Source: Planotetraspora sp. A-T 1434 (GTDB taxonomy: Bacteria > Actinomycetota > Actinomycetes > Streptosporangiales > Streptosporangiaceae). From it: a DNA stretch of 64,000 nucleotides. How positions within the stretch are numbered: the stretch's first letter is position 1; every line of letters starts with the position of its first letter. This document shows positions 1 through 64,000 of this stretch, piece by piece. Both the position numbers and the translations under genes were made by a program. The DNA is taken from positions 1 to 64,000 of the forward strand of contig NZ_JAOEGB010000019.1 in the NCBI RefSeq assembly GCF_025420585.1. Direction: 5' to 3'. Under the pieces are notes generated by a model. The model was not told the DNA's origin. It saw only the letters and a list, made by a program, of their open reading frames with translations, and did no database searches.

Positions 1-14
1 GGAGCCCCACGCCG

Positions 15-45
15 AACGGCCGCCAGAATCTCTCTGGCGGCCGTT
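15..45 (-). terminator. Hairpin terminator after the condensation gene
   Basis: A perfect 13-bp stem (15-27 pairing with 33-45, arm AACGGCCGCCAGA) has a 5-nt loop and lies about 30 bp past the stop of the minus-strand condensation gene. There is no clear U-tract, as is common in actinomycetes. Confidence 0.7.
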
Positions 46-76
46 GCCGTGCGGGTTCGTGTTGGTGGCGCGGCGG

Positions 77-1468
77 TCAGGCGGTGCGGAGCGGCACGTC
101 GGGGTCGGTGATGACGCGGCGCAGCGCCTCGCCGAACCCCGACACCATGTCGCTGATCGTGTCGTCGTCGAAGAGGTTGGTGTTGTAGGCCATCGACCCG
201 ACGAGCTCGCCGTTCCGGTCGATCTCCAGATGCCACATGGCGCCGTCCGGGACGTCTCCGCCCACGGGCTGCGACAGGAGCCGCCGGCGGATCACCGCGT
301 ACTCCAGGTCTCCCACCGTGTCGCGCTCGTCGGCGAACGGCGAGCGGAAGACCTGGAAGGCGACCAGGGCCATGTCGTCCTCCATGGCGGGCAGCATGAG
401 CTCCGGCGCCTGCTGGAGCACCAGGCCGAACGGCATGTCGTGCGCGTACGCCTTGACGCAGCTGGTCCGGGTCTGGACGACGACATCGCGGAAGGTGGCG
501 CTGCCGGCCAGGTCGAGCCGTAGCGGCATGAAGTTGAAGAACGACCCGACCGCGTTGTGGAACCGGGCCTGTCCGCGCCCCGAAGAGAACGTCGGGATGA
601 CGATGTCGGTCGTCTGGGCCCTGTCCCGGAGGAACGCCGCGTACGCCGCCAGGAGCACCATGAACGGCGAGCTGTGCGTCTCCTTGCCGATCCGCAGGAC
701 CGCCGCGGTGAGGTCCCCCGGCAGCCGGAACCGCTGCCAGGCCGTCGCCTTGGGCAGGCCGGCCGAGTGGGGGTGGTCGGTCCTGATCGTCAGCATGCGG
801 GCACCGCTCAGCTTCTCCCGCCAGTACGACTCGGACCGGCTGACCACCGCCGGGTCGACGCCCGACCGCTCCCAGTCCACGTAGTCCCGATACTGCAGCA
901 CCTCGGACAGGTCGGGCAGGTCGTGTCCGGTCCGTACGGCGTAGCGGTGCACCACATCGCGCATGATGAGCCGCATCGACCACTCGTCGGCCGCGACGTG
1001 ATGGGCCATCAGCGCGAGCACCCCGTCGCGCTCGTCGAAACGGCCCAGCACGGCGCGTACCAGCGGTAGGTCGCGGAGCGGGAACGGCTCCGCCTCGACG
1101 TCGTTGAGCAACTCCTCGGCGGCCCGGTCACGGTCGCCCGCGGCCACCCCGGACAGGTCGCGGACCGTCAGGGACGCCGGGCTGGGCGGGACCACCCGCT
1201 GGTACCCGCCGCCCTCCCCGCGGACGACCTCCGTGCGGAGGGCCTCGTGCCGGGCCACCACGTCGTCCAACGCCTCCTGGAGCACAGCGGGGTCGATGGA
1301 GCCGGTGACCCGCCAGCCGCAGACGATGGTGTACCGGGGACCGAACGGACCCTCCTCGTCGCCCCTGTCGAACGCACACAGAAACTGTTGGTTGGCCGAG
1401 AGCGGAATTCGATCCAGCCCGCCGTTCGGAATGTCGCCCAGTAAATCTGTCGCCTCGGAAACGCTCAT
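77..1468 (-). CDS. Free-standing NRPS condensation-domain protein
   Basis: 463 residues, about the length of one NRPS condensation domain with no attached A or PCP domain. The active-site motif HHVAADEWS (HHxxxDxxS type) lies near residue 155, so the acceptor-deprotonating histidine is present. The family joins an acyl or aminoacyl donor on a carrier protein to an amine or alcohol acceptor; single-domain members such as SgcC5 make esters or amides in trans. The start is ATG at 1468 with GGAG 9 nt upstream. It is the third gene of a minus-strand operon, 25 bp after the adenylation gene and downstream of the FAD monooxygenase. The substrate cannot be read from sequence. Confidence 0.88.
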   Translation of the reverse strand: MSVSEATDLLGDIPNGGLDRIPLSANQQFLCAFDRGDEEGPFGPRYTIVCGWRVTGSIDPAVLQEALDDVVARHEALRTEVVRGEGGGYQRVVPPSPASLTVRDLSGVAAGDRDRAAEELLNDVEAEPFPLRDLPLVRAVLGRFDERDGVLALMAHHVAADEWSMRLIMRDVVHRYAVRTGHDLPDLSEVLQYRDYVDWERSGVDPAVVSRSESYWREKLSGARMLTIRTDHPHSAGLPKATAWQRFRLPGDLTAAVLRIGKETHSSPFMVLLAAYAAFLRDRAQTTDIVIPTFSSGRGQARFHNAVGSFFNFMPLRLDLAGSATFRDVVVQTRTSCVKAYAHDMPFGLVLQQAPELMLPAMEDDMALVAFQVFRSPFADERDTVGDLEYAVIRRRLLSQPVGGDVPDGAMWHLEIDRNGELVGSMAYNTNLFDDDTISDMVSGFGEALRRVITDPDVPLRTA

Positions 1469-1493
1469 GACTTTTGGCTCCTCATGCCGGTGG

Positions 1494-3137
1494 TCAGATC
1501 GGTCGTGAGTCCGTCGTGATGTCGAGTTGCCGCAGCCTGTCGCGGTCGATCTTGCCTCCGGCCGTGCGGGGCAGGCTGCTGACGGTCGTGAAGGTCACGG
1601 GCGGCATGGCCTTGCCGAACCACCGGCGCAGGGCGGCACGCCAGGCGGCCGGGGCAGCGCCGTCGGCCGCCTGTTTGCGCGGCACGACGTAGGCCGCCAG
1701 ACTCGCGACCAGCCGGTGCCTGCCGGAGACGGCCACCACGGCGCACTCGGCGACGGACTCGTGCGCCGCGAGCGCGGCTTCCACATCGCCCAGTTCGAGC
1801 CGGATGCCGTTGAACTTCACCTGGAAGTCCTGACGTCCCTCGAATTCCAGCAGGCCGTCTCCGTTCCGGCGGCCGCGGTCGCCGGTCCGGTAGTACCGGC
1901 ACGGGTCGTCCGACCCGGTCGGCGGCCGGAACGCGGCCCGCTCCCCCGCGGCCGCGCCGGCGTACCCCGGAGTGATGTACGGACTGCGGATGACCAGGCT
2001 TCCGGTGACCCCGTCCGGGCAGGGCCGGTCCAGCTCGTCCAGCACGAGCACCTCCCGCCCGGGGATGGGCCGGCCGATCGGCACCCTGCCGCGGAGGTCG
2101 CCGGACGGTGTGTCCCCCACCTCGTGCCAGGTCGCCAGGATGGACTCGGTCGGCCCGTAGAGGTTGACCAGCCGGATCGCGGGCAGCGCCGAACGCAGCC
2201 CGCTGACCAGCTCGCCGCTCAGCGGCTCGCCGGCCAGGAGCAGGTGATCGAGCCGGTACGGCCCTCCCGCGGGTCCGAGGCCGTTGATCCCCTCCAGGAG
2301 GCGGCGCGCGAAGCTGGGAACGGTCTGCAGATGCGTGATCCGTTCCGCGGCGAGCCAGTCGACGATCTTCTCCGGATTCGCCCTGATCCGGGAGGGCACG
2401 GGACACAGCGTCGCACCCGACATGAGCGGCGCGAACATCTCCACCAGGCTCGCGTCGTATCCCGGCGCCGCCCATTGCGCCACCCGGCAGCCGGGCCCGA
2501 TCCGGAACTCCTCAGCGAACCACGACATGAACTGCGCGAAGGTCCGATGCGTCTGGGAGATCCCCTTGGGCCTCCCGGTGGACCCGGAGGTGTAGGCCAC
2601 GTACATCAGATCGTCGAGCCCGCCGGCCGTCGGCGCGGGCGGCGGCCACGACTCGGCGACGGACCCGTGGGTGGCTTCGCCGGATGGGAGCAGGTCTTCC
2701 ATGTGGAGGACCGAGCCGTTGAGGGTGTCGCGATACCAGGTGACGAGGTCGTCTTCTCCTCCGCCAGGCTGTGCTCCGCCGCCGTCGATCACGAGGATGG
2801 CCGGGCGGAGGTCCTCCAGCACTGCCCTGCCCCGTCCCCCGGCGCCGCCGGTGTCGAGGCAGAGCAGGTAGGCGCCGGCCGCGAGCACTCCGAGGACTGC
2901 CGCGGCCTGGCGTGGTCCGGGGTCGAGCCGCACCGCCACCGGCCGGCCCTCGACGTCTCCAGCGGCTTTCAGGGCGGCGGCGACCGTTGCCCCCTGGCGC
3001 ATCAACTCCAGGTAGGAGACGTTCTCGCCGCCCTGGGAGACCGCGACGGCGTCCGGACAGGTTCCGGCGCGCCGCCGTACCAGCTCATGGACCGGCCGCT
3101 CGACGGACGCGACGGCCGTTGCCGCGCGTTCGGTCAC
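1494..3137 (-). CDS. Free-standing adenylation enzyme (AMP-forming)
   Basis: 547 residues with all core adenylation motifs: YTSGSTGRPKG near 180, NLYGPTES near 325, YRTGDRG, then KFNGIRLELGDVE and the C-terminal catalytic lysine in PRTAGGKIDR. No PCP domain follows, so it would load a carrier protein in trans, the nearest candidate being the A-PCP didomain at 33.5-35.3 kb. By eye the specificity-pocket residues read about D-A-V-Q-L-G-L-I-L-K, which I cannot assign to a substrate. I chose GTG at 3137 because it forms a GTGA overlap with the preceding gene's stop; the reading frame extends further upstream inside that gene. Substrate unknown. Confidence 0.9.
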   Translation of the reverse strand: MTERAATAVASVERPVHELVRRRAGTCPDAVAVSQGGENVSYLELMRQGATVAAALKAAGDVEGRPVAVRLDPGPRQAAAVLGVLAAGAYLLCLDTGGAGGRGRAVLEDLRPAILVIDGGGAQPGGGEDDLVTWYRDTLNGSVLHMEDLLPSGEATHGSVAESWPPPAPTAGGLDDLMYVAYTSGSTGRPKGISQTHRTFAQFMSWFAEEFRIGPGCRVAQWAAPGYDASLVEMFAPLMSGATLCPVPSRIRANPEKIVDWLAAERITHLQTVPSFARRLLEGINGLGPAGGPYRLDHLLLAGEPLSGELVSGLRSALPAIRLVNLYGPTESILATWHEVGDTPSGDLRGRVPIGRPIPGREVLVLDELDRPCPDGVTGSLVIRSPYITPGYAGAAAGERAAFRPPTGSDDPCRYYRTGDRGRRNGDGLLEFEGRQDFQVKFNGIRLELGDVEAALAAHESVAECAVVAVSGRHRLVASLAAYVVPRKQAADGAAPAAWRAALRRWFGKAMPPVTFTTVSSLPRTAGGKIDRDRLRQLDITTDSRPI

Positions 3138-4624
3138 GACACCGATGCCCCCGCCGTCTTCGCCTTGCCGTTGGCCGCCGGCTTGCCGTTGGCCGGCGCC
3201 TGGCTCTTGCCGGACGGCTCTGCCTTCGGCGCAGGCGTCTCGGCCGGCGCCCACGGCGGCGGGGTCTGCGGCGGCTCCGGCTTGTCCTTGGCCCAGGGCA
3301 GCGCGTTCAGCAGGATGCGCAGCAGCATCGGGGGGCGCATGAGGGCTTCGGGGCCGTCGATGAGACCGGCTCCGCGCATGTAGGCGGCCGCGACCACGCT
3401 GTCACGCGTGGCGGCGGTCTGCACCAGGCCGAGGAAGGCCTGGGCCATCCGCACCTGCAGCGGGCGCTCTCCCTCGACGCCGGGGAAGCTCAGGTCCACG
3501 ATGTTGGTCATCTCCCACGGCTGGTCGATGACGTTGCTCGCGAGGTCCTTGAAGTACTGGAACGGGTCGGGCACCGCGCCGGTGTGCAGGTGCTGGCGGA
3601 TGACCAGCGCCCCGAGGGCCGCGACGGTCATGCCCTGGGCGTACACCGGGTTGAAGCAGCACACCGCGTCGCCGGTCACGAGCAGCCCGTCGGGGAAGCG
3701 GTTCAGCTTCTCGTAGCGGCGGCGCAACGTCGTGGGGAAGCGGAAGGCGACCGGCTCGTCCAGGGGCTCGGCGTGCTGGAGCGCGTCGTAGATGTCCGGC
3801 ACCGCCAGGGATTTGATCCACTCGTACAGGCCCTCCTGGTCGGTCGGAGGGTGGTCGCCGAGGATGCCGTAGGTCGTCAGCTCGACCCGGCCGCCGTCCG
3901 TTTTCGTGAAGATCGCTCCACGGGGCAGCGCGGGCGAGGCGACGGGGTTGATGGACAGGTCGCCGTGGTAGGGGTCGGCGGTCAGCCGGTAGTGCTGGGT
4001 GACGTACCCCAGGCCGATCTTCTTCCGCTCCTCCTCCACCCGGGGATAGCCCAGGGCCTCCAGCCAGATGGGGGTGCGCGAGCCGCGGCCGGTGGCGTCC
4101 ACCACCAGGTCGGCGCTGATGATCTTCTCCGCGGCGCCGTCCTCAAGGGGCTGCACGCGCACGCCGGTGACGCGGCTCCGGTCGACGGTGGTCTCCAGGC
4201 CGAGGATGTCGTGCCGCTCAGCGAAGACGACGTTGGGGAATGCCCTCGTCCGCTCGCGGATGTGGTGCTCCAGCTTTGGCCGGCTGGAGGCCACGCAGAT
4301 CAGTCCGGCCTGCTGCTGCTTGAGCCGCTTGCCGTTGAAGTACCAGCGCACGTGGCCGGCGAGGTCTCCGGTCGGCACGCCGTCCGCGAACAGTTCCTGG
4401 GTGATGCCCGGATACATCTCCTCCATGGCCTGCTGACCGCGGGCCAGCAGCCCGTTGATGTGGCGGCTCTGCGGGCAGCCACGGCGGGGCCCCTCCACCC
4501 CGATCAACACATCGCGGTCGATGATGAGCACTTCGTCATAGGCATCGGCGAGCACCCTGGCCGCGAACAGCCCGGCGAGGCTTCCACCGAGCACCACCGC
4601 ACGGGTCTTTGCCACATCACCCAT
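3134..4624 (-). CDS. FAD-dependent monooxygenase/epoxidase
   Basis: 496 residues. An N-terminal FAD-binding Rossmann motif, VLGGSLAGLFAARVL (about 11-25), is followed by the acidic ribose-binding end of strand 2 (IIDRDVL). The second FAD motif GDAVCCFNPVYAQGM lies near residue 320. The layout fits single-component FAD monooxygenases related to polyether epoxidases (MonCI/Lsd18) and squalene epoxidase rather than flavin halogenases: I see no halogenase WxWxIP motif. The C-terminus is a low-complexity Pro/Ala/Lys tail of about 60 residues. It starts with a good GGAGG site and is first in the operon with the A and C proteins, so it probably oxidises the product or an intermediate. Substrate unknown. 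Confidence 0.82.
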   Translation of the reverse strand: MGDVAKTRAVVLGGSLAGLFAARVLADAYDEVLIIDRDVLIGVEGPRRGCPQSRHINGLLARGQQAMEEMYPGITQELFADGVPTGDLAGHVRWYFNGKRLKQQQAGLICVASSRPKLEHHIRERTRAFPNVVFAERHDILGLETTVDRSRVTGVRVQPLEDGAAEKIISADLVVDATGRGSRTPIWLEALGYPRVEEERKKIGLGYVTQHYRLTADPYHGDLSINPVASPALPRGAIFTKTDGGRVELTTYGILGDHPPTDQEGLYEWIKSLAVPDIYDALQHAEPLDEPVAFRFPTTLRRRYEKLNRFPDGLLVTGDAVCCFNPVYAQGMTVAALGALVIRQHLHTGAVPDPFQYFKDLASNVIDQPWEMTNIVDLSFPGVEGERPLQVRMAQAFLGLVQTAATRDSVVAAAYMRGAGLIDGPEALMRPPMLLRILLNALPWAKDKPEPPQTPPPWAPAETPAPKAEPSGKSQAPANGKPAANGKAKTAGASVS

Positions 4625-4792
4625 TTGAGCGCCTCCTCGGCTTCAGATTTGGTTCCGCGAGCTGTTGTCACCGGTGCCGGCCGACTGACCAGATGCAGCC
4701 GAATCGCATACACAGCGACCGCCCAGTCGCCTTTCACAAGCGGTCGGACCGCTTTTCCATCCGCTTCAGCGTCACACCCGGATTGTTATGGG

Positions 4793-4808
4793 GCATCTTC
4801 TGGAATGC
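4793..4808 (-). promoter_or_regulatory. 16-bp cluster operator box, copy 1
   Basis: Read on the minus strand this is GCATTCCAGAAGATGC, matching the consensus GCAWYYNRGGAGATGC with one change (A for G in the GGAGATGC half). It sits in the divergent promoter between the FAD-monooxygenase operon (start 4624) and the SDR gene (start 4888). A separate dyad AAGCGGTC-G-GACCGCTT lies at 4738-4754. Boxes of the same type recur upstream of at least six other operons in the cluster. Confidence 0.65.
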
Positions 4809-4887
4809 TGCCTGACCGGGGCCGATTCAATGGCAACACAGCAATTCAAAGGATGCTCGCGATAAAACGCCGTGTGATCCTGACCGC

Positions 4888-5640
4888 ATGACGGAGTTTG
4901 CGAACAAAACAGTTCTCATCACTGGTGGCGGCAGCGGCATGGGGCTGGCCACGGCGCACAAGCTCGTCGCCGACGGAGCGCGGGTCGTCCTCGCCGGACG
5001 CAGCGAGGAGCGCCTGGAGACGGCGGTCAAGGAGCTCGACGCGGGCGACCGCGTCCTGGCGGTGCCCACCGACGTGTCCCGCGTCGCCGACCTCGACCAG
5101 CTCGCGTCGCGGATCGAGCAGACCTTCGGACGGCTCGACGGCGTGTTCGCCAACGCCGGGACCGCCGACTTCGGCCGCACCGCGGACGTCACCGAGGCGA
5201 GCTTCGACAACGTCGTGGGCGTCAACTTCAAGGGTGTCTTCTTCACCATCCAGAAGGCGCTGCCGCTGCTTCTCGACGGCGGCTCGGTCGTGATCAACGG
5301 ATCGTGGCTGGCCCACCGCGGACTGGCCTTCACGTCGGTCTACGCGGCGAGCAAGGCAGCCGTCATCAACCTGGTCCGCACCCTCGCCGCCGACCTGGCT
5401 CCGCAGGGCATCCGGGTCAACACCGTCAGCCCCGGCTACATCGTGACGGACATGTTCACGGCGATCACCAACACCCCGGAGGCCCAGGAGGTCTGCCGCA
5501 GCCACGTGGCGCTCGGCCGGCTCGGGACCGCTGAGGACGTCGCGGACGCCGTGCTGTACCTCCTGTCGCCTCGCTCCGCGTACATCACCGGCCAGGAGAT
5601 CGGCGTGGACGGCGCGCTCACCACCTCCGTCCCGCTCTGA
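4888..5640 (+). CDS. SDR family oxidoreductase
   Basis: 250 residues, the usual length of a classical short-chain dehydrogenase. The cofactor motif TGGGSGMG lies near residue 12. The catalytic Ser is within INGSWLAHRG and the Tyr/Lys pair in YAASK near residue 152. The end GQEIGVDGALT is characteristic of 3-oxoacyl-ACP-reductase-like SDRs. The Arg after strand 2 (LAGRSEERL) suggests NADP(H) preference. It is transcribed alone, divergently from the FAD monooxygenase operon, with an operator box between them. It probably reduces or oxidises an alcohol/ketone during tailoring; substrate unknown. The ribosome-binding site is weak. Confidence 0.9.
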   Translation: MTEFANKTVLITGGGSGMGLATAHKLVADGARVVLAGRSEERLETAVKELDAGDRVLAVPTDVSRVADLDQLASRIEQTFGRLDGVFANAGTADFGRTADVTEASFDNVVGVNFKGVFFTIQKALPLLLDGGSVVINGSWLAHRGLAFTSVYAASKAAVINLVRTLAADLAPQGIRVNTVSPGYIVTDMFTAITNTPEAQEVCRSHVALGRLGTAEDVADAVLYLLSPRSAYITGQEIGVDGALTTSVPL

Positions 5641-5647
5641 TCTCCCC

Positions 5648-5717
5648 CTCTGATCACCGCTCTGATCACCGCTCTGATCACCGCTCTGATCACCGCTCTG
5701 ATCACCGCTCTGATCCG
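5648..5717. repeat. 12-bp tandem repeat directly after the SDR stop
   Basis: Five perfect copies of CTCTGATCACCG and one imperfect copy start 7 bp after the SDR stop codon. Each unit contains the palindrome TGATCA. No gene covers it. Confidence 0.95.
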
Positions 5718-5732
5718 CCCCTCTCGTCACGA

Positions 5733-5801
5733 GGTCATCGCGGGTCATCGCGGGTCATCCCGGGTCATCGCGGGTCATCCCGGGGTTATCGCGGGTCATC
5801 G
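5733..5801. repeat. 10-bp tandem repeat
   Basis: Six to seven copies of a 10-bp unit GGGTCATCSC follow the 12-bp array after 15 bp. Two unrelated minisatellites side by side suggest slippage in untranslated DNA; no function is visible. Confidence 0.9.
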
Positions 5802-5824
5802 GCAAGGGTGTAATGAGGTCGTCA

Positions 5825-5858
5825 ATGAGGGCCGCCGGCCACAGCCGGCGGCCCTCAT
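5825..5858. terminator. Bidirectional hairpin terminator between SDR and FAD-linked oxidase
   Basis: A perfect 15-bp stem (5825-5839 with 5844-5858, arm ATGAGGGCCGCCGGC) with a 4-nt loop CACA. It lies between the convergent SDR gene and the FAD-linked oxidase gene. Confidence 0.8.
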
Positions 5859-6020
5859 CGGCGTTCCTGCCCGCATCCCGTGCGTGCCCGGATTCCGTAC
5901 GCGCCTGGATCCCGTGCCCAGACCTCTGGTGCATACCTGGATGCCGTACATGCCTGAAGGCATGCCTGAGGTCGCCACCGCCACCTCGGCCGCGGCGGTG
6001 GCGACCAGTCAGCGCGGGGC

Positions 6021-7466
6021 TCAGCGCAGGGCGGTGGCGGACGCCATGATGTCGTCCCGGAACCTTCCCCGGGGGTCCACCCGCTCGCGGACGCGGTCGA
6101 CGGCGGCGATCCGGTCAGCGCTGAGATGCCCCTGCGGCTGCGCGAACGTCTCCACGAACGTGGGGGTCGTGCGCCCGGTGTCCCACGGGGCGAGCGCGGC
6201 CCGGACGGTCGCGATGTGCCGGGTGATGGCCTCGGCCGTGCCCGACAGGTCCGGGACGCCACCTCCCGAGTAGGCGTAGCGAGCGTCGAGGTGGTCGAGC
6301 GCGCCTCCCCGGGGATCCGCGACCGCGTACGCGCCGCCGAGCTGACGCAGCCCTGCCGCGATCAGCGGCGATTCCGACCCTTCGCCGAGCACGCGGAGCA
6401 GCTCGTCGATGCCCTCTTCGCCGAGCTCGCCCAGCAGCATGTGGTCGCCGATGACCGCCACGGGGTCGGAAGGGTCCATGTGCGTGTCCAGCACGCTCAT
6501 GGGCGCGGTGAGCTGCCACGTGTCCATCACCGGCTCGGCGACCGAACGCAGGGGGCCCAGCAGCTCGTCCGCGTACCGCTGGGCGGTGGTCACGTCATCG
6601 GCCGTCTCGGCGAGCACGGCGCCGTCCACGCACAGGATGGGCCCGGCGGACAGCATCGGCGGCACCTCCGGAATGGCCGGCAGGTTCAGGATCCGCACCG
6701 AGGTCGCCGCCTCCCAAGGGGCGTCGAGGGTCCACCGGCGCCAGATCCGCAGCAGCCGGGGAGCATGGGCCGCGGGCCAGCAGGCCGCTCCGGTGACCAC
6801 CTGGGCCACGGGGAACAGGCCGACCTCGACGGCGGTCACGATGCCGAATCCGCCGCCTCCGCCGCGCAACGCCCAGAAGAGCTCCGGATCGGACGACGCG
6901 TCCACCCGGCGCAGCTCCCCGTCGGCGGTGACCAGCTCGATCGCGGTGACTCCGTTGCCGGCGAGGCCGGTCTTCCGGCCGTAGAAGCTGAGCCCGCCGC
7001 CGAGCAGGTAGCCGACGACGCCGACGTTCGGAGACGAACCGTGGGCGACGGCAAGCCCGTGCTCGGCCGCCGCCCTGGCCACCACGCCCCAGCCCGTGCC
7101 GGCGGGGATGCGCGCGACCCGGCCGGCGGGGTCGATCTCCACCTTGCCGTCCATCTCCGTCCGGACCAGCAGCGCGTCGCCCATGGGCCGCCCGGCGGGA
7201 GAGGCGTGCCCGGTGGTGTGCACCCGCAGCGAGAGCCGTTCCCTGTCCGCGAAGCGGATCGCCGCGCGGATGTCCTCGACGGTCCGCACGACGACCGCGG
7301 CCACCGGCTCCGGCGGCGCCGCGAGGTTGAACACGCTGGTCGCCGCCTCGTAACCCGGCTCCCCCGGCCGCGCGATCCCCGCGCCGATGCTCGTCTCGCC
7401 GGCTGTGCCGACGGCCGTACCGCTGCCTGTTTCGCTGCCTGTTTCGATGTCGTTGCCGACGCTCAT
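6021..7466 (-). CDS. FAD-binding oxidoreductase, berberine-bridge/PCMH type
   Basis: 481 residues. The PCMH FAD domain occupies about 50-225, with TTGHASPAG near 85 carrying the histidine expected to bind FAD covalently (8-alpha-N). The second flavin-cysteine site seen in bicovalent relatives appears absent: the VGYLLGGGLSFYG stretch has no Cys. FWALRGGGGGFGIVTAVE is the family FAD loop. Such enzymes oxidise alcohols or close rings using O2. The N-terminal 30 residues are Gly/Thr/Ser/Glu repeats. It is 35 bp downstream of the methyltransferase gene in the same operon, so the two probably act in sequence. Substrate unknown. Confidence 0.87.
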   Translation of the reverse strand: MSVGNDIETGSETGSGTAVGTAGETSIGAGIARPGEPGYEAATSVFNLAAPPEPVAAVVVRTVEDIRAAIRFADRERLSLRVHTTGHASPAGRPMGDALLVRTEMDGKVEIDPAGRVARIPAGTGWGVVARAAAEHGLAVAHGSSPNVGVVGYLLGGGLSFYGRKTGLAGNGVTAIELVTADGELRRVDASSDPELFWALRGGGGGFGIVTAVEVGLFPVAQVVTGAACWPAAHAPRLLRIWRRWTLDAPWEAATSVRILNLPAIPEVPPMLSAGPILCVDGAVLAETADDVTTAQRYADELLGPLRSVAEPVMDTWQLTAPMSVLDTHMDPSDPVAVIGDHMLLGELGEEGIDELLRVLGEGSESPLIAAGLRQLGGAYAVADPRGGALDHLDARYAYSGGGVPDLSGTAEAITRHIATVRAALAPWDTGRTTPTFVETFAQPQGHLSADRIAAVDRVRERVDPRGRFRDDIMASATALR

Positions 7467-7501
7467 GAAGGCCTCCGCCTGGTGTTAGAGGGACGCCGCG
7501 T

Positions 7502-9178
7502 TCAGGCCACGCGCTCGGCGGTCAGGAAGGCGAACGACTCGGGGCCCGACTGGTCCCGGACGATCATGTTGGCGTCCGCCAGCCAGCGCCTGAGCTCGTC
7601 CGGCTCGAACAGCAACATGCCGGCGGGACGGCTCGGGAAGTAGTGGGACGCCTGGAAGTGCCGGGCGACGGGATCCCGATCCCACACGAACGTCATCAGC
7701 GTGAACGTGCCGCCGAGGCGCAGGCAGCGCCCCACTTCGGCGATGGCGGTCGCGGCGTCGTCGGGGAATGCCTGCAGGGCGTTCCAGCAGATCACCGCGC
7801 CCAGGCTCGCGTCCTCGAACGGCAGCGCGAGCGCGCTGGACCGGACGGCCGGCACGGCGGGCACTCTGCGGCGCAGCACGTTGAGCATCGGCAGGCCCAT
7901 GTCCAGGGCGATGAGCCGCTCGGCGCCGACGGTCTCGGCGATCACACTGGTCCACCGGCCCGCGCCCGCCGCGAGGTCGAGCACGGGTCCGTCGACCGGA
8001 CTCACCTGCTGCGCGATGTAGGCGTCCTCGTCGGCCAGGGTCACGGCGCCGCCCCAGTTGCCTCCGGCCACGCGGAGGAACTCGGGACGCAGCCGGGACT
8101 CGTAGTAGAGCCCCATGCTGGGCATCTCCGCCAGCTTCGCCAGGAGGTTGGCCGTGACCTCGTCGGTCACTCCGGCGGCGTCGCTCACGCCCTCCGTGAG
8201 GTCGAGGATGCCACGGGTCACCGGGTAGGTCACCGCGCAGCGAGCGCAGCGGACCCCACCGGCCCGGAAGTCGAGCGGCCCCTGGCAGGACGGGCAGCGC
8301 AGGGCGGCCGCGTGCCGGGTGAAGATGTCGATTCCGGGCTCCGGCACGGATGACGCCGATCCGTCGCCGGACTCGGATGACGGCGACGGGGGCTCTGTGA
8401 CGCCGGCGACCGCCACCGGCATCCCGTGGCGCACCGCCCAGTACGCCTTGGAACCGACATATCCCCAGACAGTCCGCGTGTCGTTGCGCCAGTTCACGGC
8501 GACCTGCTCGGGGGTCAGCGCGCCGATCCACGCCTTGTCGAAGTCGCGCTCCTCGTCGGTGAGCTGCCACACCGACGGAGAGGGCCAGACCCGGCCCAGG
8601 TCGGGGGCGTCCAGGTCGAGCGTCCGCAGGCACCGGTCCAGCCGCGACAGGTCGCCCTCCTCCAGCCCCAGAGGCTCGACCAGAGGCAGGATCCGGTCCC
8701 GGTCCTCCGGGAAGTGGGCGAGCAGGTACACCACGGCCTGCGTCAGCGGCTCGTCCGGGCCGACCCGGCTCAGCAGGTGCAGGTAGTGGTCCATGCCCTG
8801 CCGTACGGCTTCGCGCACGGAGCCATCGGGGTCGCCGGGCTCCTGGCGTTCCCGGGCGGCGGAGTCGGCCTCCGCGAGCAGCCCGAGCAGGATGAGCAGG
8901 TAGCCGGCCCGGTGGTCGTCCACCCGGTCCAGGGACGCCACGATCTCGGTCGCCAGGGGCAACGCGACATCGGCCGGCGCCGGCAACGTGAAGCTTTCCG
9001 GCTCGGAGCCGGCCGTCGCGGGCTGCGTGGAGTCGGTCGGTGCGCCCACATCCCACAGCGCCCTGACCAGCCGCTCGTACGCCTCGGGAAGCTGAGCGGG
9101 CGGCGCGGCGGTGAACTGCTCCACCAGGGCACCGGCGATCGCGTGGGTGCCGGTCACGTACGTGCTGTCGACACTCAT
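7502..9178 (-). CDS. SAM-dependent methyltransferase with zinc ribbon and N-terminal extension
   Basis: 558 residues, about twice the usual size. Residues 1-270 form a largely helical domain with no motif I recognise. Residues about 293-320 are a Trm112/UPF0434-like zinc ribbon: LRCPSCQGPLDF followed by VRCARCAVTYPVTRGILDL, four cysteines in two CxxC knuckles. Residues 390-500 are a class I methyltransferase with motif I LDLAAGAGRW and the acidic residue IALDMG after strand 2. The position before the FAD-linked oxidase suggests O- or C-methylation during tailoring. Start chosen at ATG 9178 (GAAAGGA upstream). Confidence 0.85.
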   Translation of the reverse strand: MSVDSTYVTGTHAIAGALVEQFTAAPPAQLPEAYERLVRALWDVGAPTDSTQPATAGSEPESFTLPAPADVALPLATEIVASLDRVDDHRAGYLLILLGLLAEADSAARERQEPGDPDGSVREAVRQGMDHYLHLLSRVGPDEPLTQAVVYLLAHFPEDRDRILPLVEPLGLEEGDLSRLDRCLRTLDLDAPDLGRVWPSPSVWQLTDEERDFDKAWIGALTPEQVAVNWRNDTRTVWGYVGSKAYWAVRHGMPVAVAGVTEPPSPSSESGDGSASSVPEPGIDIFTRHAAALRCPSCQGPLDFRAGGVRCARCAVTYPVTRGILDLTEGVSDAAGVTDEVTANLLAKLAEMPSMGLYYESRLRPEFLRVAGGNWGGAVTLADEDAYIAQQVSPVDGPVLDLAAGAGRWTSVIAETVGAERLIALDMGLPMLNVLRRRVPAVPAVRSSALALPFEDASLGAVICWNALQAFPDDAATAIAEVGRCLRLGGTFTLMTFVWDRDPVARHFQASHYFPSRPAGMLLFEPDELRRWLADANMIVRDQSGPESFAFLTAERVA

Positions 9179-9504
9179 ATACGAGTCCTTTCGGGAATCC
9201 AGCCGAAGCTTCGAGGCGACGCGGCGGCCGTGGTCGGCGGGGTGACCGTGATTCTGTGCGCCGGGCTCGGCGGGGGTGACGAGTTCGCCGGCGGGGACGG
9301 GCTGGGAATGGGCGTGGCGGATTGCCGGGCCACATGGTGACTTGGTACGCGTGAGTCAATTGGCGTGAGTTGGTGGGCCGCGTGGTGCATTGCCGGCCGC
9401 CACGGTGCGGCAGTCAACGCCTTTCAGCATCACACTCCGCCGCCATACCGGGCTTCTCCCGATGTGCGACGCCGCAAATCAATGTCGTACGGCACTGCCG
9501 TACC

Positions 9505-9520
9505 GCAATCGCGGAGATGC
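9505..9520 (+). promoter_or_regulatory. 16-bp cluster operator box, copy 2
   Basis: GCAATCGCGGAGATGC matches the cluster consensus GCAWYYNRGGAGATGC at all but one weakly conserved position. It is about 180 bp before the solute-binding-protein gene and about 330 bp before the divergent methyltransferase operon. Confidence 0.75.
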
Positions 9521-9571
9521 GAGCGCGCCGCCGCCGGCAAATCATAGACGCTGGCAGGCCCTGTTCTCCGG

Positions 9572-9632
9572 TTGTTCTCCGGTTTGTTAGCCGGTTTGCC
9601 AGCCGGTTTGTTGGCCGGTTTGTTTCCGGCGA
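9572..9632. repeat. Degenerate tandem repeat of CCGGTTTGTT units
   Basis: Roughly five units of 12-14 bp, each containing CCGGTTTG or a one-base variant, lie just upstream of the solute-binding-protein gene. Confidence 0.8.
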
Positions 9633-9702
9633 CCTGCTCTGTGCGCCTCACCCGTCAGCGCACGACTTCCGACCTTGTGCCGCGACAGCAGAAAGAGGTC
9701 AA

Positions 9703-11154
9703 ATGAAGAGCAAGATTCCCATCGAAGTCTGGGTGCCGGACCTGACCTTTCCGGGCTGGATGGACCGGTGGTACAAGCAGGGTGCGGATTTCGAGAAGGC
9801 TCATCCCGAATTCCAGATCAACGTCACCGGCAAGGACTTCTGGAGATTCCCCCGCCAGGTCGTCGAGGCTGCCGCGGAAGGTCGCACCCCGGCGATTTCG
9901 GAGTGGTACTTCTACATGACCCAGGTGGCCCGGGACTCGCTCGCCCAGGACGGCAGCCCGCTGTTCACCTCGGTGGAGAAGGCCATCGGCGGCCGTACGG
10001 ACGTTCTCGGCGAGCCCGTCGTGATCGACGACATCATCCCGCCGATGCGCGACTACTACACCTACGACGGGGACCTCACCTCGATGCCGACGGTGGGCAC
10101 GACGAGCCTGCTGTACGCGAACAAGGGCCTGCTCCGGCGGGCCGGGGTGACGGAGCTGCCGCAGACCTGGGAGGACGTGGACGCCGTATGCCGGGCCGTC
10201 GCCCAGCTCGCGGACGGCCCGGCCCACGCCATCACCTGGTCGGTCCACGGCACGTTCATCCAGCAGGCGCTGGCGTCGCAGGGTGGCCTGATCGTCAACA
10301 ACCACAACGGCCGGACGGGCCGGGCCACGGCCGTCGACCTCGCCTCCCAGGAGATGCTGACCTGGGCGGAGTGGTGGCGGAAGCTCCACAAGAACGGCCA
10401 CTACTTCTACACCGGCAAGATCCCTGACTGGGCGGGCACGCTGAAGGCCTTCGCCGACCAGGACGTGGCCATCCGGATCTCCTCGTCCAACGACGTCAAC
10501 TACATGTTCCGGGCCGCCGAGGACAACGGGTTCGACATCGAGGTGGGGATCTTCCCGTACAACCACCGTGTCCCCTATGTCGGCAACGCCATCGCGGGAA
10601 CCTCCCTCTGGCTGGCCAACGGCCTCGACGAGGCCACCCAGGAAGGCGCGCTGGCCTTCCTGCAGTATCTGCACAACCCGCGCAACGCCGCCGAACGGCA
10701 CAAGGCCAACAGCTTCCTCCCGCTCACGTACTCGGCGCAGGCGCTGCTGGAGGAGGAGGGCTGGTTCGACCGGCACCCCCACCACCGGCTGGCCTACGAC
10801 CACGTCATGCGGTTCCCGGCGGGCGTCGTGCGCGAGCGGCCCGAGCTGGCGGGTCAGGTGCCGCTGTCCGAGGGCGCCCTGTTCGGTGACTTCGCCGGGA
10901 ACCAGGACGTCATGACCCGTGCCATGGGCGACGTGCTGGCCCACGGCCTCGACCCGCTGGAGCGCTTCACCGAGGCCACCGCCGAGGCGCAGCGGTTGCT
11001 CGACACGTACAACACCTACGCGCTCACCTCCGGCTTCCGCGACCCGGAGAACAGCCCCACCCACAGCCTCAGCGTGGAGGCCTTCAGCGAGGCCGCCGCC
11101 GGCCGCGACTACTCGGCGGCGGACATGGAGGCGGTCGTACGGCTCCACCGCTGA
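9703..11154 (+). CDS. Solute-binding-protein-fold protein without signal peptide
   Basis: 483 residues resembling ABC sugar-binding proteins (family 1, MalE/UgpB-like): an N-terminal PIEVWVPD strand, TFPGWMDRWYKQGADFEK, the central LLYANKGLLRRAGV and the hinge region WLANGLDEATQEGALAFLQYL. ATG 9703 has a strong GAAAGAGG site. The protein begins MKSKIPIEVW with neither a hydrophobic signal peptide nor a lipobox cysteine, and no permease or ATPase gene is adjacent. It is therefore predicted to be cytoplasmic, which is unusual for the family. It could bind a pathway intermediate or have a catalytic role; this is inference. Single-gene unit preceded by an operator box. Confidence 0.8.
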   Translation: MKSKIPIEVWVPDLTFPGWMDRWYKQGADFEKAHPEFQINVTGKDFWRFPRQVVEAAAEGRTPAISEWYFYMTQVARDSLAQDGSPLFTSVEKAIGGRTDVLGEPVVIDDIIPPMRDYYTYDGDLTSMPTVGTTSLLYANKGLLRRAGVTELPQTWEDVDAVCRAVAQLADGPAHAITWSVHGTFIQQALASQGGLIVNNHNGRTGRATAVDLASQEMLTWAEWWRKLHKNGHYFYTGKIPDWAGTLKAFADQDVAIRISSSNDVNYMFRAAEDNGFDIEVGIFPYNHRVPYVGNAIAGTSLWLANGLDEATQEGALAFLQYLHNPRNAAERHKANSFLPLTYSAQALLEEEGWFDRHPHHRLAYDHVMRFPAGVVRERPELAGQVPLSEGALFGDFAGNQDVMTRAMGDVLAHGLDPLERFTEATAEAQRLLDTYNTYALTSGFRDPENSPTHSLSVEAFSEAAAGRDYSAADMEAVVRLHR

Positions 11155-11183
11155 CGGACAGACGAATGCCGTGATGGGAAGAG

Positions 11184-11210
11184 TCCGCGGACGCACGCTG
11201 CGTCCGCGGA
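11184..11210 (+). terminator. Hairpin terminator after the solute-binding-protein gene
   Basis: A perfect 12-bp stem TCCGCGGACGCA (11184-11195 with 11199-11210) with a 3-nt loop, 30 bp past the stop codon. Confidence 0.75.
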
Positions 11211-11236
11211 TTCGCCATGTCCCGCCATCCTCGGCC

Positions 11237-11376
11237 GTGATCATGCACGGATTCCCTGGAACCTGCCGTGAGCTGGGCGAAAAACGTCGGTGACCATGCA
11301 CCCTCACCTGAGTGCATGGTCACCAAGGTTGTTTCCCCCGGCCGGGACCGTGATCGAGGAATGTGTGCATGATCAC
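11237..11376. repeat. 53-bp-period intergenic element, locus 1 (mirrored around a hairpin)
   Basis: A forward core GTGATCATGCACGGATTCCC starts at 11237. Exactly 53 bp later (11290) GTGACCATGCAC begins the left arm of a hairpin (12-13 bp stem, 11289-11301 with 11312-11324, 10-nt loop). From the end of the right arm (11323) it is again exactly 53 bp to the end of an inverted core TGCATGATCAC (11366-11376). The element fills the gap between the convergent solute-binding-protein and P450 genes and may terminate both. Confidence 0.85.
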
Positions 11377-11395
11377 GACCGGGGAGGGCGCGCGG

Positions 11396-12754
11396 TCAGT
11401 GGGCGGCGGCTCCGGCGGGGACCGACGCGGTCAGCCGTACGGGCAGAGCCCGGTGACCGTTCATGATGAACGTCGGCAGCGGCTGGAGGTCGTCCTTCGA
11501 CACCGCGAGGTTCAGCTCGGGGAAGCGCTCGAACAGCGTGGACAGGCCGATCGTGGCGACCGCTCGGGCGATGCCCGCGCCCAGGCAGTAATGCGGGCCG
11601 TGACCGAACGACAGGTGCTCCTTGTCGGCCCGGGTGATGTCGAAGCGGCCGGCGTCGTCGCCGTGCAGCGCCGGGTCCCGTCCCACGGCGCTGTAGTTGA
11701 CGAGGATCGGGTCGCCCTTCGGGATGGTGACCCCGTCGAGGTGGATGTCGGTGACGGCGTAGCGGAGCGGCAGGTGCGCGAGGGGCGACTCCACCCGCAG
11801 GGTCTCGTCGATCACGTCGTCCCACGTGGCGCCGCCGGACCTGACGAGGTCGAGCTGGTCGGGGTGGGTCAGCAGCGCGGTGATGGCGTTGTCGAAGAAG
11901 TTGATCGTGGTCTCGGATCCCGCGCCGAGGATGGCGAAGATCGTGTCGGTCAGCTCGACCTCCGACAGCCGCGAGCCGTCCTCGTCCCGCGCGGCCACCA
12001 GGTCGCTGGTGATGTCCTCGCCCGGAGCGCGCCGCTTCTCGGCGATGAGCTCCTCCATCGCGCCCCGCCATCCGGCGAGGATGGACTGGGCCTGCTCGGG
12101 GGTGACGGTGGTGTCCACCATCATGTCGATGACCTTGGCGGTCTCGACCCGGGCCTCCTCCGACATGCCGATCAGGTCGGCCACCAGGCGGGCCGGAAGC
12201 GGGTACGCGAACCGCTGACGCAGGTCGACCACCTCACCCGGCGGAGTGGCGGCCAGGGCGTCGAGAAGCTCGTTGGTCAGCTCGACGATGCGCGGCCGGA
12301 TCGCCTCGGTGCGACGGGGCGTGAACGCCTTCCCGACCAGCCTCCGCAGGCGGACATGGTCCTTGCCGTACGCCGTGACCATGTTGTCCATGGCGATCCA
12401 GCTGATCATCTCCCAGTCCGGCGGGATCTCGCCGTTGAGAAAGGCCGGCCAGTGGTTGCGGGCGCTCTTGGTGACGTTGGGATCGGTGAGCAGGTTCCTG
12501 ATCACGTCGTGGGAGTTGACGGACCACGCGATGACGCCGCCCGGCAGCTCCACGCGCGTCGCGGGGCCGAGCGCGCGCAGGTGATCCGTTTCGGCGTGGA
12601 TGTTGCGGCCGGTGGTGTCGAGAACGGGGCAGCGTCTTTCCACGGATGTCTCCAGGGTTTCGTCGGTGGAGCCGGCCGAGGTGCCGAACACCATGAAGCG
12701 ATAAGAAGCCGAATACGACGGCACCGGCGAATCATCACCTGCGCTCGATGCCAT
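11396..12754 (-). CDS. Cytochrome P450
   Basis: 452 residues with the standard landmarks: I-helix oxygen-binding motif GAGSETT near 275, K-helix ETLR near 315, and the heme-thiolate loop FGHGPHYCLGAGIAR near 385 with the axial cysteine. It resembles soluble actinomycete tailoring P450s (CYP105/107-like). No ferredoxin gene is adjacent, so electrons must come from elsewhere. The start at 12754 has a poor ribosome site; ATG 12694 is possible and would remove a non-conserved N-terminus. A degenerate operator-like sequence lies about 63 bp upstream (12817-12832). Likely hydroxylation of a pathway intermediate. Confidence 0.92.
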   Translation of the reverse strand: MASSAGDDSPVPSYSASYRFMVFGTSAGSTDETLETSVERRCPVLDTTGRNIHAETDHLRALGPATRVELPGGVIAWSVNSHDVIRNLLTDPNVTKSARNHWPAFLNGEIPPDWEMISWIAMDNMVTAYGKDHVRLRRLVGKAFTPRRTEAIRPRIVELTNELLDALAATPPGEVVDLRQRFAYPLPARLVADLIGMSEEARVETAKVIDMMVDTTVTPEQAQSILAGWRGAMEELIAEKRRAPGEDITSDLVAARDEDGSRLSEVELTDTIFAILGAGSETTINFFDNAITALLTHPDQLDLVRSGGATWDDVIDETLRVESPLAHLPLRYAVTDIHLDGVTIPKGDPILVNYSAVGRDPALHGDDAGRFDITRADKEHLSFGHGPHYCLGAGIARAVATIGLSTLFERFPELNLAVSKDDLQPLPTFIMNGHRALPVRLTASVPAGAAAH

Positions 12755-12907
12755 AGAAAAAGGCTATTTCGGCCGGTCGCCCGTAGAAATATCCAGAAAT
12801 GCTGATGCGGAAGTAAGCATTACCGAAGATAAATCAGTCGCGACACATGAACGGATCATGCTCGCCGCGTTGCGGGGACCACGGCAGACAGGTGGCAGGC
12901 CAGCAGC

Positions 12908-13567
12908 TCAGATCAGGCGGCTTGTGTACCCCGCCTCGACCAGACGCTCGTAAGCCGATCGGACATCCGCGGGGAACGGCTGCTCGATGGCGTAGCCGGC
13001 CTTCGCGTACTCGACGATTCGCTGGGTGTCGCCGACAAGCATGTTGACCACGCGGTCCGGATCCCCGATGCCGGCCACGTAGTCATCGAGCGAAATCGGG
13101 AGCGAGGCACAGGTGATCTCGATCTCCGGCCACAGCTTCCTGCTCGTGGCGTATGCACGACGCTGCTGGTACGGCTTGGAGATGAGGATGGCTGACCGGA
13201 CCTCAATCCCGCGCTCACTCAGGAGTTCGCGAGTGCGGCTGATGTTCTGGCCGGTGTTGGTCGCGGTCGGCTCGATCAGGACGGCCTCGGCGGGAACACC
13301 GCGCGCTATGGCGTGCTCTTGGTAGTGAACGGCTTCGCCACGCGGGAAAACGGCAACCGTGGTCGGTGCGTTCGCGCCGGTGAAGACGATCAGCGGAAAC
13401 ATGCCACGGTGGTAGAGATCCGCCGCACACGTAGCGACCCCGAGATCATGGCTGCCGAGACCGATGCCGACGTCCGCAGGTCGTACGGCATGGCGCAGAT
13501 CGTGGTAGTCCCAAAGAGTCTCGACGTCGGCACGGATGGCCTCGGGTAGGACGGCTCTGGCTGTCAT
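12908..13567 (-). CDS. YdcF/DUF218-family protein
   Basis: 219 residues of the YdcF/SanA-like Rossmann-type family. GLGSHDLGVA near residue 37, VFTGANAP near 61, EPTATNTGQN near 100 and ILISKPYQQRRAY near 127 are the usual family landmarks. There is no signal peptide or membrane segment, unlike SanA/ElyC. The biochemical role of cytosolic members is poorly known; SAM binding is reported for E. coli YdcF. It lies 15 bp downstream of the GntR regulator gene in the same operon and probably belongs to that local island rather than to secondary metabolism. Confidence 0.8.
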   Translation of the reverse strand: MTARAVLPEAIRADVETLWDYHDLRHAVRPADVGIGLGSHDLGVATCAADLYHRGMFPLIVFTGANAPTTVAVFPRGEAVHYQEHAIARGVPAEAVLIEPTATNTGQNISRTRELLSERGIEVRSAILISKPYQQRRAYATSRKLWPEIEITCASLPISLDDYVAGIGDPDRVVNMLVGDTQRIVEYAKAGYAIEQPFPADVRSAYERLVEAGYTSRLI

Positions 13568-13582
13568 GGCGTGTCGCTGTCC

Positions 13583-14347
13583 TCAATCGGGAATCTTGAA
13601 CGTATAGGACCACGCGAAGCGCGCGGCAGCGTGGATGCCTCGGGCGAATTCAACCAGGCGGCCATCACGGGTGACTGTGCGTCGATGGAGCACCATGACA
13701 GGCTCGCCTGCGGGAAGCCGTAGCACTGCCACCTCGTCGGGTGTCGGCATTCGTGCATAGATGGTTTCGGTGATGCTGTCCGGTTCGAGACCCTGAAGAG
13801 TGAGCACAGCGAAGCCTCCACCGTGTCCTGCCGGCCCGGGCGTGGGGTCGACAAGGGGTGTCCCTTCAACGTCCTCCGGGCGGTAGTAGCTGGTGAGCGT
13901 GTGGGTTGGCGCGTCGCCCTCCTTGACAAGCCGGGCGCGCTCGTAGACGGGCGAACCTTCGGGAATTCCGTACGCCTCGGCAACTTCCGCATCCGCTGGG
14001 ACCTGGCGGACTGTCTGGGTCTGCTCCGTTGGCGTCCATTTTCGCTCCGACGCTTCGCGGTCAGCGGCAAAGGCTACGAGGCCGAACTTCCACTTGTGCT
14101 TGGCGTAGCGCTCGGCACCAAGCCGCTTCATGGGTGGGCGCCGGCGGACTACAGTTCCCCGGCGTCGTACTGGAGTCACCAGTCCCTCGGCTTCGAGGAC
14201 CCGGACGGCCTGGCGGACGGTCTTGATGTTGACTCCATGCTCCTCGGCGATCTGGTCTTGCTTCGGCAGAGTGCTTCCCTGCTCGTAGTCGCCTCGCCTG
14301 ATGGCCGTGCGAAGGAAGTCGGCCAGTTCGCGGTAGCCGATGGCCAT
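13583..14347 (-). CDS. GntR/UTRA-family transcriptional regulator
   Basis: 254 residues. A winged-helix DNA-binding domain in the first about 70 residues contains GSTLPKQDQIAEEHGVNIKT and ends with the wing RRRGTVVRR. A UTRA effector-binding domain follows (about 100-250), ending in FARGIHAAARF. ATG 14347 is chosen because GGAGGAG precedes it; an upstream start would add 30 non-family residues. It is divergent from the 41-residue peptide and PIMT-like methyltransferase genes, and two similar 13-bp motifs lie in the shared promoter. It is therefore likely to repress them and itself in response to a small ligand (inference). Confidence 0.9.
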   Translation of the reverse strand: MAIGYRELADFLRTAIRRGDYEQGSTLPKQDQIAEEHGVNIKTVRQAVRVLEAEGLVTPVRRRGTVVRRRPPMKRLGAERYAKHKWKFGLVAFAADREASERKWTPTEQTQTVRQVPADAEVAEAYGIPEGSPVYERARLVKEGDAPTHTLTSYYRPEDVEGTPLVDPTPGPAGHGGGFAVLTLQGLEPDSITETIYARMPTPDEVAVLRLPAGEPVMVLHRRTVTRDGRLVEFARGIHAAARFAWSYTFKIPD

Positions 14348-14410
14348 GGTCGTCTCCTCCACTCGCCTGCGCGGACAAGGGTAGCGGTATCCACCTATAC
14401 CGCCTCTAGT

Positions 14411-14465
14411 AGAGATAGCTCTATTGACAGTCTCCACACGTCCACGTTCTATAGGGCTAGCTCTT
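14411..14465. promoter_or_regulatory. Divergent promoter with paired GntR-like operator half-sites
   Basis: On the plus strand a -35 TTGACA (14424-14429) and a weak -10 TCTATA (14448-14453) are 18 bp apart. Two related motifs flank them: AGAGATAGCTCTA at 14411-14423 and AGGGCTAGCTCTT at 14453-14465 (11 of 13 alike), 42 bp apart, about four helical turns. They fit binding of the divergent GntR protein over both promoter elements. Confidence 0.6.
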
Positions 14466-14537
14466 TACAGTCCTCCCACGGACATTCGGCAGCATCGGCA
14501 TACCGGCAAGGTCCATCGAGGGAAGGGAGAACCGACC

Positions 14538-14663
14538 ATGGCAGAGAGTAAGGGCGGCGGGAAGCACGCGGGCGAGCCGAAAGACAAGCCGCTCAAGGTT
14601 CAACCTCCCACCAAAAGCACGGGCGACACTCAGAACACGGGCGGCGGGACACGCCGCAAGTGA
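14538..14663 (+). CDS. 41-residue peptide coupled to PIMT-like methyltransferase
   Basis: The 41-residue product begins MAESKGGGKHAGEPKD and ends STGDTQNTGGGTRRK. It is very hydrophilic, rich in Gly/Lys/Thr and has no Cys. ATG 14538 has a strong GGGAAGGGAG site, and its stop overlaps the next start as GTGA, so it is translationally coupled to the methyltransferase. Only two Asp residues occur, one in KDKPL and one in TGDTQNT; the latter and the single Asn are plausible isoaspartate sites. I do not recognise a RiPP family. It could be a substrate of the methyltransferase, a small partner protein, or a leader ORF. Too short to be certain, but placement strongly supports that it is translated. 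Confidence 0.65.
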   Translation: MAESKGGGKHAGEPKDKPLKVQPPTKSTGDTQNTGGGTRRK

Positions 14664-15802
14664 ACACAGCCCAACGCATCGACGCCCTGTGTGAGGTCCT
14701 GGCCGCGAACCAGGAACTGACGGACGGGGTATGGCGGGCGGCGTTACACGCGGTGCCTCGGCATCTGTTCGTTCCTGACCGGGCGTGGGCCGCAGCCGAT
14801 GACGGGCCTGGTTATGCGATCGACCGGGAGCTCCGCCCTGAGGCGTGGATGGACGCGGCCTATGCCGACCATCCGATCATTACGCAACTGGACGACGGCG
14901 CGACCGACGTGACGACCGGTGACGGCCATTACACGTCATCGCTGTCGGCTCCGGGCGTCGTCGTGGAGTTCCTGGAGATCCTGGACCCTTACGACGGTGA
15001 CCGGGTGCTGGAGATCGGCACGGGCACCGGATGGACGGCGGCCTTGCTGGCGCATCGTCTCGGGGACGGCAACGTGACCAGTGTCGAGATCGACAAGGAG
15101 GTGCACGCCGCGGCGGCTGACAACCTGGCCACAGCGGGGCTGTCTCCGCGTCTGATCCTGGGCGACGGCGCGGAGGGCCGGCCGGACGGTGCTCCGTATG
15201 ACCGGGTGCATGTGACCTGTGGCGTCTCTCGGGTGCCGTATGCGTGGGTGGAGCAGACGCGGCCGGGCGGGATCATCGTGCTTCCGTGGATGCCGGAGTT
15301 CGAGGGCGGTCACAAGGTCGCGCTGACCGTGGGGCGGGACGGCCGGGCGATCGGCCGATTCGCCTACCGTGGGGCGGCTTACATGATGCTGCGAGCCCAA
15401 CGCCCGCCCGGCTGGGAGTACGCGGGCGACTACCGCAAGAGCACGGCGACCCTCGACCCTCGGCGCGTCTTGAGGGCCGGTACCGGGCTTGATGTGGCCG
15501 TTGCCGGGATGCTGCCCGGTGTTTCGGCAGTCACCGATCACAGCGACGGTTTCGAGGTCTGGCTGTCGGATGGGGAGTCGGGCGCGTGGGTGTCCGGCGA
15601 CGAGGTCAACCAGTACGGGCCGCGAAGCCTGTGGGATGAGCTGGAAGAGGTGTTCTTCACCTGGGTCGGGTGGGGAAACCCGGCGCGTGACCGGTTCGGG
15701 CTGACCGTCGCGCCTGATGGTCAGCGTGTCTGGCTGGACTCTCCCGACAACCCGCTCTCGCCGGTTCGGCCGACGGCGGTCCGGCCTCCACTGTTCCAGT
15801 AG
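14660..15802 (+). CDS. Protein-isoaspartate methyltransferase-like enzyme, large
   Basis: 380 residues. The N-terminal about 220 residues match the PIMT fold: VPRHLFVPD near 32, the YTSSLSAPG segment near 92, SAM motif I VLEIGTGTGWTAALL near 115, and VEIDKE after strand 2. A C-terminal extension of about 150 residues, absent from housekeeping PIMT, resembles extensions on PIMT homologues encoded in RiPP clusters, where they convert Asp to aspartimide/isoAsp. GTG 14660 overlaps the peptide stop. The pair is divergent from a GntR regulator. Function as a peptide-modifying methyltransferase is inference; nucleic-acid or small-molecule methylation cannot be excluded. Confidence 0.78.
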   Translation: MNTAQRIDALCEVLAANQELTDGVWRAALHAVPRHLFVPDRAWAAADDGPGYAIDRELRPEAWMDAAYADHPIITQLDDGATDVTTGDGHYTSSLSAPGVVVEFLEILDPYDGDRVLEIGTGTGWTAALLAHRLGDGNVTSVEIDKEVHAAAADNLATAGLSPRLILGDGAEGRPDGAPYDRVHVTCGVSRVPYAWVEQTRPGGIIVLPWMPEFEGGHKVALTVGRDGRAIGRFAYRGAAYMMLRAQRPPGWEYAGDYRKSTATLDPRRVLRAGTGLDVAVAGMLPGVSAVTDHSDGFEVWLSDGESGAWVSGDEVNQYGPRSLWDELEEVFFTWVGWGNPARDRFGLTVAPDGQRVWLDSPDNPLSPVRPTAVRPPLFQ

Positions 15803-15823
15803 GGCGCGGATCGTCACGGAGAA

Positions 15824-15853
15824 GCCGCCACGCCGATGTAACGGCGTGGCGGC
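15824..15853. terminator. Hairpin terminator between methyltransferase and MFS genes
   Basis: A perfect 12-bp stem GCCGCCACGCCG (15824-15835 with 15842-15853) with a 6-nt loop, in the gap between convergent genes. Confidence 0.75.
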
Positions 15854-15948
15854 GAGAATCTTCGCGTGGTCCACGTCACCGAGGCGCCCCTCGCCGGAGC
15901 GGGGACGCCTCGACGCGGAGCGCGGGCCGGGCTACGGAGCGTCCCCGA

Positions 15949-17592
15949 TCAGCCGGAGACCTTCAGGGACGCGGAAGGGTCGGTCTCGGAGGAGGCGCTC
16001 GGGGCGGCGTCCCGGGAAACCTCTCCGGTCTCGTCCTGAGGGGGCTCGTCCGGCGGGGTCGCCGGCTGGCCGGCGGAGGGGACGTGCCTGAGCGTCACGC
16101 CCGCCAGGATGGCCAACGCCAGGGCCAGCACGGCGCTGACAGCGGTGGCGGCGTTCACCGCCGTCGTGAACGCTTCGCGAGCGGCGTGGAGCAGCTCGGA
16201 CGCGAGTGGAGCGGCCAGGTGCTGAGCCGCGGCGATCGCGTCGGGGATGCCCTCGCGGGCGGTGTCGGCCGCCCCTGCCGGGACCCCGGCGGGCACGGCG
16301 AGCTGGCTGTGGTAGACGGCGGCGCCCACGCTGCCCAGCGCCGCGATGCCGAGCGCGCTGCCGAACTGGGCGCTCGTCTCGGAGATCGACGATGCCGCTC
16401 CGGCCTTCTCAGGCGTGACCGAACCCATGACCAGGCCGTTGCCCAGCGACCCCAGCGGGCCCACGCCGAAGGAGGCGATGACGAGACCCGCGATCACGAG
16501 GGCCAGGCCCGACGAGCCGTCCGCCTGGGACAGCAGCACGTAGCCCGCCGCCAGGATGACCAGACCCGCCGCGAGGACGTAGCCGGGACGGATCCTCCGC
16601 GCGATGACCGGGGCCAGCAGGACGCTGACGATCGTCGCCGTGGTCGACGGCAGCATCCACAGCCCCGTCTCCAGCGGCGACAGGCCCTTGACGGTCTGGA
16701 GGAAGATGTTGATCAGGAAGTAGCTTCCGTTGATGACCCCGCCCAGCACCATGACGATCAAGGCGGCGCGGAAGGTGCGGTTCCCGAACAGGCGGAGATC
16801 GAGCAGCGGGCTGGCCAGCCTGCGCTGCCTGCGCACGAACAGGGCCCCCATCACGATGCCCACCACGACGGCGACGGCGTACAGCGGCCCCCAGCCGTTC
16901 CGGGCCAGTTCCTTGAGGCCGTAGATGAGCGGCAGGATGGCGGCCAGCGACAGCGCCACGCTGGTGAGGTCAAGGCGTACGGCGTTGGGGTCGCGGAACT
17001 CAGGCAGCAGCGCCGGACCGGCGACCAGCAGCAACAGCATGACGGGCACGCCGAGCAGGAACACCGAGCCCCACCAGAAGTTCTGCAGCATCACGCCGCC
17101 GACCACGGGGCCGAGCGCCATGCCGCCCATGAAGCAGGCCATCCAGACGGAGATGGCCGTGCCCATCTGCCGGGGATCCTTGAACATGTTGACGAGCAAC
17201 GCCATGGTGGAGGGCATCAGCGTGGCTCCGGCGACGCCCAGCAGCGCGCGAGAGATGATCAGCATCTCGGCGCTGGTGGAGTACGCCGCGGCGAGTGAGG
17301 CCGCGGCGAACGCCGCACCGCCGATCAGAAGCAGCCTGCGGCGGCCGATCAGATCGCCGAGCCGGCCCATCGTGACCAGGAAGCCCGCGGTCAGGAAGCC
17401 GTAGATGTCGGTGATCCACAGCTGCTGGGTGGCCGTGGCGCCCAGGTCGGCGCTGAGGTGCGGCAGCGCCAGGTAGAGGATGCTCGTGTCGAGCGCCAGG
17501 AGGAGCGTGGGCAGGGCGAGCACGGCCAGCCCCAGCCACTCCCGCGGACCGGCCCGCACGCCGGACCCGGCTTCGGTGTTCGTGCTGTCCAT
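15949..17592 (-). CDS. MFS drug exporter, DHA2/QacA type (14 TM)
   Basis: 547 residues with about 14 hydrophobic segments. TM1 carries the family motif LALDTSILYLALPHL, the loop 2-3 motif is GRLGDLIGRRRLL, and GVAGATLMPSTMALL lies in TM4-5. This is the drug:H+ antiporter-2 family (QacA, LfrA). The C-terminal about 40 residues are a hydrophilic Ser/Asp/Glu tail. It is convergent with the methyltransferase gene, and the acyltransferase gene lies upstream on the same strand. Export of, and self-resistance to, the cluster product is the likely role. Confidence 0.9.
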   Translation of the reverse strand: MDSTNTEAGSGVRAGPREWLGLAVLALPTLLLALDTSILYLALPHLSADLGATATQQLWITDIYGFLTAGFLVTMGRLGDLIGRRRLLLIGGAAFAAASLAAAYSTSAEMLIISRALLGVAGATLMPSTMALLVNMFKDPRQMGTAISVWMACFMGGMALGPVVGGVMLQNFWWGSVFLLGVPVMLLLLVAGPALLPEFRDPNAVRLDLTSVALSLAAILPLIYGLKELARNGWGPLYAVAVVVGIVMGALFVRRQRRLASPLLDLRLFGNRTFRAALIVMVLGGVINGSYFLINIFLQTVKGLSPLETGLWMLPSTTATIVSVLLAPVIARRIRPGYVLAAGLVILAAGYVLLSQADGSSGLALVIAGLVIASFGVGPLGSLGNGLVMGSVTPEKAGAASSISETSAQFGSALGIAALGSVGAAVYHSQLAVPAGVPAGAADTAREGIPDAIAAAQHLAAPLASELLHAAREAFTTAVNAATAVSAVLALALAILAGVTLRHVPSAGQPATPPDEPPQDETGEVSRDAAPSASSETDPSASLKVSG

Positions 17593-17667
17593 CTCGGAGA
17601 TCCTTCCGTCGGCGTTGGTCCCGGTCTGTCTCCCCGTCTTGTCTCTCGGTCCGCCCGATCGGCGCGC

Positions 17668-17718
17668 ACGGCGGGGACCGTCCCGCGAGAACGACGGCGG
17701 GGACCGTCCCGCGAGAAC
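17668..17718. repeat. 26-bp direct repeat upstream of the MFS gene
   Basis: Two copies of a 25-bp sequence beginning ACGGCGGGGACCGTCCCGCG, at 17668-17692 and 17694-17718 (period 26). Each copy contains the dyad GGGACCGTCCC, a candidate operator about 80-125 bp before the exporter start. The whole 17593-17884 gap otherwise holds no gene. Confidence 0.8.
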
Positions 17719-17884
17719 ATGCGCACCGACCAGTCTTACGGTCGCGGCACCGCCCGGCTTCCGCGAAACTGCGCTCTTTGGACGAGCCTCTCGATCGGGT
17801 CGCGCAGGCTCGCCGACGGCGGAACCCGCGGCTCACCCGGGCCTGCCATCGGCCCGCCCGGGCTTGCTCACGGCCCGCCGACGC

Positions 17885-19090
17885 CTACTCGGGTGAGCCC
17901 GAGGGCACCGGCGCCTGCTGCTGGGGCGTGACCGGCCGCGCCACGGGCTTCCTCGACCGGCTCCACCACCGCATCGCGGGCCGCTCCACCAGCGTGTACA
18001 GCAGCCAGCCGGCGATGACGTTGACGCCGATCATCCCGAGGGTGACGAGGATGCCGCCCGCGATGCCGTACTCGCTGTTACCGAGCACGAGGGGACGCAG
18101 CCAGTAGATCACCAGGAACTGGGTCATGTAGAAGCCGAAGGACACGTTGCCCAGCCACACCATCACCTTGGTGCCCAGCACGGTCCGCGCACCGCGCAGG
18201 TTGGCCGAGGCGAGCGTGCCGATCGCCAGGGCGAACGGGATCGAGGTGATCAGCACGAAGCGGTACGGCATGGGCGCGTAGACGGCCCCGGCGTAGCCGG
18301 CCAGCAGCAGGACCACGATCGGGGTGAAGCCGATCCGCGGCCACCGGTTCGCGATCACGATCCGCGCCACGATCATGCCGAGGACGAACTCGAACAGCCG
18401 CGCCGGCGGGAAGATGTACGCGAACCAGAACTGGGTGATCGACACGGCCTGGCCGGGGAACGCGGGCGTGTCGGGCAGGAACGCCATGTCGGCCAGGCAG
18501 ACCGCCGCGATGCCCGCGACGGCGAGGCCGGCCCACAGCCACAGGCGGCTCTCGGCGATCTTCCTGATCGGGATGATCAGCAGCGGGAAGAGCAGGTAGA
18601 ACATCATCTCGGAGCTCAGCGACCAGGCCGGCATGTTGCCCCCGGCCCACACCGGCGGGCTCGTGGAGAACGAGCTGAACAGGAAGAGGTTCGGCAGGCC
18701 GTAGTTCAGCGAGTACGCCCCGGCGAACAGGAGCATCGCGAGGGCCCACGTCACGACGTGGTTGGGCATGATCTTCACGACGCGGCGCCGCCAGTAGGCC
18801 GTGACCCGGTCGCCGGGACGGGCCGACCAGGTGATGACGAAACCGCTGAGGATGAAGAAGAAGGAGACGCCGAGCGACCCGCCCGGGTTGAAGAACCAGT
18901 TCAGGTTCTGCGCGAGGTCAGGGTCCTTGAAGGGGGTGGGCGCTTTCTGCCCGGCGGGAGTGAACGGAATCACGACGTGGCTCATGAAGACCAGCAGCGC
19001 GGCGATGATTCGCGCGCCGGTCAACGCTGGCAGATCGGGGCGACGCTCACTGAGAGTTCCGGCAAGGCCGGATGACGATGCCACAGGCAC
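17885..19090 (-). CDS. Membrane acyltransferase, family 3 (OafA/YrhL-like)
   Basis: 401 residues with about ten transmembrane segments. The N-terminal signature PALTGARIIAALLVFMSHVV carries the conserved Arg and His of acyltransferase 3 proteins, and FFILSGFVITW is the second landmark. The family transfers acyl groups from cytoplasmic donors to sugars, lipids or secondary metabolites at the membrane. GTG 19090 is chosen for its GGAGAGGAAGG site; longer starts lack one. It lies between the MFS exporter and the AHSA1 gene. It might acylate the product during export (inference). Confidence 0.87.
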   Translation of the reverse strand: MPVASSSGLAGTLSERRPDLPALTGARIIAALLVFMSHVVIPFTPAGQKAPTPFKDPDLAQNLNWFFNPGGSLGVSFFFILSGFVITWSARPGDRVTAYWRRRVVKIMPNHVVTWALAMLLFAGAYSLNYGLPNLFLFSSFSTSPPVWAGGNMPAWSLSSEMMFYLLFPLLIIPIRKIAESRLWLWAGLAVAGIAAVCLADMAFLPDTPAFPGQAVSITQFWFAYIFPPARLFEFVLGMIVARIVIANRWPRIGFTPIVVLLLAGYAGAVYAPMPYRFVLITSIPFALAIGTLASANLRGARTVLGTKVMVWLGNVSFGFYMTQFLVIYWLRPLVLGNSEYGIAGGILVTLGMIGVNVIAGWLLYTLVERPAMRWWSRSRKPVARPVTPQQQAPVPSGSPE

Positions 19091-19253
19091 AATGGGCCTT
19101 CCTCTCCCTCGGATTGCCCAATGACGTACGCAACCCGGGCGATCGTGGGAATGACGCAATCAGGTCACATGATTCGCATTCCTGGCATGAGGCCGCATCT
19201 TCCCCCGTGCTGACTTTGGGGCCGCCCGGGGATTGAATCCACCGGTCACATGC

Positions 19254-19287
19254 TGAAAGCGGACGAGCCAGCGCTCGTCCGCTTTCA
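19254..19287 (-). terminator. Hairpin terminator after the AHSA1 gene
   Basis: A perfect 15-bp stem TGAAAGCGGACGAGC (19254-19268 with 19273-19287) with a 4-nt loop, 42 bp past the AHSA1-type gene stop. Confidence 0.75.
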
Positions 19288-19328
19288 CCCCGCCGCACGG
19301 ACGCCGTTGTCCTTGCGCGCCGCTTTCG

Positions 19329-19781
19329 CTACTTGACCGACTTGAGATGGTCGTCGAGGGCGTCGAAGAAGTGCCCCCAGCCCTCCTCGGCCCGGGGAAG
19401 CTCGGCCTCGGGAAGGTTCCCCTCCTGGAGGAAGACGAGCTCGGTGCCGTCGCCGATGGACCTGAAGGTGACGGTCACGACCTCCTCGCCCGGCTCGTCG
19501 CGGGGGTCCTCCCTGCCGCTCAGGTCGACGAGGGTGTAGACCAGTCGCTCGTTCGGCACGACCTCGCGGTAGACGCCGGCGAAGGGGACCTGGGTCTGCT
19601 CGTCGACGACGATGGTCGCCTTCCACTCGCCGCCCGGCCGGACGTCCATGGAGATCGTGTCCAACGGCGCGCCCCACCAGTGGGTGAAGTGCTTCGGCTC
19701 GGTCCACGCGGAGTAAACCAGCTCGCGCGGCGCGTCGAAGGTCCGAGTGATCTCGATCCTGCCGCTCGCCAGTTCCGTCAT
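19329..19781 (-). CDS. AHSA1/SRPBCC-domain protein
   Basis: 150 residues forming one SRPBCC/AHSA1 domain: RTFDAPRELVYSAWTEPKHF, WWGAP near 36, DVRPGGEW near 47, and the closing GWGHFFDALDDHL are typical. Members bind hydrophobic ligands, and some act as cyclases/aromatases, but many are general proteins of unknown role. ATG 19781 is preceded by AAAGGA; the longer frame reaches into untranslated DNA. It is a single gene with its own terminator, and membership of the pathway is uncertain. Confidence 0.85.
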   Translation of the reverse strand: MTELASGRIEITRTFDAPRELVYSAWTEPKHFTHWWGAPLDTISMDVRPGGEWKATIVVDEQTQVPFAGVYREVVPNERLVYTLVDLSGREDPRDEPGEEVVTVTFRSIGDGTELVFLQEGNLPEAELPRAEEGWGHFFDALDDHLKSVK

Positions 19782-20300
19782 CGTGTCGTCCTTTCTAGGG
19801 CTTTCTCTGGGCCTTGTTCGAGCTTGGAGAAGATGGCTCGCGTGAAAGCCGACGCCGGCCTGCCGGGCTCCGGCAGCGTGCCGACACGTTGAGCGGCCCC
19901 GATTCCGACCGGCCCATCGCCGCCGTGCCGCGGACCAGCTTTCCGGCAGATCAGCTTTCCGGCGAATCCGCTTTTGCTCCGGATCCACTTGTTCGCGGAT
20001 CCACGCGACCGCCCCGCGGCCCGGGATCAGGAAAAGCTTATGGGCCGACGAGGCACCTGTGGCTTGATTCTCCCGGCCGCCCGGCGGCGTGTCTTATTCA
20101 AAATTGCTCTCTTCCCACGCCTGCCGTACGGCCTCAAAACGACGTGCGGACCCTCAAAACGAAGCGCGGCCCCTCATAAGCGCGCACGGCCCCTCATAAG
20201 GGATGCGCCGAAGCTGATAAAAGCGAATCGCAACCCGGGAGATGCGGCGGCCAGAAAAGGGATGTGACGCTCAAAGCATGCCCAATTCGACGACGAGACC
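19782..20300. other. Gene-free divergent region with operator
   Basis: No convincing gene. It contains two copies of GGCCCCTCATAAG near 20167-20200 and an operator box at 20230-20245, so it is the promoter region of the flavin-monooxygenase operon. Confidence 0.75.
20230..20245 (+). promoter_or_regulatory. 16-bp cluster operator box, copy 3
   Basis: GCAACCCGGGAGATGC matches the cluster consensus GCAWYYNRGGAGATGC apart from one position and ends 55 bp before the start of the flavin-monooxygenase operon. Confidence 0.75.
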
Positions 20301-21554
20301 GTGAGGACTGGGAGCATGGGAGTCGCCACAAGAATTCCCGAGCACCGCTTCCCCTCCCCGCCCGAGCCCGGCCTCACGCCCGGCGAGATGGTCGCGAGGG
20401 CCGAGGCGATCGCGCCCACTCTGGTCGGGCTTCAGGCCGGGACCGAGGAGCGCACCTTCTACGGCGAGGACGTCCACGACCAGTTCGCGAGAGCCGGCTT
20501 CTACCGGATCCTCGTTCCGCGCCGGTACGGCGGCTACGAGTTCGGGATCGACACCTTCATGCGGGTGACGATGGCGCTCACCCGGGGCTGCCCGTCGACC
20601 GGCTGGATGTACTGCCTGGGCGCCGCGCACGCCCTCGCCGTCGCCTCCCTGTTCGACGAGCGGGCGCAGGACGAGATCTTCGGCTCCGGCGGCGACTTCA
20701 TCTGCCCGGCGACGGTCGTCCCGAGCGGCACCGCCGAACGCACGGCGGACGGTGGCTGGACGCTCAACGGCACCTGGGGCTACTGCTCCGGCTCGCCGTA
20801 CGCCACGCACTTCGTGGGCCACACGCTCGTCGCACCCGAGGAGGGCGGCCCGCCCGAGCCGATGATGTTCATCGCCCCGCGCAGCGAGTGGACCCGGCTG
20901 GACGACTGGGGACACGCGCTCGGCCTCAAGGGCAGCGGATCGCACAGCATCAGGATCGAGAACGGCCACATCCCCGGTCATTTCACCCTTCCCATGCACA
21001 TCAGCCAGGTCAGCGTCACGGAGGGCACGCCGGGCCGCGCGCTGCACGGGCCGCAGTACGGCGGCGGCCAGCTCAGCTTCATGGTCCTGGAGGACGCCGT
21101 CCTCGCCGTGGGCATGGCCCAGGGGGCGCTCGACGCCTACGAGGACCTCATGCGCACCCGGACGACGCCGTTCCCGCCCATCGTGCTCCGCGCCGAGGAT
21201 CCCGACTTCCAGTTCCGGTACGGCAAGGCCGCCGGCCTGATCGCCACGGCCGAGGCCGCGACGCTCGACGCCATCCGGCAGTGGCAGGAGACCTGCGCCC
21301 AAGGCCCGGAGGCGGTCACCAAGGAGCGGGAGCTGCGGATCGCCGCGATCTGCAGCGAGGCGGTCGGCCTCTCCTGGCGCGCGGTGGAGGGATACCTCTT
21401 CCCGACCGCCGGTTCGAGCGCGGTGCGGCACGGCGAGCGCGTCGAGCGGGTGTGGCGGGACATGTCGATGTTCGCCACACATGCCGGAGTCTCAACGTTC
21501 CTGGCCACCATCGCGAAGCGCGAGCTGGCCCGAGCCCGGTTCGGCGTCGAGTAG
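20301..21554 (+). CDS. Flavin-dependent monooxygenase, acyl-CoA-dehydrogenase fold
   Basis: 417 residues with the three-domain acyl-CoA dehydrogenase/class D monooxygenase fold, closest in style to HsaA/DszC-type hydroxylases. Landmarks are [16 protein letters not shown] near 58, [14 protein letters not shown] near 95, [15 protein letters not shown] near 157, and no conserved catalytic Glu motif near the C-terminus. Such enzymes use reduced flavin from a separate reductase; none is encoded nearby. GTG 20301 is used; ATG 20316 is possible but its Shine-Dalgarno spacing is too short. It is 46 bp upstream of the HpaB-type gene, so the two likely oxidise the same aromatic unit. Confidence 0.8.
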
Positions 21555-21600
21555 GGCGCGGACCCCCGACAGTTCAGACGTTCAGAAGGGAGAAGGCCCG

Positions 21601-23220
21601 ATGACGGAACTCCGGGACACCCCGCTCACCGCGGATCTCACTACTCAGCCCGTTGGCGACACCGTACAGCCGGACACGCGGCGGAAGACGCGGCCGCTGA
21701 CCGGCGCGGAGTACATCGATAGCCTGCGCGACGACCGCGAGATCTATCTCTACGGCGATCGCGTCAAGGACGTCACCACGCATCCCGCGTTCCACAACCC
21801 GGTCCGGATGACGGCCCGGCTTTACGACGCGCTGCACGACCCGGACAGGCGCGACGACCTCATCGCGCCGACCGACACGGGAAGCGACGGCTACACGCAC
21901 AGCTTCTTCACCACGCCGCACAGCGCGGAAGACCTGGTCGCCAACCAGCGCGCCATCGCGGCGTGGTCCCGGATGAGCTACGGATGGATGGGCCGCAGCC
22001 CCGACTACAAGGGGTCGTTCCTCGGCACGCTGGGCGCGAACGCCGAGTTCTACGAGCCGTTCGACGACAACGCCCGGCGCTGGTACAGGGAGTCCCAGGA
22101 GAAGGTCCTCTACTGGAACCACGCGATCGTGCATCCGCCCGTGGACCGCAACCGGCCGCCGGACGAGGTCGCGGACGTCTTCGTCCACGTGGAGAAGGAG
22201 ACCGACGCCGGCCTGGTCGTGAGCGGCGCCAAGGTCGTCGCGACCGGCTCCGCGCTCACCCACTACAACTTCATCGCGCATTACGGCCTGCCGATCAAGG
22301 ACAGGAAGTTCGCGCTGGTGGCGACCGTGCCGATGGGCGCCCCCGGCCTGAAGCTGATCTGCCGGCCCTCCTACAGCGCCACGGCCGCGGTCATGGGCAG
22401 CCCGTTCGACTACCCGCTCTCCTCGCGGCTGGACGAGAACGACACGATTCTCATCCTGGACAAGGTGCTCATCCCCTGGGAGAACGTGTTCATCTACGGC
22501 CACCTCGGGAAGGTCCAGCTCTTCACCGGCCGGTCCGGCTTCCCCGAGCGCTTCACGTTCCACGGGTGCACCCGCCTCGCGGTGAAGCTCGAGTTCATCG
22601 CGGGTCTGCTGGCCAAGGCGGTCGAGATCACGGGCACCAAGGACTTCCGCGGCGTGCAGAGCCGGATCGGGGAGGTGCTGGCCTGGCGGAACCTGTTCTG
22701 GGCCCTGTCCGACGCGGCCGCGCGCAACCCGGTCCCGTGGGTCAACGGCGCGGTCCTGCCCAACCCGCAGTACGGCCTGGCCTACCGGTGGTTCATGCAG
22801 ATCGGCTACCCCCGGGTCAAGGAGATCGTGCAGCAGGACATCGCCAGCGGGCTCATCTACGTCAACTCCAGCGCCGAGGACTTCAAGAACCCGGACGTCC
22901 GGCCGTACCTCGACAAGTACCTCCGCGGGTCGAACGGCGTCGAGGCGGTGGACCGGATCAAGGTCATGAAGCTGCTGTGGGACGCCGTGGGGACCGAGTT
23001 CGGCGGGCGGCACGAGCTGTACGAGCGCAACTACGCGGGCAACCACGAGAACACTCGGGTCGAGCTGCTGTCCGCGCAGCTCGCCAACGGCCAGGTCGAC
23101 GGCTACAAGGCGTTCGTCGACGAATGCCTCGGGGAGTACGACCTGGACGGGTGGACGGTCCCCGACCTGTCGTCGTTCGAGGCTCTACGGCAGGTCAGGA
23201 CGGGCCTCTTCGACACCTGA
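21601..23220 (+). CDS. HpaB-type FADH2-dependent aromatic hydroxylase
   Basis: 539 residues, the usual length for 4-hydroxyphenylacetate 3-monooxygenase oxygenase components. The N-terminus carries [20 protein letters not shown], then [19 protein letters not shown] near 122 and PWENVFIYG near 297. The C-terminal helical domain includes [18 protein letters not shown] near 465. Relatives include HpaB and SgcC, which hydroxylates beta-tyrosine tethered to a carrier protein. The tyrosine aminomutase gene 2.3 kb away makes ortho-hydroxylation of beta-tyrosine the best guess. It needs a flavin reductase in trans. ATG 21601 follows GGGAGAAGG. Confidence 0.9.
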
Positions 23221-23237
23221 TCACCCCCGCGACACAC

Positions 23238-23280
23238 GCGAAGCGCCGCCGGAAGCTCCATTTTCCGGCGGCGCTTTCGC
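23238..23280 (+). terminator. Hairpin terminator after the HpaB-type gene
   Basis: A stem of about 17 bp with one bulged base (23238-23254 with 23263-23280), arm core AGCGCCGCCGGAA, 18 bp after the stop. Confidence 0.75.
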
Positions 23281-23286
23281 ATGCGG

Positions 23287-23566
23287 CCGGCCGCCGTTGA
23301 CGCCGGGCCGCGGTCGTCCTTGGCCATGTCCAAGGGGCAGCGTTCGGCGATGGGCGTCGTCGTGGGCCGGGCCGGCCGCGCAGGTCGACGCGTTCACCGC
23401 CGGGCTCATCGTGCTGGGCGCCAGGCAACTCGGAGCGACCAAGTCGGCGACGGTCTACGGCGACCTCGACGACAGCCGCCGCAGGAAGGCCGCCGAAGCC
23501 GGGCTGGAGCTCGGCTCGATCGCCATGCAGGACCTGTTCATCCACCTGACCGGAGAGGACCGATGA
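23287..23566 (+). pseudogene. Decayed ABC-transporter ATPase remnant
   Basis: Two pieces of an ABC ATPase survive in different frames. From 23326 one frame reads MSKGQRSAMGVVVG, the signature (LSxGQ) region. From about 23369 a second frame reads GPAAQVDAFTAG and ends SIAMQDLFIHLTGEDR, the normal C-terminus of these ATPases. Walker A, Walker B and the switch histidine are gone, so a deletion of roughly 80-100 codons plus loss of the 5' part has destroyed the gene. The remnant's stop still overlaps the permease start (ATGA), showing they were once one operon. Confidence 0.72.
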
Positions 23567-24264
23567 GATTCCCCAGCCGCCTCCTCGCCGCGAACATGCT
23601 CTTCGCGCTGATGATCTGGGCCGGTTACTTCGTGGTGGTCACCGCGATCACGGTCGGCATCGCGGTCTTCGGCAGACTGACCGGGAGCGTGTGGGAGTCT
23701 GCCACCCAGCTCCCCCAGTGGTTCGCCCTGTTCGTCGGGGTGGCCCTCGTCCGGGACTGGCTCCCGCTGTACATCGCGCACGGGCAGACGCGCCGCCAGT
23801 TCGGCGCGCAGGCGGCCGTCACGGTCATGCTCTTCGCGCCGTTCCTGGCCGCCCTGCTCGCCCTCGGCTACCTGCTGGAGAAGGTGCTGTACGGCCTGGC
23901 GGGCTGGCCGCAGGCGCTGGACCGGGCCCACCTGTTCTCCGAGCCGACGCAGGTGCCGCTCGTCTTCGCCGAGCATCTGATCGAGCTCGCCGCCTGGATC
24001 CTCGCGGGCACCTTCATCGGCGCCACGTTCTACCGCTGGGACGGAGGCGGCCTGCTCACCATCCCGGTCGGCATCGGCATGGTGGTGCTCGCGGACGCGG
24101 CGATCGGCACGGATCTGCGCCTGCCGTTCATCCGGAACCTGGGCCTGCACCTTCCCCAGTCGCCCGCGATGACGGTCGGCGTCGCCGTCGGCACGTTCCT
24201 GCTCGGCCTCGCGCTGACCTGGGCCGTCATCCGCGACGTGCCCCTGCGGAACAAACCGTCCTGA
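23563..24264 (+). CDS. ABC-transporter permease-like membrane protein (orphaned)
   Basis: 233 residues with about six transmembrane segments (near 10-38, 48-70, 85-108, 130-155, 160-180, 200-222). It resembles small two-gene ABC exporter permeases that pair with the ATPase upstream. It is intact, but its ATPase gene is a remnant, so it probably no longer works as a transporter unless another ATPase serves it. It begins inside the remnant's stop codon. Confidence 0.7.
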   Translation: MRFPSRLLAANMLFALMIWAGYFVVVTAITVGIAVFGRLTGSVWESATQLPQWFALFVGVALVRDWLPLYIAHGQTRRQFGAQAAVTVMLFAPFLAALLALGYLLEKVLYGLAGWPQALDRAHLFSEPTQVPLVFAEHLIELAAWILAGTFIGATFYRWDGGGLLTIPVGIGMVVLADAAIGTDLRLPFIRNLGLHLPQSPAMTVGVAVGTFLLGLALTWAVIRDVPLRNKPS

Positions 24265-24294
24265 GCCTGCCGTACGCGCCGCGACCGGAGCCGA

Positions 24295-24464
24295 TGCACG
24301 ATCACGTACGGCAAAAGCGCTCGTGAGCCCCATCGTGACGGAACTCGTGCATGATCACGTGTGAGGGAGTGGCTGGTCAGGCCATTGTGGCGGGAAGCCG
24401 TGCATGATCACGTGTGAGGGAGTGGCTGGTCAGGCCATTGTGGCGGGACGCCGTGCATGATCAC
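24295..24464. repeat. 53-bp-period intergenic element, locus 2 (four tandem cores)
   Basis: Inverted cores TGCACGATCAC (24295) and TGCATGATCAC (24348, 24401, 24454) are each exactly 53 bp apart. The 53-bp units starting at 24348 and 24401 are nearly identical throughout, so the array grew by recent duplication. It fills the gap between convergent genes, and the TGA stop of the PhyH gene (24461-24463 on the minus strand) lies inside the last core. Confidence 0.9.
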
Positions 24465-25378
24465 GCGCGAGGGGAGGCCGCCACGGGGACGTGGCCGATG
24501 CCGGCGGGTCCATCTTCCTCGGCACTCCGCCGGTCGCGCTGGACCTCCTCGGCCTCCAGCACGACGTACGGGTCCTGCATCTCGTACCAGCCCAGGCCCG
24601 GAGGGCAGCGGTCGTAGCCGAGCAGCCGGCGGACCTCCTCGGGGTAGGCCAGCACCTTCTCCCGGGGCACCGCGAGGTACTGGTTCTCCTCCTGCCGGAG
24701 GTTGCCCAGGTCCAGGGCGATGGTCATGCCGGTGCGCGGCACATCGGTGGCATTGGCCCCGCCGCCGTGATAGACGCCGCCCAGCCAGATGAGGCCGGAC
24801 CCGGCCGGCATCACGGTCGGGATGGCCTCCTCGGACTGCGGGGCGCGTTCGTCGTCCCAGTGGTGGCTTCCGGGGATCACCAGCGTGCCGCCGTTCTCGG
24901 CGGTGAAGTCGCTCAGGGCCAGCATGAGCTGCACCCGGCTGGTCGTGCCGGGATGCGTGCGCAGGTGCAGCGCGTCGTCGCGGTGCAGCGGCTGCTTGCC
25001 CTGGCCACGGTGGATCTGGATCACCTGCGTGGTGCTGATCTGGATGCTGGGGGTCATCTCCTGCCGCGACCGCCCGATCCACATGGGGATCGGCTTCTGC
25101 ATGATGGCCCGCGCGGCCCCCAGGTACAGGCGCTGGGTGACGACCGGCGTCAGGTGGGTGGTCCGGGCGAACAGGGAGGACACTCGCCTGGTCCGCAGGC
25201 CGTCATACCAGCTCTCGCTGTAGGCGCAGGCGTCCAGGGCGGGGCCGAAGTCTCCCCACAGCGCGGCCATGGTGGCCGCGTCGGCGAAGTCCTCGACGAT
25301 CACAGCCCCGTCGCGCTCCAAGATCTCGACGACCTCGCCGAGGTCGGCGTCCGGCTTCACTCTGGTAAGGCCCGCCAT
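24461..25378 (-). CDS. Fe(II)/2-oxoglutarate dioxygenase, phytanoyl-CoA dioxygenase family
   Basis: 305 residues of the PhyH family. The iron-binding HxD is HRDD (about 171-174) in QPLHRDDALHLRT. The distal histidine is in LGGVYHGGGANATDVPRTG near 240, with the nearby Arg available for 2-oxoglutarate. SNxT-type pathways use such enzymes for hydroxylation of amino acids or polyketide intermediates. It is 102 bp downstream of the aminomutase gene on the same strand, so it may hydroxylate the beta-amino-acid unit. A partial operator-like sequence lies 30 bp upstream (25408-25423). Confidence 0.88.
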   Translation of the reverse strand: MAGLTRVKPDADLGEVVEILERDGAVIVEDFADAATMAALWGDFGPALDACAYSESWYDGLRTRRVSSLFARTTHLTPVVTQRLYLGAARAIMQKPIPMWIGRSRQEMTPSIQISTTQVIQIHRGQGKQPLHRDDALHLRTHPGTTSRVQLMLALSDFTAENGGTLVIPGSHHWDDERAPQSEEAIPTVMPAGSGLIWLGGVYHGGGANATDVPRTGMTIALDLGNLRQEENQYLAVPREKVLAYPEEVRRLLGYDRCPPGLGWYEMQDPYVVLEAEEVQRDRRSAEEDGPAGIGHVPVAASPRA

Positions 25379-25445
25379 CGTGAGTCACCTTTCTCCGCGA
25401 TTAATGCCTATCTCCGCGATTCGCGCGATTCGTACGAACGTGTGT

Positions 25446-25473
25446 GCCGTGCCGGGCCCCCGCCCGGCACGGC
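25446..25473 (-). terminator. Hairpin terminator after the aminomutase gene
   Basis: A perfect 12-bp stem GCCGTGCCGGGC (25446-25457 with 25462-25473) with a 4-C loop, just past the aminomutase stop at 25481. Confidence 0.75.
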
Positions 25474-25480
25474 CCCGAGC

Positions 25481-27100
25481 TCAGCGGAGCTCGACGTCGG
25501 CGCGCGTCGCGGCGTCCACGAACTGGCCCCGGGACAGCGCCGCGGCCACCAGCTCGATTTCGTCGGCCATGTAGCGGTCGTGCGCCAGCGTCGGCGCCAG
25601 CGACCGCACCATGTCGTAGGTCGCCTTCCCGGCCGGGCTGAGCTTGTCGTACCTCCCGGACAGGTCCACCGCCTGCGCCGCGGCGAGGAACTCAACGGCG
25701 AGGATCCGGGTGTTGTTCTGCAGCACCCTGCGCGCGTTGCGCGCCGCGATCAGGCCCATGCTGACGACGTCCTGGTTGTCGCCGTTCGACGGGACGCTCT
25801 GGGTGCTGGCGGGGCCGATGGTCCGGTTCTCCGCGACGAGCGCGGTCGCCGGATACTGCGCGCCGGCGAAGCCGCTGTTGAGTCCCGGGTCGCCCGCGAC
25901 GAGGAACTCGGGCAGGCCGTTGCTGAGATGCCGGTTGAGCAGCCGGTTCGTCCGACGCTCGGAGAAGACGCCGAGCTGGGTGAGGGCGATCGTGAGGTAG
26001 TCCATCACGAAGGCGACCGGCTGGCCGTGGAAGTTGGCCCCGTGGAAGACTTCCTTGCCCTCGAAGACGAGGGGGTTGTCGTTTGAGGAGTTGAGCTCGA
26101 TCTGGAGCGTTGCGGACGCGTGGTAGACGGTGTCCCTGACGGCGCCGACCACCTGGGGGATCGCCCGCAGGGTGTACGCCTTCTGCAGGTAGACCTCCGT
26201 CCGCTGGACTCCGCTTTCCGAGCCCGGCCGGTCGCCGCTGAGCTCCCGCCGCAGCTGGACGTGCTCCACGGCCAGCTCGCTGCCCTGCAGCAGGGCGCGC
26301 ATGTTGGCGGCGGAGTCGATCTGCCCACGGTGCGGGCGGGCCACGTCGTGCCCGTCGGCCACGAACGGGCTGGTCGAGCTCTGCAGGACCTCGCAGATCA
26401 GAGCGGTGACGATCTCGGCCTGCCGGACCTGGTCGAGCGCCCGGCCCACGAGCAGGCAGCCGAGCCCGGTCATCGCGGAGGTCCCGTTGATGAGCGAGAG
26501 CCCTTCCTTGAACCGGAGCTGCAGCGGCTCGATGCCGAGCTCCCGCAGCACCGGCCCGGTCTCGACCCGGCGGCCGTCCCGCAGGACGTAGCCCTCCCCG
26601 ATGATCGTGGACGCGACGTGCGCCAGCGGCGCGAGGTCGCCGCTGGCCCCGAGCGAGCCGATCTCGGGGATGGCGGGGGTGACGCCGAGGTTGAGATAGA
26701 GCGCGAGGCGCTCCAGCAGCTCGGGCCGCACCGCCGAGTAGCCCTTGGACAGGGCGTTCAGCCGCGCCGCGACGATGGCCCGCGCCTCGTCCTCGGCGAA
26801 GACCGGGCCGACTCCCGCGCTGTGGCTGCGGACCAGGTTGGTCTGCAGCTCGATCTCCTTCGCGGTGTCGACCAGCATGTAGATCATCTCGCCGTAGCCG
26901 GTGGTCACACCGTAGACGGGGATGCCCTGCCGGATGATGTCCTCGAACAGTTCCCTGTTGGCCGCGGCCTTGGCCAGCGCCGAGGGGGCCACGCCGCACA
27001 TGACCTGGTTTTCGGCGATCCGCCGTACGGTTCCGACGTCCAGGGTCTCACCATCGAAATCGACTGACGTCGCGGTCTCGACCAGAGTCAAATCTCTCAC
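25481..27100 (-). CDS. Tyrosine 2,3-aminomutase, MIO family
   Basis: 539 residues of the aromatic amino-acid ammonia-lyase/aminomutase family. The MIO-forming Ala-Ser-Gly is in IGSLGASGDLAPLAH near 152. The active-site lid reads YGVTTGYGEMIYM near 63 and LVRSHSAGVG near 90, both typical of actinomycete tyrosine aminomutases such as SgcC4 of C-1027, rather than of histidine ammonia-lyase. ATALVAENRTIGPASTQSVPSNGDNQ-type C-terminal core is intact. Reaction: L-tyrosine to beta-tyrosine. A phenylalanine or lyase activity cannot be fully excluded. GTG 27100 has only a weak ribosome site. An operator box lies 170 bp upstream. Confidence 0.86.
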   Translation of the reverse strand: MRDLTLVETATSVDFDGETLDVGTVRRIAENQVMCGVAPSALAKAAANRELFEDIIRQGIPVYGVTTGYGEMIYMLVDTAKEIELQTNLVRSHSAGVGPVFAEDEARAIVAARLNALSKGYSAVRPELLERLALYLNLGVTPAIPEIGSLGASGDLAPLAHVASTIIGEGYVLRDGRRVETGPVLRELGIEPLQLRFKEGLSLINGTSAMTGLGCLLVGRALDQVRQAEIVTALICEVLQSSTSPFVADGHDVARPHRGQIDSAANMRALLQGSELAVEHVQLRRELSGDRPGSESGVQRTEVYLQKAYTLRAIPQVVGAVRDTVYHASATLQIELNSSNDNPLVFEGKEVFHGANFHGQPVAFVMDYLTIALTQLGVFSERRTNRLLNRHLSNGLPEFLVAGDPGLNSGFAGAQYPATALVAENRTIGPASTQSVPSNGDNQDVVSMGLIAARNARRVLQNNTRILAVEFLAAAQAVDLSGRYDKLSPAGKATYDMVRSLAPTLAHDRYMADEIELVAAALSRGQFVDAATRADVELR

Positions 27101-27459
27101 CCGCCATAGGTTGGTAACGCCATAATGGACACAGCTCGCGAGCCGAAAGGGCGGAAATCCCGGCTGAATGGCCCCGGCATCACGCCGGCGCCATTACCGG
27201 CGGATCCAGCGGCGCATCAGATATACGCGATCCTCACCACGTCATCGTCACTTCCGGCCATGGGCGGGGGCATCTCCTAAGATGCTGCTTCGGATTCCCC
27301 CACCGAACTGCGCGATATTTCGACACATCCCCCGTGGTCGAATTACCCCGGCCATTGGCGGCGCTTTTTATTCGCCGGGCGCCGGCTTAATTGGCGGTCA
27401 GCGGGCCCGGGGCCGCCGGGGGGATGTGAGGTTGGCGCGGAAGAAGTCGGCCGTCGCGG
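27101..27459. other. Aminomutase promoter region
   Basis: No convincing gene. It holds the nearly symmetric operator box at 27270-27285, upstream of the aminomutase. Confidence 0.7.
27270..27285 (-). promoter_or_regulatory. 16-bp cluster operator box, copy 4 (most symmetric)
   Basis: The minus strand reads GCATCTTAGGAGATGC, in which GCATCT and AGATGC form a perfect dyad. This suggests the binding protein is a dimer. It lies 170 bp before the aminomutase start. Confidence 0.78.
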
Positions 27460-27790
27460 GAGACCTGCGCGGCGCTGGCGAGCGCCCCTCCCGGCCCGGG
27501 CGCGGTGCCGCACCGGCTGGCCAGGGCGCTCGGCCACCTCGGCTACGCGCGGCGGTTCCTCACCGAATCGCTGGGCCACTACCGGGAAGCCGCCGCGCGG
27601 ACCACGTCTGCGAGCGAGGCGGCCCGCGACCTGCGTAACGCGGCCGACGGCGCCCATGCCGTCGTGCCTTCCGGCCATCAGGCCTTCGAGCTCCTGCTCG
27701 CCTCGGCCGAGCGGGCGCGGGCCACCGGCGATCCGGTGCTCACCGGCGAGTTCCACGAGGCGCTGGGCCACTCGTCGCCGTCCACACCGG
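27460..27790 (+). pseudogene. Internal fragment of a large LuxR/AAA-type regulator (tentative)
   Basis: About 110 codons read HYREAAARTTSASEAARDLR and AFELLLASAERARATGDP. This alternation of Ala-rich helices is like the TPR-type middle part of large ATP-binding LuxR regulators. There is no start, ATPase or DNA-binding end in the surrounding frames. I interpret it as a broken remnant; a chance GC-rich open frame is the alternative. Confidence 0.4.
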
Positions 27791-27851
27791 CCGGTTCCAG
27801 GAGACGGGCAGGTGCACGCGGCCGGCTCGGCGAAGGCCGCCGCACGCGGCG

Positions 27852-27888
27852 GGCCAGACCGGCGGCGTGTGATGCCGCCGGTCTGGCC
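27852..27888 (-). terminator. Hairpin terminator after the second acyltransferase gene
   Basis: A perfect 15-bp stem GGCCAGACCGGCGGC (27852-27866 with 27874-27888) with a 7-nt loop, 38 bp past the stop. Confidence 0.75.
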
Positions 27889-27926
27889 ATGGCCGTACTC
27901 GGAACCGCGTGGGGATGGGTCGCGGG

Positions 27927-29198
27927 TCAGCTGGTCGTGAGCACCGGGATGCTCGGCTGCGCGGAGCTCTTGCCGAACGTGTTCCGCAGCCTCAGCGCCG
28001 GCTTCTCGACGGCGTAGTAGCTGACCACGGCGGCCAGGAAGCTGCCGCCCATGACGACGGCCCACGTCAGCGGGAAGTTCTTCCCGCCGACCAGGCTGCC
28101 GTTATAGAAGTACAGGAACGGGATGTGCCAGAGGAACATGCCGTAGGAGACCTTGCCGATGAACTGCAGCGGCTTGACGGTCAGCACGGCGTCGAGGACC
28201 CGCGACCGCACGCCCGGCACCGTCAGCGGCGCGAGCAGCAGGAAGACCAGAAGCAGGTCGACCGGCTGGTCGAACAGGAAGGTGGTCAGCGTGGGGTAGT
28301 CGGCGGTGCCCTGGCCGCCTGCGGGCGAGAAGCAGAACAGGATCAGGACGATCAGCGCCGCGAACCAGCACCAGCCCGGATACTTCGCCACCAGACGGTA
28401 CGGCGCGAGCACCGCGTTCGGCGACGTCTCGGCGGCGGCGGACAGCGTCGCCAGCCCCATGCCGACCGCGAGGTAGCCGACCCACCCGATCGGCCAGTTG
28501 CCCTGGACCGGGTAGGGGCCGACGGCCGCGCTGTGGCTCCAGGCGCCGAACGCGTACCCGATCAGGATGAGGATGCCGATCGGCAGCAGGATCCGGCGCG
28601 CCCGGCCGGCCGGGTCCGCCGTCCGGCGGGCGAGCCGGGCGAAGAGCCAGGCGAACAGCGGCAGGAACACGTAGAACGCGGTCTCGGTCGCCATGCTCCA
28701 GGTCGCCTCCAGGCCCTGGGGAATGGCCCCCGCCTGGTAGACGTGCTGCATCGACAGCACACGCAGCGCGTACCAGACGCTGCTGACCTGGTCGCGGCCG
28801 ATGGTGAACATCACGATGATGGAGACCAGCCAGAAGGCCGGGATGATGCGCAGCGCGCGCCTCCAGGCGTACGCCCCCAGCTCGGGCTTCCGGGCGTCCG
28901 CGATGGTGGCGAGCGCGAACGGACGGTAGATCAGGAAACCGGACAGCCCGAAGAGGATCGGCAGGGACTCTCTCGTGAACCGCTCCAGCACGACGGCTAA
29001 GACGCCGTTCTCCGGGTGGTAGGTGAGGAACCCGAGCTTTCCTGCGGTGAACGCCGAGTGAACGGTGATCACGGCCAGCACGGCAATGGCGCGAATTCCC
29101 TGGAGCTCCGGGAAGTACTGGCGTTTCGTGTCGCGGGGCTGCGCGGGCTCGGCGTTCTTCGCGCCCTGTCCGGGCCCGTTGACGATATCTGCTGCCAT
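27927..29198 (-). CDS. Membrane acyltransferase, family 3, second copy
   Basis: 423 residues with about ten membrane segments. The N-terminal signature is FPELQGIRAIAVLAVITVHS with the conserved Arg and His, followed by ILFGLSGFLIYRPF and AWRRALRIIPAFWLV. It is only distantly similar to the acyltransferase at 17.9-19.1 kb, so it is a separate acquisition rather than a recent duplicate. ATG 29198 follows AAGGAGCGG. An operator box lies 59 bp upstream, placing it in the cluster regulon. It may acylate a product hydroxyl or amine at the membrane. Confidence 0.87.
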   Translation of the reverse strand: MAADIVNGPGQGAKNAEPAQPRDTKRQYFPELQGIRAIAVLAVITVHSAFTAGKLGFLTYHPENGVLAVVLERFTRESLPILFGLSGFLIYRPFALATIADARKPELGAYAWRRALRIIPAFWLVSIIVMFTIGRDQVSSVWYALRVLSMQHVYQAGAIPQGLEATWSMATETAFYVFLPLFAWLFARLARRTADPAGRARRILLPIGILILIGYAFGAWSHSAAVGPYPVQGNWPIGWVGYLAVGMGLATLSAAAETSPNAVLAPYRLVAKYPGWCWFAALIVLILFCFSPAGGQGTADYPTLTTFLFDQPVDLLLVFLLLAPLTVPGVRSRVLDAVLTVKPLQFIGKVSYGMFLWHIPFLYFYNGSLVGGKNFPLTWAVVMGGSFLAAVVSYYAVEKPALRLRNTFGKSSAQPSIPVLTTS

Positions 29199-29256
29199 AG
29201 CCGCTCCTTGAGGAGTTAAACGACACCATCAGCTTGGTTCTGCGGCAGTTAGCGAA

Positions 29257-29272
29257 GCATCTCCCAAATTGC
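29257..29272 (-). promoter_or_regulatory. 16-bp cluster operator box, copy 5
   Basis: The minus strand reads GCAATTTGGGAGATGC, matching the consensus GCAWYYNRGGAGATGC. It is 59 bp upstream of the second acyltransferase. Confidence 0.78.
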
Positions 29273-29288
29273 GGAATTTCCCCCCGCC

Positions 29289-29413
29289 GTGATCATGCAC
29301 AGATTCCCGGCCAGGCCTTCCGACCTGCGCCGTCTCTTCCCGTGATCATGCGGAGATTCCCGGCGACGTCTTCCCACCTGGGCCACCCCTTTCGGTGATC
29401 ATGCAACTTCCCG
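29289..29413. repeat. 53-bp-period intergenic element, locus 3 (three tandem cores)
   Basis: Forward cores GTGATCATGCACAGATTCCC (29289), GTGATCATGCGGAGATTCCC (29342) and GTGATCATGCAACTTCCC (29395) are exactly 53 bp apart. The sequence between cores differs from unit to unit. It lies between the type II thioesterase stop and the acyltransferase promoter. Confidence 0.9.
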
Positions 29414-29458
29414 CGCATGACCCCGGTCGTGGCGACACGCGCCTTCCGCCGTACCGGA

Positions 29459-30307
29459 TCAGCGGCCGTGGCGGTCGAGGACCTGGGCGAGATCGTCGGC
29501 GATGGACGCGGCGAGCGCGGGCAGGTGGTCACGCAGGAAGAAGTGGCCGCCGGAGAACAGGCGGAGGCCCAGGAAGTCGTCCGTCTGGTCCTTCCATTCG
29601 ATCAGGCTCTCCGGCGGCGCCACGATGTCCTCGGTTCCGCCGAAGGCGGCCACCGGCACCGGAAGCGGCGGCTCGGGGCGGTAGACGTACGAATGGCACA
29701 GGGTGAAGTCCGCCCGGGCGACGGGCAGCGTCAAGGCGAGGGCGTCCGGATCTTCGGCCATCTCCGGCGGCAGCCCGCCCAAAATGCGCAGCGCGGCCAC
29801 GAACTCGTCGTCGGAGAGGGCTGGATCGGGCATGCCGATCTCCGCCGCGCCCCGGATCGGCCACGACGCCAGGGCGAGCAGCACGGGGAGCGTCCCGCCG
29901 TTTCCGTTGCCGTTTCCGTTTCCGTGGCCGGCCTGGAACGCCCTTGTGAGGCGGTAGCTCAGCATCGCCCCCATGCTGTGCCCGAAAAGGGCCCACGGCA
30001 CGCCGTCCCCGGCCAATCCCCCGGCCGACTCGCCGGCCAAGCCCCGGGCTCGGTCCCCGGACGCCTCGCGGGCCAGCGTCTCGGCGAGCCACCCGGCCGC
30101 CTGCTCGCAGTCGGTGAACGCGGCCTGCCGGTGCCGCCCCTGACGGCCCGGGAGCCGTATCGCCCGAAGCTCCACCCATGACGGCAGATGCCTCGACCAC
30201 TGCCGGAACATCGAGGCTCCGCCGCCCGCGAACGGCAGGCCGTACAGGCGGACCCGCGCGGCGGGCCGGGGCTCGAACGTCACGTACCACGAGGACTGCG
30301 TCACCAT
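29459..30307 (-). CDS. Type II (editing) thioesterase
   Basis: 282 residues of the alpha/beta-hydrolase thioesterase family. FAGGGASMFRQW lies near 32 and the nucleophile motif GHSMG near 115, with a GGTED loop and SGGHFFL near 250 supplying the catalytic Asp and His. Such proteins remove misprimed acyl groups from carrier proteins. Two in-frame low-complexity insertions are visible: GNGNGNGNGG, encoded by a hexamer run at about 29898-29928, and a Gly/Leu/Ala repeat before the nucleophile. ATG 30307 has GGAGCGG upstream. It is last in the A-PCP/radical SAM/dehydrogenase operon, after a 146-bp gap. Confidence 0.9.
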   Translation of the reverse strand: MVTQSSWYVTFEPRPAARVRLYGLPFAGGGASMFRQWSRHLPSWVELRAIRLPGRQGRHRQAAFTDCEQAAGWLAETLAREASGDRARGLAGESAGGLAGDGVPWALFGHSMGAMLSYRLTRAFQAGHGNGNGNGNGGTLPVLLALASWPIRGAAEIGMPDPALSDDEFVAALRILGGLPPEMAEDPDALALTLPVARADFTLCHSYVYRPEPPLPVPVAAFGGTEDIVAPPESLIEWKDQTDDFLGLRLFSGGHFFLRDHLPALAASIADDLAQVLDRHGR

Positions 30308-30453
30308 TTGCCGCTCCGGCTCCTTCGACCCGACTGCAAGACCTATCCGCTGGACGAGACTCTCGACCGGACGCTCATCCGGACCCGCGGCGCTCGGAAC
30401 CATGGCGAGACCCGGCGGTCACCTGGTCCCAGCCGCTCATCCGGACAGGCGGG

Positions 30454-31593
30454 TCACAGCAGGGAGTGGCCGATCATCTCTTTCATGACCTCGGTCGTGC
30501 CGCCGTAGATGGTCTGCACGCGGGTGTCGACGAACGCCCGGGCCACCGGGAACTCGCGGACGACGCCGTAGCCTCCGTGCAGTTGGAGGCAGCGGTCCAC
30601 CACTTTCTGGCACAGCTCGGTGTTCCACCACTTCGCCATCGCCGCCTCTTCGGCGTCGAGCCGGGCGGCGGCGTGCTCGGCGACGCAGCGGTCGGTGAAC
30701 GACCGGGCCACCGTGAGGGCCGTCGCCAGCTCGGCGAGCACGAACCGGTTGTGCTGGTGCTGCCCGATGGGCCGGCCGAAGACCTCGCGGCCGCGGCAGT
30801 ACTCCAGCGTGTCCTCGAACACCTTTTCCGCCGCGGCCAGCGCCTCGACGGCGATCATCATGCGCTCCTGCCGGAGGGTGCGCATCATCGCGGCGAAGCC
30901 TCGTCCTTCCCTGCCGAGCAGGTTCCCGGCCGGGACCTCCACGTCGTTGAAGAACAGCTCGACCGTGTCCATCGCCCGCATGCCGATCTTGTCCAGCTTC
31001 CGGCCCCGCTCGAACCCGGCCCGGCCGGACTCCACGACGAACAGGCTGGCATCGGACGCCCTGGCTCCCGAGCCGGTTCGGGCGACGACGAGGACGAGGT
31101 CGGCGACGGCGCCGTTCGAAATGAAGGTCTTCTGGCCGCTGATGACGTACGTGTCCCCGTGGCGCGTCGCCTTCGTGCGCAGGCGCTGCACGTCGCTGCC
31201 GGCGTCGGGCTCGGTGATGGCGATGGCCGTCACCAGCTCGCCGGAGCAGAACCCGGGCAGCCAGCGCCGTTTCTGCTCCTCGGTGGTGAGGGTGCGCAGG
31301 TAGAGACCGGCTATCTCGTTGTGCAGGGACAGCGCCGGGGCGTGCACCCCGGCGCGTGCCAGCTCCTCCGCCAGGATCACGTGGTGGAGGTAGTCGGGGT
31401 CGCCGCCCCCGCCGTACTCGGTGTCGACGTCCATGCCGAGCAGGCCGTACTGTCCCGCTTTGAGCCAGATGCCCCGGTCGGCCACGCCCTCCTCCTCCCA
31501 CCGTGAGTAGTGGGGAAGGATCTCCTTGCTCACGAACGTCCGGACGAGGTCGCGGAACGCGTCGTGGTCCTTGGTGAAGATGTCACGGCGCAT
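30454..31593 (-). CDS. Acyl-CoA dehydrogenase-family flavoprotein
   Basis: 379 residues, a standard acyl-CoA dehydrogenase. FAD/substrate motifs are AIAITEPDAGSD near 120 and TFISNGAVADLVLV near 155; LHGGYGVVREFPV precedes the C-terminal IYGGTTEVMKE. The usual catalytic Glu of IYEGT is Gly here, as in long-chain and isovaleryl-CoA enzymes where the base sits on another helix. Its start overlaps the radical SAM stop by 11 bp and the A-PCP gene heads the operon. It may therefore desaturate a PCP-bound aminoacyl group, as prolyl-PCP dehydrogenases do; this is inference. Confidence 0.88.
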   Translation of the reverse strand: MRRDIFTKDHDAFRDLVRTFVSKEILPHYSRWEEEGVADRGIWLKAGQYGLLGMDVDTEYGGGGDPDYLHHVILAEELARAGVHAPALSLHNEIAGLYLRTLTTEEQKRRWLPGFCSGELVTAIAITEPDAGSDVQRLRTKATRHGDTYVISGQKTFISNGAVADLVLVVARTGSGARASDASLFVVESGRAGFERGRKLDKIGMRAMDTVELFFNDVEVPAGNLLGREGRGFAAMMRTLRQERMMIAVEALAAAEKVFEDTLEYCRGREVFGRPIGQHQHNRFVLAELATALTVARSFTDRCVAEHAAARLDAEEAAMAKWWNTELCQKVVDRCLQLHGGYGVVREFPVARAFVDTRVQTIYGGTTEVMKEMIGHSLL

Positions 31594-33517
31594 CGAGCGC
31601 TCCGGCCACCGTGACGTCCGGGACCACCGGCGCCCAGGTCGGGAGGATGTCGCGGAGCCGGTTCATCATCACCTGGCAGTAGGCGGCGTTGTGATCCAGG
31701 CTTCGCCGCCGGGGGTAGGGCATCTTGTGCCGGCCGCCGTGGTCGACGCGCAGCCGGACGGGGTCGACGTCCAGAAGACCCTCGATGGGCTCGAACGACG
31801 TCAGCAGCTCGGCCGCCGCCGCCGGGAGCTCGATCTCGAACTCGTAGCGCCCGCGGGACACCACGCGCAGGTGCCGCAGCGGCACCGTCGGCTCGGTTAC
31901 CGCCTCGCGGTACACGTACGGCCTGGCCAGCAGATCGAGCTCGAACGCCATGCGGACGCGCGGATCGGCCAGCCAGCCCTGCTCGGCCAGGAAGTCTTCC
32001 AGCAGTCTGTCCATCTCACCGCGGTGAGACTGGAGCACGTAGTGCAGGACCTTGCCGATGTTGTTGATGTCGTAGTTGCCGAGGCTGCTCACCGAGTCGG
32101 CGAAGAACCGGCAGATGTCGGTGTCCGTCCGGGTCTTGTAGTAGTCGGCGGCCCGGCACAGGAAGTCGACATACGAGCAGACGCCCGACCGGTCGAGCTG
32201 CCGCGCGACGTAGAAACCGGCGCGGGCGTTGTAGAGGCTGATGACGGCGTAGTAGAACCAGGCCCCGGCCTGGAACTCCTCCTGGGTCACCCAGTTGGTC
32301 GCCACGACCACGTCGGCCTCGGCCACGGGGTCGTCCACCCGGACGGTGACGATGCCGAGGGACTCCCGGCGTTCGTACATCGGCGTGTTCCGCAGGAGGA
32401 GCTGCGGATAGGCCACGACCGCGTCCGCTCCGGTGGCGCACAGCTTGGCGATGCCCTCCTGGAAGGACTGCAGCGTCTCGCCCGGCAGCGGCCAGATCAG
32501 CTCGGTGTAGGAGCTGATCTTCTTCTCGCGGAGCTGGAGCTGCAGCTCGACATAGGTCGACTCCTTGATGTTGGCCCGCTGCACGAGGTCGAGCGCCTGC
32601 GGGCTCAGCGTCTGCAGCGACACCGGCTGGCTGGTCAGCATGCCGCCCTCGACCAGGATCTCGGTGATCTCCGTGACCCGGTCCGGCCGGTTCTTGGCCG
32701 CCTGGATGGTGACCATCATCGGGTAGCCGTACCGCTCCTTGCACTCGACGAGATGCCTGGTCAGCTCCACGTCACGGGGCAGCGCGCCCCAGTTGGCGTC
32801 GGCGACGAAGATGCTCTCGATGCCGTGCTCGCTGATCCAGGTCAGGTCCGCCTTCACCCGGTCGAGCTCCCAGCGGTGGACCTTGTCGTTGGTCGCCGCG
32901 CCCCAGTAGCAGTACGAGCAGCGGAACGGGCAGCCGCGGTTGGTCTCCACGACCGCGAAGACGTACTCTCCCCCGTCGAAGATCCCGGCGGCGAAGGGCG
33001 ACGGGATCTCGTCCAGCTCCTTGATCCGGGTGGGCTTGTCGGTCGTCACCAGCTCGCCGTCCGACCAGAAGCTCACCCCCGGCACCCGGCTGAAGTCCGG
33101 GTCCGCGCCGGCCAGTTCGCGAAGGTACGCCGTGAACGGCTGCTCGCCCTCCCCGTTGCAGACCACCACGTTCTCCCAGGACGGGGGGACGTATTCGGCG
33201 GTGTAGTTCATCACCTGCGGGCCGCCGAGGATGAAGTGCGCGTCCGGGCGGAGCCGGACCAGCTCGTCCAGCACCTCCTTCATCCGGCGCATGTTCCACA
33301 GGTAGCAGCTCATCGCGTACACGTCGGCCTCGGCCGCGAGCATCAGCGCGACCAGGTCGTCCACCGAGGTCCGCACCTCGGGCGCGTGGATGGTGAAGTG
33401 GCAGCTCCGCGCGACGTCCGGGTCCTGCTGCGCGTACGCCTGAAGGTAACCGGCGGCCAGCGGAAGGGTGTTCGCGTAGAGGGGCAGCTCCAGGAGGCTG
33501 ACCTTCAGGCTTCTCAT
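31583..33517 (-). CDS. Cobalamin-dependent radical SAM enzyme
   Basis: 644 residues. An N-terminal B12-binding-type domain (about 1-150; [24 protein letters not shown]) is followed by the [4Fe-4S] motif [14 protein letters not shown] near 190-203 (CxxxCxxC). The SAM barrel includes VADANWGAL and [10 protein letters not shown], and there is a long C-terminal region. This layout matches class B methylases and relatives used in natural-product pathways (KedN5-like). ATG 33517 forms an ATGA overlap with the A-PCP gene, and the acyl-CoA dehydrogenase follows. C-methylation of a PCP-bound amino acid is the likely role, but some relatives do other radical chemistry. Confidence 0.9.
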
Positions 33518-35337
33518 GCGTCCGTCCCCGTCGTCTCGGCGATCGAAGCCGCCAGCTCGTGCAGCACGTCGTATTCGAAGACGTCGTCGGCCCCGAGCCG
33601 GATGCCGCGTTCCTTGGCCCGCCTCGCCAGCCGCATCGCGTGCAGGGAGTCGCCGCCCAGGTCGAAGAAGCTGTCCTCGCGGCCCACCGAGCTGATCTGG
33701 AGCACCTCGCACCACAGCTCGCTGAGGACCCGTTCGGTGTCGGTACGGAAGACCTTGCCGCCGGCGCCGGCGGACTGGCCGGGCAGCGGAATCGCGGCCA
33801 GCGCCTTGCGGTCCACCTTCCCGTGCGGGGTCAGCGGCAGCGCGTCCAGCAGCGTCACCGTCTGCGGCACCATGTAGTCCGGAAGCCGCTCGGTCAGGTC
33901 GCGCCGTAGCCGGCCGACCTCGGGCGGATTGGCGGGATCGGCGGGGACGACGTAGCCGACCAGCCGGTCACCGCGGCCGTGCTTGACGACGGCCGCTTCG
34001 CGCACCTCGGCGAGCTGGTTGAGCGCCGTCTCCACCTCGCCCAGCTCGATGCGGAAGCCCCGCAGCTTCACCTGGTCGTCGGCCCGGCCGAGGAAGCTCA
34101 GCGAGCCGTCGGGCAGCTCGCGGACCAGGTCGCCGGTCGCGTACATGCGGGCGTCCCCGTCGAGGACGAACGGGTCGGTGACGAACCGCTCGGCCGTGAG
34201 GTCGGGCCGGTTGAGGTAGCCGAGGGCCACACCGGTGCCCCCGACGTGGAGCTCCCCGACCTGACCCGGCGGCACCGGCCTGCGCCGCTCGTCCAGGACA
34301 TAGGCCCGCATCTTCGGGAGCGGCAGCCCGATCGGAGGCGCGTCGTCCCCCGGCGTGCCGTCCTGCGCCGCGCCGTCCCGCGCGGGGGCTCTGGTCACCT
34401 CGGCGTAGGTCGCGACCACGGTCGTCTCGGTCGGGCCGTACAGGTTGTAGACCTTGAACGGCAGGCCGGCCGGCGGATAGCGATGCAGCTTCTCGCCGCC
34501 GGTCAGCAGCGCCCGCAGCGCCCCGCCGTACGTCGTCCAGGGCTGGTCGAACATCTCGACGGCGAGCGCCGTCGTGAGGAAGCAGACGGTGATGCCCTCG
34601 GCGGCCAGCCACCGGGCGAAGTCGACGGGCGAGTCGGGCAGGCGCCCCTCGACGAGGCAGAGCGTCGCGCCGTTCGCCAGGCACGGCCAGACCTCCAGCG
34701 CCCAGGCGTCGAACGACGGCCGCGCGAGCTGTGTGATCCGGTCGCCCGGCCGCACGTCGAACGTCTGCCGATACCAGGCGACCAGGTTCGACACGCCGTC
34801 GTACGGCACCAGCACGCCCTTCGGCGTTCCGGTCGAACCAGAGGTGTAGACGACATAGAACAGGTCGCCCGGCGCAGGCTCGACGCTCTCATCAGGCTCT
34901 TCGTCTCCGGCCAGCGCCTCCTCCACGGCGAGCACCTCGGCCACACCGCCGGCGTAGCGATCGGCCAGGTCCGCCCGCGTGATGACCAGTGGAGCGCCGG
35001 AGTCGGCGAGGATGGCGGCCAGCCGCGCATCGGGCTCATCGACGTCGGTGCCCACGTAGGCGCCGCCCGCGAGAAGCACCGCCAGGGCGGCGACGACCAG
35101 CTCGGGCGAGCGCTCCAGAGCGAGGACCACGAGCGTTCCACGGGTGACCCCCCGGCCGCGCAGGACCTCGGCCATCCGGCAGGAGCGTTCGTAGAGCTCG
35201 GCGTAGGTCAGCACCGTGCCCGCGCGGACGATCGCCGGCTGATCCGGCTGCACCTGCGCCCACCACCCGACGTACGCCGGAACGGTCGCATGCGCGGCGC
35301 GTACGGCAGTGCTCAACTCGGTCAATTCTGCCTCCAA
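33514..35337 (-). CDS. NRPS adenylation-PCP didomain
   Basis: 607 residues. Adenylation domain about 1-515: [15 protein letters not shown] near 165, [10 protein letters not shown] near 303, [24 protein letters not shown], and the catalytic Lys in [15 protein letters not shown] domain about 525-600, with the phosphopantetheine Ser in [10 protein letters not shown] near 562. By eye the pocket residues read about D-A-L-F-L-G-L-V-V-K; I cannot assign an amino acid. It is first in a tightly overlapped operon with the radical SAM enzyme, acyl-CoA dehydrogenase and thioesterase. It thus loads and carries the amino acid these enzymes modify. The PPTase at 45.7 kb would activate it. Confidence 0.93.
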
Positions 35338-35825
35338 GTTCCGATTTCCCGCTTCCGAAGGCTTGTGCCTCGCCCGTCGGACGACGGAGGCGGTGGCCGC
35401 TACGACGCGATCAGAAGAAGAGCACCCGCTCGGCCGCGGAGAACATCCGGCGGGTTTTTCCGAGGCTGTTATTTCTCATTCGGCGGGCCTCCGGCTCGCG
35501 GGTGAAACAATTCTTTTGGAGCACGGGTGGGTCTTTATGACGTGCGGATAGTCACCGTCGTATCGTCTCGGCACGCCGCCGGGGAATGCATCTCCTGAAT
35601 TGCCGTCGGACCTGCGAACGACGACCTGCGCATATTCGGACGCGACCGCTCAGCAATGTGAAAGATGCGCCCGCCCTTTGGCGCTGTCATAGTCATGTGG
35701 CGCGATTCGGTGAATGACACGCACACGGACACGGATGCGGGCGCGGACAGGGACACGGGCGCGGATGCGGACGCTGGCGCGGACATGGTCCCGCGGTTTC
35801 GCGCCGCCGAGCATGGGGCTGGGAC
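35338..35825. other. Divergent promoter region with operator and low-complexity run
   Basis: No convincing gene. It holds an operator box at 35588-35603. A GC-rich degenerate run of GGACACGG/GCGGATGC hexamer-like units lies at about 35715-35790, just before the NAT-family gene. Confidence 0.75.
35588..35603 (-). promoter_or_regulatory. 16-bp cluster operator box, copy 6
   Basis: The minus strand reads GCAATTCAGGAGATGC, an exact match to GCAWYYNRGGAGATGC. It lies between the A-PCP operon (start 35337) and the divergent NAT-family gene (start 35826). Confidence 0.78.
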
Positions 35826-36689
35826 ATGACGGTTGTGCACGGGTCACTCGAAGCTCGGACGGCGGCTCCCGGGCCTTCGGACGAGCATGGGCCGCTTCTG
35901 GACGACGACACGGTCGCCGCCTATCTCGGGCGGATCGGCGCGCGGCGGCCGGAGCGGGCGACCGCCGGCGCGCTGCGTGAGCTGCACGAACGGCATCTCA
36001 TGTCCATCCCCTTCGAGAACATCGACTTCCACCTCCGCAAGCCGATATACATCGGCGCGGACGCCATCGAGAAGATCGTCGGCAGGCGGCGCGGCGGCAC
36101 GTGCTACGAGCTCAACGGGGCCTTCTTCGAGCTGCTGCGCGCCCTGGGCTACGACGCCACGGTGCTCGCCGGGCGGGTGGCCGAGGACGGCGAGCTGGGG
36201 CCGGTGCTCGGCCACATGCTCCTGCGGGTGGTGGCCGAGGACTCTCCGGAGCCGTGGCTGGTGGACGTCGGCTACGGCCGCGGCGCGCGCCACCCGCTGC
36301 GCTTCGACGCGCGTGAGCCGCAGGACGACCCGCAGGGCACGTTTCAGCTCTTCGAGGGGCCGTTCGGCGACCTCGACCTGCTGCGCGACGGGGTGCACCA
36401 GTACCGCATCGAGACCCGTCCCCGCACGGTCGCCGACTTCCTCCACATGTGGTGGTGGTATCTCCATTCGGGCGAGTCACCCCACATCACGCACCTCTAC
36501 TGCACGGTCCCGACGGCCACCGGTCGCGTCACGATCAGCGGAAACACTCTGATCGTCCGGGAGACCGGGCGGCGGACGAAGCAGGTGATCGAGGACGACG
36601 ACGAGCTGCGCGCGGCCTACCGGACCTGGTTCGGCCTGGAGATCGACGAGCTCCCGCCGCTGCCCGAATCCCGGGCGGCCGAGGCATAG
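35826..36689 (+). CDS. Arylamine N-acetyltransferase family protein / possible amide synthase
   Basis: 287 residues with a complete NAT catalytic triad: Cys in RRGGTCYELNGAFF near 92, His in GHMLLRVV near 130, Asp in LVDVGYGRG near 147. SIPFENIDFHLRKP near 60 is also characteristic. The family acetylates arylamines from acetyl-CoA; cluster-encoded members such as RifF release polyketides as macrolactams. Here an arylamine (anthranilate or an aminosalicylate) is the predicted building block of neighbouring genes. Acylation of that amine or amide formation are both reasonable. It is convergent with the aryl-CoA ligase gene. Confidence 0.92.
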   Translation: MTVVHGSLEARTAAPGPSDEHGPLLDDDTVAAYLGRIGARRPERATAGALRELHERHLMSIPFENIDFHLRKPIYIGADAIEKIVGRRRGGTCYELNGAFFELLRALGYDATVLAGRVAEDGELGPVLGHMLLRVVAEDSPEPWLVDVGYGRGARHPLRFDAREPQDDPQGTFQLFEGPFGDLDLLRDGVHQYRIETRPRTVADFLHMWWWYLHSGESPHITHLYCTVPTATGRVTISGNTLIVRETGRRTKQVIEDDDELRAAYRTWFGLEIDELPPLPESRAAEA

Positions 36690-36726
36690 GCCCCCGGGAC
36701 GGGCTTGCCGTACGGCGGTCAGGGCG

Positions 36727-38319
36727 TTACTCGTCCTGGAGGGCGCGGCGGTTTAGCTTGCCGGAGGCGGTCTCGGGGAGCTTGTCGACGAAGCGGATGT
36801 CACGGGGATACTTGTGCGGCGCGAGCCGCGCCCGGACGAAGCTCTGCAACTCCTCGGCGGACACGTCGTCGCGGGTCACCACGAACGCCCTCGGCAGGGT
36901 CAGCCCGTCGACCTCGTAGCCGACCACGGCGCACTCCACCACGGCCGGATGTCCGATGAGGCAGTTCTCGACCTCGGCGGGCGCCACCCACCGGCCGCCG
37001 ACCCGCAACAGGTCGTCCGCCCGGCCCTTGTAGTAGAAGAAGCCGTCCGCGTCCCGGCTGAACAGGTCGCCGGACCGCACGGTGTGCTCGGCGACGAAGG
37101 TCCGGGCCGACTTCTCCGGCGACTGCCAGTATTCCAGCGCCGCCGTCTCGCCGGTGATCTCCAGGAGGCCCACCTCGCCGTCGGGCACGGACGCGCCATG
37201 CTCGTCGACGACCCGGACGTGATATCCCGGCACCACCTGGCCGAGGCTCCCCAACCGGACCTGGCCCGGCCGGTTGCACACGTACCCGTGGAACATCTCG
37301 GACGAGCCGATGCCGTCGATCACCTCGACGCCGAAGGTGTCGAGCCACCGGCGGTGCAGCTCCAGCGGCAGGGCCTCGCCCGCCGAGATGCACACCCGGA
37401 TCGAGCTGAGGTCCTGCTCGGACGCCTTGGGGTGGGCGACCATGGCGCTCATCATGGTGGGCACGTTCACGAGGATCGTCGGCCGGTGCTTGGCGATCAG
37501 CTCGAAGATCTTGTCCGCTGTGCTCCGCTCGGGGAACACGATCCCGGCCGCGCCGACGCCGAAGGGGAACAGCGCCGTCATGTTGTTCGCGTAGCCGAAG
37601 AAGAGCTTGGGCACCGGCAGCACCACGTCGTCGGGACCGATGTCCAGCACACCGCGGGCGAACCACTCGAAGCTCAGCGCCGTGCTCCGGGCGGCGATGA
37701 CGCAGGCCTTGGGCGTGCCCGTGCTGCCCGTGGTGAACCGCCAGATGGCGACGTCGTCCGGGGTCGTGGCGGCGGGCTCCAGCTCGGCCGGCTGTGCGGC
37801 CGCCAGAGTCTCGAAGTGGTGCTCGCCCTCCCGCAGTTCGTCCGCGGGCACGCCCACCACCAGCAGGTTCGACACGCCCGCCGCGCGCAGCTTCTCGAGC
37901 GTCGCCGCGTCGGCCACGACGACGGCCGGGGCCGCGTAGTCGGCGTAGAACCGGTAGTCCTTCGGCTGGAGGTAGGTGTATGCCTCGGCCGTCACCGCGC
38001 CGATCTTGTGCACGCCGTACCAGGTGGCGACGAACTCGACGCCGTCGCCGAGCGCGAGCAGCACCCGGTCGCCCTGCCGTACGCCGAGATGGCGCAGCAC
38101 GTTACCGGCCCGGTTCGCCAGCGCCCGCAGCTCCGCGTAGGTCGTACGGCCCGCGGGGGTGATCAGGGCGGTACGGTCGCCCTCGTTGCGGTCGAGGAAG
38201 TGCGACGCGATGTTGAACTCTCGAGGCAGGTCTCCGTAGCGCAACAGGCCGGCGGAGTGCCGGTCACCCGGGTCTCCTTCGAGCAGCGTCGAGCGGGTCT
38301 CGGCCACATCGCCCCTCAT
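36727..38319 (-). CDS. Aryl-CoA ligase (benzoate-CoA ligase family), copy A
   Basis: 530 residues of the AMP-forming acyl-CoA synthetase family closest in style to benzoate-CoA ligases and antimycin AntF. FTTGSTGTPKACVIAAR lies near 195, GIGSSEMFHGY near 335 and DLLRVGGRWVAPAEVE near 435, and the C-terminal Lys motif is ETASGKLNRRAL. It should activate benzoate or anthranilate-type acids as CoA or carrier thioesters. ATG 38319 is chosen for its GAGGAGGGA site. It is divergent from the fused paaAB gene, with an operator box and a 17-bp triplicate between them. A paralogue lies at 53.0-54.6 kb. Confidence 0.9.
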   Translation of the reverse strand: MRGDVAETRSTLLEGDPGDRHSAGLLRYGDLPREFNIASHFLDRNEGDRTALITPAGRTTYAELRALANRAGNVLRHLGVRQGDRVLLALGDGVEFVATWYGVHKIGAVTAEAYTYLQPKDYRFYADYAAPAVVVADAATLEKLRAAGVSNLLVVGVPADELREGEHHFETLAAAQPAELEPAATTPDDVAIWRFTTGSTGTPKACVIAARSTALSFEWFARGVLDIGPDDVVLPVPKLFFGYANNMTALFPFGVGAAGIVFPERSTADKIFELIAKHRPTILVNVPTMMSAMVAHPKASEQDLSSIRVCISAGEALPLELHRRWLDTFGVEVIDGIGSSEMFHGYVCNRPGQVRLGSLGQVVPGYHVRVVDEHGASVPDGEVGLLEITGETAALEYWQSPEKSARTFVAEHTVRSGDLFSRDADGFFYYKGRADDLLRVGGRWVAPAEVENCLIGHPAVVECAVVGYEVDGLTLPRAFVVTRDDVSAEELQSFVRARLAPHKYPRDIRFVDKLPETASGKLNRRALQDE

Positions 38320-38463
38320 GGGTCCCTCCTCGAAACGGCGGCTCGAACGACCGGCCGGCGAACTCACCGCACCAGTCCCCCATCGTCCGACGGGATCAAT
38401 TCGGGGCGCTTCTTCTGAAATGCCGTTTTTCACCGCAGGGGCGGCGCGGCGGGACGGCACATC

Positions 38464-38479
38464 GCAATACGGGAGATGC
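38464..38479 (+). promoter_or_regulatory. 16-bp cluster operator box, copy 7
   Basis: GCAATACGGGAGATGC matches the consensus closely. It is placed almost midway between the divergent aryl-CoA ligase (145 bp) and fused paaAB (134 bp) starts, so it could control both. Confidence 0.78.
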
Positions 38480-38551
38480 GGGGCGCGAACCGCCCGGATG
38501 AAGCTGGTTCAGGCGTTCGGCGGAAGGAGACCGCCTCGGCGAGGCAAGCAC

Positions 38552-38602
38552 CGTGACCTGGAAATCTGCGTGACCTGGGAATCTGCGTGACCTGGGAATC
38601 TG
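38552..38602. repeat. Three 17-bp tandem repeats before paaAB
   Basis: CGTGACCTGGRAATCTG occurs three times head to tail (38552, 38569, 38586); the second and third are identical. The array ends about 10 bp before the paaAB start and overlaps the region expected to hold its ribosome-binding site and promoter. Confidence 0.92.
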
Positions 38603-38612
38603 GGGGAGCTTC

Positions 38613-40079
38613 GTGGGAGGTCGAAAGGTGGACGTCCGGGAGGGACCGTCGCCGCTGGGAACCGCGCAACTGCTCGCGGAGGTCGACGCCGCCGAGCGTG
38701 AGCTCACGGCACACGACCGGTCGTCGGGCGAGGGCGGCGCCGCCGAGCCGCCGGCCGGTGACGCCGGCGAGTCCGCGCCGGCCCGGTTCGAAGCGCTGAT
38801 CGCGGCCGACAAGCGGATCGAGCCGAGAGACTGGATGCCGGACGGCTACCGCAGGAGCCTCCTCCGGCAGATCGCCCAGCACGCGCACTCCGAGATCGTC
38901 GGCATGCAGCCGGAGACCAACTGGATCACCCGTGCTCCCACTCTCAAGCGCAAGGCGATCCTGATCGCGAAGGTGCAGGACGAGGCGGGCCACGGGCTCT
39001 ACCTCTACTCGACCGCGGAGACGCTCGGGGTCGACCGCGAGTCGTTGCTGGACGCGCTGCACGCCGGCCGCCAGAAATACCTGTCGTTCATCAACTATCC
39101 GACGCTGACGTGGGCCGACGTCGGGGCGCTCGCGTGGCTGACGGACGGCGCGGCCGTCGTCAACCAGGTCTCGCTCTGCCGCACGTCCTACGGCCCGTAC
39201 GCCCGCGCCCTCGTACGCATCTGCCGGGAGGAGTCCTTCCACCACCGGCAGGGCTTCGACCTGCTGTACGAGCTGTCGCGCGGGACGGCCGCCCAGCGGA
39301 AGATGCTGCAGGACGCGGTGGACCGGTGGTGGCAGCCCGCCCTGGCGATGTTCGGACCGCCGAACGACAGGTCCACCCACTCCGACCAGTCGCTGGCATG
39401 GCGGATCAAGCGGGCCACCAACGACGAGCTGCGGCAGCGATTCGTCGACATGTGCGTCCCCCAGGCGGAGGCCCTCGGAGTCGTCCTCCCGGATCCCGAG
39501 CTCCGGTGGAACGCCGACCGGGGGCACTACGACTTCACGCCGCCCGACTACGAGGAGCTCATGCGGGTCGTCGCGGGGAACGGCCCGTGCAACCGCCAGC
39601 GTCTCGCCCACCGGCGCCGCGCCCACGAGGAAGGCGCCTGGGTCCGCGAGGCCGCGACCGCCTACGCCGCCAAACACGGCCTCTCCCACCCGGGCGGCCC
39701 CCCGGCGTACGGCCCATCCGCGGATGAGGCGGATGAGGCGGTTCAGGTGGATGAGGCGGTTCAGGTGGATGAGGCGGTTCAGGTGGAGGGGAGCGCTTCG
39801 GCTGACTGGCCGCTGTGGGAGGTCTTCGTGCGCCCGCGCCGCGGGTTCAGCCACGCGCACGCGGGCAGCCTGCACGCGGCGGACGCCGCGATGGCGCTGC
39901 GGAACGCCCGCGACCTCTACACCCGCCGAAGCGAGGGCGTGTCCCTCTGGGTGGTCCCCGCCGCCACGATCACCGCCTCCAGCCCGGACGAGAAGGACGC
40001 CTTCTTCGACCCGGCGGCCGACAAGGTCTACCGGCATCCGTCCTTCTTCCAGCCGCCGGAGGGGGTCGAACACCTGTGA
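38613..40079 (+). CDS. Fused PaaA-PaaB: epoxidase catalytic subunit plus PaaB
   Basis: 488 residues. Residues about 45-365 are PaaA, the di-iron subunit of phenylacetyl-CoA 1,2-epoxidase, with metal-ligand motifs [13 protein letters not shown] near 120 and [15 protein letters not shown] near 205. Residues about 392-488 are a complete PaaB ([20 protein letters not shown], then [18 protein letters not shown]). They are normally separate proteins; here they are joined by a linker in which an 18-bp unit encoding DEAVQV is repeated three times (39732-39785). In antimycin, AntHIJKL homologues oxidise anthranilyl-thioester, and the tryptophan-to-anthranilate genes here support that role over phenylacetate catabolism. 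GTG 38628 is an alternative start. Confidence 0.9.
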
Positions 40080-40858
40080 GCAGCTCCGATCTGTACGGGT
40101 ATGTGCTGGGGCTCGGGGACGACGCGCTCATCGCGGCGCAGCGCATGGCGGAGTGGGTCACGCGGGCGCCGCAGATCGAGGAGGACGCGGCCCTGGCCAA
40201 CATCGCGCTGGACCTGCTCGGCCAGGCCAGGGCGCTGCTCTCCTACGCCGGGGAGCTGGAGGGCCTCGGCCGGAGCGAGGACGACCTGGCCTATCTCCGC
40301 GACGAGCACGAGTTCCGCAATGTCCAGCTCGTCGAGCTGCCCAACGGCGACTTCGCGACGACCATCGCCAAGATGCTGTTCTTCGCCGCCTACCAGCACC
40401 TTCTCTACACGGGACTGTCCGCCGCCGACGATCCGGCGCTCGCGGGGATCGCGGGGATCGCGGCCAAGGCCGCCAAGGAGACGGCCTACCACGTCGATCA
40501 CGCCGTCACGTGGACGCTCCGGCTCGGCGACGGCACCGACGAGTCGCACCGCCGGATGCAGGCCGGAGTGGACGAGGTGTGGCCCTTCACGCACGAGCTG
40601 TTCGAGCCGCCCCCGGCCAGAACCGGGCACATCAAGACCACCGGGGACATCGAGACCACCGGGGACATCGAGCCGGGCGCCCTGCGCGGGCAATGGCTGC
40701 GCCTCGTCGAGCGCGTGCTGCGCGACGCGACACTGCGCCGCCCCGAGGACGGCTGGAGGCCGGCGGGCGGCCGCCGGGGCGTCCACACCGAAGCGTTCGG
40801 CTACCTCGTCGGCGAGATGCAGTCGCTGCATCGGGCACACCCCGGAGCCCGCTGGTGA
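40076..40858 (+). CDS. PaaC-like epoxidase structural subunit
   Basis: 260 residues matching PaaC, the structural partner of Paa[23 protein letters not shown] at the N-terminus (first 20 diagnostic), [15 protein letters not shown] near 40 and [20 protein letters not shown] near 130. GTG 40076 overlaps the paaAB stop (GTGA), keeping subunit synthesis coupled. An in-frame 18-bp duplication at 40635-40670 adds the short repeat TTGDIE. It needs PaaA for activity, as it lacks the full set of di-iron ligands. Confidence 0.9.
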
Positions 40859-41442
40859 GCGAGAGCGCGCGGGCCGCCGCGTTACGCGATCCTGAGCTCC
40901 GCGTGCCGTTCGCCGAGGCACTCGACCTCGTGCGGGCGGCCGTCGCCGCCGTACGCGATCCGGAGCTCCGGGTGCTGTCCATCGAGGAGCTCGGCATCCT
41001 CCGGGACGTACGGCTCGGCCCCGGCGGCCGGGCGGTCGTCACGATCACTCCCACCTATCTCGGCTGCCCGGCCCTCGACGTGATCCGGGCCGACATCGCC
41101 TCGGCGGCACGGGAGGCGGGCGCCGCCGAGGTGGAGATCGTCACCTCGCTGTCGCCGCCGTGGACGACGGACTGGCTGACCGACACGGCGAAGGCCAAGC
41201 TGTCGGCCGCGGGCATAGCGCCGCCCGGGTCTCCGCCGGGCGTGCGGGTGCTGCCGCTGGTCGGGGTGCCAGTGGTCGGGGTGCCGGTGGTCGAGCTGCC
41301 GGTGGTCGGGCTGCCGGTGCGCTGCCCGCGCTGCGGGTCCTCCGACACGGCGGAGATCGCCCGCGCCGGTTCCACGGCGTGCAAGGCGCTGCGGGCGTGC
41401 CGCGCCTGCCGTGAACCGTTCGAGCACCTGAAGGACCACTGA
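40855..41442 (+). CDS. PaaD-like iron-sulfur assembly/maturation protein
   Basis: 195 residues. An MIP18/DUF59-type domain occupies about 30-115 (VRDPELRVLSIEELGILRDV; TITPTYLGCPALDVI). The C-terminal cysteine cluster CPRCGSSDTAEI followed by CRACREPFEHLK is typical of PaaD. Between them lies an unusual four-fold 15-bp repeat (41257-41316) encoding near-copies of VVGVP. PaaD is needed for maturation of the epoxidase complex. GTG 40855 overlaps the paaC stop. Confidence 0.9.
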   Translation: MSESARAAALRDPELRVPFAEALDLVRAAVAAVRDPELRVLSIEELGILRDVRLGPGGRAVVTITPTYLGCPALDVIRADIASAAREAGAAEVEIVTSLSPPWTTDWLTDTAKAKLSAAGIAPPGSPPGVRVLPLVGVPVVGVPVVELPVVGLPVRCPRCGSSDTAEIARAGSTACKALRACRACREPFEHLKDH

Positions 41443-42578
41443 TGTCCACCGTCACGGCCGGCAGCCGGGCCCCTTCGCGGCTGCGGTTCCATCCGGTGAC
41501 CGTCGCCGCCGTCGAACCCGCTTCGGCGGACGGCAGCGCGGTGGTGGTGACCTGCCGCGTTCCCGGCGAGACACGCGAGGAGCTCGCCTTCACCCCCGGC
41601 CAGCACGTCACCGCGCGGGCGACCATCGGCGGAGCCGAGGTCCGCCGTTCCTACTCGCTGTGCTCGACTCCGGAGGAGCTGGAACGGCATGGCGTGCTGA
41701 GGGTCGGCATTCGCACGGTGCCGGGCGGCGTCTTCTCGTCCTACGCCAACGGAACGCTCTCCGCCGGAGACCCGCTCGACCTGCTGCCCCCCGTCGGCAG
41801 CTTCGGCACCGCCTTCGATCCCGCGCGGCGGCGACGCTACGGGGCGATCGTCGGCGGCTCGGGCATCACTCCCGTCCTGTCCCTCATGACCGCCGGGCTG
41901 GCCACCGAGCCGCACAGCACGTTCACCGTCCTGTACGGCAATCGCGACGCGGACTCGATGATGTTCGCCGAGGAGCTGGCCGACCTGAAGAACCGCCATC
42001 CCGACCGGCTTCAGCTCGTGCACGCGTTCTCCCGGGAGGAGCCGCGGCTCGGTCTGGCCGGGGGCCGCCTCGACCCGGCTACGCTCTCGGATCTCTTCAC
42101 GCGGATCCTCGAACCGGCGGCCGTACAGGAATGGTTCCTCTGCGGCCCGGCGGGGCTCGTGCGCGACGCGCGGCGGACCCTGTCCGAGCACGGCGTGGAC
42201 GGCGTGGGCGGTTCAGCCGTACATGTCGAGCTGTTTCATCCCGACGACGGGCGGGCTCCCGGCACGCGGCCCGCCGCCGGTCCGCCGCGTGACGCTCAGG
42301 CGAGGGAGCTGAAGATCCTTCTCGGCGGACGCGTGACGACCGTGCGCACGCGGGACGACCGCCCCATCCTCGACGCGGCTCTGGAGGCCCGGCCTGAGCT
42401 GCCGTACTCGTGCAGAAGCGGTGTCTGCGCGACCTGCCGTGCCCGTGTCGTGGCCGGCGAGGTCAGCATGTCCCGCAACTGGGCGCTGACCGAGGACGAG
42501 CTGGCCGCCGGCTACGTCCTCACGTGCCAGTCCGTCCCCGTCACCGGCCAGGTGACCGTCGACTTCGACGTCCTGTGA
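41442..42578 (+). CDS. PaaE-like reductase (FAD/NAD(P)H and [2Fe-2S])
   Basis: 378 residues. The flavin-binding motif RRSYSLCS lies near 68, the NAD(P)-binding GGSGITPVLSL near 140, and a C-terminal plant-type [2Fe-2S] domain has YSCRSGVCATCRARV near 325 with the fourth Cys in LTCQSVP. It passes electrons from NADPH to the PaaA di-iron centre. ATG 41442 shares a base with the paaD stop (TGATG), completing a fully overlapped paaABCDE operon. Confidence 0.93.
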   Translation: MSTVTAGSRAPSRLRFHPVTVAAVEPASADGSAVVVTCRVPGETREELAFTPGQHVTARATIGGAEVRRSYSLCSTPEELERHGVLRVGIRTVPGGVFSSYANGTLSAGDPLDLLPPVGSFGTAFDPARRRRYGAIVGGSGITPVLSLMTAGLATEPHSTFTVLYGNRDADSMMFAEELADLKNRHPDRLQLVHAFSREEPRLGLAGGRLDPATLSDLFTRILEPAAVQEWFLCGPAGLVRDARRTLSEHGVDGVGGSAVHVELFHPDDGRAPGTRPAAGPPRDAQARELKILLGGRVTTVRTRDDRPILDAALEARPELPYSCRSGVCATCRARVVAGEVSMSRNWALTEDELAAGYVLTCQSVPVTGQVTVDFDVL

Positions 42579-42614
42579 GCCGTCTCAAATGTTGCTGAAT
42601 GTCAGGAGTGCCCC

Positions 42615-44801
42615 ATGAGAACCGCGCATCGGACCTGTCCCATCTGTGACGCCGTCTGCGGACTGCGACTCGAGCTCGACGACACGGGCCACGTCACGTC
42701 GGTCAAGGGCGACCCCGACGATCCCTTCTCCGAGGGGTACGTCTGCCCGAAGGGCGCCAGTCTCGGCCGTCTCGACGAGGACCCCGACCGCCTGCGCGTC
42801 CCGATGATCCGTAAGAACGGCGAGTGGTTCGAGGCCACCTGGGACGAGGCGTTCCAGGCGGTCGAGCAGGGTCTCAGCGGGGTGATCGAGCGATACGGCC
42901 GCGAGTCGCTGGCGGTCTATTTCGGTAATCCGACTTTCCACACGATGGCCGGATTCATGTACCGGATGCCGCTGACGCAGTCGCTCGGCACCCGCAACGT
43001 GTTCTCCGCCAGCACGATCGACCAGATCCCCAAGCAGGTGGCCTGCGGCTATCTGCTGGGCGACCCGTTCGCCATCCCGGTGCCCGACCTGGACCGCACG
43101 GACTACCTGCTCGTCATCGGCGCGAACCCGGTCGAGTCCCACGGCTCGCTGTGCGCCGCCCCCGACTTCCCCGGCCGGCTCAAGGCGCTGCGCAGGCGTG
43201 GCGGCAAGCTGGTCGTGGTCGACCCGCGCCGCACCCGCACCGCCGCGGTCGCCGACGAGCACCTGTTCGTACGGCCCGGCACCGACCCCTACCTGCTGCT
43301 CGCCATCGTCCACACGCTCCTCGCCGAGGACCTCGCCACACCCGGCATCGCAGTGAACGGGCTCGACGAGCTGCGGCGGCTGGCGGCCGGCTTCACCCCG
43401 GAGGCCGTGGCGCCGGTCTGCGGCGTACCGGCCGAGGACATCGTGCGACTGGCCCGCGAGCTGGCCGCGGCTCCCACTGCCGCCGTGTACTCCCGCATCG
43501 GCACCTGCACCGCCGAGTTCGGCACGGTCTCGCAGTGGCTCGTCGACGTGGTCAACATCCTGACGGGCAACTTCGACCGGCCGGGCGGGGTCATGTTCCC
43601 CAGGCCCGCCATCGTCGAGATCTTCCGCACCGGCCAGCCGTACGCGTCGGGGCAGTGGCACAGCCGCGCCCGGGGGCTGCCGGAGGTGATGGGCGAGCTG
43701 CCGGTGTCCACGCTCGCCGACGAGATCGAGACACCGGGCGAGGGCCAGGTCAGGGCGCTGGTGACGGTCGGCGGCAACCTGGTGCTGTCGGCCCCGAACG
43801 GGCCCCGGCTCGACCGGGCCTTCGCCGACCTCGACTTCATGGTCTGCGTGGACCCGTACCTGAACGAGACGACCAAGCACGCCGACGTCATCCTGCCGCC
43901 GCCGCGCATGCTGCAGTCGCCGCACTACGACTTCCTGCTGCTGATCGTGTCGGTGCGCAACTACGCGAGGTTCTCACCGGCCGTCCTTCCGCTGGAGCCG
44001 GGGCAGCTGTCGGAGGCCCAGATCCTCGCGCGGCTGACTCTGATCGCCTCGGGTCAGGAGGCCGACGCCGACCCGGCCATGCTCGACGAGATGATCGTCG
44101 GCCAGGTGCTCGGCATGGCCGCCACGACCCCCGGCTCGCCGTTCGAGGGCCGGGACGTGGCGGAGCTGCGCGCCGAGCTGGACGGCGACAGCGGCCCCGA
44201 GCTGATGCTGGACGCCATGCTGAAGCTCGGCCCCTACGGGCTGTCGCTGGCCGACCTGCGGGCCAAGCCCCACGGCGTCGACCTGGGCCCGCTGCGGCCG
44301 CGCCTGGCCGAGCTGCTGTGCACGCCCTCGGGCCGTGTGGAGCTGGCCCCGCCCCAGCTCGCCGAGGAGGTCGTACGGCTTGGCGAGCGGCTGGCCACGC
44401 CGCCGGCGGACGTGGTGCTGATCGGGCGGCGCCAGCTGCGCTCCAACAACAGCTGGCTGCACAACGTCCCGACGCTGGTCGGCGGGAGCAACCAGTGCAC
44501 GCTCCAGATCAACCCGCTGGACGTGACGAGGCTCGGCCTCGGCGACCGGGCGGTGGTGCGCTCCGCCGTCGGCGAGCTGGTCGTCCCCCTGGAGCCCACT
44601 GAGACGATCATGCCGGGAGTGGTGAGCCTGCCGCACGGATGGGGACATGTCGCGACAGGCCAGCAGGTCGCCGCCCGGCACGCCGGGGCCAACGCGAACA
44701 CCCTGACGGACGAGTCCGTCATCGACGTCCTTTCGGGAAACGCGGTTTTCAACGGTGTTCCCGTAACGCTCAGCCCGCCCGCCCCCGACGCGCTGTCCTG
44801 A
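42615..44801 (+). CDS. Molybdopterin-dependent oxidoreductase
   Basis: 728 residues of the DMSO-reductase/formate-dehydrogenase superfamily. The N-terminal [4Fe-4S] cysteines are in CPICDAVCGL (9-18) and GYVCPKG near 40. FGNPTFHTMAGFMYR, IGANPVESHGSL and VNILTGNFDRPGGVM mark the molybdenum domains, and the C-terminal cap has SNNSWLHNVPTLVGG. It is 36 bp after paaE with a good AGGAG site, so it is probably co-transcribed. The substrate is unknown; catabolic formate dehydrogenases normally have Cys/SeCys at the metal, which I cannot place here. The last 32 bp overlap the convergent esterase gene. Confidence 0.88.
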   Translation: MRTAHRTCPICDAVCGLRLELDDTGHVTSVKGDPDDPFSEGYVCPKGASLGRLDEDPDRLRVPMIRKNGEWFEATWDEAFQAVEQGLSGVIERYGRESLAVYFGNPTFHTMAGFMYRMPLTQSLGTRNVFSASTIDQIPKQVACGYLLGDPFAIPVPDLDRTDYLLVIGANPVESHGSLCAAPDFPGRLKALRRRGGKLVVVDPRRTRTAAVADEHLFVRPGTDPYLLLAIVHTLLAEDLATPGIAVNGLDELRRLAAGFTPEAVAPVCGVPAEDIVRLARELAAAPTAAVYSRIGTCTAEFGTVSQWLVDVVNILTGNFDRPGGVMFPRPAIVEIFRTGQPYASGQWHSRARGLPEVMGELPVSTLADEIETPGEGQVRALVTVGGNLVLSAPNGPRLDRAFADLDFMVCVDPYLNETTKHADVILPPPRMLQSPHYDFLLLIVSVRNYARFSPAVLPLEPGQLSEAQILARLTLIASGQEADADPAMLDEMIVGQVLGMAATTPGSPFEGRDVAELRAELDGDSGPELMLDAMLKLGPYGLSLADLRAKPHGVDLGPLRPRLAELLCTPSGRVELAPPQLAEEVVRLGERLATPPADVVLIGRRQLRSNNSWLHNVPTLVGGSNQCTLQINPLDVTRLGLGDRAVVRSAVGELVVPLEPTETIMPGVVSLPHGWGHVATGQQVAARHAGANANTLTDESVIDVLSGNAVFNGVPVTLSPPAPDALS

Positions 44802-45567
44802 CCCGCAGGCCCGGCGCCGCACCGTGTTCGCCACACCGGCTCTCGGCGGGCTGGGCCGCGATGCGCGCGAGGAGCCTGGCGAGCTGGCCCGGGGCGGAGA
44901 TCATGGGCCAGTGCCCCGTCTCCAGGGTGTGGAAGTCCCAGGTCGGCGCGGCCCGCATGGCCGACACGTCGGCGGAGACCCGGCCGGCGAAGTGCTCCAT
45001 CGAGCACACGACGTAGGTGGCCCGCTGCCGCGTCAACGGGTGCTTCAGGACGGCGGGCTCCGCGATGGTCCGCCCGGGGTGGCCGACGAACCGCCTGGCG
45101 AGCCACCGGGCCTGCTGGGGGGAGAGTCCCTGGCCGTCGGCCACCACGGACGCGTCGGGGGCGGGCCAGCGGCCCTTGTTGTCGGCGATCAGCCGCAGCT
45201 CCTCGTCGCGCTGGCGCTCGGGGAAGGCGTGCAGCATCGACTTGCCGTGGTGCGGCAGGAACCCCTCGACGAACACCGTGTGCGCCACCCGATCGGATGC
45301 CCGGTCGGAGACCTGGCCCGCCACGATGCCCGAGTAGCTGTGCCCCACGACCACGACGTCACGCAGGTCCCTGCCCTCCAGAACCTGCAGGACGTCGTCG
45401 ATATGGGTCTGCAGGCCGACGTCCGACACGTCCGCGTCGGGGGTGGCCAGGCCCGACAGCGTGATCGGCCAGGCGGGATGCCCGTGCCTGCGCAGGCGAC
45501 GGGCCACGGGCTCCCAGACCCAGGCCCCCATCCAGGGGCCCGGGATCAGGACGAAGCCTCTCTTCAT
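44770..45567 (-). CDS. Alpha/beta-hydrolase esterase (EstC/MES-like)
   Basis: 265 residues. FVLIPGPWMGAWVWEPVA at the N-terminus and the nucleophile elbow VVVGHSYSGIVAG near 90 match methyl-esterase-like hydrolases. The catalytic His is probably in LETGHWPMISAP near 230. The C-terminal about 25 residues are Arg/Gly-rich and overlap the 3' end of the molybdopterin gene on the other strand by 32 bp. GTG 45579 is an alternative start four codons earlier. A role in hydrolysing an ester or thioester intermediate is possible. Confidence 0.85.
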   Translation of the reverse strand: MKRGFVLIPGPWMGAWVWEPVARRLRRHGHPAWPITLSGLATPDADVSDVGLQTHIDDVLQVLEGRDLRDVVVVGHSYSGIVAGQVSDRASDRVAHTVFVEGFLPHHGKSMLHAFPERQRDEELRLIADNKGRWPAPDASVVADGQGLSPQQARWLARRFVGHPGRTIAEPAVLKHPLTRQRATYVVCSMEHFAGRVSADVSAMRAAPTWDFHTLETGHWPMISAPGQLARLLARIAAQPAESRCGEHGAAPGLRVRTARRGRAG

Positions 45568-45669
45568 GAGACTCAGCACCCCCTTGCGGCTACCCGGCCG
45601 ATCGGGTCATCCACCGTTATTCATCAACCTCGCACTCGGCAACCTCGCACTCGGCGTCGTCAACAATCC

Positions 45670-46428
45670 TCAGGCGGCTTCGCGTACCGTCGGGGCGACG
45701 GGCAGATGGAGGTCCGTCACATGCGCTTCCGAGATCGTGATGTGCCGCGTCTCGGTGAGCACCGCCACGACGCCGACATATCCGTCACCGGGGTCGAGCG
45801 TGTGGATCCGTACGGTTCCGGGGGAGATCTCAAGTGGCCAGCTAAGCAGCGCGGGGCTCTCCTCCGGGCCGCTGACCTCGACCCGGTCCGGCGAGATGCG
45901 CAGCCCGTGCCCGGTGGCCTTGAGCGCCGCCTCCTTGCGGACCCATGTCCTGGCGAACGCCTCGTAGCGCTCGGCCTCGGGCAGCGCCTCCAGCACCTTG
46001 CGCTCCGTATCCGTCAGCGCGCACCTGGCGAGCTCCTCCACCGGAGCCGACGGCACCGACTCCACGTCGACGCCGAGTGGCCCCTCGGTGGTCAGGGCCA
46101 CCGCGACCCGGTTTCCCGAATGCGAGACCGACACGTGCAGCGGAGTGTCGACGCCGCCGATGTACGGCTTGCCGTGATGTCTCGTGCAGTCGGGGCAGTT
46201 CCGCTCCACCACCACGTCCTCGGGACGGATGTCCAGCTCGGCGCCGGCCGCCAGCCGCAGCAACCAGGATCCGGTGAGGAACCGGCGGCGGTCCGGCTCG
46301 CGGCGGAAGCGCGCGGCCCGCTCCAGCTCAGGCTCGCTGAGCACCGCGGAGAGGTGGTCGACGGTCCGGTGCCGCGGGTCGGCCCACCAGATGCGGCACT
46401 CGCCCGGGGCCAAGGCGGAAGCGGTCAT
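45670..46428 (-). CDS. 4'-Phosphopantetheinyl transferase, Sfp type
   Basis: 252 residues. The Mg/CoA-binding motifs of Sfp-type PPTases are present: LHVSVSHSGNRVAVAL near 97, GVDVES near 120 and WVRKEAALKATGHGL near 160. It converts apo carrier proteins such as the PCP at 33.5 kb to the holo form. Its ATG overlaps the stop of the upstream hypothetical gene (ATGA), so its expression is governed by the 39-bp promoter box upstream of that gene. Confidence 0.95.
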   Translation of the reverse strand: MTASALAPGECRIWWADPRHRTVDHLSAVLSEPELERAARFRREPDRRRFLTGSWLLRLAAGAELDIRPEDVVVERNCPDCTRHHGKPYIGGVDTPLHVSVSHSGNRVAVALTTEGPLGVDVESVPSAPVEELARCALTDTERKVLEALPEAERYEAFARTWVRKEAALKATGHGLRISPDRVEVSGPEESPALLSWPLEISPGTVRIHTLDPGDGYVGVVAVLTETRHITISEAHVTDLHLPVAPTVREAA

Positions 46429-46862
46429 CGCTCTTCTTCCTTTCTCAGGGTCCTGGGTCCTGGGTCCTGGCCGTGGTGCTTCGCGGGCAGGGTGTGGCAG
46501 GTCACCAGCTCCCAGTGGCTGACTTCAGGATTGGTGAGGATCTCGACGACCTGGGCGCGGATCTCCGCGCTCGTCGTCTTGTCGTCGGCGCGGACCCTGA
46601 TCACGATGTCGCCGGTGGCCTGCGTGAGATCCTTGTGCCATCGCCCTGGCAGGAGCGCCATGATCCGGATCCCGTCGACCGGCGAATGGGGAATCCGTCG
46701 CCCGCCGGTCTGGCGCATCGTCAACTGAACCAGCATGACTCCACGATCCTCGTCCTGCGTCCGGCCGGTTCCGGTGCCGGTCCCGGCCCCGTAACCGCCT
46801 GCCGTGACGGTCGGCTCGACGACGACTCCGGAGCTCACCGAGGAAGCGACCAGGCTCTTCAT
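46425..46862 (-). CDS. Hypothetical protein with MKSLVAS N-terminus, coupled to PPTase
   Basis: 145 residues, family unrecognised. The first 32 residues (MKSLVASSVSSGVVVEPTVT then GTGTGTG) echo the 68-residue peptide encoded at 50.3 kb, whose N-terminus is also MKSLVAS and which contains QPAVTAG. The remaining about 100 residues look like a small alpha/beta domain (GDIVIRVRADDKTTSAEIRAQ, EVSHWELVTCHTLPAKHHG). ATG 46862 has a GGGAGG site; the longer frame runs into the conserved promoter box and is rejected. The stop overlaps the PPTase start. Confidence 0.7.
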   Translation of the reverse strand: MKSLVASSVSSGVVVEPTVTAGGYGAGTGTGTGRTQDEDRGVMLVQLTMRQTGGRRIPHSPVDGIRIMALLPGRWHKDLTQATGDIVIRVRADDKTTSAEIRAQVVEILTNPEVSHWELVTCHTLPAKHHGQDPGPRTLRKEEER

Positions 46863-46955
46863 TCCGTGCCTCCCGGAGCGTCGGTCTCGCGTGGCGATTT
46901 GTTCTCGCACCACCAACTCTGCGGCGTGGGAAGATCCGGAACCAGGCTTGCCGGA

Positions 46956-46994
46956 GGCAGCAAGCTGCACGCGGGTAGCCGCATGCTGTCATCC
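46956..46994 (-). promoter_or_regulatory. 39-bp promoter box, copy 1
   Basis: On the minus strand it begins GGATGACAGCATGCGG and ends GCAGCTTGCTGCC, 93 bp before the start of the hypothetical/PPTase operon. It aligns along its full length with boxes at 50172 and 54653; the shared outer arms are roughly GGCAGSAAG and CTTGCTGCC, an interrupted dyad. Confidence 0.75.
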
Positions 46995-47001
46995 CCACGT
47001 C

Positions 47002-47276
47002 GTGATCATGCACAGCTCCCCCGCTCCCAGGTCGTGATCATGCACAGGTTCCCCAGGATGGCCATCGACCTCGCCATACCCAGGTCGTGATCATGCATGG
47101 GTTCCCTCACAGCCCTTCCGAGCCGGGCACAAAACGTTCGTGACCTTGCACTCCGAGAGTGCAAGGTCACGAAGGAAGAACCCGCAGGCCACCAGGCATC
47201 TACGGGAAGGCGCGCATGATCATCAACCAAGAAGGGGCTGGTCACACACCATGATCGGGAATCTGTGCATGATCAC
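47002..47276. repeat. 53-bp-period intergenic element, locus 4 (largest, mirrored)
   Basis: Forward cores start at 47002 (32 bp from the next), 47034 and 47087. At 47140, again 53 bp on, GTGACCTTGCACT opens a hairpin whose right arm ends at 47170 (14-bp stem, 5-nt loop). Inverted cores then end at 47223 and 47276, each 53 bp further. Apart from the first copy the element is symmetrical about the hairpin. It fills the gap between the hypothetical/PPTase promoter and the carboxylase stop. Confidence 0.92.
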
Positions 47277-47290
47277 GACGTGATCACGGG

Positions 47291-48982
47291 TTACAGGGGG
47301 ACGTTGCCGTGCTTGCGGGGGGCGGTCTGCTTGCGCTTGTCGCGGAGCATGGCGAGGCCTCGGGCGACGACCGACCGCGTCTCCACCGGGTCGATCACGT
47401 CGTCGACCAGTCCCCTCTCCGCCGCGTAATTGGGGTGGACCAGCTCCTTGGCGTACTCGCGAACCAGTTGCGCGCGCAGCGCGGCCGGGTCCGCCGCCGC
47501 GGCCAGCTCCTTGCGGTAGATGACGTTCACCGCGCCCTCGGCGCCCATCACGGCGATCTCGTTGGTCGGCCACGCCAGCGACAGGTCGGTCCCGATCGAG
47601 CGGGAGTCCATCACGATGTACGCCCCGCCGTACGCCTTGCGGAGGATGACTTGGATGCGGGGGACGGTGGCTTCGCAGTAGGCGTAGAGCAGCTTCGCGC
47701 CGTGCCTGATGATCCCGGCGAACTCCTGGTCGGTGCCCGGAAGGAAGCCCGGCACGTCCACCAGGGTCACCAGCGGGATGCTGAAGGCGTCACAGAACCG
47801 CACGAACCGCGCGGCCTTCTGCGAGGCGGCGACGTCGAGCACACCGGCCAGCACCATGGGCTGGTTCCCGACGATGCCGACCACTCCGCCGTCGATCCTG
47901 GCGAGCGCGCAGATGACGTTCGGCGCCCAGCCCCTGTGCATCTCCAGGAAATCGCCGTCGTCGACCAGCTCGGCGATCACCAGGCGCATGTCATAGGGCT
48001 TGTTCGGCTCGACCGGCACGATCTCCGCGAGCCGGGGCCGCACCTCCGAGGCCGCGCCGCAGGGCGGAGAGGAGGGCGGAAGCTCGAGGTTGTTGCTCGG
48101 CAGCATCGAGACGAGATAGCGCACCTCCATCAGGCAGCTCTCCTCGTCGTCGTGCACGAACGTCGCGACCCCCGAGAGCGTGCCGTGCACCTGCGCGCCG
48201 CCCAGCTCCGCGTGGGTGACGCGCTGACCGGTCACCGCTTCCACGACATCGGGCCCCGTCAGGTACAGCTGAGCGGTGTCGTGCACCATGAAGGTGAAGT
48301 CGGCCAGCGCCGTGGAGTAGGCCGCCCCTCCGGCGCAGGGCCCGAGCACCACGCTGATCTGCGGGATCACCCCGGACGCCTGGACGTTGCGCTGGAAGAT
48401 GCCGCCGTACCCGTTGAGCGCCATCACCCCCTCCTGGATCCGGGCGCCGCCGCTGTCGTTGAGCGCGATGAACGGCGAGCCGGTGGAGAGCGCCAGGTCC
48501 ATCACCTTCTGGATCTTCATCGCGTGCGCCTCGCCGAGCGACCCGCCGAAGATGGTGAAGTCCTGGGCGTAGACGAACACGCGACGACCGTCGATCGTGC
48601 CGGAGCCGGCGATCACGCCGTCGGTGTGCGGGCCCTGCGCGCCCATCCGCAGGCCGTGCGCCTGGTGCCGCTGGTACATGTCGATCTCGATGAACGAGCC
48701 CGCGTCGAGCAGCAGGTCCAGCCGTTCGCGCGCCGTACGCTTGCCGAGCGCGTGCTGCCGGGCGACCCCCTCCGGACGGCCCGCGACGATCCGCTCACGC
48801 AGCCGCTCCCGCTCCTCACGCAGCGAGCGCATGGAGCGCGGCTCAGGCTCCGGGCTCCGCGGCTTCGAACTCCGGGGCTCCGGGCTCCATGGCTGCGGCT
48901 CGGCCGGCGCTGGAGCGGGCGCTGGAGCGGGCGCGGATCCGGATGCCGGCACTGGGGCGACGTCGAGTTCCGAGATGGTCAT
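47291..48982 (-). CDS. Acyl-CoA carboxylase beta (carboxyltransferase) subunit
   Basis: 563 residues. Biotin-dependent carboxyltransferase with both halves: NDSGGARIQEGV near 165 and VLGPCAGGAAYS near 197 in the N-half; VDVPGFLPGTDQEFAGIIRHGAKLL-type sequence and RKAYGGAYIVM in the C-half. It is typical of PccB/AccB proteins that make methylmalonyl-, malonyl- or ethylmalonyl-CoA. The first 50 residues are a Pro/Ala/Glu low-complexity extension absent from most family members; translation might instead begin at Met 50. No alpha/biotin subunit is nearby. It is 51 bp downstream of the epimerase gene. Confidence 0.92.
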   Translation of the reverse strand: MTISELDVAPVPASGSAPAPAPAPAPAEPQPWSPEPRSSKPRSPEPEPRSMRSLREERERLRERIVAGRPEGVARQHALGKRTARERLDLLLDAGSFIEIDMYQRHQAHGLRMGAQGPHTDGVIAGSGTIDGRRVFVYAQDFTIFGGSLGEAHAMKIQKVMDLALSTGSPFIALNDSGGARIQEGVMALNGYGGIFQRNVQASGVIPQISVVLGPCAGGAAYSTALADFTFMVHDTAQLYLTGPDVVEAVTGQRVTHAELGGAQVHGTLSGVATFVHDDEESCLMEVRYLVSMLPSNNLELPPSSPPCGAASEVRPRLAEIVPVEPNKPYDMRLVIAELVDDGDFLEMHRGWAPNVICALARIDGGVVGIVGNQPMVLAGVLDVAASQKAARFVRFCDAFSIPLVTLVDVPGFLPGTDQEFAGIIRHGAKLLYAYCEATVPRIQVILRKAYGGAYIVMDSRSIGTDLSLAWPTNEIAVMGAEGAVNVIYRKELAAAADPAALRAQLVREYAKELVHPNYAAERGLVDDVIDPVETRSVVARGLAMLRDKRKQTAPRKHGNVPL

Positions 48983-49033
48983 CTGCGCTCCTCCGGTGGT
49001 GCGGGCGTCGGCGTGTTGCGGCTCGGGCTCCCG

Positions 49034-50077
49034 TCATCGGGAGAGCGCGGACGGCACGCCCGCCCCGCCGAGACCGGCCTGCCGCTCGGACAGGTGACCG
49101 CTCTCGTAAAGCCAGCGCACGGTGTCGCGAACGGTCGCCGCCAGGGGCCGCGGGTCGATTCCGTGGGTGTCGACGCCCTCGGCGACGCGTACGGCACAGG
49201 CGCAGGTGTAGATGGCCCCGTGCTCGGCGGGAATGTGCCACGGCCAGATCCGCTGGACGAGGTCGGCGAGCCACCCGACCGGGATCATCGCGCGGGCCGG
49301 CAGGAACAGCGTGGGCAGCGCGCGGCCGGTGACCTCACGCAGGACCCTCATGTACTCCCGCGTCGGCACGTATCGCCCAGGACCGAAATATCGGTTGGCC
49401 GTGCCGCCGCGTGCGGTGATCAGCCCGACATGCAGCGCCGCGGTGTCGCGCACGTCGCCGAGTGGGAACCCGCCCAGCGGCCACATGGGCGTAAGCCCGC
49501 GGAGCACCCCGCGCAGCCGGTTGACCTGGTCGCCAAGGTTGGGATCGTTCGGGCCGAGCAGGGCGGGAGGATAGGTGATCACTACGGGCGCGCCCTCGAC
49601 CTGATGCCGCCGGGCGATCACCTCTGCCGCGGCCTTCGTCGCCATGTACGTGTCGCGGGGGCGGCCGACGGGCGAGTGCTCGTTGATCACCCCGCCCCGC
49701 GCGGGGAACATGGCCGCGACGCTGGAGACGTGGATGATCGGGTCGGCGCCCGCGCGACGCGCGACGTCCAGCACGATCCGGGTGCCCTCCTCGTTGATCC
49801 GGCGCATCTCCGCGTGGAGCCTGCTGTCGAAGGAGTAGATCGACGCCGCGTGCAGCACCGCGTCGGCTCCGCGCAGCGCCCTGGCCGCGCTCATCTCGCT
49901 GGTGACGTCGCCGGCCACCACCTCGACGGCGGCGTGGTCGATCCCGAAGGGCGCCAGAGCGCGCTCGGCCTTCGCCGGATCGCGGACGAGCAGGCGGACC
50001 CGGTGGCCCATGCTCACCATCGCCGCGACCGAGTGGGCGCCGACGAATCCGGTGCCTCCGGTGACGCTCACGAGCAT
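49034..50077 (-). CDS. NAD-dependent epimerase/dehydratase family protein
   Basis: 347 residues of the extended SDR group. The N-terminal cofactor motif VTGGTGFVGAHS lies near 4, ASIYSFDS near 75, SSVAAMFPARG near 115, and the Tyr/Lys pair in DTYMATKAAAE near 140. It resembles dihydroflavonol reductase/3-beta-HSD-like enzymes rather than sugar epimerases. ATG 50077 follows AAAGGATGG; the longer frame runs through the divergent promoter. A near-match to the 16-bp operator (50131-50146) lies 54 bp upstream. It probably reduces a keto intermediate. Confidence 0.87.
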   Translation of the reverse strand: MLVSVTGGTGFVGAHSVAAMVSMGHRVRLLVRDPAKAERALAPFGIDHAAVEVVAGDVTSEMSAARALRGADAVLHAASIYSFDSRLHAEMRRINEEGTRIVLDVARRAGADPIIHVSSVAAMFPARGGVINEHSPVGRPRDTYMATKAAAEVIARRHQVEGAPVVITYPPALLGPNDPNLGDQVNRLRGVLRGLTPMWPLGGFPLGDVRDTAALHVGLITARGGTANRYFGPGRYVPTREYMRVLREVTGRALPTLFLPARAMIPVGWLADLVQRIWPWHIPAEHGAIYTCACAVRVAEGVDTHGIDPRPLAATVRDTVRWLYESGHLSERQAGLGGAGVPSALSR

Positions 50078-50130
50078 CGGACCATCCTTTCTCCAATTCT
50101 CACCAGTCAATGACCACACGCCATTCCCTG

Positions 50131-50146
50131 TCATCTCCTCATGTGC
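50131..50146 (-). promoter_or_regulatory. Possible 16-bp operator box, near-match
   Basis: The minus strand reads GCACATGAGGAGATGA, matching the GCA and GGAGATG parts of the cluster box but not the last base or the middle. It lies 54 bp before the epimerase start, a spacing like that at 20.2 and 29.3 kb. Confidence 0.45.
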
Positions 50147-50171
50147 TTCACCCTTGGCACGCCGTACCGCG

Positions 50172-50210
50172 GGTTGGCAGGAAGTGGCAACCGACATGCA
50201 ACTTGCTGCC
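50172..50210 (+). promoter_or_regulatory. 39-bp promoter box, copy 2
   Basis: It begins GGTTGGCAGGAAGTGG and ends GCAACTTGCTGCC, with arms GGCAGGAAG and CTTGCTGCC 17 bp apart. It is 99 bp before the 68-residue peptide gene. About 90 bp of sequence downstream of the box also resembles that at copy 1. Confidence 0.8.
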
Positions 50211-50309
50211 CCCGTAAAGCCTGGTGGGAGCCCTTCCCGGAACGCAGAATCGGTTGTGCGAGGACAACTCGCAAGCGAAACAAGAACGGCCTGAGAAAGA
50301 GGAAGAGAA

Positions 50310-50516
50310 ATGAAGAGCCTGGTTGCTTCCCCGGCAAATCACAAGAACGCCGGCAAGTGGGCCGTCGCTCTTGTTTCGGGCGCCGTGGCATGGGGCTTCG
50401 CGGCCGGTTCCTACGAGATTCAGCCGGCCGTCACGGCCGGCTCGCACCACACCGTGGCTCTCGCGGACGGGAACGGCTGGGGCAGCGCCTCGGCCCTCGG
50501 AAACGGCTGGGGCTGA
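50310..50516 (+). CDS. 68-residue peptide with repeated C-terminal NGWG, possible RiPP precursor
   Basis: 68 residues in three parts: a basic N-terminus MKSLVASPANHKNAGK, a hydrophobic stretch AVALVSGAVAWGFAAG (about 19-34), and a polar tail ending ADGNGWG-SASAL-GNGWG, with GNGWG repeated. ATG 50310 has GAGGAAGAG upstream and a conserved promoter box 99 bp before it, so it is a real gene. The C-terminal repeat and absence of any known domain suggest a modified or secreted peptide. The neighbours facing it are a LuxR-type regulator and a YcaO-fold protein. A signal-peptide-bearing secreted peptide is the main alternative; no modification can be shown from sequence. Confidence 0.7.
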   Translation: MKSLVASPANHKNAGKWAVALVSGAVAWGFAAGSYEIQPAVTAGSHHTVALADGNGWGSASALGNGWG

Positions 50517-50557
50517 GCCGACTCATCCGTCCAGCCCCTCGCGAGAACTCACACGGG

Positions 50558-51544
50558 TTAGATCCAGTTCTCCTCTTTGGCGCGGAGGGCGGCCTGGAAG
50601 CGGTTGACGGCGCCGAGCCGCGCCATGAGATCGGCGACGTACCGGCGGTAGGTGCGGACGGAGATGTCCAGTTCGCGAGCCGCGATCTCGTCCTTGTCGG
50701 CCGTGGCCATCACTTCGAGCACCCGCTGCTCCATCTCGGACAGGCTCGGCTCCTCCGTGGAGGGCTCGGTGAACTCGCGGAAGTCGACGGCCGACTTCCA
50801 CATCCCCTCGAAGTAGATGACGAGCTGTGAGACGAGTCCCGGCTCCCTGACGAGAAGGGCGCCCTTGGCACTCTCCTTGGGGTCGATCGGCACGACGGCC
50901 ACACTGCGGTCGTAGATCAGCATGCGGTCCATGGGCTGCTCGGTCAGGCGCACGTGCGCACCGAGGCTGACCAGCTCCCGCAGGTAGGACATCATCGCGG
51001 GGTCGTCGAGCGCCTTGGGGTGGTAGACCCCCTTGAGGGCGAGCCCCCGGCGCAGGGAACGGGTGTCCAGAGGGAGCGCGGCCTCGATCATCGCCCGGTT
51101 CCACGGCCCGCCCGGATGCAGGCAGAGCGTCTCCTTGTAGGAGAAGAAGGCGAGGTCGTCGAGCCTCTGGCGGACGCGCTGGAGCCCCTCCACCCGCTCG
51201 ATGTCGAGCATCGTCGCCGCGCGCTCCCCCTCCTGCTTGTCCTCGACGAAGACGGAGATGGCGTCACGCGCGGCCAGGACGCGGCGGATCTCGGCGTTGA
51301 GCTCGTTGAGCCGCTTCTCCACGAGCCGCTCGATGCCGACCCTCGGCTCGGTCGCCACGACCCTGTGCCGGTCGGCGAGGTCGAGCAGAGACAGCTTGCC
51401 GAGTGTCTCGACGGCTGTCTCCACGGTGTCCGGATCCATGCCGAGGGCTTCCGGCAACGTGCCGACGCCTTCGCCCCGATGCCGGAGGAAGTAGCGATAG
51501 ATCTCCGCCGCCTCGGCTGAGATACCGATGACCGAAACATCCAT
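50558..51544 (-). CDS. LuxR-type regulator with TrmB-like N-terminus
   Basis: 328 residues. Residues 1-75 form a helix-turn-helix resembling TrmB/MarR-like domains (AEIYRYFLRHRGEGVGTLPE), the middle is an effector-like region (about 90-250), and residues 260-328 are a LuxR-type DNA-binding domain (EMEQRVLEVMATADKDEIA, VRTYRRYVADLMARLGAVNR). This architecture is common among pathway-specific regulators of actinomycete peptide and polyketide clusters. ATG 51544 follows GGGAGGCGG. It is 16 bp downstream of the YcaO-like gene in one operon. It is the best candidate in the window for binding the shared promoter boxes (inference). Confidence 0.87.
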   Translation of the reverse strand: MDVSVIGISAEAAEIYRYFLRHRGEGVGTLPEALGMDPDTVETAVETLGKLSLLDLADRHRVVATEPRVGIERLVEKRLNELNAEIRRVLAARDAISVFVEDKQEGERAATMLDIERVEGLQRVRQRLDDLAFFSYKETLCLHPGGPWNRAMIEAALPLDTRSLRRGLALKGVYHPKALDDPAMMSYLRELVSLGAHVRLTEQPMDRMLIYDRSVAVVPIDPKESAKGALLVREPGLVSQLVIYFEGMWKSAVDFREFTEPSTEEPSLSEMEQRVLEVMATADKDEIAARELDISVRTYRRYVADLMARLGAVNRFQAALRAKEENWI

Positions 51545-51560
51545 GGCTCCGCCTCCCGCT

Positions 51561-52652
51561 TCAGAGAACTGGGCAGGGCAATGTCGCACCGGAAGGAGAC
51601 GCCCCGTAGCAGGCGGCCCCCGGGCACACCACCTTGACGGCCTCGTGAGACGTCCCCGCCTCGACGACGACGGGCTCGTGTCCGAACCGGCGGCGGGCGA
51701 TGGCGGCCCAGTCCGGCGTGGTCAGCTCCGCCGCACCCGCCTCGCCGGCGTCAAGAGCGCGCGGATCGGCGTCGACGGCCCACCGCTCCAGATAGGTCAC
51801 GTAGTCGGCCTCGCGGTGCCAGACCGCGAAGCGGCGCAGGGAGTCCGCCGCGGCGAGCGTGCTCCACGGCTGCGCCCGGGCCGCCATCGCGCGTAGGAAT
51901 GCCTGGCCGACCGCCTCGCCGGCCGTGGGGGCGGCGGCGGTGGCGATGGCGGCGCCGTCACCGGCGACGCCGACGAGGGCGAGGGCGATCCGGCCGTCAG
52001 AGGCGGGCAGCAGGAACGCCGAGACGCCCAGACCCAGGCCGGACGCCGCCGAGGCGACCCCGGGGGGAAGCAACTGGTCGAGGTGGGTGGAGAGGCGCGT
52101 GAGCGGGAGGCCCGGGGCCGCCCACCAGCGGGAGAGCACGTCGTGGGCGAGCAGCTCGGCGACCGCCGCCGGGACGTCCTTGTCCACCACGCCGACCGTG
52201 GTCGGCTCGACCGGGCAGTCGCGGTCACCCGCCCACACGACCTCGATCGGCAGCGCGTACGGCCTGCCGGTGAGCAGGCCGGTCCCCGTGACCACCGGAC
52301 GGCCGGCATCGACCGCGCCGGGCAGCAGGCCCGGCAGTAAGCCCGGCGGCAAGCCCGGAATGAGGTCGGGCACGAAATCCGTCAGGGAGAGCTCCTGAGC
52401 GGCGGCGTCGAGCGGCCCGGCCCCTTCGTGCGGAAGCCGGTGCAGCAGGTCCAGAGCCCACGCCCGCCGGCGTGCCCTCGCATGGGCCTCATGAGGAGAG
52501 AAACCGGCGGCGACGATGGCGACCCCGGGTTCAGCCCCTGAGAACAGTGCCGAGGTCTGCGCGTACGCGAGGTGCACCGTGCCGTCGAGGCACTCGGCGA
52601 CCTCTCCCAACGCCTCCACCGCCAACCGAGAGCCTGGAAACGTGGGTGCCAT
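51561..52652 (-). CDS. YcaO-fold protein with degenerate ATP site
   Basis: 363 residues that follow the YcaO layout: GFSPHEAHARARRRAWALDLL near 50, TGRPYALPIEVVW near 128, a TTVGVVDKDVPAAVAELLA stretch near 150 and GQAFLRAMAARAQPW near 248. At each place where canonical YcaO proteins carry ATP/Mg-binding Glu residues (EAxER, ExxERD, EAxQxR), this protein has Arg/Asp, Ala-His-Asp or Ala. The C-terminus ends LPCPVL instead of PxPxP. It is therefore probably not an ATP-dependent cyclodehydratase and may be a scaffold or peptide-binding protein. It is first in an operon with the LuxR regulator and near the 68-residue peptide. Family assignment is by pattern only. Confidence 0.62.
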   Translation of the reverse strand: MAPTFPGSRLAVEALGEVAECLDGTVHLAYAQTSALFSGAEPGVAIVAAGFSPHEAHARARRRAWALDLLHRLPHEGAGPLDAAAQELSLTDFVPDLIPGLPPGLLPGLLPGAVDAGRPVVTGTGLLTGRPYALPIEVVWAGDRDCPVEPTTVGVVDKDVPAAVAELLAHDVLSRWWAAPGLPLTRLSTHLDQLLPPGVASAASGLGLGVSAFLLPASDGRIALALVGVAGDGAAIATAAAPTAGEAVGQAFLRAMAARAQPWSTLAAADSLRRFAVWHREADYVTYLERWAVDADPRALDAGEAGAAELTTPDWAAIARRRFGHEPVVVEAGTSHEAVKVVCPGAACYGASPSGATLPCPVL

Positions 52653-53043
52653 CGATCCCTCCTCGCTGAGCGTGACCTGTCAAGGCCCGGCGTGAGGGCA
52701 TCGGCACCGCGGCCGCATGTCGCCGCGGAAGGTCCTGACACAACAGGCCGCGGGCCGAGCTTCCCCGCCGGCCGGCATCCGATCGGGACCGTGAAAAGCC
52801 CAGGATGCCGGCACATGACCAGTAGAGCACGCGCGGGAAGGGGGCAGTCAACGTGAAAGCGCCTATTCGGCAATCCACAAGAAGGCATTCAGCCGGTTGC
52901 GTTGGACGATGGAACGTCCGATTGCGGGAAACCTGTCACGCGCGCCATTTCGCTGCCCCCGATATGCCTGGCCCGCGGCCTGTACGGCATGCACCGTGGG
53001 CAGCGGGAGAACACGCCATTCGCTCACGGAGGCGATGTAGGAA
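52653..53043. other. Divergent promoter region between YcaO-like and aryl-CoA ligase genes
   Basis: No convincing gene. I see no good copy of either shared box; a weak GCAATCCACAAGAAGG at 52870 resembles only the GCAAT part of the 16-bp operator. Confidence 0.6.
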
Positions 53044-54624
53044 ATGGAAATCTCCGCCACCCTGCAGGCTAATCTGCCGACCAATCCCGATAAACGCGAT
53101 CGCGACGACGAACCGCGATTCAACATCGCCGAGCGATTTCTCGACCGGAACCCCGGCGACCGGACCGCTCTGATCACCGCCGCCGGTCACGTCACCTTCG
53201 CCGAGTTGCGCACGCTCGCCAACCGGGTGGGCAACGCGCTCCGCGCGCTGGGCGTACGGCGCGGCGACCGGGTGCTGATCGCGTTGAGCGACGGCGTCGA
53301 GTTCGTCGCCACGTGGTACGGCGCGCAGAAGATCGGGGCCGTCACGGCCGAGGTCTACACCTACCTCCAGCCGAAGCACTACCGGTACTTCGCCGACTAC
53401 GCGACGCCGGCCGTCGTCGTGACCGACGCGGTGGCCGTGGACAAGCTGCGCGCGGCCGGGATCCGCGATCTCCTGGTCGCCGGGGTGCCACGGCGCGACC
53501 TGCGGGAGGGCGAGCACCACTTCGAGACCCTCGTCGGCCGGCAGTCCGGCGACCTGGAGCCGGCGCCGACGACCCGCGACGACGTGGCGATCTGGAAGTT
53601 CACCACCGGCAGCACCGGCGCCCCCCGGGCGTGCGTGCTGGCCGCCCGCAGCCCTGAGCTCAGCTTCGAGTGGTACGCCAGGGGCGTCCTGGACTTCCGG
53701 CCCGACGACATCGTGCTGCCGGTGCCCAAACTGTTCTTCGGCTACGCCCGCGACCTGACCGCGCTGTTCCCCTTCGGCGTGGGCGCGGCGGGCATCGTCT
53801 TCCCCGAGCGCAGCACCGCCGACCGGATCTTCGAGCTGATCGCGGAGCACCGGCCGACGATCCTCGTCAACGTGCCGACCATGATGAGCGCGATGGTGGC
53901 CCATCCCGACGCCCACAGGCAGGACCTGAGCTCGCTCCGGCTGTGCACCTCGGCGGGCGAGTCGCTCCCCGAGGAGCTGCACCGCAAGTGGACGGACACC
54001 TTCGGCGTCGAGGTCGTCGACGGCATCGGCTCCTCCGAGGCGTACCACATCTACGTGTCCAACCGGCCGGGCCACGTCCGCCCCGGCACCCTGGGGCAGG
54101 TGGTGCCCGGCTACCGGGCGCGCGTGGTGGACGGGCAGGGACGGTCCGTACCGGACGGCGAGATCGGCAGGCTGGAGATCACCGGCGAGACGGTGGCGCT
54201 GGAGTATTGGCGGGAGCCCGAGAAGTCGGCCGAGACGTTCGTCGCGGAGCACACCGTGCGGTCCGGCGACCTGTTCAGCAGGGACGCGGACGGCTTCTTC
54301 CGTTACCACGGCCGGGCCGACGACCTGCTGAAGGTCGGCGGCGTCTGGGTCGCGCCCGCCGAGATCGAGAACTGCCTGATGGGACATCCGGCCGTGGTCG
54401 AATGCGCGGTCGTCGGCTACGAGGTGAACGGGCTGACCCGGCCGCGGGCCTACGTCGTGGCCTCCGGCCAGGTCGCCGCCGAGGAATTGCAGGCGTACGT
54501 GAAATCCCGGCTGGCGCCGCAGAAATATCCGCGTGACGTGCGTTTCGTGGCCGAGCTGCCGCACACCGCGTCGGGAAAGGTGGACCGCCGCGCCCTGGAG
54601 GACCGGACCGACGGTGAATCGTGA
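53044..54624 (+). CDS. Aryl-CoA ligase (benzoate-CoA ligase family), copy B
   Basis: 526 residues, closely similar to copy A over the whole length: both share DRVLIALSDGVEFVATWYG-like segments, VLPVPKLFFGYA, DGIGSSE and ASGKVDRRALE. FTTGSTGAPRACVLAAR lies near 185. It should activate an aromatic acid; the anthranilate genes immediately downstream make anthranilate the likely substrate. Having two paralogues in one cluster suggests either two different aryl acids or CoA versus carrier-protein loading. ATG 53044 has GGAGG 10 nt upstream. Confidence 0.9.
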   Translation: MEISATLQANLPTNPDKRDRDDEPRFNIAERFLDRNPGDRTALITAAGHVTFAELRTLANRVGNALRALGVRRGDRVLIALSDGVEFVATWYGAQKIGAVTAEVYTYLQPKHYRYFADYATPAVVVTDAVAVDKLRAAGIRDLLVAGVPRRDLREGEHHFETLVGRQSGDLEPAPTTRDDVAIWKFTTGSTGAPRACVLAARSPELSFEWYARGVLDFRPDDIVLPVPKLFFGYARDLTALFPFGVGAAGIVFPERSTADRIFELIAEHRPTILVNVPTMMSAMVAHPDAHRQDLSSLRLCTSAGESLPEELHRKWTDTFGVEVVDGIGSSEAYHIYVSNRPGHVRPGTLGQVVPGYRARVVDGQGRSVPDGEIGRLEITGETVALEYWREPEKSAETFVAEHTVRSGDLFSRDADGFFRYHGRADDLLKVGGVWVAPAEIENCLMGHPAVVECAVVGYEVNGLTRPRAYVVASGQVAAEELQAYVKSRLAPQKYPRDVRFVAELPHTASGKVDRRALEDRTDGES

Positions 54625-54652
54625 ATATCCCGCGGAAGCAGCCGGTCCGGCG

Positions 54653-54691
54653 GGCTGGCAGGAAGCGGTTACGCGCACGCAACTTGCTGCC
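54653..54691 (+). promoter_or_regulatory. 39-bp promoter box, copy 3
   Basis: It begins GGCTGGCAGGAAGCGG and ends GCAACTTGCTGCC, 104 bp before the tryptophan dioxygenase start and only 28 bp after the aryl-CoA ligase stop. Arms and spacing match copy 2 exactly. Confidence 0.8.
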
Positions 54692-54795
54692 CGATGAACG
54701 CCTGGCTCCGGGAACGGGCCACCCGCACAGTTGACGTGTGGGAGGAAGCACAAGGAAATCGCGATGACACCTTCGCAGAACAAGAGGTCAGGCGT

Positions 54796-55743
54796 ATGAA
54801 GAACTCGACTACGTGTCCCCTGGATTCCGCCGGCGTCTCCCTGTTCGCAGGCGACGCGATTCCCGCGTACCGCGCGTCGCTCGCCGCCGACCGCGGGCCC
54901 CGCTCAGCCGACGTGGGCGCGCGCTCCGCCGTGGGGGTTGACGAGACCCCGGTGGCCGACCCCCCGGCCGACTTGACGTACTCCTCCTATCTGGCGCTCG
55001 ACGAGGTGCTGACGACCCAGCGGCCGCTCTCCGGCGCGCACGACGAGATGATGTTCATCGTCATCCACCAGGTGCACGAGTTGTGGTTCAAGCTGCTGCT
55101 GCACGAGTTCGCCGACCTGCAGCGGCGCCTGTCCACCGGGGACACCGCGGGCGCGCTGCACTCCCTGCGCCGGTCGCTGGCCGTGCTGAAGGTGGTGATC
55201 TCCCAGATCGACGTCATGGAGACGCTGACACCGGCGCAGTTCGCCGCGTTCCGCGGCTGCCTCGGGACGGCGAGCGGCTTCCAGTCCGCGCAGTTCCGCG
55301 AGGTCGAGACGGTGCTGGGGCGGCGCGACCGCGCAGTGCTGGACCGTTACAAGGAGGGCGGCGCGGAGCGTGGCCGGATCGAGGCCGCGATGAACCGGCC
55401 CTCCCTCTTCGACTCCTTCCTCCAATATCTGGCGTTCCAGGGCTACCCGGTGCCCGTGGCCGTGCTGTACCGGGACGTGTCGCTCCCCCTGGAGCCCTCC
55501 GCCGAGGTGCAGGACGCGCTGCTGGAGGTGCACCTCGAGGACGGCGTGGCCGCGCAGGTCTGCGAGGGTCTGATCGACCTCGACCAGCGGCTCCAGGAAT
55601 GGCGCTACCGGCACGGCAAGATGGTCGAGCGGATCATCGGCCACAAGACCGGCACCGGCGGCTCCTCCGGGGCGTCCTACCTCTTCCGGACGCTGGCCAC
55701 GCCCATGTTCCCCGATCTGTGGGCCGTCCGGAGCCGGTCATGA
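54796..55743 (+). CDS. Tryptophan 2,3-dioxygenase
   Basis: 315 residues. The heme dioxygenase motifs are clear: MMFIVIHQVHELWFK near 80 with the distal His, ASGFQSAQFRE near 158, and the C-terminal WRYRHGKMVERIIGHKTGTG-type loop with the proximal His near 275. Reaction: L-tryptophan plus O2 to N-formylkynurenine. ATG 54796 is chosen because the preceding 34 codons lack homology and cross the promoter. It is translationally coupled (ATGA) to kynureninase; no formamidase gene is visible nearby, so that step may use a housekeeping enzyme. Confidence 0.94.
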   Translation: MKNSTTCPLDSAGVSLFAGDAIPAYRASLAADRGPRSADVGARSAVGVDETPVADPPADLTYSSYLALDEVLTTQRPLSGAHDEMMFIVIHQVHELWFKLLLHEFADLQRRLSTGDTAGALHSLRRSLAVLKVVISQIDVMETLTPAQFAAFRGCLGTASGFQSAQFREVETVLGRRDRAVLDRYKEGGAERGRIEAAMNRPSLFDSFLQYLAFQGYPVPVAVLYRDVSLPLEPSAEVQDALLEVHLEDGVAAQVCEGLIDLDQRLQEWRYRHGKMVERIIGHKTGTGGSSGASYLFRTLATPMFPDLWAVRSRS

Positions 55744-56960
55744 ACGACCAGTCGGCGTGGCTCGCGCCGCACTACTCGATGTTCCAGGTGTCGCGGCGTC
55801 TCCTGCTGACCGGCCACTCCCACCAGGCCTGGCCGGACGTCGCGCTGGAGGGCCAGGTCGAGGCGTTCCACGACGCCGCCCGCGACGTGGACGACAAGTG
55901 GGGCCGCGCCCTGGCGAAGGCCGACGAGGTCAGAGCGGGTTTCCGCCGGTTCCTCGGCGACCCGGCGGCCGAGCTGGCCCTGGGCGCCAACACGCACGAG
56001 CTCGTGCTGCGGTTCCTGTCCGCTCTCGACCTGCGGACCCGTCCCCGGCTGGTCACCTCCGACGGGGAGTTCCACACGCTGCGGCGGCAGCTCGGCCGCC
56101 TGGCCGAGGAGGGCGTCGAGCTCGTGCGGGTTCCCGCCGAGCCCGCCGGCACGCTGGCCGAACGGCTGACCGCGGCCGTCGACGACCGTACGGCCGCCGT
56201 CCTGGTGTCGGCGGTGCTGTTCGAGACCGCGAGGATCGTCCCGGGGCTCGGCGCGCTCGCCGGAGCCTGCCGGCGGCGGGGCACGGAGCTGCTCATCGAC
56301 GCCTACCACGCCCTGGGCGTCGTGCCGTTCTCGACGGCGGAGGTCGAGCCGGCCTGGGTCGTCGGCGGCGGGTACAAGTACCTCCAGCTCGGCGAGGGCA
56401 ACTGCTTTCTCCGGATCCCCGCGCACGCCGCGCTGCTGCGGCCGGTCATCACCGGCTGGTTCTCCGAGTTCGCCGAGCTGGCCGCCGAACGGCACGACGG
56501 TGAGGTGCGCTACCCGACCGGCGAGGCCCGTTTCGCGGGGTCCACGTACGACCCGGCAAGCCACTACCGCGCAGCCCGCGTCTTCGGGTTCTTCTCCGAG
56601 CACGGCCTGACCCCGGAGTTCCTGCGCCAGGTGTCGCTGCGCCAGGTCGGCCTGCTGGCCAGACTGTTCGACGCCCTCGACGCCCCGGAAGACCTGATCA
56701 CCCGCGACCGCCGCGGCTCCCTCGGCGACTTCGGTGGCTTCCTCGCGCTCCGCACGCCGTACGCCGGGCGCCTGCGGGACGGCCTGGCCGCCCGTGGGGT
56801 CCTGGCCGACAGCAGAGGCGACTATCTGCGCGTCGGGCCCGCGCCGTACCTGTCGGACGCGCAGCTCGTGTCGGCCGTCGACGCCCTCGGCGCCGAGATC
56901 GCCGAGATCCGCCCAGGTACGGACGTCACCCCCGGCCACCTCTCCTCCACCAGCCGGTGA
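55740..56960 (+). CDS. Kynureninase-type PLP enzyme
   Basis: 406 residues of the fold-type I aminotransferase V family. The PLP-binding Lys is in VVGGGYKYLQLGEGN near 212, the Asp in LLIDAYHALGV near 184, and SHQAWPDV near 28 with GYPVTGW-like ITGWFSEF follow the kynureninase pattern. Reaction: kynurenine to anthranilate plus alanine. It overlaps the tryptophan dioxygenase gene (ATGA), so the pair forms a dedicated anthranilate supply route as in antimycin and related clusters. It could instead act on a hydroxylated kynurenine. Confidence 0.88.
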   Translation: MNDQSAWLAPHYSMFQVSRRLLLTGHSHQAWPDVALEGQVEAFHDAARDVDDKWGRALAKADEVRAGFRRFLGDPAAELALGANTHELVLRFLSALDLRTRPRLVTSDGEFHTLRRQLGRLAEEGVELVRVPAEPAGTLAERLTAAVDDRTAAVLVSAVLFETARIVPGLGALAGACRRRGTELLIDAYHALGVVPFSTAEVEPAWVVGGGYKYLQLGEGNCFLRIPAHAALLRPVITGWFSEFAELAAERHDGEVRYPTGEARFAGSTYDPASHYRAARVFGFFSEHGLTPEFLRQVSLRQVGLLARLFDALDAPEDLITRDRRGSLGDFGGFLALRTPYAGRLRDGLAARGVLADSRGDYLRVGPAPYLSDAQLVSAVDALGAEIAEIRPGTDVTPGHLSSTSR

Positions 56961-56988
56961 TGAGCATCTCACCTTGGTAGAGCGAGAA

Positions 56989-57025
56989 CCCCGGCGGCGC
57001 GTCTGGGGGAAGCGCGCCGCCGGGG
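56989..57025. terminator. Hairpin terminator at the right edge of the cluster
   Basis: A perfect 13-bp stem CCCCGGCGGCGCG (56989-57001 with 57013-57025) with an 11-nt loop, between convergent kynureninase and DinB-like genes. Confidence 0.75.
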
Positions 57026-57033
57026 CCCTCGGG

Positions 57034-57837
57034 TCATCGGCCGGCGGTGGCGAACTGTCCGGGAGTACGGCCCGCACCGGCGGGACCCCGGTAGGCCTGG
57101 GCGATGTCCAGCCAGTGGTCGGCCTCGGCGCCCGTGGCCGTGACCGCGAGATCGTCACGGTGGCGGCGCCTGGTCACCAGGAGGCAGAAATCCTCGGCGG
57201 GGCCGGACACCCGCTGCTCACCGTCCTCCGGGCCGAATGCCCAGACCTCTCCCGACGGGCCGGTGATCTCGAAGCGGAACTCGGTGGCCGGCGGGGTGAG
57301 GCCACGGGACAGGTAACCGAAGTCGCGGGTGAGGATCGCGAAGACGACCAGGTGCTTGAGCCGGTCGGTCCGCTCCAGCTCCACCCCGAGCGCGTCGGCG
57401 ATGTCCTGCCCGTGGGCGAACTGCTCCATGATCCCGGCGCAGGCGAGCACGATGGGCGGCAGCGGGTTGACCAGCCAGGGCACCACCTCGCCAGGGGGGA
57501 CGGCGGCGAGTCCCTTGACCACGGTCTCCCGCTCGGCCCGCCAGCGGGCCAGCAGCACCTCGGTCGTGTCGTTCTCGTAGTCCTTCAGCGCGGCGTTCAC
57601 CGCGCCGTCGAAGTTGCTCTGCGCCCCGGCGGTCAGGGCCTTGAACGCCTCCGCGTCCGTGGCCGCGGTCGCGGCGAGGCGGAAGATGAAGGCGAGATGG
57701 GCGATCTGGTGGCGAATCGTCCAGCCGGGTGCGGGAGTGGGGAGATTCCACTGCTCCGCGTCGAGACCGGCCACCAGGCGGTCGATCTGGTCGCCGTCCG
57801 TGGTCAGGTCCTTGAGCACAGCCTCCAGCTCGGTCAC
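57034..57837 (-). CDS. DinB-like/mycothiol-dependent maleylpyruvate isomerase-family protein
   Basis: 267 residues of the TIGR03084-type group. An N-terminal four-helix DinB-like domain has the putative metal-binding residues in WTIRHQIAHLAFIF near 40-53 and MEQFAHGQDIADALG near 140, and there is a C-terminal SCP2-like half. Mycothiol-dependent roles are known for relatives; the substrate here is unknown. Its start overlaps the upstream gene's stop (ATGA), making it last in the sigma-factor-led operon. Confidence 0.8.
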   Translation of the reverse strand: MTELEAVLKDLTTDGDQIDRLVAGLDAEQWNLPTPAPGWTIRHQIAHLAFIFRLAATAATDAEAFKALTAGAQSNFDGAVNAALKDYENDTTEVLLARWRAERETVVKGLAAVPPGEVVPWLVNPLPPIVLACAGIMEQFAHGQDIADALGVELERTDRLKHLVVFAILTRDFGYLSRGLTPPATEFRFEITGPSGEVWAFGPEDGEQRVSGPAEDFCLLVTRRRHRDDLAVTATGAEADHWLDIAQAYRGPAGAGRTPGQFATAGR

Positions 57838-59000
57838 GTTCTCTTCCTCTCATTGGCAAGCGGGTTGTCTTCGTGCGTCGATGCCCGGCTCGGCCGGGCG
57901 ACGGGGACCCGTGACCAGCTCCCCACCTCGCGCGCCGCGGCAAGGCTCGCCCACGCGGTCAGCTCGACCAGGGCCCGGTCGCCCGGCTCGGCCCCGCGGA
58001 AGTCGTCGACGACGGACCGGTCGACCTGATAGGACGCCAGCGCGGTCAGCAGGGCGAGGCGGCCCGCGGGGCGCTGCGCCGCCGGCAGGACGGACACCGC
58101 GTCGGTGGCCCAGCCACGGCTCGGGCCGACCGGGCGCCCGCTCCACGCGGAAAGCTCGGCGACGACCAGCTCTCTCACCGGGTCCGGCACCGAACGGCGG
58201 CCCGCCGCCTCGATCGCGGCGGCCGCCCGCGCGAAGGCTCCGGCGATGTGCGCGCCGCTCTCCTCTGCCCCCGCCCCCGTCCGTGCCCCCGCCCCGGCCC
58301 AGGACATGTCGCCGGGCAGCAGCGCGGCGGGCAGCAGGTCGAGGGATGCGCCGGGTGTCACGGCCCGGCGCGCGGCGGGCCGCATGAGGAGGCCGAGCAG
58401 CCGCAGGGCGGGGCCGCGGACGGCGGCCGGGACCTTGGGCGGCAGCGGGGAGTCGTCCAGGAACACGTTCACCATGCGGTTGAGGTAGTGGAAGGTGACC
58501 GCCACCGCGACCAGCTCCCCGACCTGCCCGGGCGGCGCCGGAAGGGCCTGCCGTACGGCCGTGTCCCGGTTCGCGGCGGCGCGCGCCCATTCGGCGGTCC
58601 GCCGGACGCCGGGATCGGGGATGGCCTCGAAGCGGCCCTCGGCGATCTCGCTCGCGTGGGCTCCTCGCGACAGCCCGCGCAGCGTCTCCCTGTGAACGTC
58701 CACGCAGTACGGGCAGGCGTTGCCGATCGAGACCGTGGTGGCCACGACCTCTCTGACCGCCCTGGTGACCGAGCCCGCGGCGAGCAGCGACTCGCGCAGC
58801 ATCAGCCAGGAGGCCGCGAGGGTCTCCGGAGCGGGCGAGTGCAGGATCATGGGCGGGGCGAGCATGCCGAAGTCCCGTTCCACCTGGTCATAGACCTTCG
58901 CGACCAGGCCCCCGGCGGCGTCCGGCCGCACTGGCGAGACGTGGCGGACCTGGGTCAGCGAGTTTCGCAGCGTCGCCCTCGTGAGCAGCGTCCCGCCCAT
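57834..59000 (-). CDS. AhpD-like/carboxymuconolactone decarboxylase-family protein
   Basis: 388 residues. Residues 60-160 carry an AhpD-type redox motif, NACPYCVDVHRETL near 95 (CxxC followed by His), and a second degenerate helical half follows without cysteines. It probably acts as a peroxidase or thiol-disulfide protein protecting against oxidant, for instance H2O2 from the adjacent GMC oxidase. It lies 12 bp after the GMC gene and overlaps the DinB-like gene. Confidence 0.82.
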   Translation of the reverse strand: MGGTLLTRATLRNSLTQVRHVSPVRPDAAGGLVAKVYDQVERDFGMLAPPMILHSPAPETLAASWLMLRESLLAAGSVTRAVREVVATTVSIGNACPYCVDVHRETLRGLSRGAHASEIAEGRFEAIPDPGVRRTAEWARAAANRDTAVRQALPAPPGQVGELVAVAVTFHYLNRMVNVFLDDSPLPPKVPAAVRGPALRLLGLLMRPAARRAVTPGASLDLLPAALLPGDMSWAGAGARTGAGAEESGAHIAGAFARAAAAIEAAGRRSVPDPVRELVVAELSAWSGRPVGPSRGWATDAVSVLPAAQRPAGRLALLTALASYQVDRSVVDDFRGAEPGDRALVELTAWASLAAAREVGSWSRVPVARPSRASTHEDNPLANERKRT

Positions 59001-59012
59001 GGCCGCTCCCCC

Positions 59013-60668
59013 CTACTTCCGCATGAGGGCCGGCACCAAAGGGGCCGTCCCACGCCGGCCGCTGGTGCCGCCGCCCGGCGCCGGCGCGCCGTACGTGACC
59101 TCGACGCCGCGCTCCCGCGCGGCCCTGACGATGCCGGGGACGGCCCGCTCGGCGAGCGCGCAGATGGTCATCGCGGGGTTCACCGTCAGCGCCCCCGGTA
59201 CGGCGGAGCCGTCGGTGACGAAGATCCCGGGGTGGCCCCTGAGCTCGTGCCGGTCGTCGAGGGCGGAGGTGTGCGGGTCGTCGCCGATGCGGCAGGACGC
59301 CAGGGGGTGGACGGTGTACGCGCCGACGAGGTCGTTGGTCCAGGGGGTCACCGTGGCGAGCCCGTCGCGTTCGAGGATGTCCTTCACCTCGGCGTCCGCC
59401 ATCGCCCACGCCTTGCGCGTGTTGGCGGTCGGGCGATACTGCAGCCTGCCGATGCCGAGCATCTGCTGCGAGAGCCGGTCGGCGTTGCCGCGCTCTGGGG
59501 GCGGGCCGAAGACGCCCTCGTTGTCGTCCTCGATCATCTGGAAGATGATCAGCCACGACTTCCAGCGCTTCAGCATCTCCTTCTTCCCGACCCCGTACCA
59601 CCCCGGCCCCGATCCGCCGGCGGCCGTCGCCAGGATGGTGCCGAGGCCCGGCGGGAAGTACAGCTGCTCCAGCGAGTAGCGGGTGTATTCGGGCAGCGAG
59701 CCGTCCAGCCGGTCCCAGTTGGCCACGGTCGGCCCCTTGCCGATCTGGTTGGCGGCGTAGGCCAGTCCGTCGCCGCGCTCCAGGCCGAGCAGGTCCCGGA
59801 CGCGGTCCTCGTTGAGGACGGCGGTGTTGAGCCGCTCCCCGTTGCCGGAGAAGTAACGGCCCACGGCGTGCGGCATCGGGCCGAGCGTCGCCTCGCTGCG
59901 CTGCAGGATCACGGGCGTGGCCGCGGCTCCGGCCGCGAGCACGATGATCTTGGCCTCGATCGCGCCGTCTCCGGTCGTCAGCCGGTAGTCCTCGTCGTGG
60001 ACCAGCTTGTAGTTTACGCGGTAGTGGCCGTCGTCGGTCCTGGAGATGCTCTGCACCTCGTGCAGTGGCCTGATCTCCGCCCCATGCGCGAGTGCCGCCG
60101 GCAGGTAGTTGAAGAGGAGCGACTGCTTCGCGTCGAAGCGGCAGCCGGCCATCATCCAGTTGCAGTTGACGCACTTGCCGTTGTCCACGGCGGCGGGGAC
60201 CGGGTTCGCCGTGCGGCCGGCGTGGCGGCAGGCCGCGGCCCACAGCCCTCCGGCGTACGACACGTCCTCCCAGCCCTGGTGGGTGATCGGGATCGACTCG
60301 GCCACCCGGTCGTACCACGGGTCGAGGGTGTCGCGGGTGATGGCGGACGGCCACATGCGCCGGGCGATGCTGCCGCGGCGCTCGAACACGAACCGCGGCG
60401 CGCGCGGCATGGCGGCGAAGTAGACGACGCTGCCGCCGCCCACGCAGTTGCCGCCGAGCGTGCTCATGCCGTCGCCCACGACGAAGTCGAAGATCCGCGT
60501 GTACGACGACCCCAGCTTGTAGTCGTGCTCGAAGTCGGTGCCGGTGAGCCACGGCCCGCGTTCGAGCATCACGACCCGCGCGCCGCCGGCGGCGAGGTGG
60601 TAGGCCGCGATCGCGCCGCCGAAACCGGTTCCGACCACGAGGACGTCGGTGCGCTCCGTGCTCGTCAT
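59013..60668 (-). CDS. GMC oxidoreductase, cholesterol-oxidase-like
   Basis: 551 residues. The N-terminal FAD motif VVGTGFGGAIAAYHLA (about 11-26) is followed by GGNCVGGGSVVYFAAMPR. A cysteine-rich segment VNCNWMMAGCRF lies near 165, and the catalytic HPLASCRIG and NPAMTICALAER lie near the C-terminus. The family oxidises alcohols including sterols with O2 or another acceptor. ATG 60668 overlaps the stop of the small subunit-like gene (ATGA), which suggests a two-subunit enzyme. Confidence 0.9.
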   Translation of the reverse strand: MTSTERTDVLVVGTGFGGAIAAYHLAAGGARVVMLERGPWLTGTDFEHDYKLGSSYTRIFDFVVGDGMSTLGGNCVGGGSVVYFAAMPRAPRFVFERRGSIARRMWPSAITRDTLDPWYDRVAESIPITHQGWEDVSYAGGLWAAACRHAGRTANPVPAAVDNGKCVNCNWMMAGCRFDAKQSLLFNYLPAALAHGAEIRPLHEVQSISRTDDGHYRVNYKLVHDEDYRLTTGDGAIEAKIIVLAAGAAATPVILQRSEATLGPMPHAVGRYFSGNGERLNTAVLNEDRVRDLLGLERGDGLAYAANQIGKGPTVANWDRLDGSLPEYTRYSLEQLYFPPGLGTILATAAGGSGPGWYGVGKKEMLKRWKSWLIIFQMIEDDNEGVFGPPPERGNADRLSQQMLGIGRLQYRPTANTRKAWAMADAEVKDILERDGLATVTPWTNDLVGAYTVHPLASCRIGDDPHTSALDDRHELRGHPGIFVTDGSAVPGALTVNPAMTICALAERAVPGIVRAARERGVEVTYGAPAPGGGTSGRRGTAPLVPALMRK

Positions 60669-61231
60669 GCGGGGCTCCCTGAGGGGGTCGTGTCCGGATG
60701 GAGGTCGGCCAGCGCGCGGCCGTACGTGTATGCGGGGAACCGCCACAGGCCGTCCGGGTCGGGCGTGGTGATGCCCATCGCGGTCAGCCCGGGGTGGCCC
60801 GCGGCGATCGCGTCCCTGGTGTGCATGTGGGCGGCCGAGTCGTAGGCCATGTTGCTGAACAGCGCCAGGCTGATCCACAGCTCCTTCTCCGGGTGGCCGG
60901 GCGCGGTGAGCACCCCCACCAGGGCCCCCCGGTCCTCGAACGGCAGGGCGACGAACGGGGGCACCGACTCGTCGAGCGCCAGCCCGTGCTGGGCCGCGTA
61001 GGCCAGCGCGTGGGCGTCCAGCGCGCGGGCGAAGTCGTCCAGCCCGCCGGTCAGCCCCGTCGCGTCCCACTCCAGCAACTCGATGGCCCCGGCCTCGACC
61101 GCGCCGCCTCCCGGAGCCGCGCCCGCGACGGCCCTGTCCTCCGGATACCGCTTCTCACCAGGGATGATCGTGTCCGCGAACGCCTCGAGGGTCATCGTCC
61201 TGGCCTGCTGCTGTGGGCTTGGCGCGCGCAT
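60665..61231 (-). CDS. DUF5987-like small partner of the GMC oxidoreductase
   Basis: 188 residues. TLEAFADTIIPGEKRYPEDRA near 14 is the usual start of these proteins, which resemble the small subunit (subunit 3) of gluconate/fructose dehydrogenases. SNMAYDSAAHMHT and the Trp-Arg-Phe-Pro motif lie near the C-terminus. No twin-arginine signal is evident. ATG 61231 has a GTAGGGG site; the longer frame is rejected. Coupled to the GMC gene. Confidence 0.78.
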   Translation of the reverse strand: MRAPSPQQQARTMTLEAFADTIIPGEKRYPEDRAVAGAAPGGGAVEAGAIELLEWDATGLTGGLDDFARALDAHALAYAAQHGLALDESVPPFVALPFEDRGALVGVLTAPGHPEKELWISLALFSNMAYDSAAHMHTRDAIAAGHPGLTAMGITTPDPDGLWRFPAYTYGRALADLHPDTTPSGSPA

Positions 61232-61245
61232 AGGCGTTCCCCTAC

Positions 61246-61809
61246 CTAGTTGAGCTCCGGCTCTCCACATGGTCCGGATATCTGCTCGTCTGGTGCATCT
61301 TCTGCATTGCCGTCACCTTCCGCCTCAAGCGCCGACCTGAGCGTGGCGAGGGCGCGGACGGTCTGGCTCCGCACGGTCGAGGAACGGCTGCCCATCGCGC
61401 GGGCCGTCTCCTCGACGCTGCGGTCCTCCCAGTAGCGGAGGATGACCGCGGCGCGCTGCCGCGGCGCGAGGCCGGCCAGCGCGTCCATCAGGACCATCCG
61501 ATCGCCCAGCAGGGCGTACGGATCGGGTGTCGGCTCGGGCTCGGGCGGCAGGTCGTTGAGGATCTCGCGGGACCAGCGGAGCGATCGGCGGTCGCTGATG
61601 AGCAGCCGCGTCATGATCGTGCGCGCATACGCGGCGATCTTGTCGCGCTCCTCGATGGTGTCCCAGTGCCTGTGGATGGCCATCAGGGTCCGTTGCACGA
61701 GGTCGTCCGCCTCGTACCAGTCGTCGGAGAGTTGGAATGCGGTGCGCCGCAGCGCCGGCCTGACCTCCTTGACGAAGCGCGCGAACTCATCGCGGCATGC
61801 CTCAGCCAT
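61246..61809 (-). CDS. ECF sigma factor, SigE family
   Basis: 187 residues. Region 2 (WYEADDLVQRTLMAIHRHWDT near 32) and region 4 (LAPRQRAAVILRYWEDRSVEETA near 112, with STVRSQTVRAL) are both complete. ATG 61809 is used since GGAG lies 9 nt upstream; an upstream TTG frame is unlikely. It heads the operon with the GMC oxidoreductase genes and is separated from the next gene by 14 bp, suggesting autoregulation of the redox operon. No anti-sigma gene is visible. Confidence 0.92.
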   Translation of the reverse strand: MAEACRDEFARFVKEVRPALRRTAFQLSDDWYEADDLVQRTLMAIHRHWDTIEERDKIAAYARTIMTRLLISDRRSLRWSREILNDLPPEPEPTPDPYALLGDRMVLMDALAGLAPRQRAAVILRYWEDRSVEETARAMGSRSSTVRSQTVRALATLRSALEAEGDGNAEDAPDEQISGPCGEPELN

Positions 61810-62516
61810 CTGCTCACACTCCAAGAAGCTGACCGGATTCCAGCGTGACGGGGCCGGACCCCCGAAGCGACGTATCGACGTCGATGTGCCTTGCCAGCCA
61901 CCTCAGAATTTGCGCGCAAATGTGCCTTCACAACCCCTACACGCCGCACGCCCCCCCTTACCCGGGCCCTGTGAACCCCTATTTGGGCGCGGATCTGCTG
62001 CTCAGAGACCGGGCCGCGAATACGCTCGCCAAATGACAGGCTCGCAGACCCACAGGGGAAGGCCGCCCGCGATAAGCGACCGCTACGTCGCCTTTCCGGG
62101 GCACCGGGCCGCCACGTGGATCCCGCGTTCCGCTGCAGGAGACGTGCTGTTCACCCAGCATCTGCCCGGCCGGCGCCCCAGGCGCCCGTAGGGCTTCGGC
62201 GTCCGATCGCGTAAACGCCCGGAACAATGCGGCCACATGATGTCACCGGTCAATTACTCAAACAAGTTCTCGGAGAAACTCGCGGCGCCGTGCAGCGCCC
62301 ACAGCATCTCGCCGCGTGTAATTACCGAGAGAGTCAGGAAACGCGGCAAATGTCCGGATGAACAGCTGTCCGGAAAACGCCACGTGGCTCCTCGGAACAG
62401 ACGCCGACCAGGGCGATCAGGGGAACGTCGCAATCCAGGAGTAATACTGGCGCATTTGTCGCGCCCAGTTTTATTCAGGATTGCTCGGCCGACGCCTCCA
62501 CTATCCGGGAGGAGTA
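61810..62516. other. Gene-free region between sigma factor and AraC regulator
   Basis: A 707-bp divergent region of lower GC. A 52-codon plus-strand frame at 62034-62192 has no ribosome site or homology I recognise and is not called. GCAATCCAGGAGTAAT near 62431 weakly resembles the 16-bp operator. Confidence 0.7.
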
Positions 62517-63329
62517 ATGGACGACGTAATCGAGCGAGCTGTCCTGCGAGTCATCGACAGCATGCACGAGAACCTCGGCGAACAGATCACCATCGACGAC
62601 ATGGCGCGCACGGCGATGTTCAGCAAGTTCCACTTCTCCCGCGTCTTCCAGCGGGTCACGGGGCTTTCACCTGGGCGCTTCCTGTCAGCGGTACGGCTCC
62701 GCGAGGCCAAACGGCTGCTGGCCTCGACACCGCTGAGCGTCACGAACATCAGCCATCAGGTCGGCTACTCCAGTGTCGGCACCTTCAGCTCGCGGTTCAC
62801 CAGCAGCGTGGGGCTCTCTCCGAGCAGGTATCGGCAGCTCATGAGCGTCACGCCGCAGATCCTCACCGACGGCCGCCACGACTTATCGGGGGGCTCGACG
62901 GTGACGATCAGGGGTGACATCACCTCTCCGATGGAGGACCGGCCGGTCTTCGCGGGCCTGTTCCCCGACCAGATCCTGGAGGGCCGGCCCGCCAGCTTCA
63001 CGCTGCTCAGCAGGCCCGGGCCGTACGTCCTGGCGAACGTGCCGGAGGGCCGCTGGCACCTGATCGCGCAGTCGATCGCCGCCGGCCGGGAGGACGCCAT
63101 CCACTACCCGCCCGGCGACGACGAGGCGCTCTGCATCGCGCGTTCCGGGCCCATCACGGTCGGGTCGGGGGGCGGGCCGCATCTCGCCGACATCCAGCTC
63201 AAGCCGATGCGGCCGCTCGACCCTCCGGTGCTGCTGGCGCTGCGCGATCTCCTGTCCTCGCAGGACTCGCAGCACTTCGCGGACACCACTGTGGGCGCCC
63301 CTGTGGGCGCGGCTGTGGGCGCCTGCTGA
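62517..63329 (+). CDS. AraC-family transcriptional regulator
   Basis: 270 residues with the DNA-binding domain at the N-terminus (about 5-105): two helix-turn-helix motifs, ITIDDMARTAMFSKFHFSRVF and ISHQVGYSSVGTFSSRFTS (quoted in part), with GLSPGRF and GLSPSRYRQL. The C-terminal half is an uncharacterised domain rather than a typical sugar-binding cupin. The last about 15 residues repeat GAPVGAAVGA. ATG 62517 follows GGGAGGAG. The target is unknown. Confidence 0.9.
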   Translation: MDDVIERAVLRVIDSMHENLGEQITIDDMARTAMFSKFHFSRVFQRVTGLSPGRFLSAVRLREAKRLLASTPLSVTNISHQVGYSSVGTFSSRFTSSVGLSPSRYRQLMSVTPQILTDGRHDLSGGSTVTIRGDITSPMEDRPVFAGLFPDQILEGRPASFTLLSRPGPYVLANVPEGRWHLIAQSIAAGREDAIHYPPGDDEALCIARSGPITVGSGGGPHLADIQLKPMRPLDPPVLLALRDLLSSQDSQHFADTTVGAPVGAAVGAC

Positions 63330-63342
63330 GCCCCGGCACGAG

Positions 63343-63383
63343 AAGCGCCGCGGGCGGTGATTCCATCACCGCCCGCGGCGCTT
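63343..63383. terminator. Strong bidirectional hairpin terminator
   Basis: A perfect 18-bp stem AAGCGCCGCGGGCGGTGA (63343-63360 with 63366-63383) with a 5-nt loop, between convergent AraC and P450 genes. Confidence 0.9.
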
Positions 63384-63417
63384 CCGACATCTGTTCCGGG
63401 TGTTTTCCGAAGACGGC

Positions 63418-64000
63418 TCAGGCGAGGCTCACGGTCATCGGCAGGCCGCCGCGGACCCTGAGGGACAGCATGGCCTCGGGGGTCACCCGGTAGCCGGGAA
63501 CGCCGGTCAGCCGCAGCTCGCGGCACACCATGGCGACGACGAACGTCGCCTCCATCATGCCGAGGTGGTTGCCGACGCAGAACCGGGGCCCCGCGCCGAA
63601 CGGGATGTAGGCATAGCGCGGCCGGCCGGACGGGCGGCCGGGGTCGAACCGCTCCGGATCGAACCGATCGGGTTCGTCCCAGAAGGCGGGATGCCGGTGC
63701 AGCGTGTACGGGCTGATCATGACGTCCGCCCCGGCCGGCACGTGGTAGCCGCCGACCTCGTCGTCCCGCTGGGCCACCCGGGTCAGGGCCCACACCGGCG
63801 GGTAGAGCCGCAGGACCTCCTCGACGACCATCGCCGTGTACGTGAGCCGGTGGAGGTCCTCGTAGACCGGCGGCCGGTCGCCCAGCACCTCGACGGCCTC
63901 CGCGCGCAGCCGCTCCCCCACATCCGGATGCAGGTCGATGAGGTGGAAGGCCCACGACAGCGTGCTGGCCGTCGTCTCGTGCCCCGCGAGCAGCAGCGTG
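63418..64000 (-). CDS. Cytochrome P450, C-terminal part (runs off the window)
   Basis: About 194 codons of the C-terminal half are present; the start lies beyond position 64000. The I-helix LLLAGHETTAST is at the edge, EEVLRLYPP is the K-helix ExxR, and the heme loop is IPFGAGPRFCVGNHLGMME with the axial Cys. The sequence resembles CYP102/CYP4-like class II P450s (FDPERFDPGRPSGRP) rather than the CYP105-type P450 at 11.4 kb. Function unknown. Confidence 0.93.
   Translation of the reverse strand, partial: TLLLAGHETTASTLSWAFHLIDLHPDVGERLRAEAVEVLGDRPPVYEDLHRLTYTAMVVEEVLRLYPPVWALTRVAQRDDEVGGYHVPAGADVMISPYTLHRHPAFWDEPDRFDPERFDPGRPSGRPRYAYIPFGAGPRFCVGNHLGMMEATFVVAMVCRELRLTGVPGYRVTPEAMLSLRVRGGLPMTVSLA

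Follow-up and report, generated by a model that had tools for sequence, protein, structure and literature searches.

A conserved A-PCP, radical SAM and acyl-CoA dehydrogenase gene set in an enediyne cluster, with a predicted on-carrier route from an aliphatic amino acid

What might an A-PCP didomain, a cobalamin-dependent radical SAM enzyme (rSAM) and an acyl-CoA dehydrogenase-fold flavoprotein (ACAD) produce together when their genes are packed in one overlapped order? This question is raised by a locus of Planotetraspora sp. A-T 1434, of which a stretch of 64,000 nucleotides (the window; contig NZ_JAOEGB010000019.1, positions 1 to 64,000) was analysed. Judging from the sequences, the set (Table 1) is on balance probably a self-contained factory for a non-standard building block, in which a branched-chain aliphatic amino acid would be loaded, methylated, oxidised and released, the chemistry taking place on the carrier.

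Gene layout and the enediyne host cluster

The preliminary description had placed the A-PCP, rSAM and ACAD genes in an overlapped order on the minus strand, and this was confirmed by open reading frames, Pfam domains, coding-type GC3 in all four minus-strand genes, and two overlaps: an ATGA joins the rSAM start (33517) to the A-PCP stop, and the ACAD gene starts 11 nt inside the 3' end of the rSAM gene. The longest rSAM reading frame begins at 33715 and homology to CysS extends only from residue 65, the ATG at 33517 being the likely start; start candidates for the A-PCP are TTG codons at 35337, 35325 or 35316. Translational coupling is suggested by the overlaps in the window and by that at the rSAM/ACAD junction of a Kutzneria locus (G210). 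The type II thioesterase (TE) that had been described as following the ACAD is present on the same strand but lies outside the overlaps, 146 nt from the ACAD gene when counted from its likely start at 30307 (the longest reading frame reaches 30403).

Table 1. Features of the window relevant to the gene set
Feature	Position	Strand	Basis or remark
A-PCP didomain	33514..35337	-	Pfam AMP-binding (254 bits), AMP-binding_C, PP-binding; code DALFLGLVVK
Cobalamin-dependent radical SAM C-methyltransferase, CysS-like (predicted)	31583..33517	-	Pfam Radical_SAM and B12-binding; phmmer to CysS 9n1b
Acyl-CoA dehydrogenase-fold flavoprotein (ACAD)	30454..31593	-	Pfam Acyl-CoA_dh N, M, 1; catalytic Glu, helix-G position
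Type II thioesterase (TE)	29459..30307	-	Pfam Thioesterase; GHSMG motif
Arylamine N-acetyltransferase-like acyltransferase	35826..36689	+	Pfam Acetyltransf_2; conserved neighbour, Streptosporangiaceae set
Tyrosine 2,3-aminomutase	25481..27100	-	TIGR03832 947.7 bits, cutoff 501; beta-tyrosine branch, same cluster
Stand-alone A domain	1494..3254	-	Pfam AMP-binding; code DAVQLALILK

The window is a peripheral part of an enediyne cluster. At L044 (G000:C49, ~64.8-76.7 kb), KS, AT, KR, DH, 4HBT_2, UnbV_ASPIC and two DUF1702 domains were detected, that is, PKSE, hotdog thioesterase, UnbV and DUF1702 genes lie together; the PKS there gave no Pfam PP-binding match and no enediyne-named NCBIfam match among the matches listed. 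Homologues of this enediyne cassette were found in both relatives (2/2) whose sequence was fetched far enough, and the enediyne cluster is common to at least three genomes. The stand-alone A domain is probably for beta-tyrosine, its code resembling that of SgcC1. The gene set would supply the enediyne with a peripheral acyl or aminoacyl unit, and the arylamine N-acetyltransferase-like protein, a neighbour conserved in the Streptosporangiaceae loci, is a possible user of its product.

This location, together with a score of 320.8 bits to the NCBIfam KedN5 model, could also mean that the target of the rSAM is a different part of the enediyne, as with KedN5, which acts on the kedarcidin naphthoate, and that the A-PCP/ACAD pair has a separate function. 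We regard this as very improbable, since the same gene order recurs in NRPS, PKS and other contexts and, among the other loci compared, the small genes of the enediyne cassette were matched only at L041, in a genome with a window-type cluster. The KedN5 score does not reach the cutoff of 700, and we treat the rSAM as a relative, and not as a member, of the KedN5 subfamily.

Conservation of the gene set across genomes

Using the rSAM alone as query, 17 loci were retrieved, comprising 16 close loci (L004-L019) and a 27% partial match (L020). The A-PCP gene lies directly before and the ACAD gene directly after the rSAM gene in 16 of these 17, L020 having neither neighbour. Two further rSAMs, 50-52% identical, were detected in Kutzneria genomes: G210 has both neighbours, with a 58% identical ACAD immediately after the rSAM and the two genes overlapping, and G208 (50% identical) has neither, no A-PCP partner and no match to the window ACAD within 60 kb being found. 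Altogether, 18 loci have an rSAM of at least 50% identity, and the trio is adjacent in 17 of them, in approximately six contexts; this count leaves out L020 and other rSAM matches below 50%. A plasmid search gave 44 records, none of which reached 60% identity (26.5-37% for the best 15 of the 44). Matches of less than 32% identity and repeats per 1.5 kb were removed in one search, and weaker overlapping matches elsewhere.

Within L004-L019, the PCP motif GGDS, the rSAM motif CxxxCxxC and the ACAD helix-G Glu are each kept in 16/16 loci, and the TE motif GHSMG in all 15 TE-bearing ones. The earlier suggestions that the A-PCP loads an amino acid and that the ACAD belongs to the trio gain support from homology, an intact catalytic base and conserved adjacency. 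Since only 15-49 ACAD matches were found per genome in eight genomes of 7.5-12 Mb, a chance ACAD neighbour should be rare. An ordinary fatty-acid operon was rejected in view of the constant A-PCP and rSAM partners. The TE accompanies 15 of the 17 trio loci (all except L013 and G210), where, as in the window, an A-PCP and a GHSMG-bearing TE stand beside tailoring genes in a carrier-tailor-release arrangement. In NikP1/NikP2-type units, according to excerpts of a review (PMC4147253), a didomain likewise carries the amino acid during its modification and a type II TE then sets it free; the modification there is hydroxylation, whereas methylation and oxidation are predicted here. The G208 rSAM that stands apart from any A-PCP or ACAD, and the two trio loci devoid of a TE, count against our main reading.

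It is also conceivable, though rather unlikely, that C-methylation by the rSAM by itself yields an amino acid of the tert-leucine or methyl-leucine/isoleucine type, the ACAD being a mere operon partner with a different substrate or with CoA thioesters as substrates; in kutznerides, which carry a tert-butyl hydroxy acid, that acid would then arise after deamination by an OCD/mu-crystallin-type enzyme. A second ACAD, 54-58% identical to that of the window, is encoded elsewhere in six of eight genomes, so that a CoA-thioester role for the ACAD of the set is possible, which also counts against our main reading, and CysS, as described in excerpts of PMC12846815, forms sec- and tert-butyl ethers without a dehydrogenase. 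Against this stands the position of the ACAD, which is the next gene after the rSAM in all but one of the 18 loci and overlaps it in the window and G210.

Radical SAM family, pocket codes and ACAD branch

The nearest named relatives of the rSAM, namely CysS, TokK and KedN5, are all methylases. Residues 65-702 align with residues 2-634 of CysS (9n1b; phmmer E 1e-173), with 265 of the 632 aligned residues identical (42%), including the C-terminal domain, and Trp75 (under the cobalamin), Trp206 and Phe238 of CysS are kept in 16/16 loci, in line with the C-methylation that had been predicted for this enzyme. The substrate of CysS is bound to a peptidyl carrier protein (excerpts of PMC8992657 and PMC12846815), and a carrier-bound substrate is likewise predicted here. 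The window enzyme differs from these relatives in its A-PCP, ACAD and TE partners, in a substrate that would be aliphatic, and in its head-group contacts: those to the aminobenzoyl head of CysS are replaced (W188F; W271 to T/A/S/N/V; S273Q in 15/16; F485 to I/L), with W188, W271 and S273 changed in 16/16 loci, implying that the rSAM is not isofunctional with CysS. Given these replacements and the Asp235 kept in the A domain, an aminobenzoate substrate was rejected.

Three pocket codes were found in the A domains of the set, DALFLGLVVK (window and 11 other loci), DGLFLGVMLK and DALFLGNVVK, and F278/L299/G301 are common to all of them and to the KtzB-position A domain (DAFFLGMTFK) of an isoleucine-chlorinating set. 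The pockets look aliphatic and unlike the proline-to-pyrrole type, which refines the earlier remark that the code was unfamiliar. They are closer to typical Leu/Ile codes than to Val codes, and the code groups may have differing substrates. This resemblance would suit a reaction in which the rSAM adds no carbon but closes a ring, an Ile side-chain radical and an ACAD-made enamine giving a cyclopropane with a net change of -2H, and the loss of 2H from Ile would give an isomer of 2-(1-methylcyclopropyl)glycine. Ring-forming B12-rSAM enzymes do exist (excerpts of PMC13331322). Such a ring closure is nevertheless improbable here, because CysS, TokK and KedN5 methylate and the positions of CysS next to the cobalamin and the reacting carbon are unchanged.

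The preliminary description regarded the assembly as unrecognised, a view that does not hold: the clorobiocin enzymes CloN4/CloN5/CloN3/CloN6 follow the same logic on proline, the 5-methylpyrrole-2-carboxyl unit being built, according to the portions of PMC11218499 available, by an A domain, a PCP, an ACAD-fold oxidase and a B12-rSAM-type methyltransferase on one carrier-bound amino acid, all of which have counterparts in the set. The CloN system is distinguished by its use of proline, by an A domain and a PCP on separate proteins, by sp2-carbon methylation and by transfer via a second carrier, whereas the set has another pocket code, another ACAD branch and release by a type II TE; in this comparison two RedW-like loci stood in for the CloN sequences. 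A clorobiocin-type route, in which proline would be loaded, converted by the ACAD into pyrrole-2-carboxyl-PCP and C-methylated on the pyrrole, would explain the equal set of enzyme types, and at L008 a KAS III-like gene flanks the set on either side, reminiscent of acyl transfer of the CloN2 kind. However, the pyrrole-type codes DLFYLALVCK and DLFYIAWVCK, found beside the two RedW-like ACADs, are different (of nine read positions, DALFLGLVVK shares 4/9 and DGLFLGVMLK 2/9 with DLFYLALVCK), and the A domains are only ~31% identical. The window ACAD scores 214.6 bits to the RedW model NF045652 (prolyl-PCP dehydrogenase; cutoff 650) versus 292.6 bits to the AcrC model (cutoff 640) and shares 30-33% identity with RedW-like proteins, and kutznerides, to our knowledge, contain no pyrrole. 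The proline/pyrrole route was rejected on pocket code and ACAD family and seems to us highly improbable; the stand-in ACADs themselves score 416-422 bits, also below the RedW cutoff (a survey with this model at E 1e-120 gave 2/197 genomes, none above cutoff). The helix-G Glu, at the catalytic position, is also present in KtzA and RedW-like proteins. Compared with clorobiocin, the aliphatic substrate, the pocket and the ACAD branch would be new; the general logic is already known.

Proposed pathway and the kutzneride connection

In the on-carrier pathway that we favour, the A domain would activate a branched-chain aliphatic L-amino acid and load it onto its own PCP, both domains being present and the substrate predicted. 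By analogy with CysS, the rSAM would use one SAM for methylcobalamin and a second for a 5'-deoxyadenosyl radical. This radical would abstract hydrogen from the PCP-bound substrate, at a side-chain carbon that is not activated, and a methyl group would be added. The helix-G Glu of the flavoprotein would remove the alpha proton, with hydride passing to FAD, to give an alpha,beta-dehydroaminoacyl (enamine/imine) thioester; methylation and oxidation could take place in either order. The TE would free the product, probably as the free amino acid, for a net change of +CH2 and -2H. In L014, L016, L017, L019 and G210 an OCD/mu-crystallin gene is found close to the set, and the imine-reductase-type enzyme that it encodes may regenerate the amino acid. 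This gene occurs only with DGLFLGVMLK/DALFLGNVVK sets, none being found in the window, the 11 other DALFLGLVVK loci or the extra stretches searched, which counts against our main reading.

The kutzneride cluster of Kutzneria sp. 744 has the set at its edge, one gene from two tryptophan halogenases. In Actinomadura rupiterrae a single ferredoxin-like gene stands between the set and a homologue of KtzE; the first A-PCP of this homologue shares 62% identity with the first A-PCP of KtzE, compared with at most 52% elsewhere in the genome. Ktz gene names were assigned largely by position, family and reviews. The characterised KtzD/KtzA reaction leads to an allocoronamoyl thioester, and kutznerides contain 2-(1-methylcyclopropyl)glycine instead; free methylcyclopropylglycine occurs in Micromonospora. 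As Val + CH2 - 2H equals 2-(1-methylcyclopropyl)glycine, this would be the best candidate product in kutzneride-type clusters, to be loaded again by KtzE through its first A domain, which we infer takes the methylcyclopropyl residue. The assignment of this residue to KtzB/KtzC/KtzN in a review (excerpts of PMC4147253) counts against such a role of KtzE, and the Leu/Ile-like codes count against our main reading, the methylcyclopropyl route needing Val. The set resembles KtzA/KtzB/KtzC/KtzD in having an A domain, a carrier and an ACAD-fold flavoprotein for a branched aliphatic amino acid, and shares a cluster with them in Kutzneria sp. 744; it differs in having an rSAM in place of the halogenase and in its ACAD (31-33% identical), and the KtzABCD product differs from the residue reported in kutznerides. 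The set does not fit cryptic chlorination of the KtzABCD type: KtzD was matched at E 1e-10 in only one of the five genomes searched (Kutzneria sp. 744), with no match in A. rupiterrae. We tentatively raise the possibility that the set is a halogenase-free route, in which carrier-bound Val would be converted by a CysS-type rSAM and an ACAD to 2-(1-methylcyclopropyl)glycine, the last step in NRPS clusters falling to an OCD-type imine reductase, and that it is the true source of the kutzneride residue, the same module serving enediyne and PKS clusters. We did not find the set treated in the parts available of open-licence PMC literature on kutzneride, methylcyclopropyl, or rSAM with ACAD/A/PCP.

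The set flags an enediyne cluster in at least three genomes whose peripheral unit matches no enediyne known to us. If the favoured pathway is correct, aliphatic amino acids would join the substrates of on-carrier B12-radical methylation, a class of methylated and oxidised building blocks would gain a portable genetic marker in the set, and the kutzneride mismatch between allocoronamoyl thioester and methylcyclopropylglycine would become testable by one knockout.

Layout and conservation of the gene set

Four genes, encoding an A-PCP didomain, a B12-binding radical SAM (rSAM) enzyme, an acyl-CoA dehydrogenase (ACAD) and a thioesterase (TE), were recognized by Pfam where the preliminary description had placed them (table below), confirming its observation. 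The single overlapped operon proposed there holds for the first three genes, in which an ATGA joins the A-PCP stop to the likely rSAM start and the ACAD gene begins 11 nt inside the rSAM gene end, but not for the TE gene, whose probable start lies 146 nt beyond ACAD.

Positions of the features discussed (window coordinates unless a locus or genome is named)
Feature	Position	Remark
Peripheral part of enediyne-type cluster	77-63921	
Stand-alone condensation domain	77-1468	beta-tyrosine branch
Stand-alone A domain	1494-3254	beta-tyrosine branch; code DAVQLALILK
HpaB-type hydroxylase	21481-23220	beta-tyrosine branch
Tyrosine 2,3-aminomutase	25481-27100	beta-tyrosine branch; 947.7 bits
A-PCP, rSAM, ACAD and TE genes	29459-35337	minus strand
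TE, probable start	30307	
rSAM, likely start (ATG)	33517	
NAT-like protein	35826	
Benzoate-CoA-ligase-family, Paa-type and associated genes	36727-42578, 53044-55743	
Enediyne-type cassette	G000:C49:64801-76700	beyond window (L044)
Kynureninase-like protein	L035:17315-18655	Planomonospora
Gene set and flanks	L008:7338-21899	Phytohabitans suffuscus
Gene set with OCD	10107645-10114504	Kutzneria sp. 744
Second B12-binding radical SAM protein	L017:3624-5546	Kutzneria sp. 744
Second KtzD-like protein	G001:C1:10043471-10044385	Kutzneria sp. 744

A contig scan with the rSAM as sole query returned 17 loci, in 16 of which the A-PCP gene lies directly before and the ACAD gene directly after the rSAM gene; a partial match of 27% (L020) has neither neighbor. 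Seven Kutzneria genomes yielded two further rSAMs near 50% identity (genomes G208 and G210). The neighborhood search envisaged for the trio proved positive, since in 17 of the 18 loci whose rSAM shares 50% identity or more, A-PCP, rSAM and ACAD are adjacent. The gene order in G210 is A-PCP, rSAM, ACAD and OCD, and nothing matching TE was detected over 60 kb. The G208 rSAM lacks an A-PCP partner, and 60 kb there contain nothing that matches the window ACAD. This 50% identical G208 rSAM lies amid P450 and terpene-type genes (gene types by eye; L054/L055), and a second rSAM (34%) is found near it. TE is present in 15 of the 17 trio loci (absent from L013 and G210); at L019 an OCD gene separates ACAD from a TE that is 29% identical. 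Key residues are kept in 16/16 loci for PCP, rSAM and ACAD and in 15/15 for TE.

The surroundings of the set vary. It lies in a large cluster in Streptosporangiaceae, also in Streptosporangium saharense and Micromonospora wenchangensis, and among NRPS genes in kutzneride-type clusters of Kutzneria sp. 744 and two Actinomadura and at the loci of Actinocrispum and G210. In Phytohabitans suffuscus a KAS III-like gene stands on either side of the set, and a flavin halogenase-like gene and a PKS come next, an arrangement in which the tailored amino acid might be used for acyl transfer.

Predicted substrate and chemistry

Pocket codes were derived by alignment, with A domains neighboring two RedW-like ACADs serving as both a check of the method and a rival. 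These gave DLFYLALVCK and DLFYIAWVCK, which we take to be the pyrrole-type code, and the set gave DALFLGLVVK (window and 11 loci, L004-L013 and L018), DGLFLGVMLK (L014-L017) and DALFLGNVVK (L019 and G210), presumably Leu/Ile-like against reference codes. F278, L299 and G301 are common to the set codes and that of the KtzB-position A domain (DAFFLGMTFK). From these codes, the substrate would be a branched aliphatic amino acid, namely Val, Leu or Ile.

The best solved relative of the window rSAM is CysS (9n1b, E 1e-173; 265 of 632 aligned residues identical, 42%), followed by TokK; the NCBIfam KedN5 model scored 320.8 bits, short of the 700 required. With CysS numbered after PMC12846815 (11 of 11 tested residues in register with the CysS chain), all 16 of 16 loci retain Trp75 (under the cobalamin), Trp206 and Phe238, and the aminobenzoyl-head positions are replaced (W188F; W271 by T/A/S/N/V; S273Q in 15/16; F485 by I/L), with H371Y and H617N (Q in one) as further changes. 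Because cobalamin-side residues are kept and aminobenzoyl-head residues replaced, our reading is that the set rSAM uses the same radical-methylation machinery as CysS on a different, smaller acyl group. The CysS substrate is described in PMC8992657 as carried on a peptidyl carrier protein. A CysS-like rSAM, 34-37% identical to that of the window, also occurs in an NRPS/PKS cluster of Sinorhizobium medicae plasmid pMl4 (L002), whose annotated genes include 3-dehydroquinate synthase II and 4-hydroxyphenylacetate 3-hydroxylase; the rSAM is perhaps a rhizobial plasmid-borne aryl-ether methylase like CysS.

The window ACAD has 2pg0 (an acyl-CoA dehydrogenase) and mitochondrial long-chain ACAD as nearest solved structures, shares 30-33% identity with KtzA and RedW-like proteins, and scored 214.6 bits with the prolyl-PCP dehydrogenase model (cutoff 650). 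Like KtzA and RedW-like proteins, it has Glu at the helix-G position, and the C-terminal position lacks Glu. A role on CoA thioesters is possible, because a second ACAD, 54-58% identical, is found elsewhere in six of eight genomes. The preliminary interpretation is partly supported, in that its parts and the on-carrier logic are credible, but the assembly is not an unrecognized one, since the set follows the on-carrier amino acid tailoring logic already known from CloN3-6 (clorobiocin).

At L014, L016, L017, L019 and G210 the set has an OCD/mu-crystallin gene nearby (L015, of the DGLFLGVMLK group, is an 8.6 kb contig), and no OCD match was detected in the window, the 11 DALFLGLVVK loci and the extra stretches searched. 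Within the DNA searched, OCD thus accompanies DGLFLGVMLK/DALFLGNVVK sets only, and therefore the finishing step may differ between these and the DALFLGLVVK sets.

The set in kutzneride-type clusters

In Kutzneria sp. 744, one FMN-binding gene separates the set from two tryptophan halogenases, and the same 50 kb hold genes with the positions and families expected of KtzA, KtzB, KtzD and KtzE (names given by position and family and from reviews). Some 24 kb away from KtzD, a further KtzD-like protein (54%) is encoded, perhaps the piperazate halogenase KthP, and a second B12-binding radical SAM protein is encoded close to the set at the cluster edge; near the Actinomadura rupiterrae set, nothing reached 32% identity to this second protein. 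The A. rupiterrae genome has homologues of KtzE (57% over 1585 aa) and KtzR (77%) and a set with OCD, with one ferredoxin-like gene between the KtzE-type gene and the set. The first A-PCP of its KtzE-type protein shares 62% identity with that of KtzE (at most 52% elsewhere in that genome), and the codes of the first A domain are DAYLWGGVFK in Kutzneria and A. logoneensis and DAYFWGGAFK in A. rupiterrae. At E 1e-10, KtzD was matched in one of five genomes, with none in A. rupiterrae and three others.

According to PMC4147253, kutznerides contain 2-(1-methylcyclopropyl)-D-glycine, with KtzB/KtzC/KtzN as proposed origin; PMC12615548 describes KtzD as chlorinating isoleucine en route to allocoronamic acid, a different residue. 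Since 2-(1-methylcyclopropyl)glycine, C6H11NO2, corresponds to Val + CH2 - 2H, a route starting from Val would require a single methylation and a single two-electron oxidation, and from gene content and stoichiometry we infer that the set could be the source of this residue. However, the set codes are more Leu/Ile-like; a ring-closing rSAM might instead produce the residue from Ile by loss of 2H, and it is also possible that the set forms tert-leucine while the ACAD acts elsewhere.

An enediyne-type host cluster

The window spans positions 1-64000 of contig C49 in a 7.8 Mb genome, and the 13 kb beyond its end contain an enediyne-type cassette, with a 1927-aa PKS (KS, AT, KR and DH matches), a 4HBT_2 (hotdog) thioesterase, a flavin reductase, UnbV_ASPIC and two DUF1702 genes. 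The PksE domain order is given in PMC4599437 as KS/AT/ACP/KR/DH; Pfam returned no PP-binding domain for the cassette PKS, and no enediyne-named NCBIfam model was among the matches listed for the cassette. Both relatives whose sequence was covered far enough, Planomonospora sp. ID67723 and Streptosporangium sp. KLBMP 9127, carry cassette homologues next to the same gene set, and the cluster is largely conserved in a Planomonospora and a Streptosporangium relative.

The window is thus the periphery of an enediyne-type cluster and includes a beta-tyrosine branch (table). It also holds two benzoate-CoA-ligase-family genes, a tryptophan 2,3-dioxygenase-like gene, and one gene combining PaaA and PaaB domains, after which come a PaaC-type gene and an FAD/2Fe-2S reductase; in Planomonospora a kynureninase-like protein is next (by eye; Pfam match under cutoff); together these suggest a kynurenine-derived aryl-CoA branch. 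Because the set lies in an enediyne-type cluster, it most likely supplies a peripheral unit of an enediyne, with the NAT-like protein as one candidate enzyme for attaching it.
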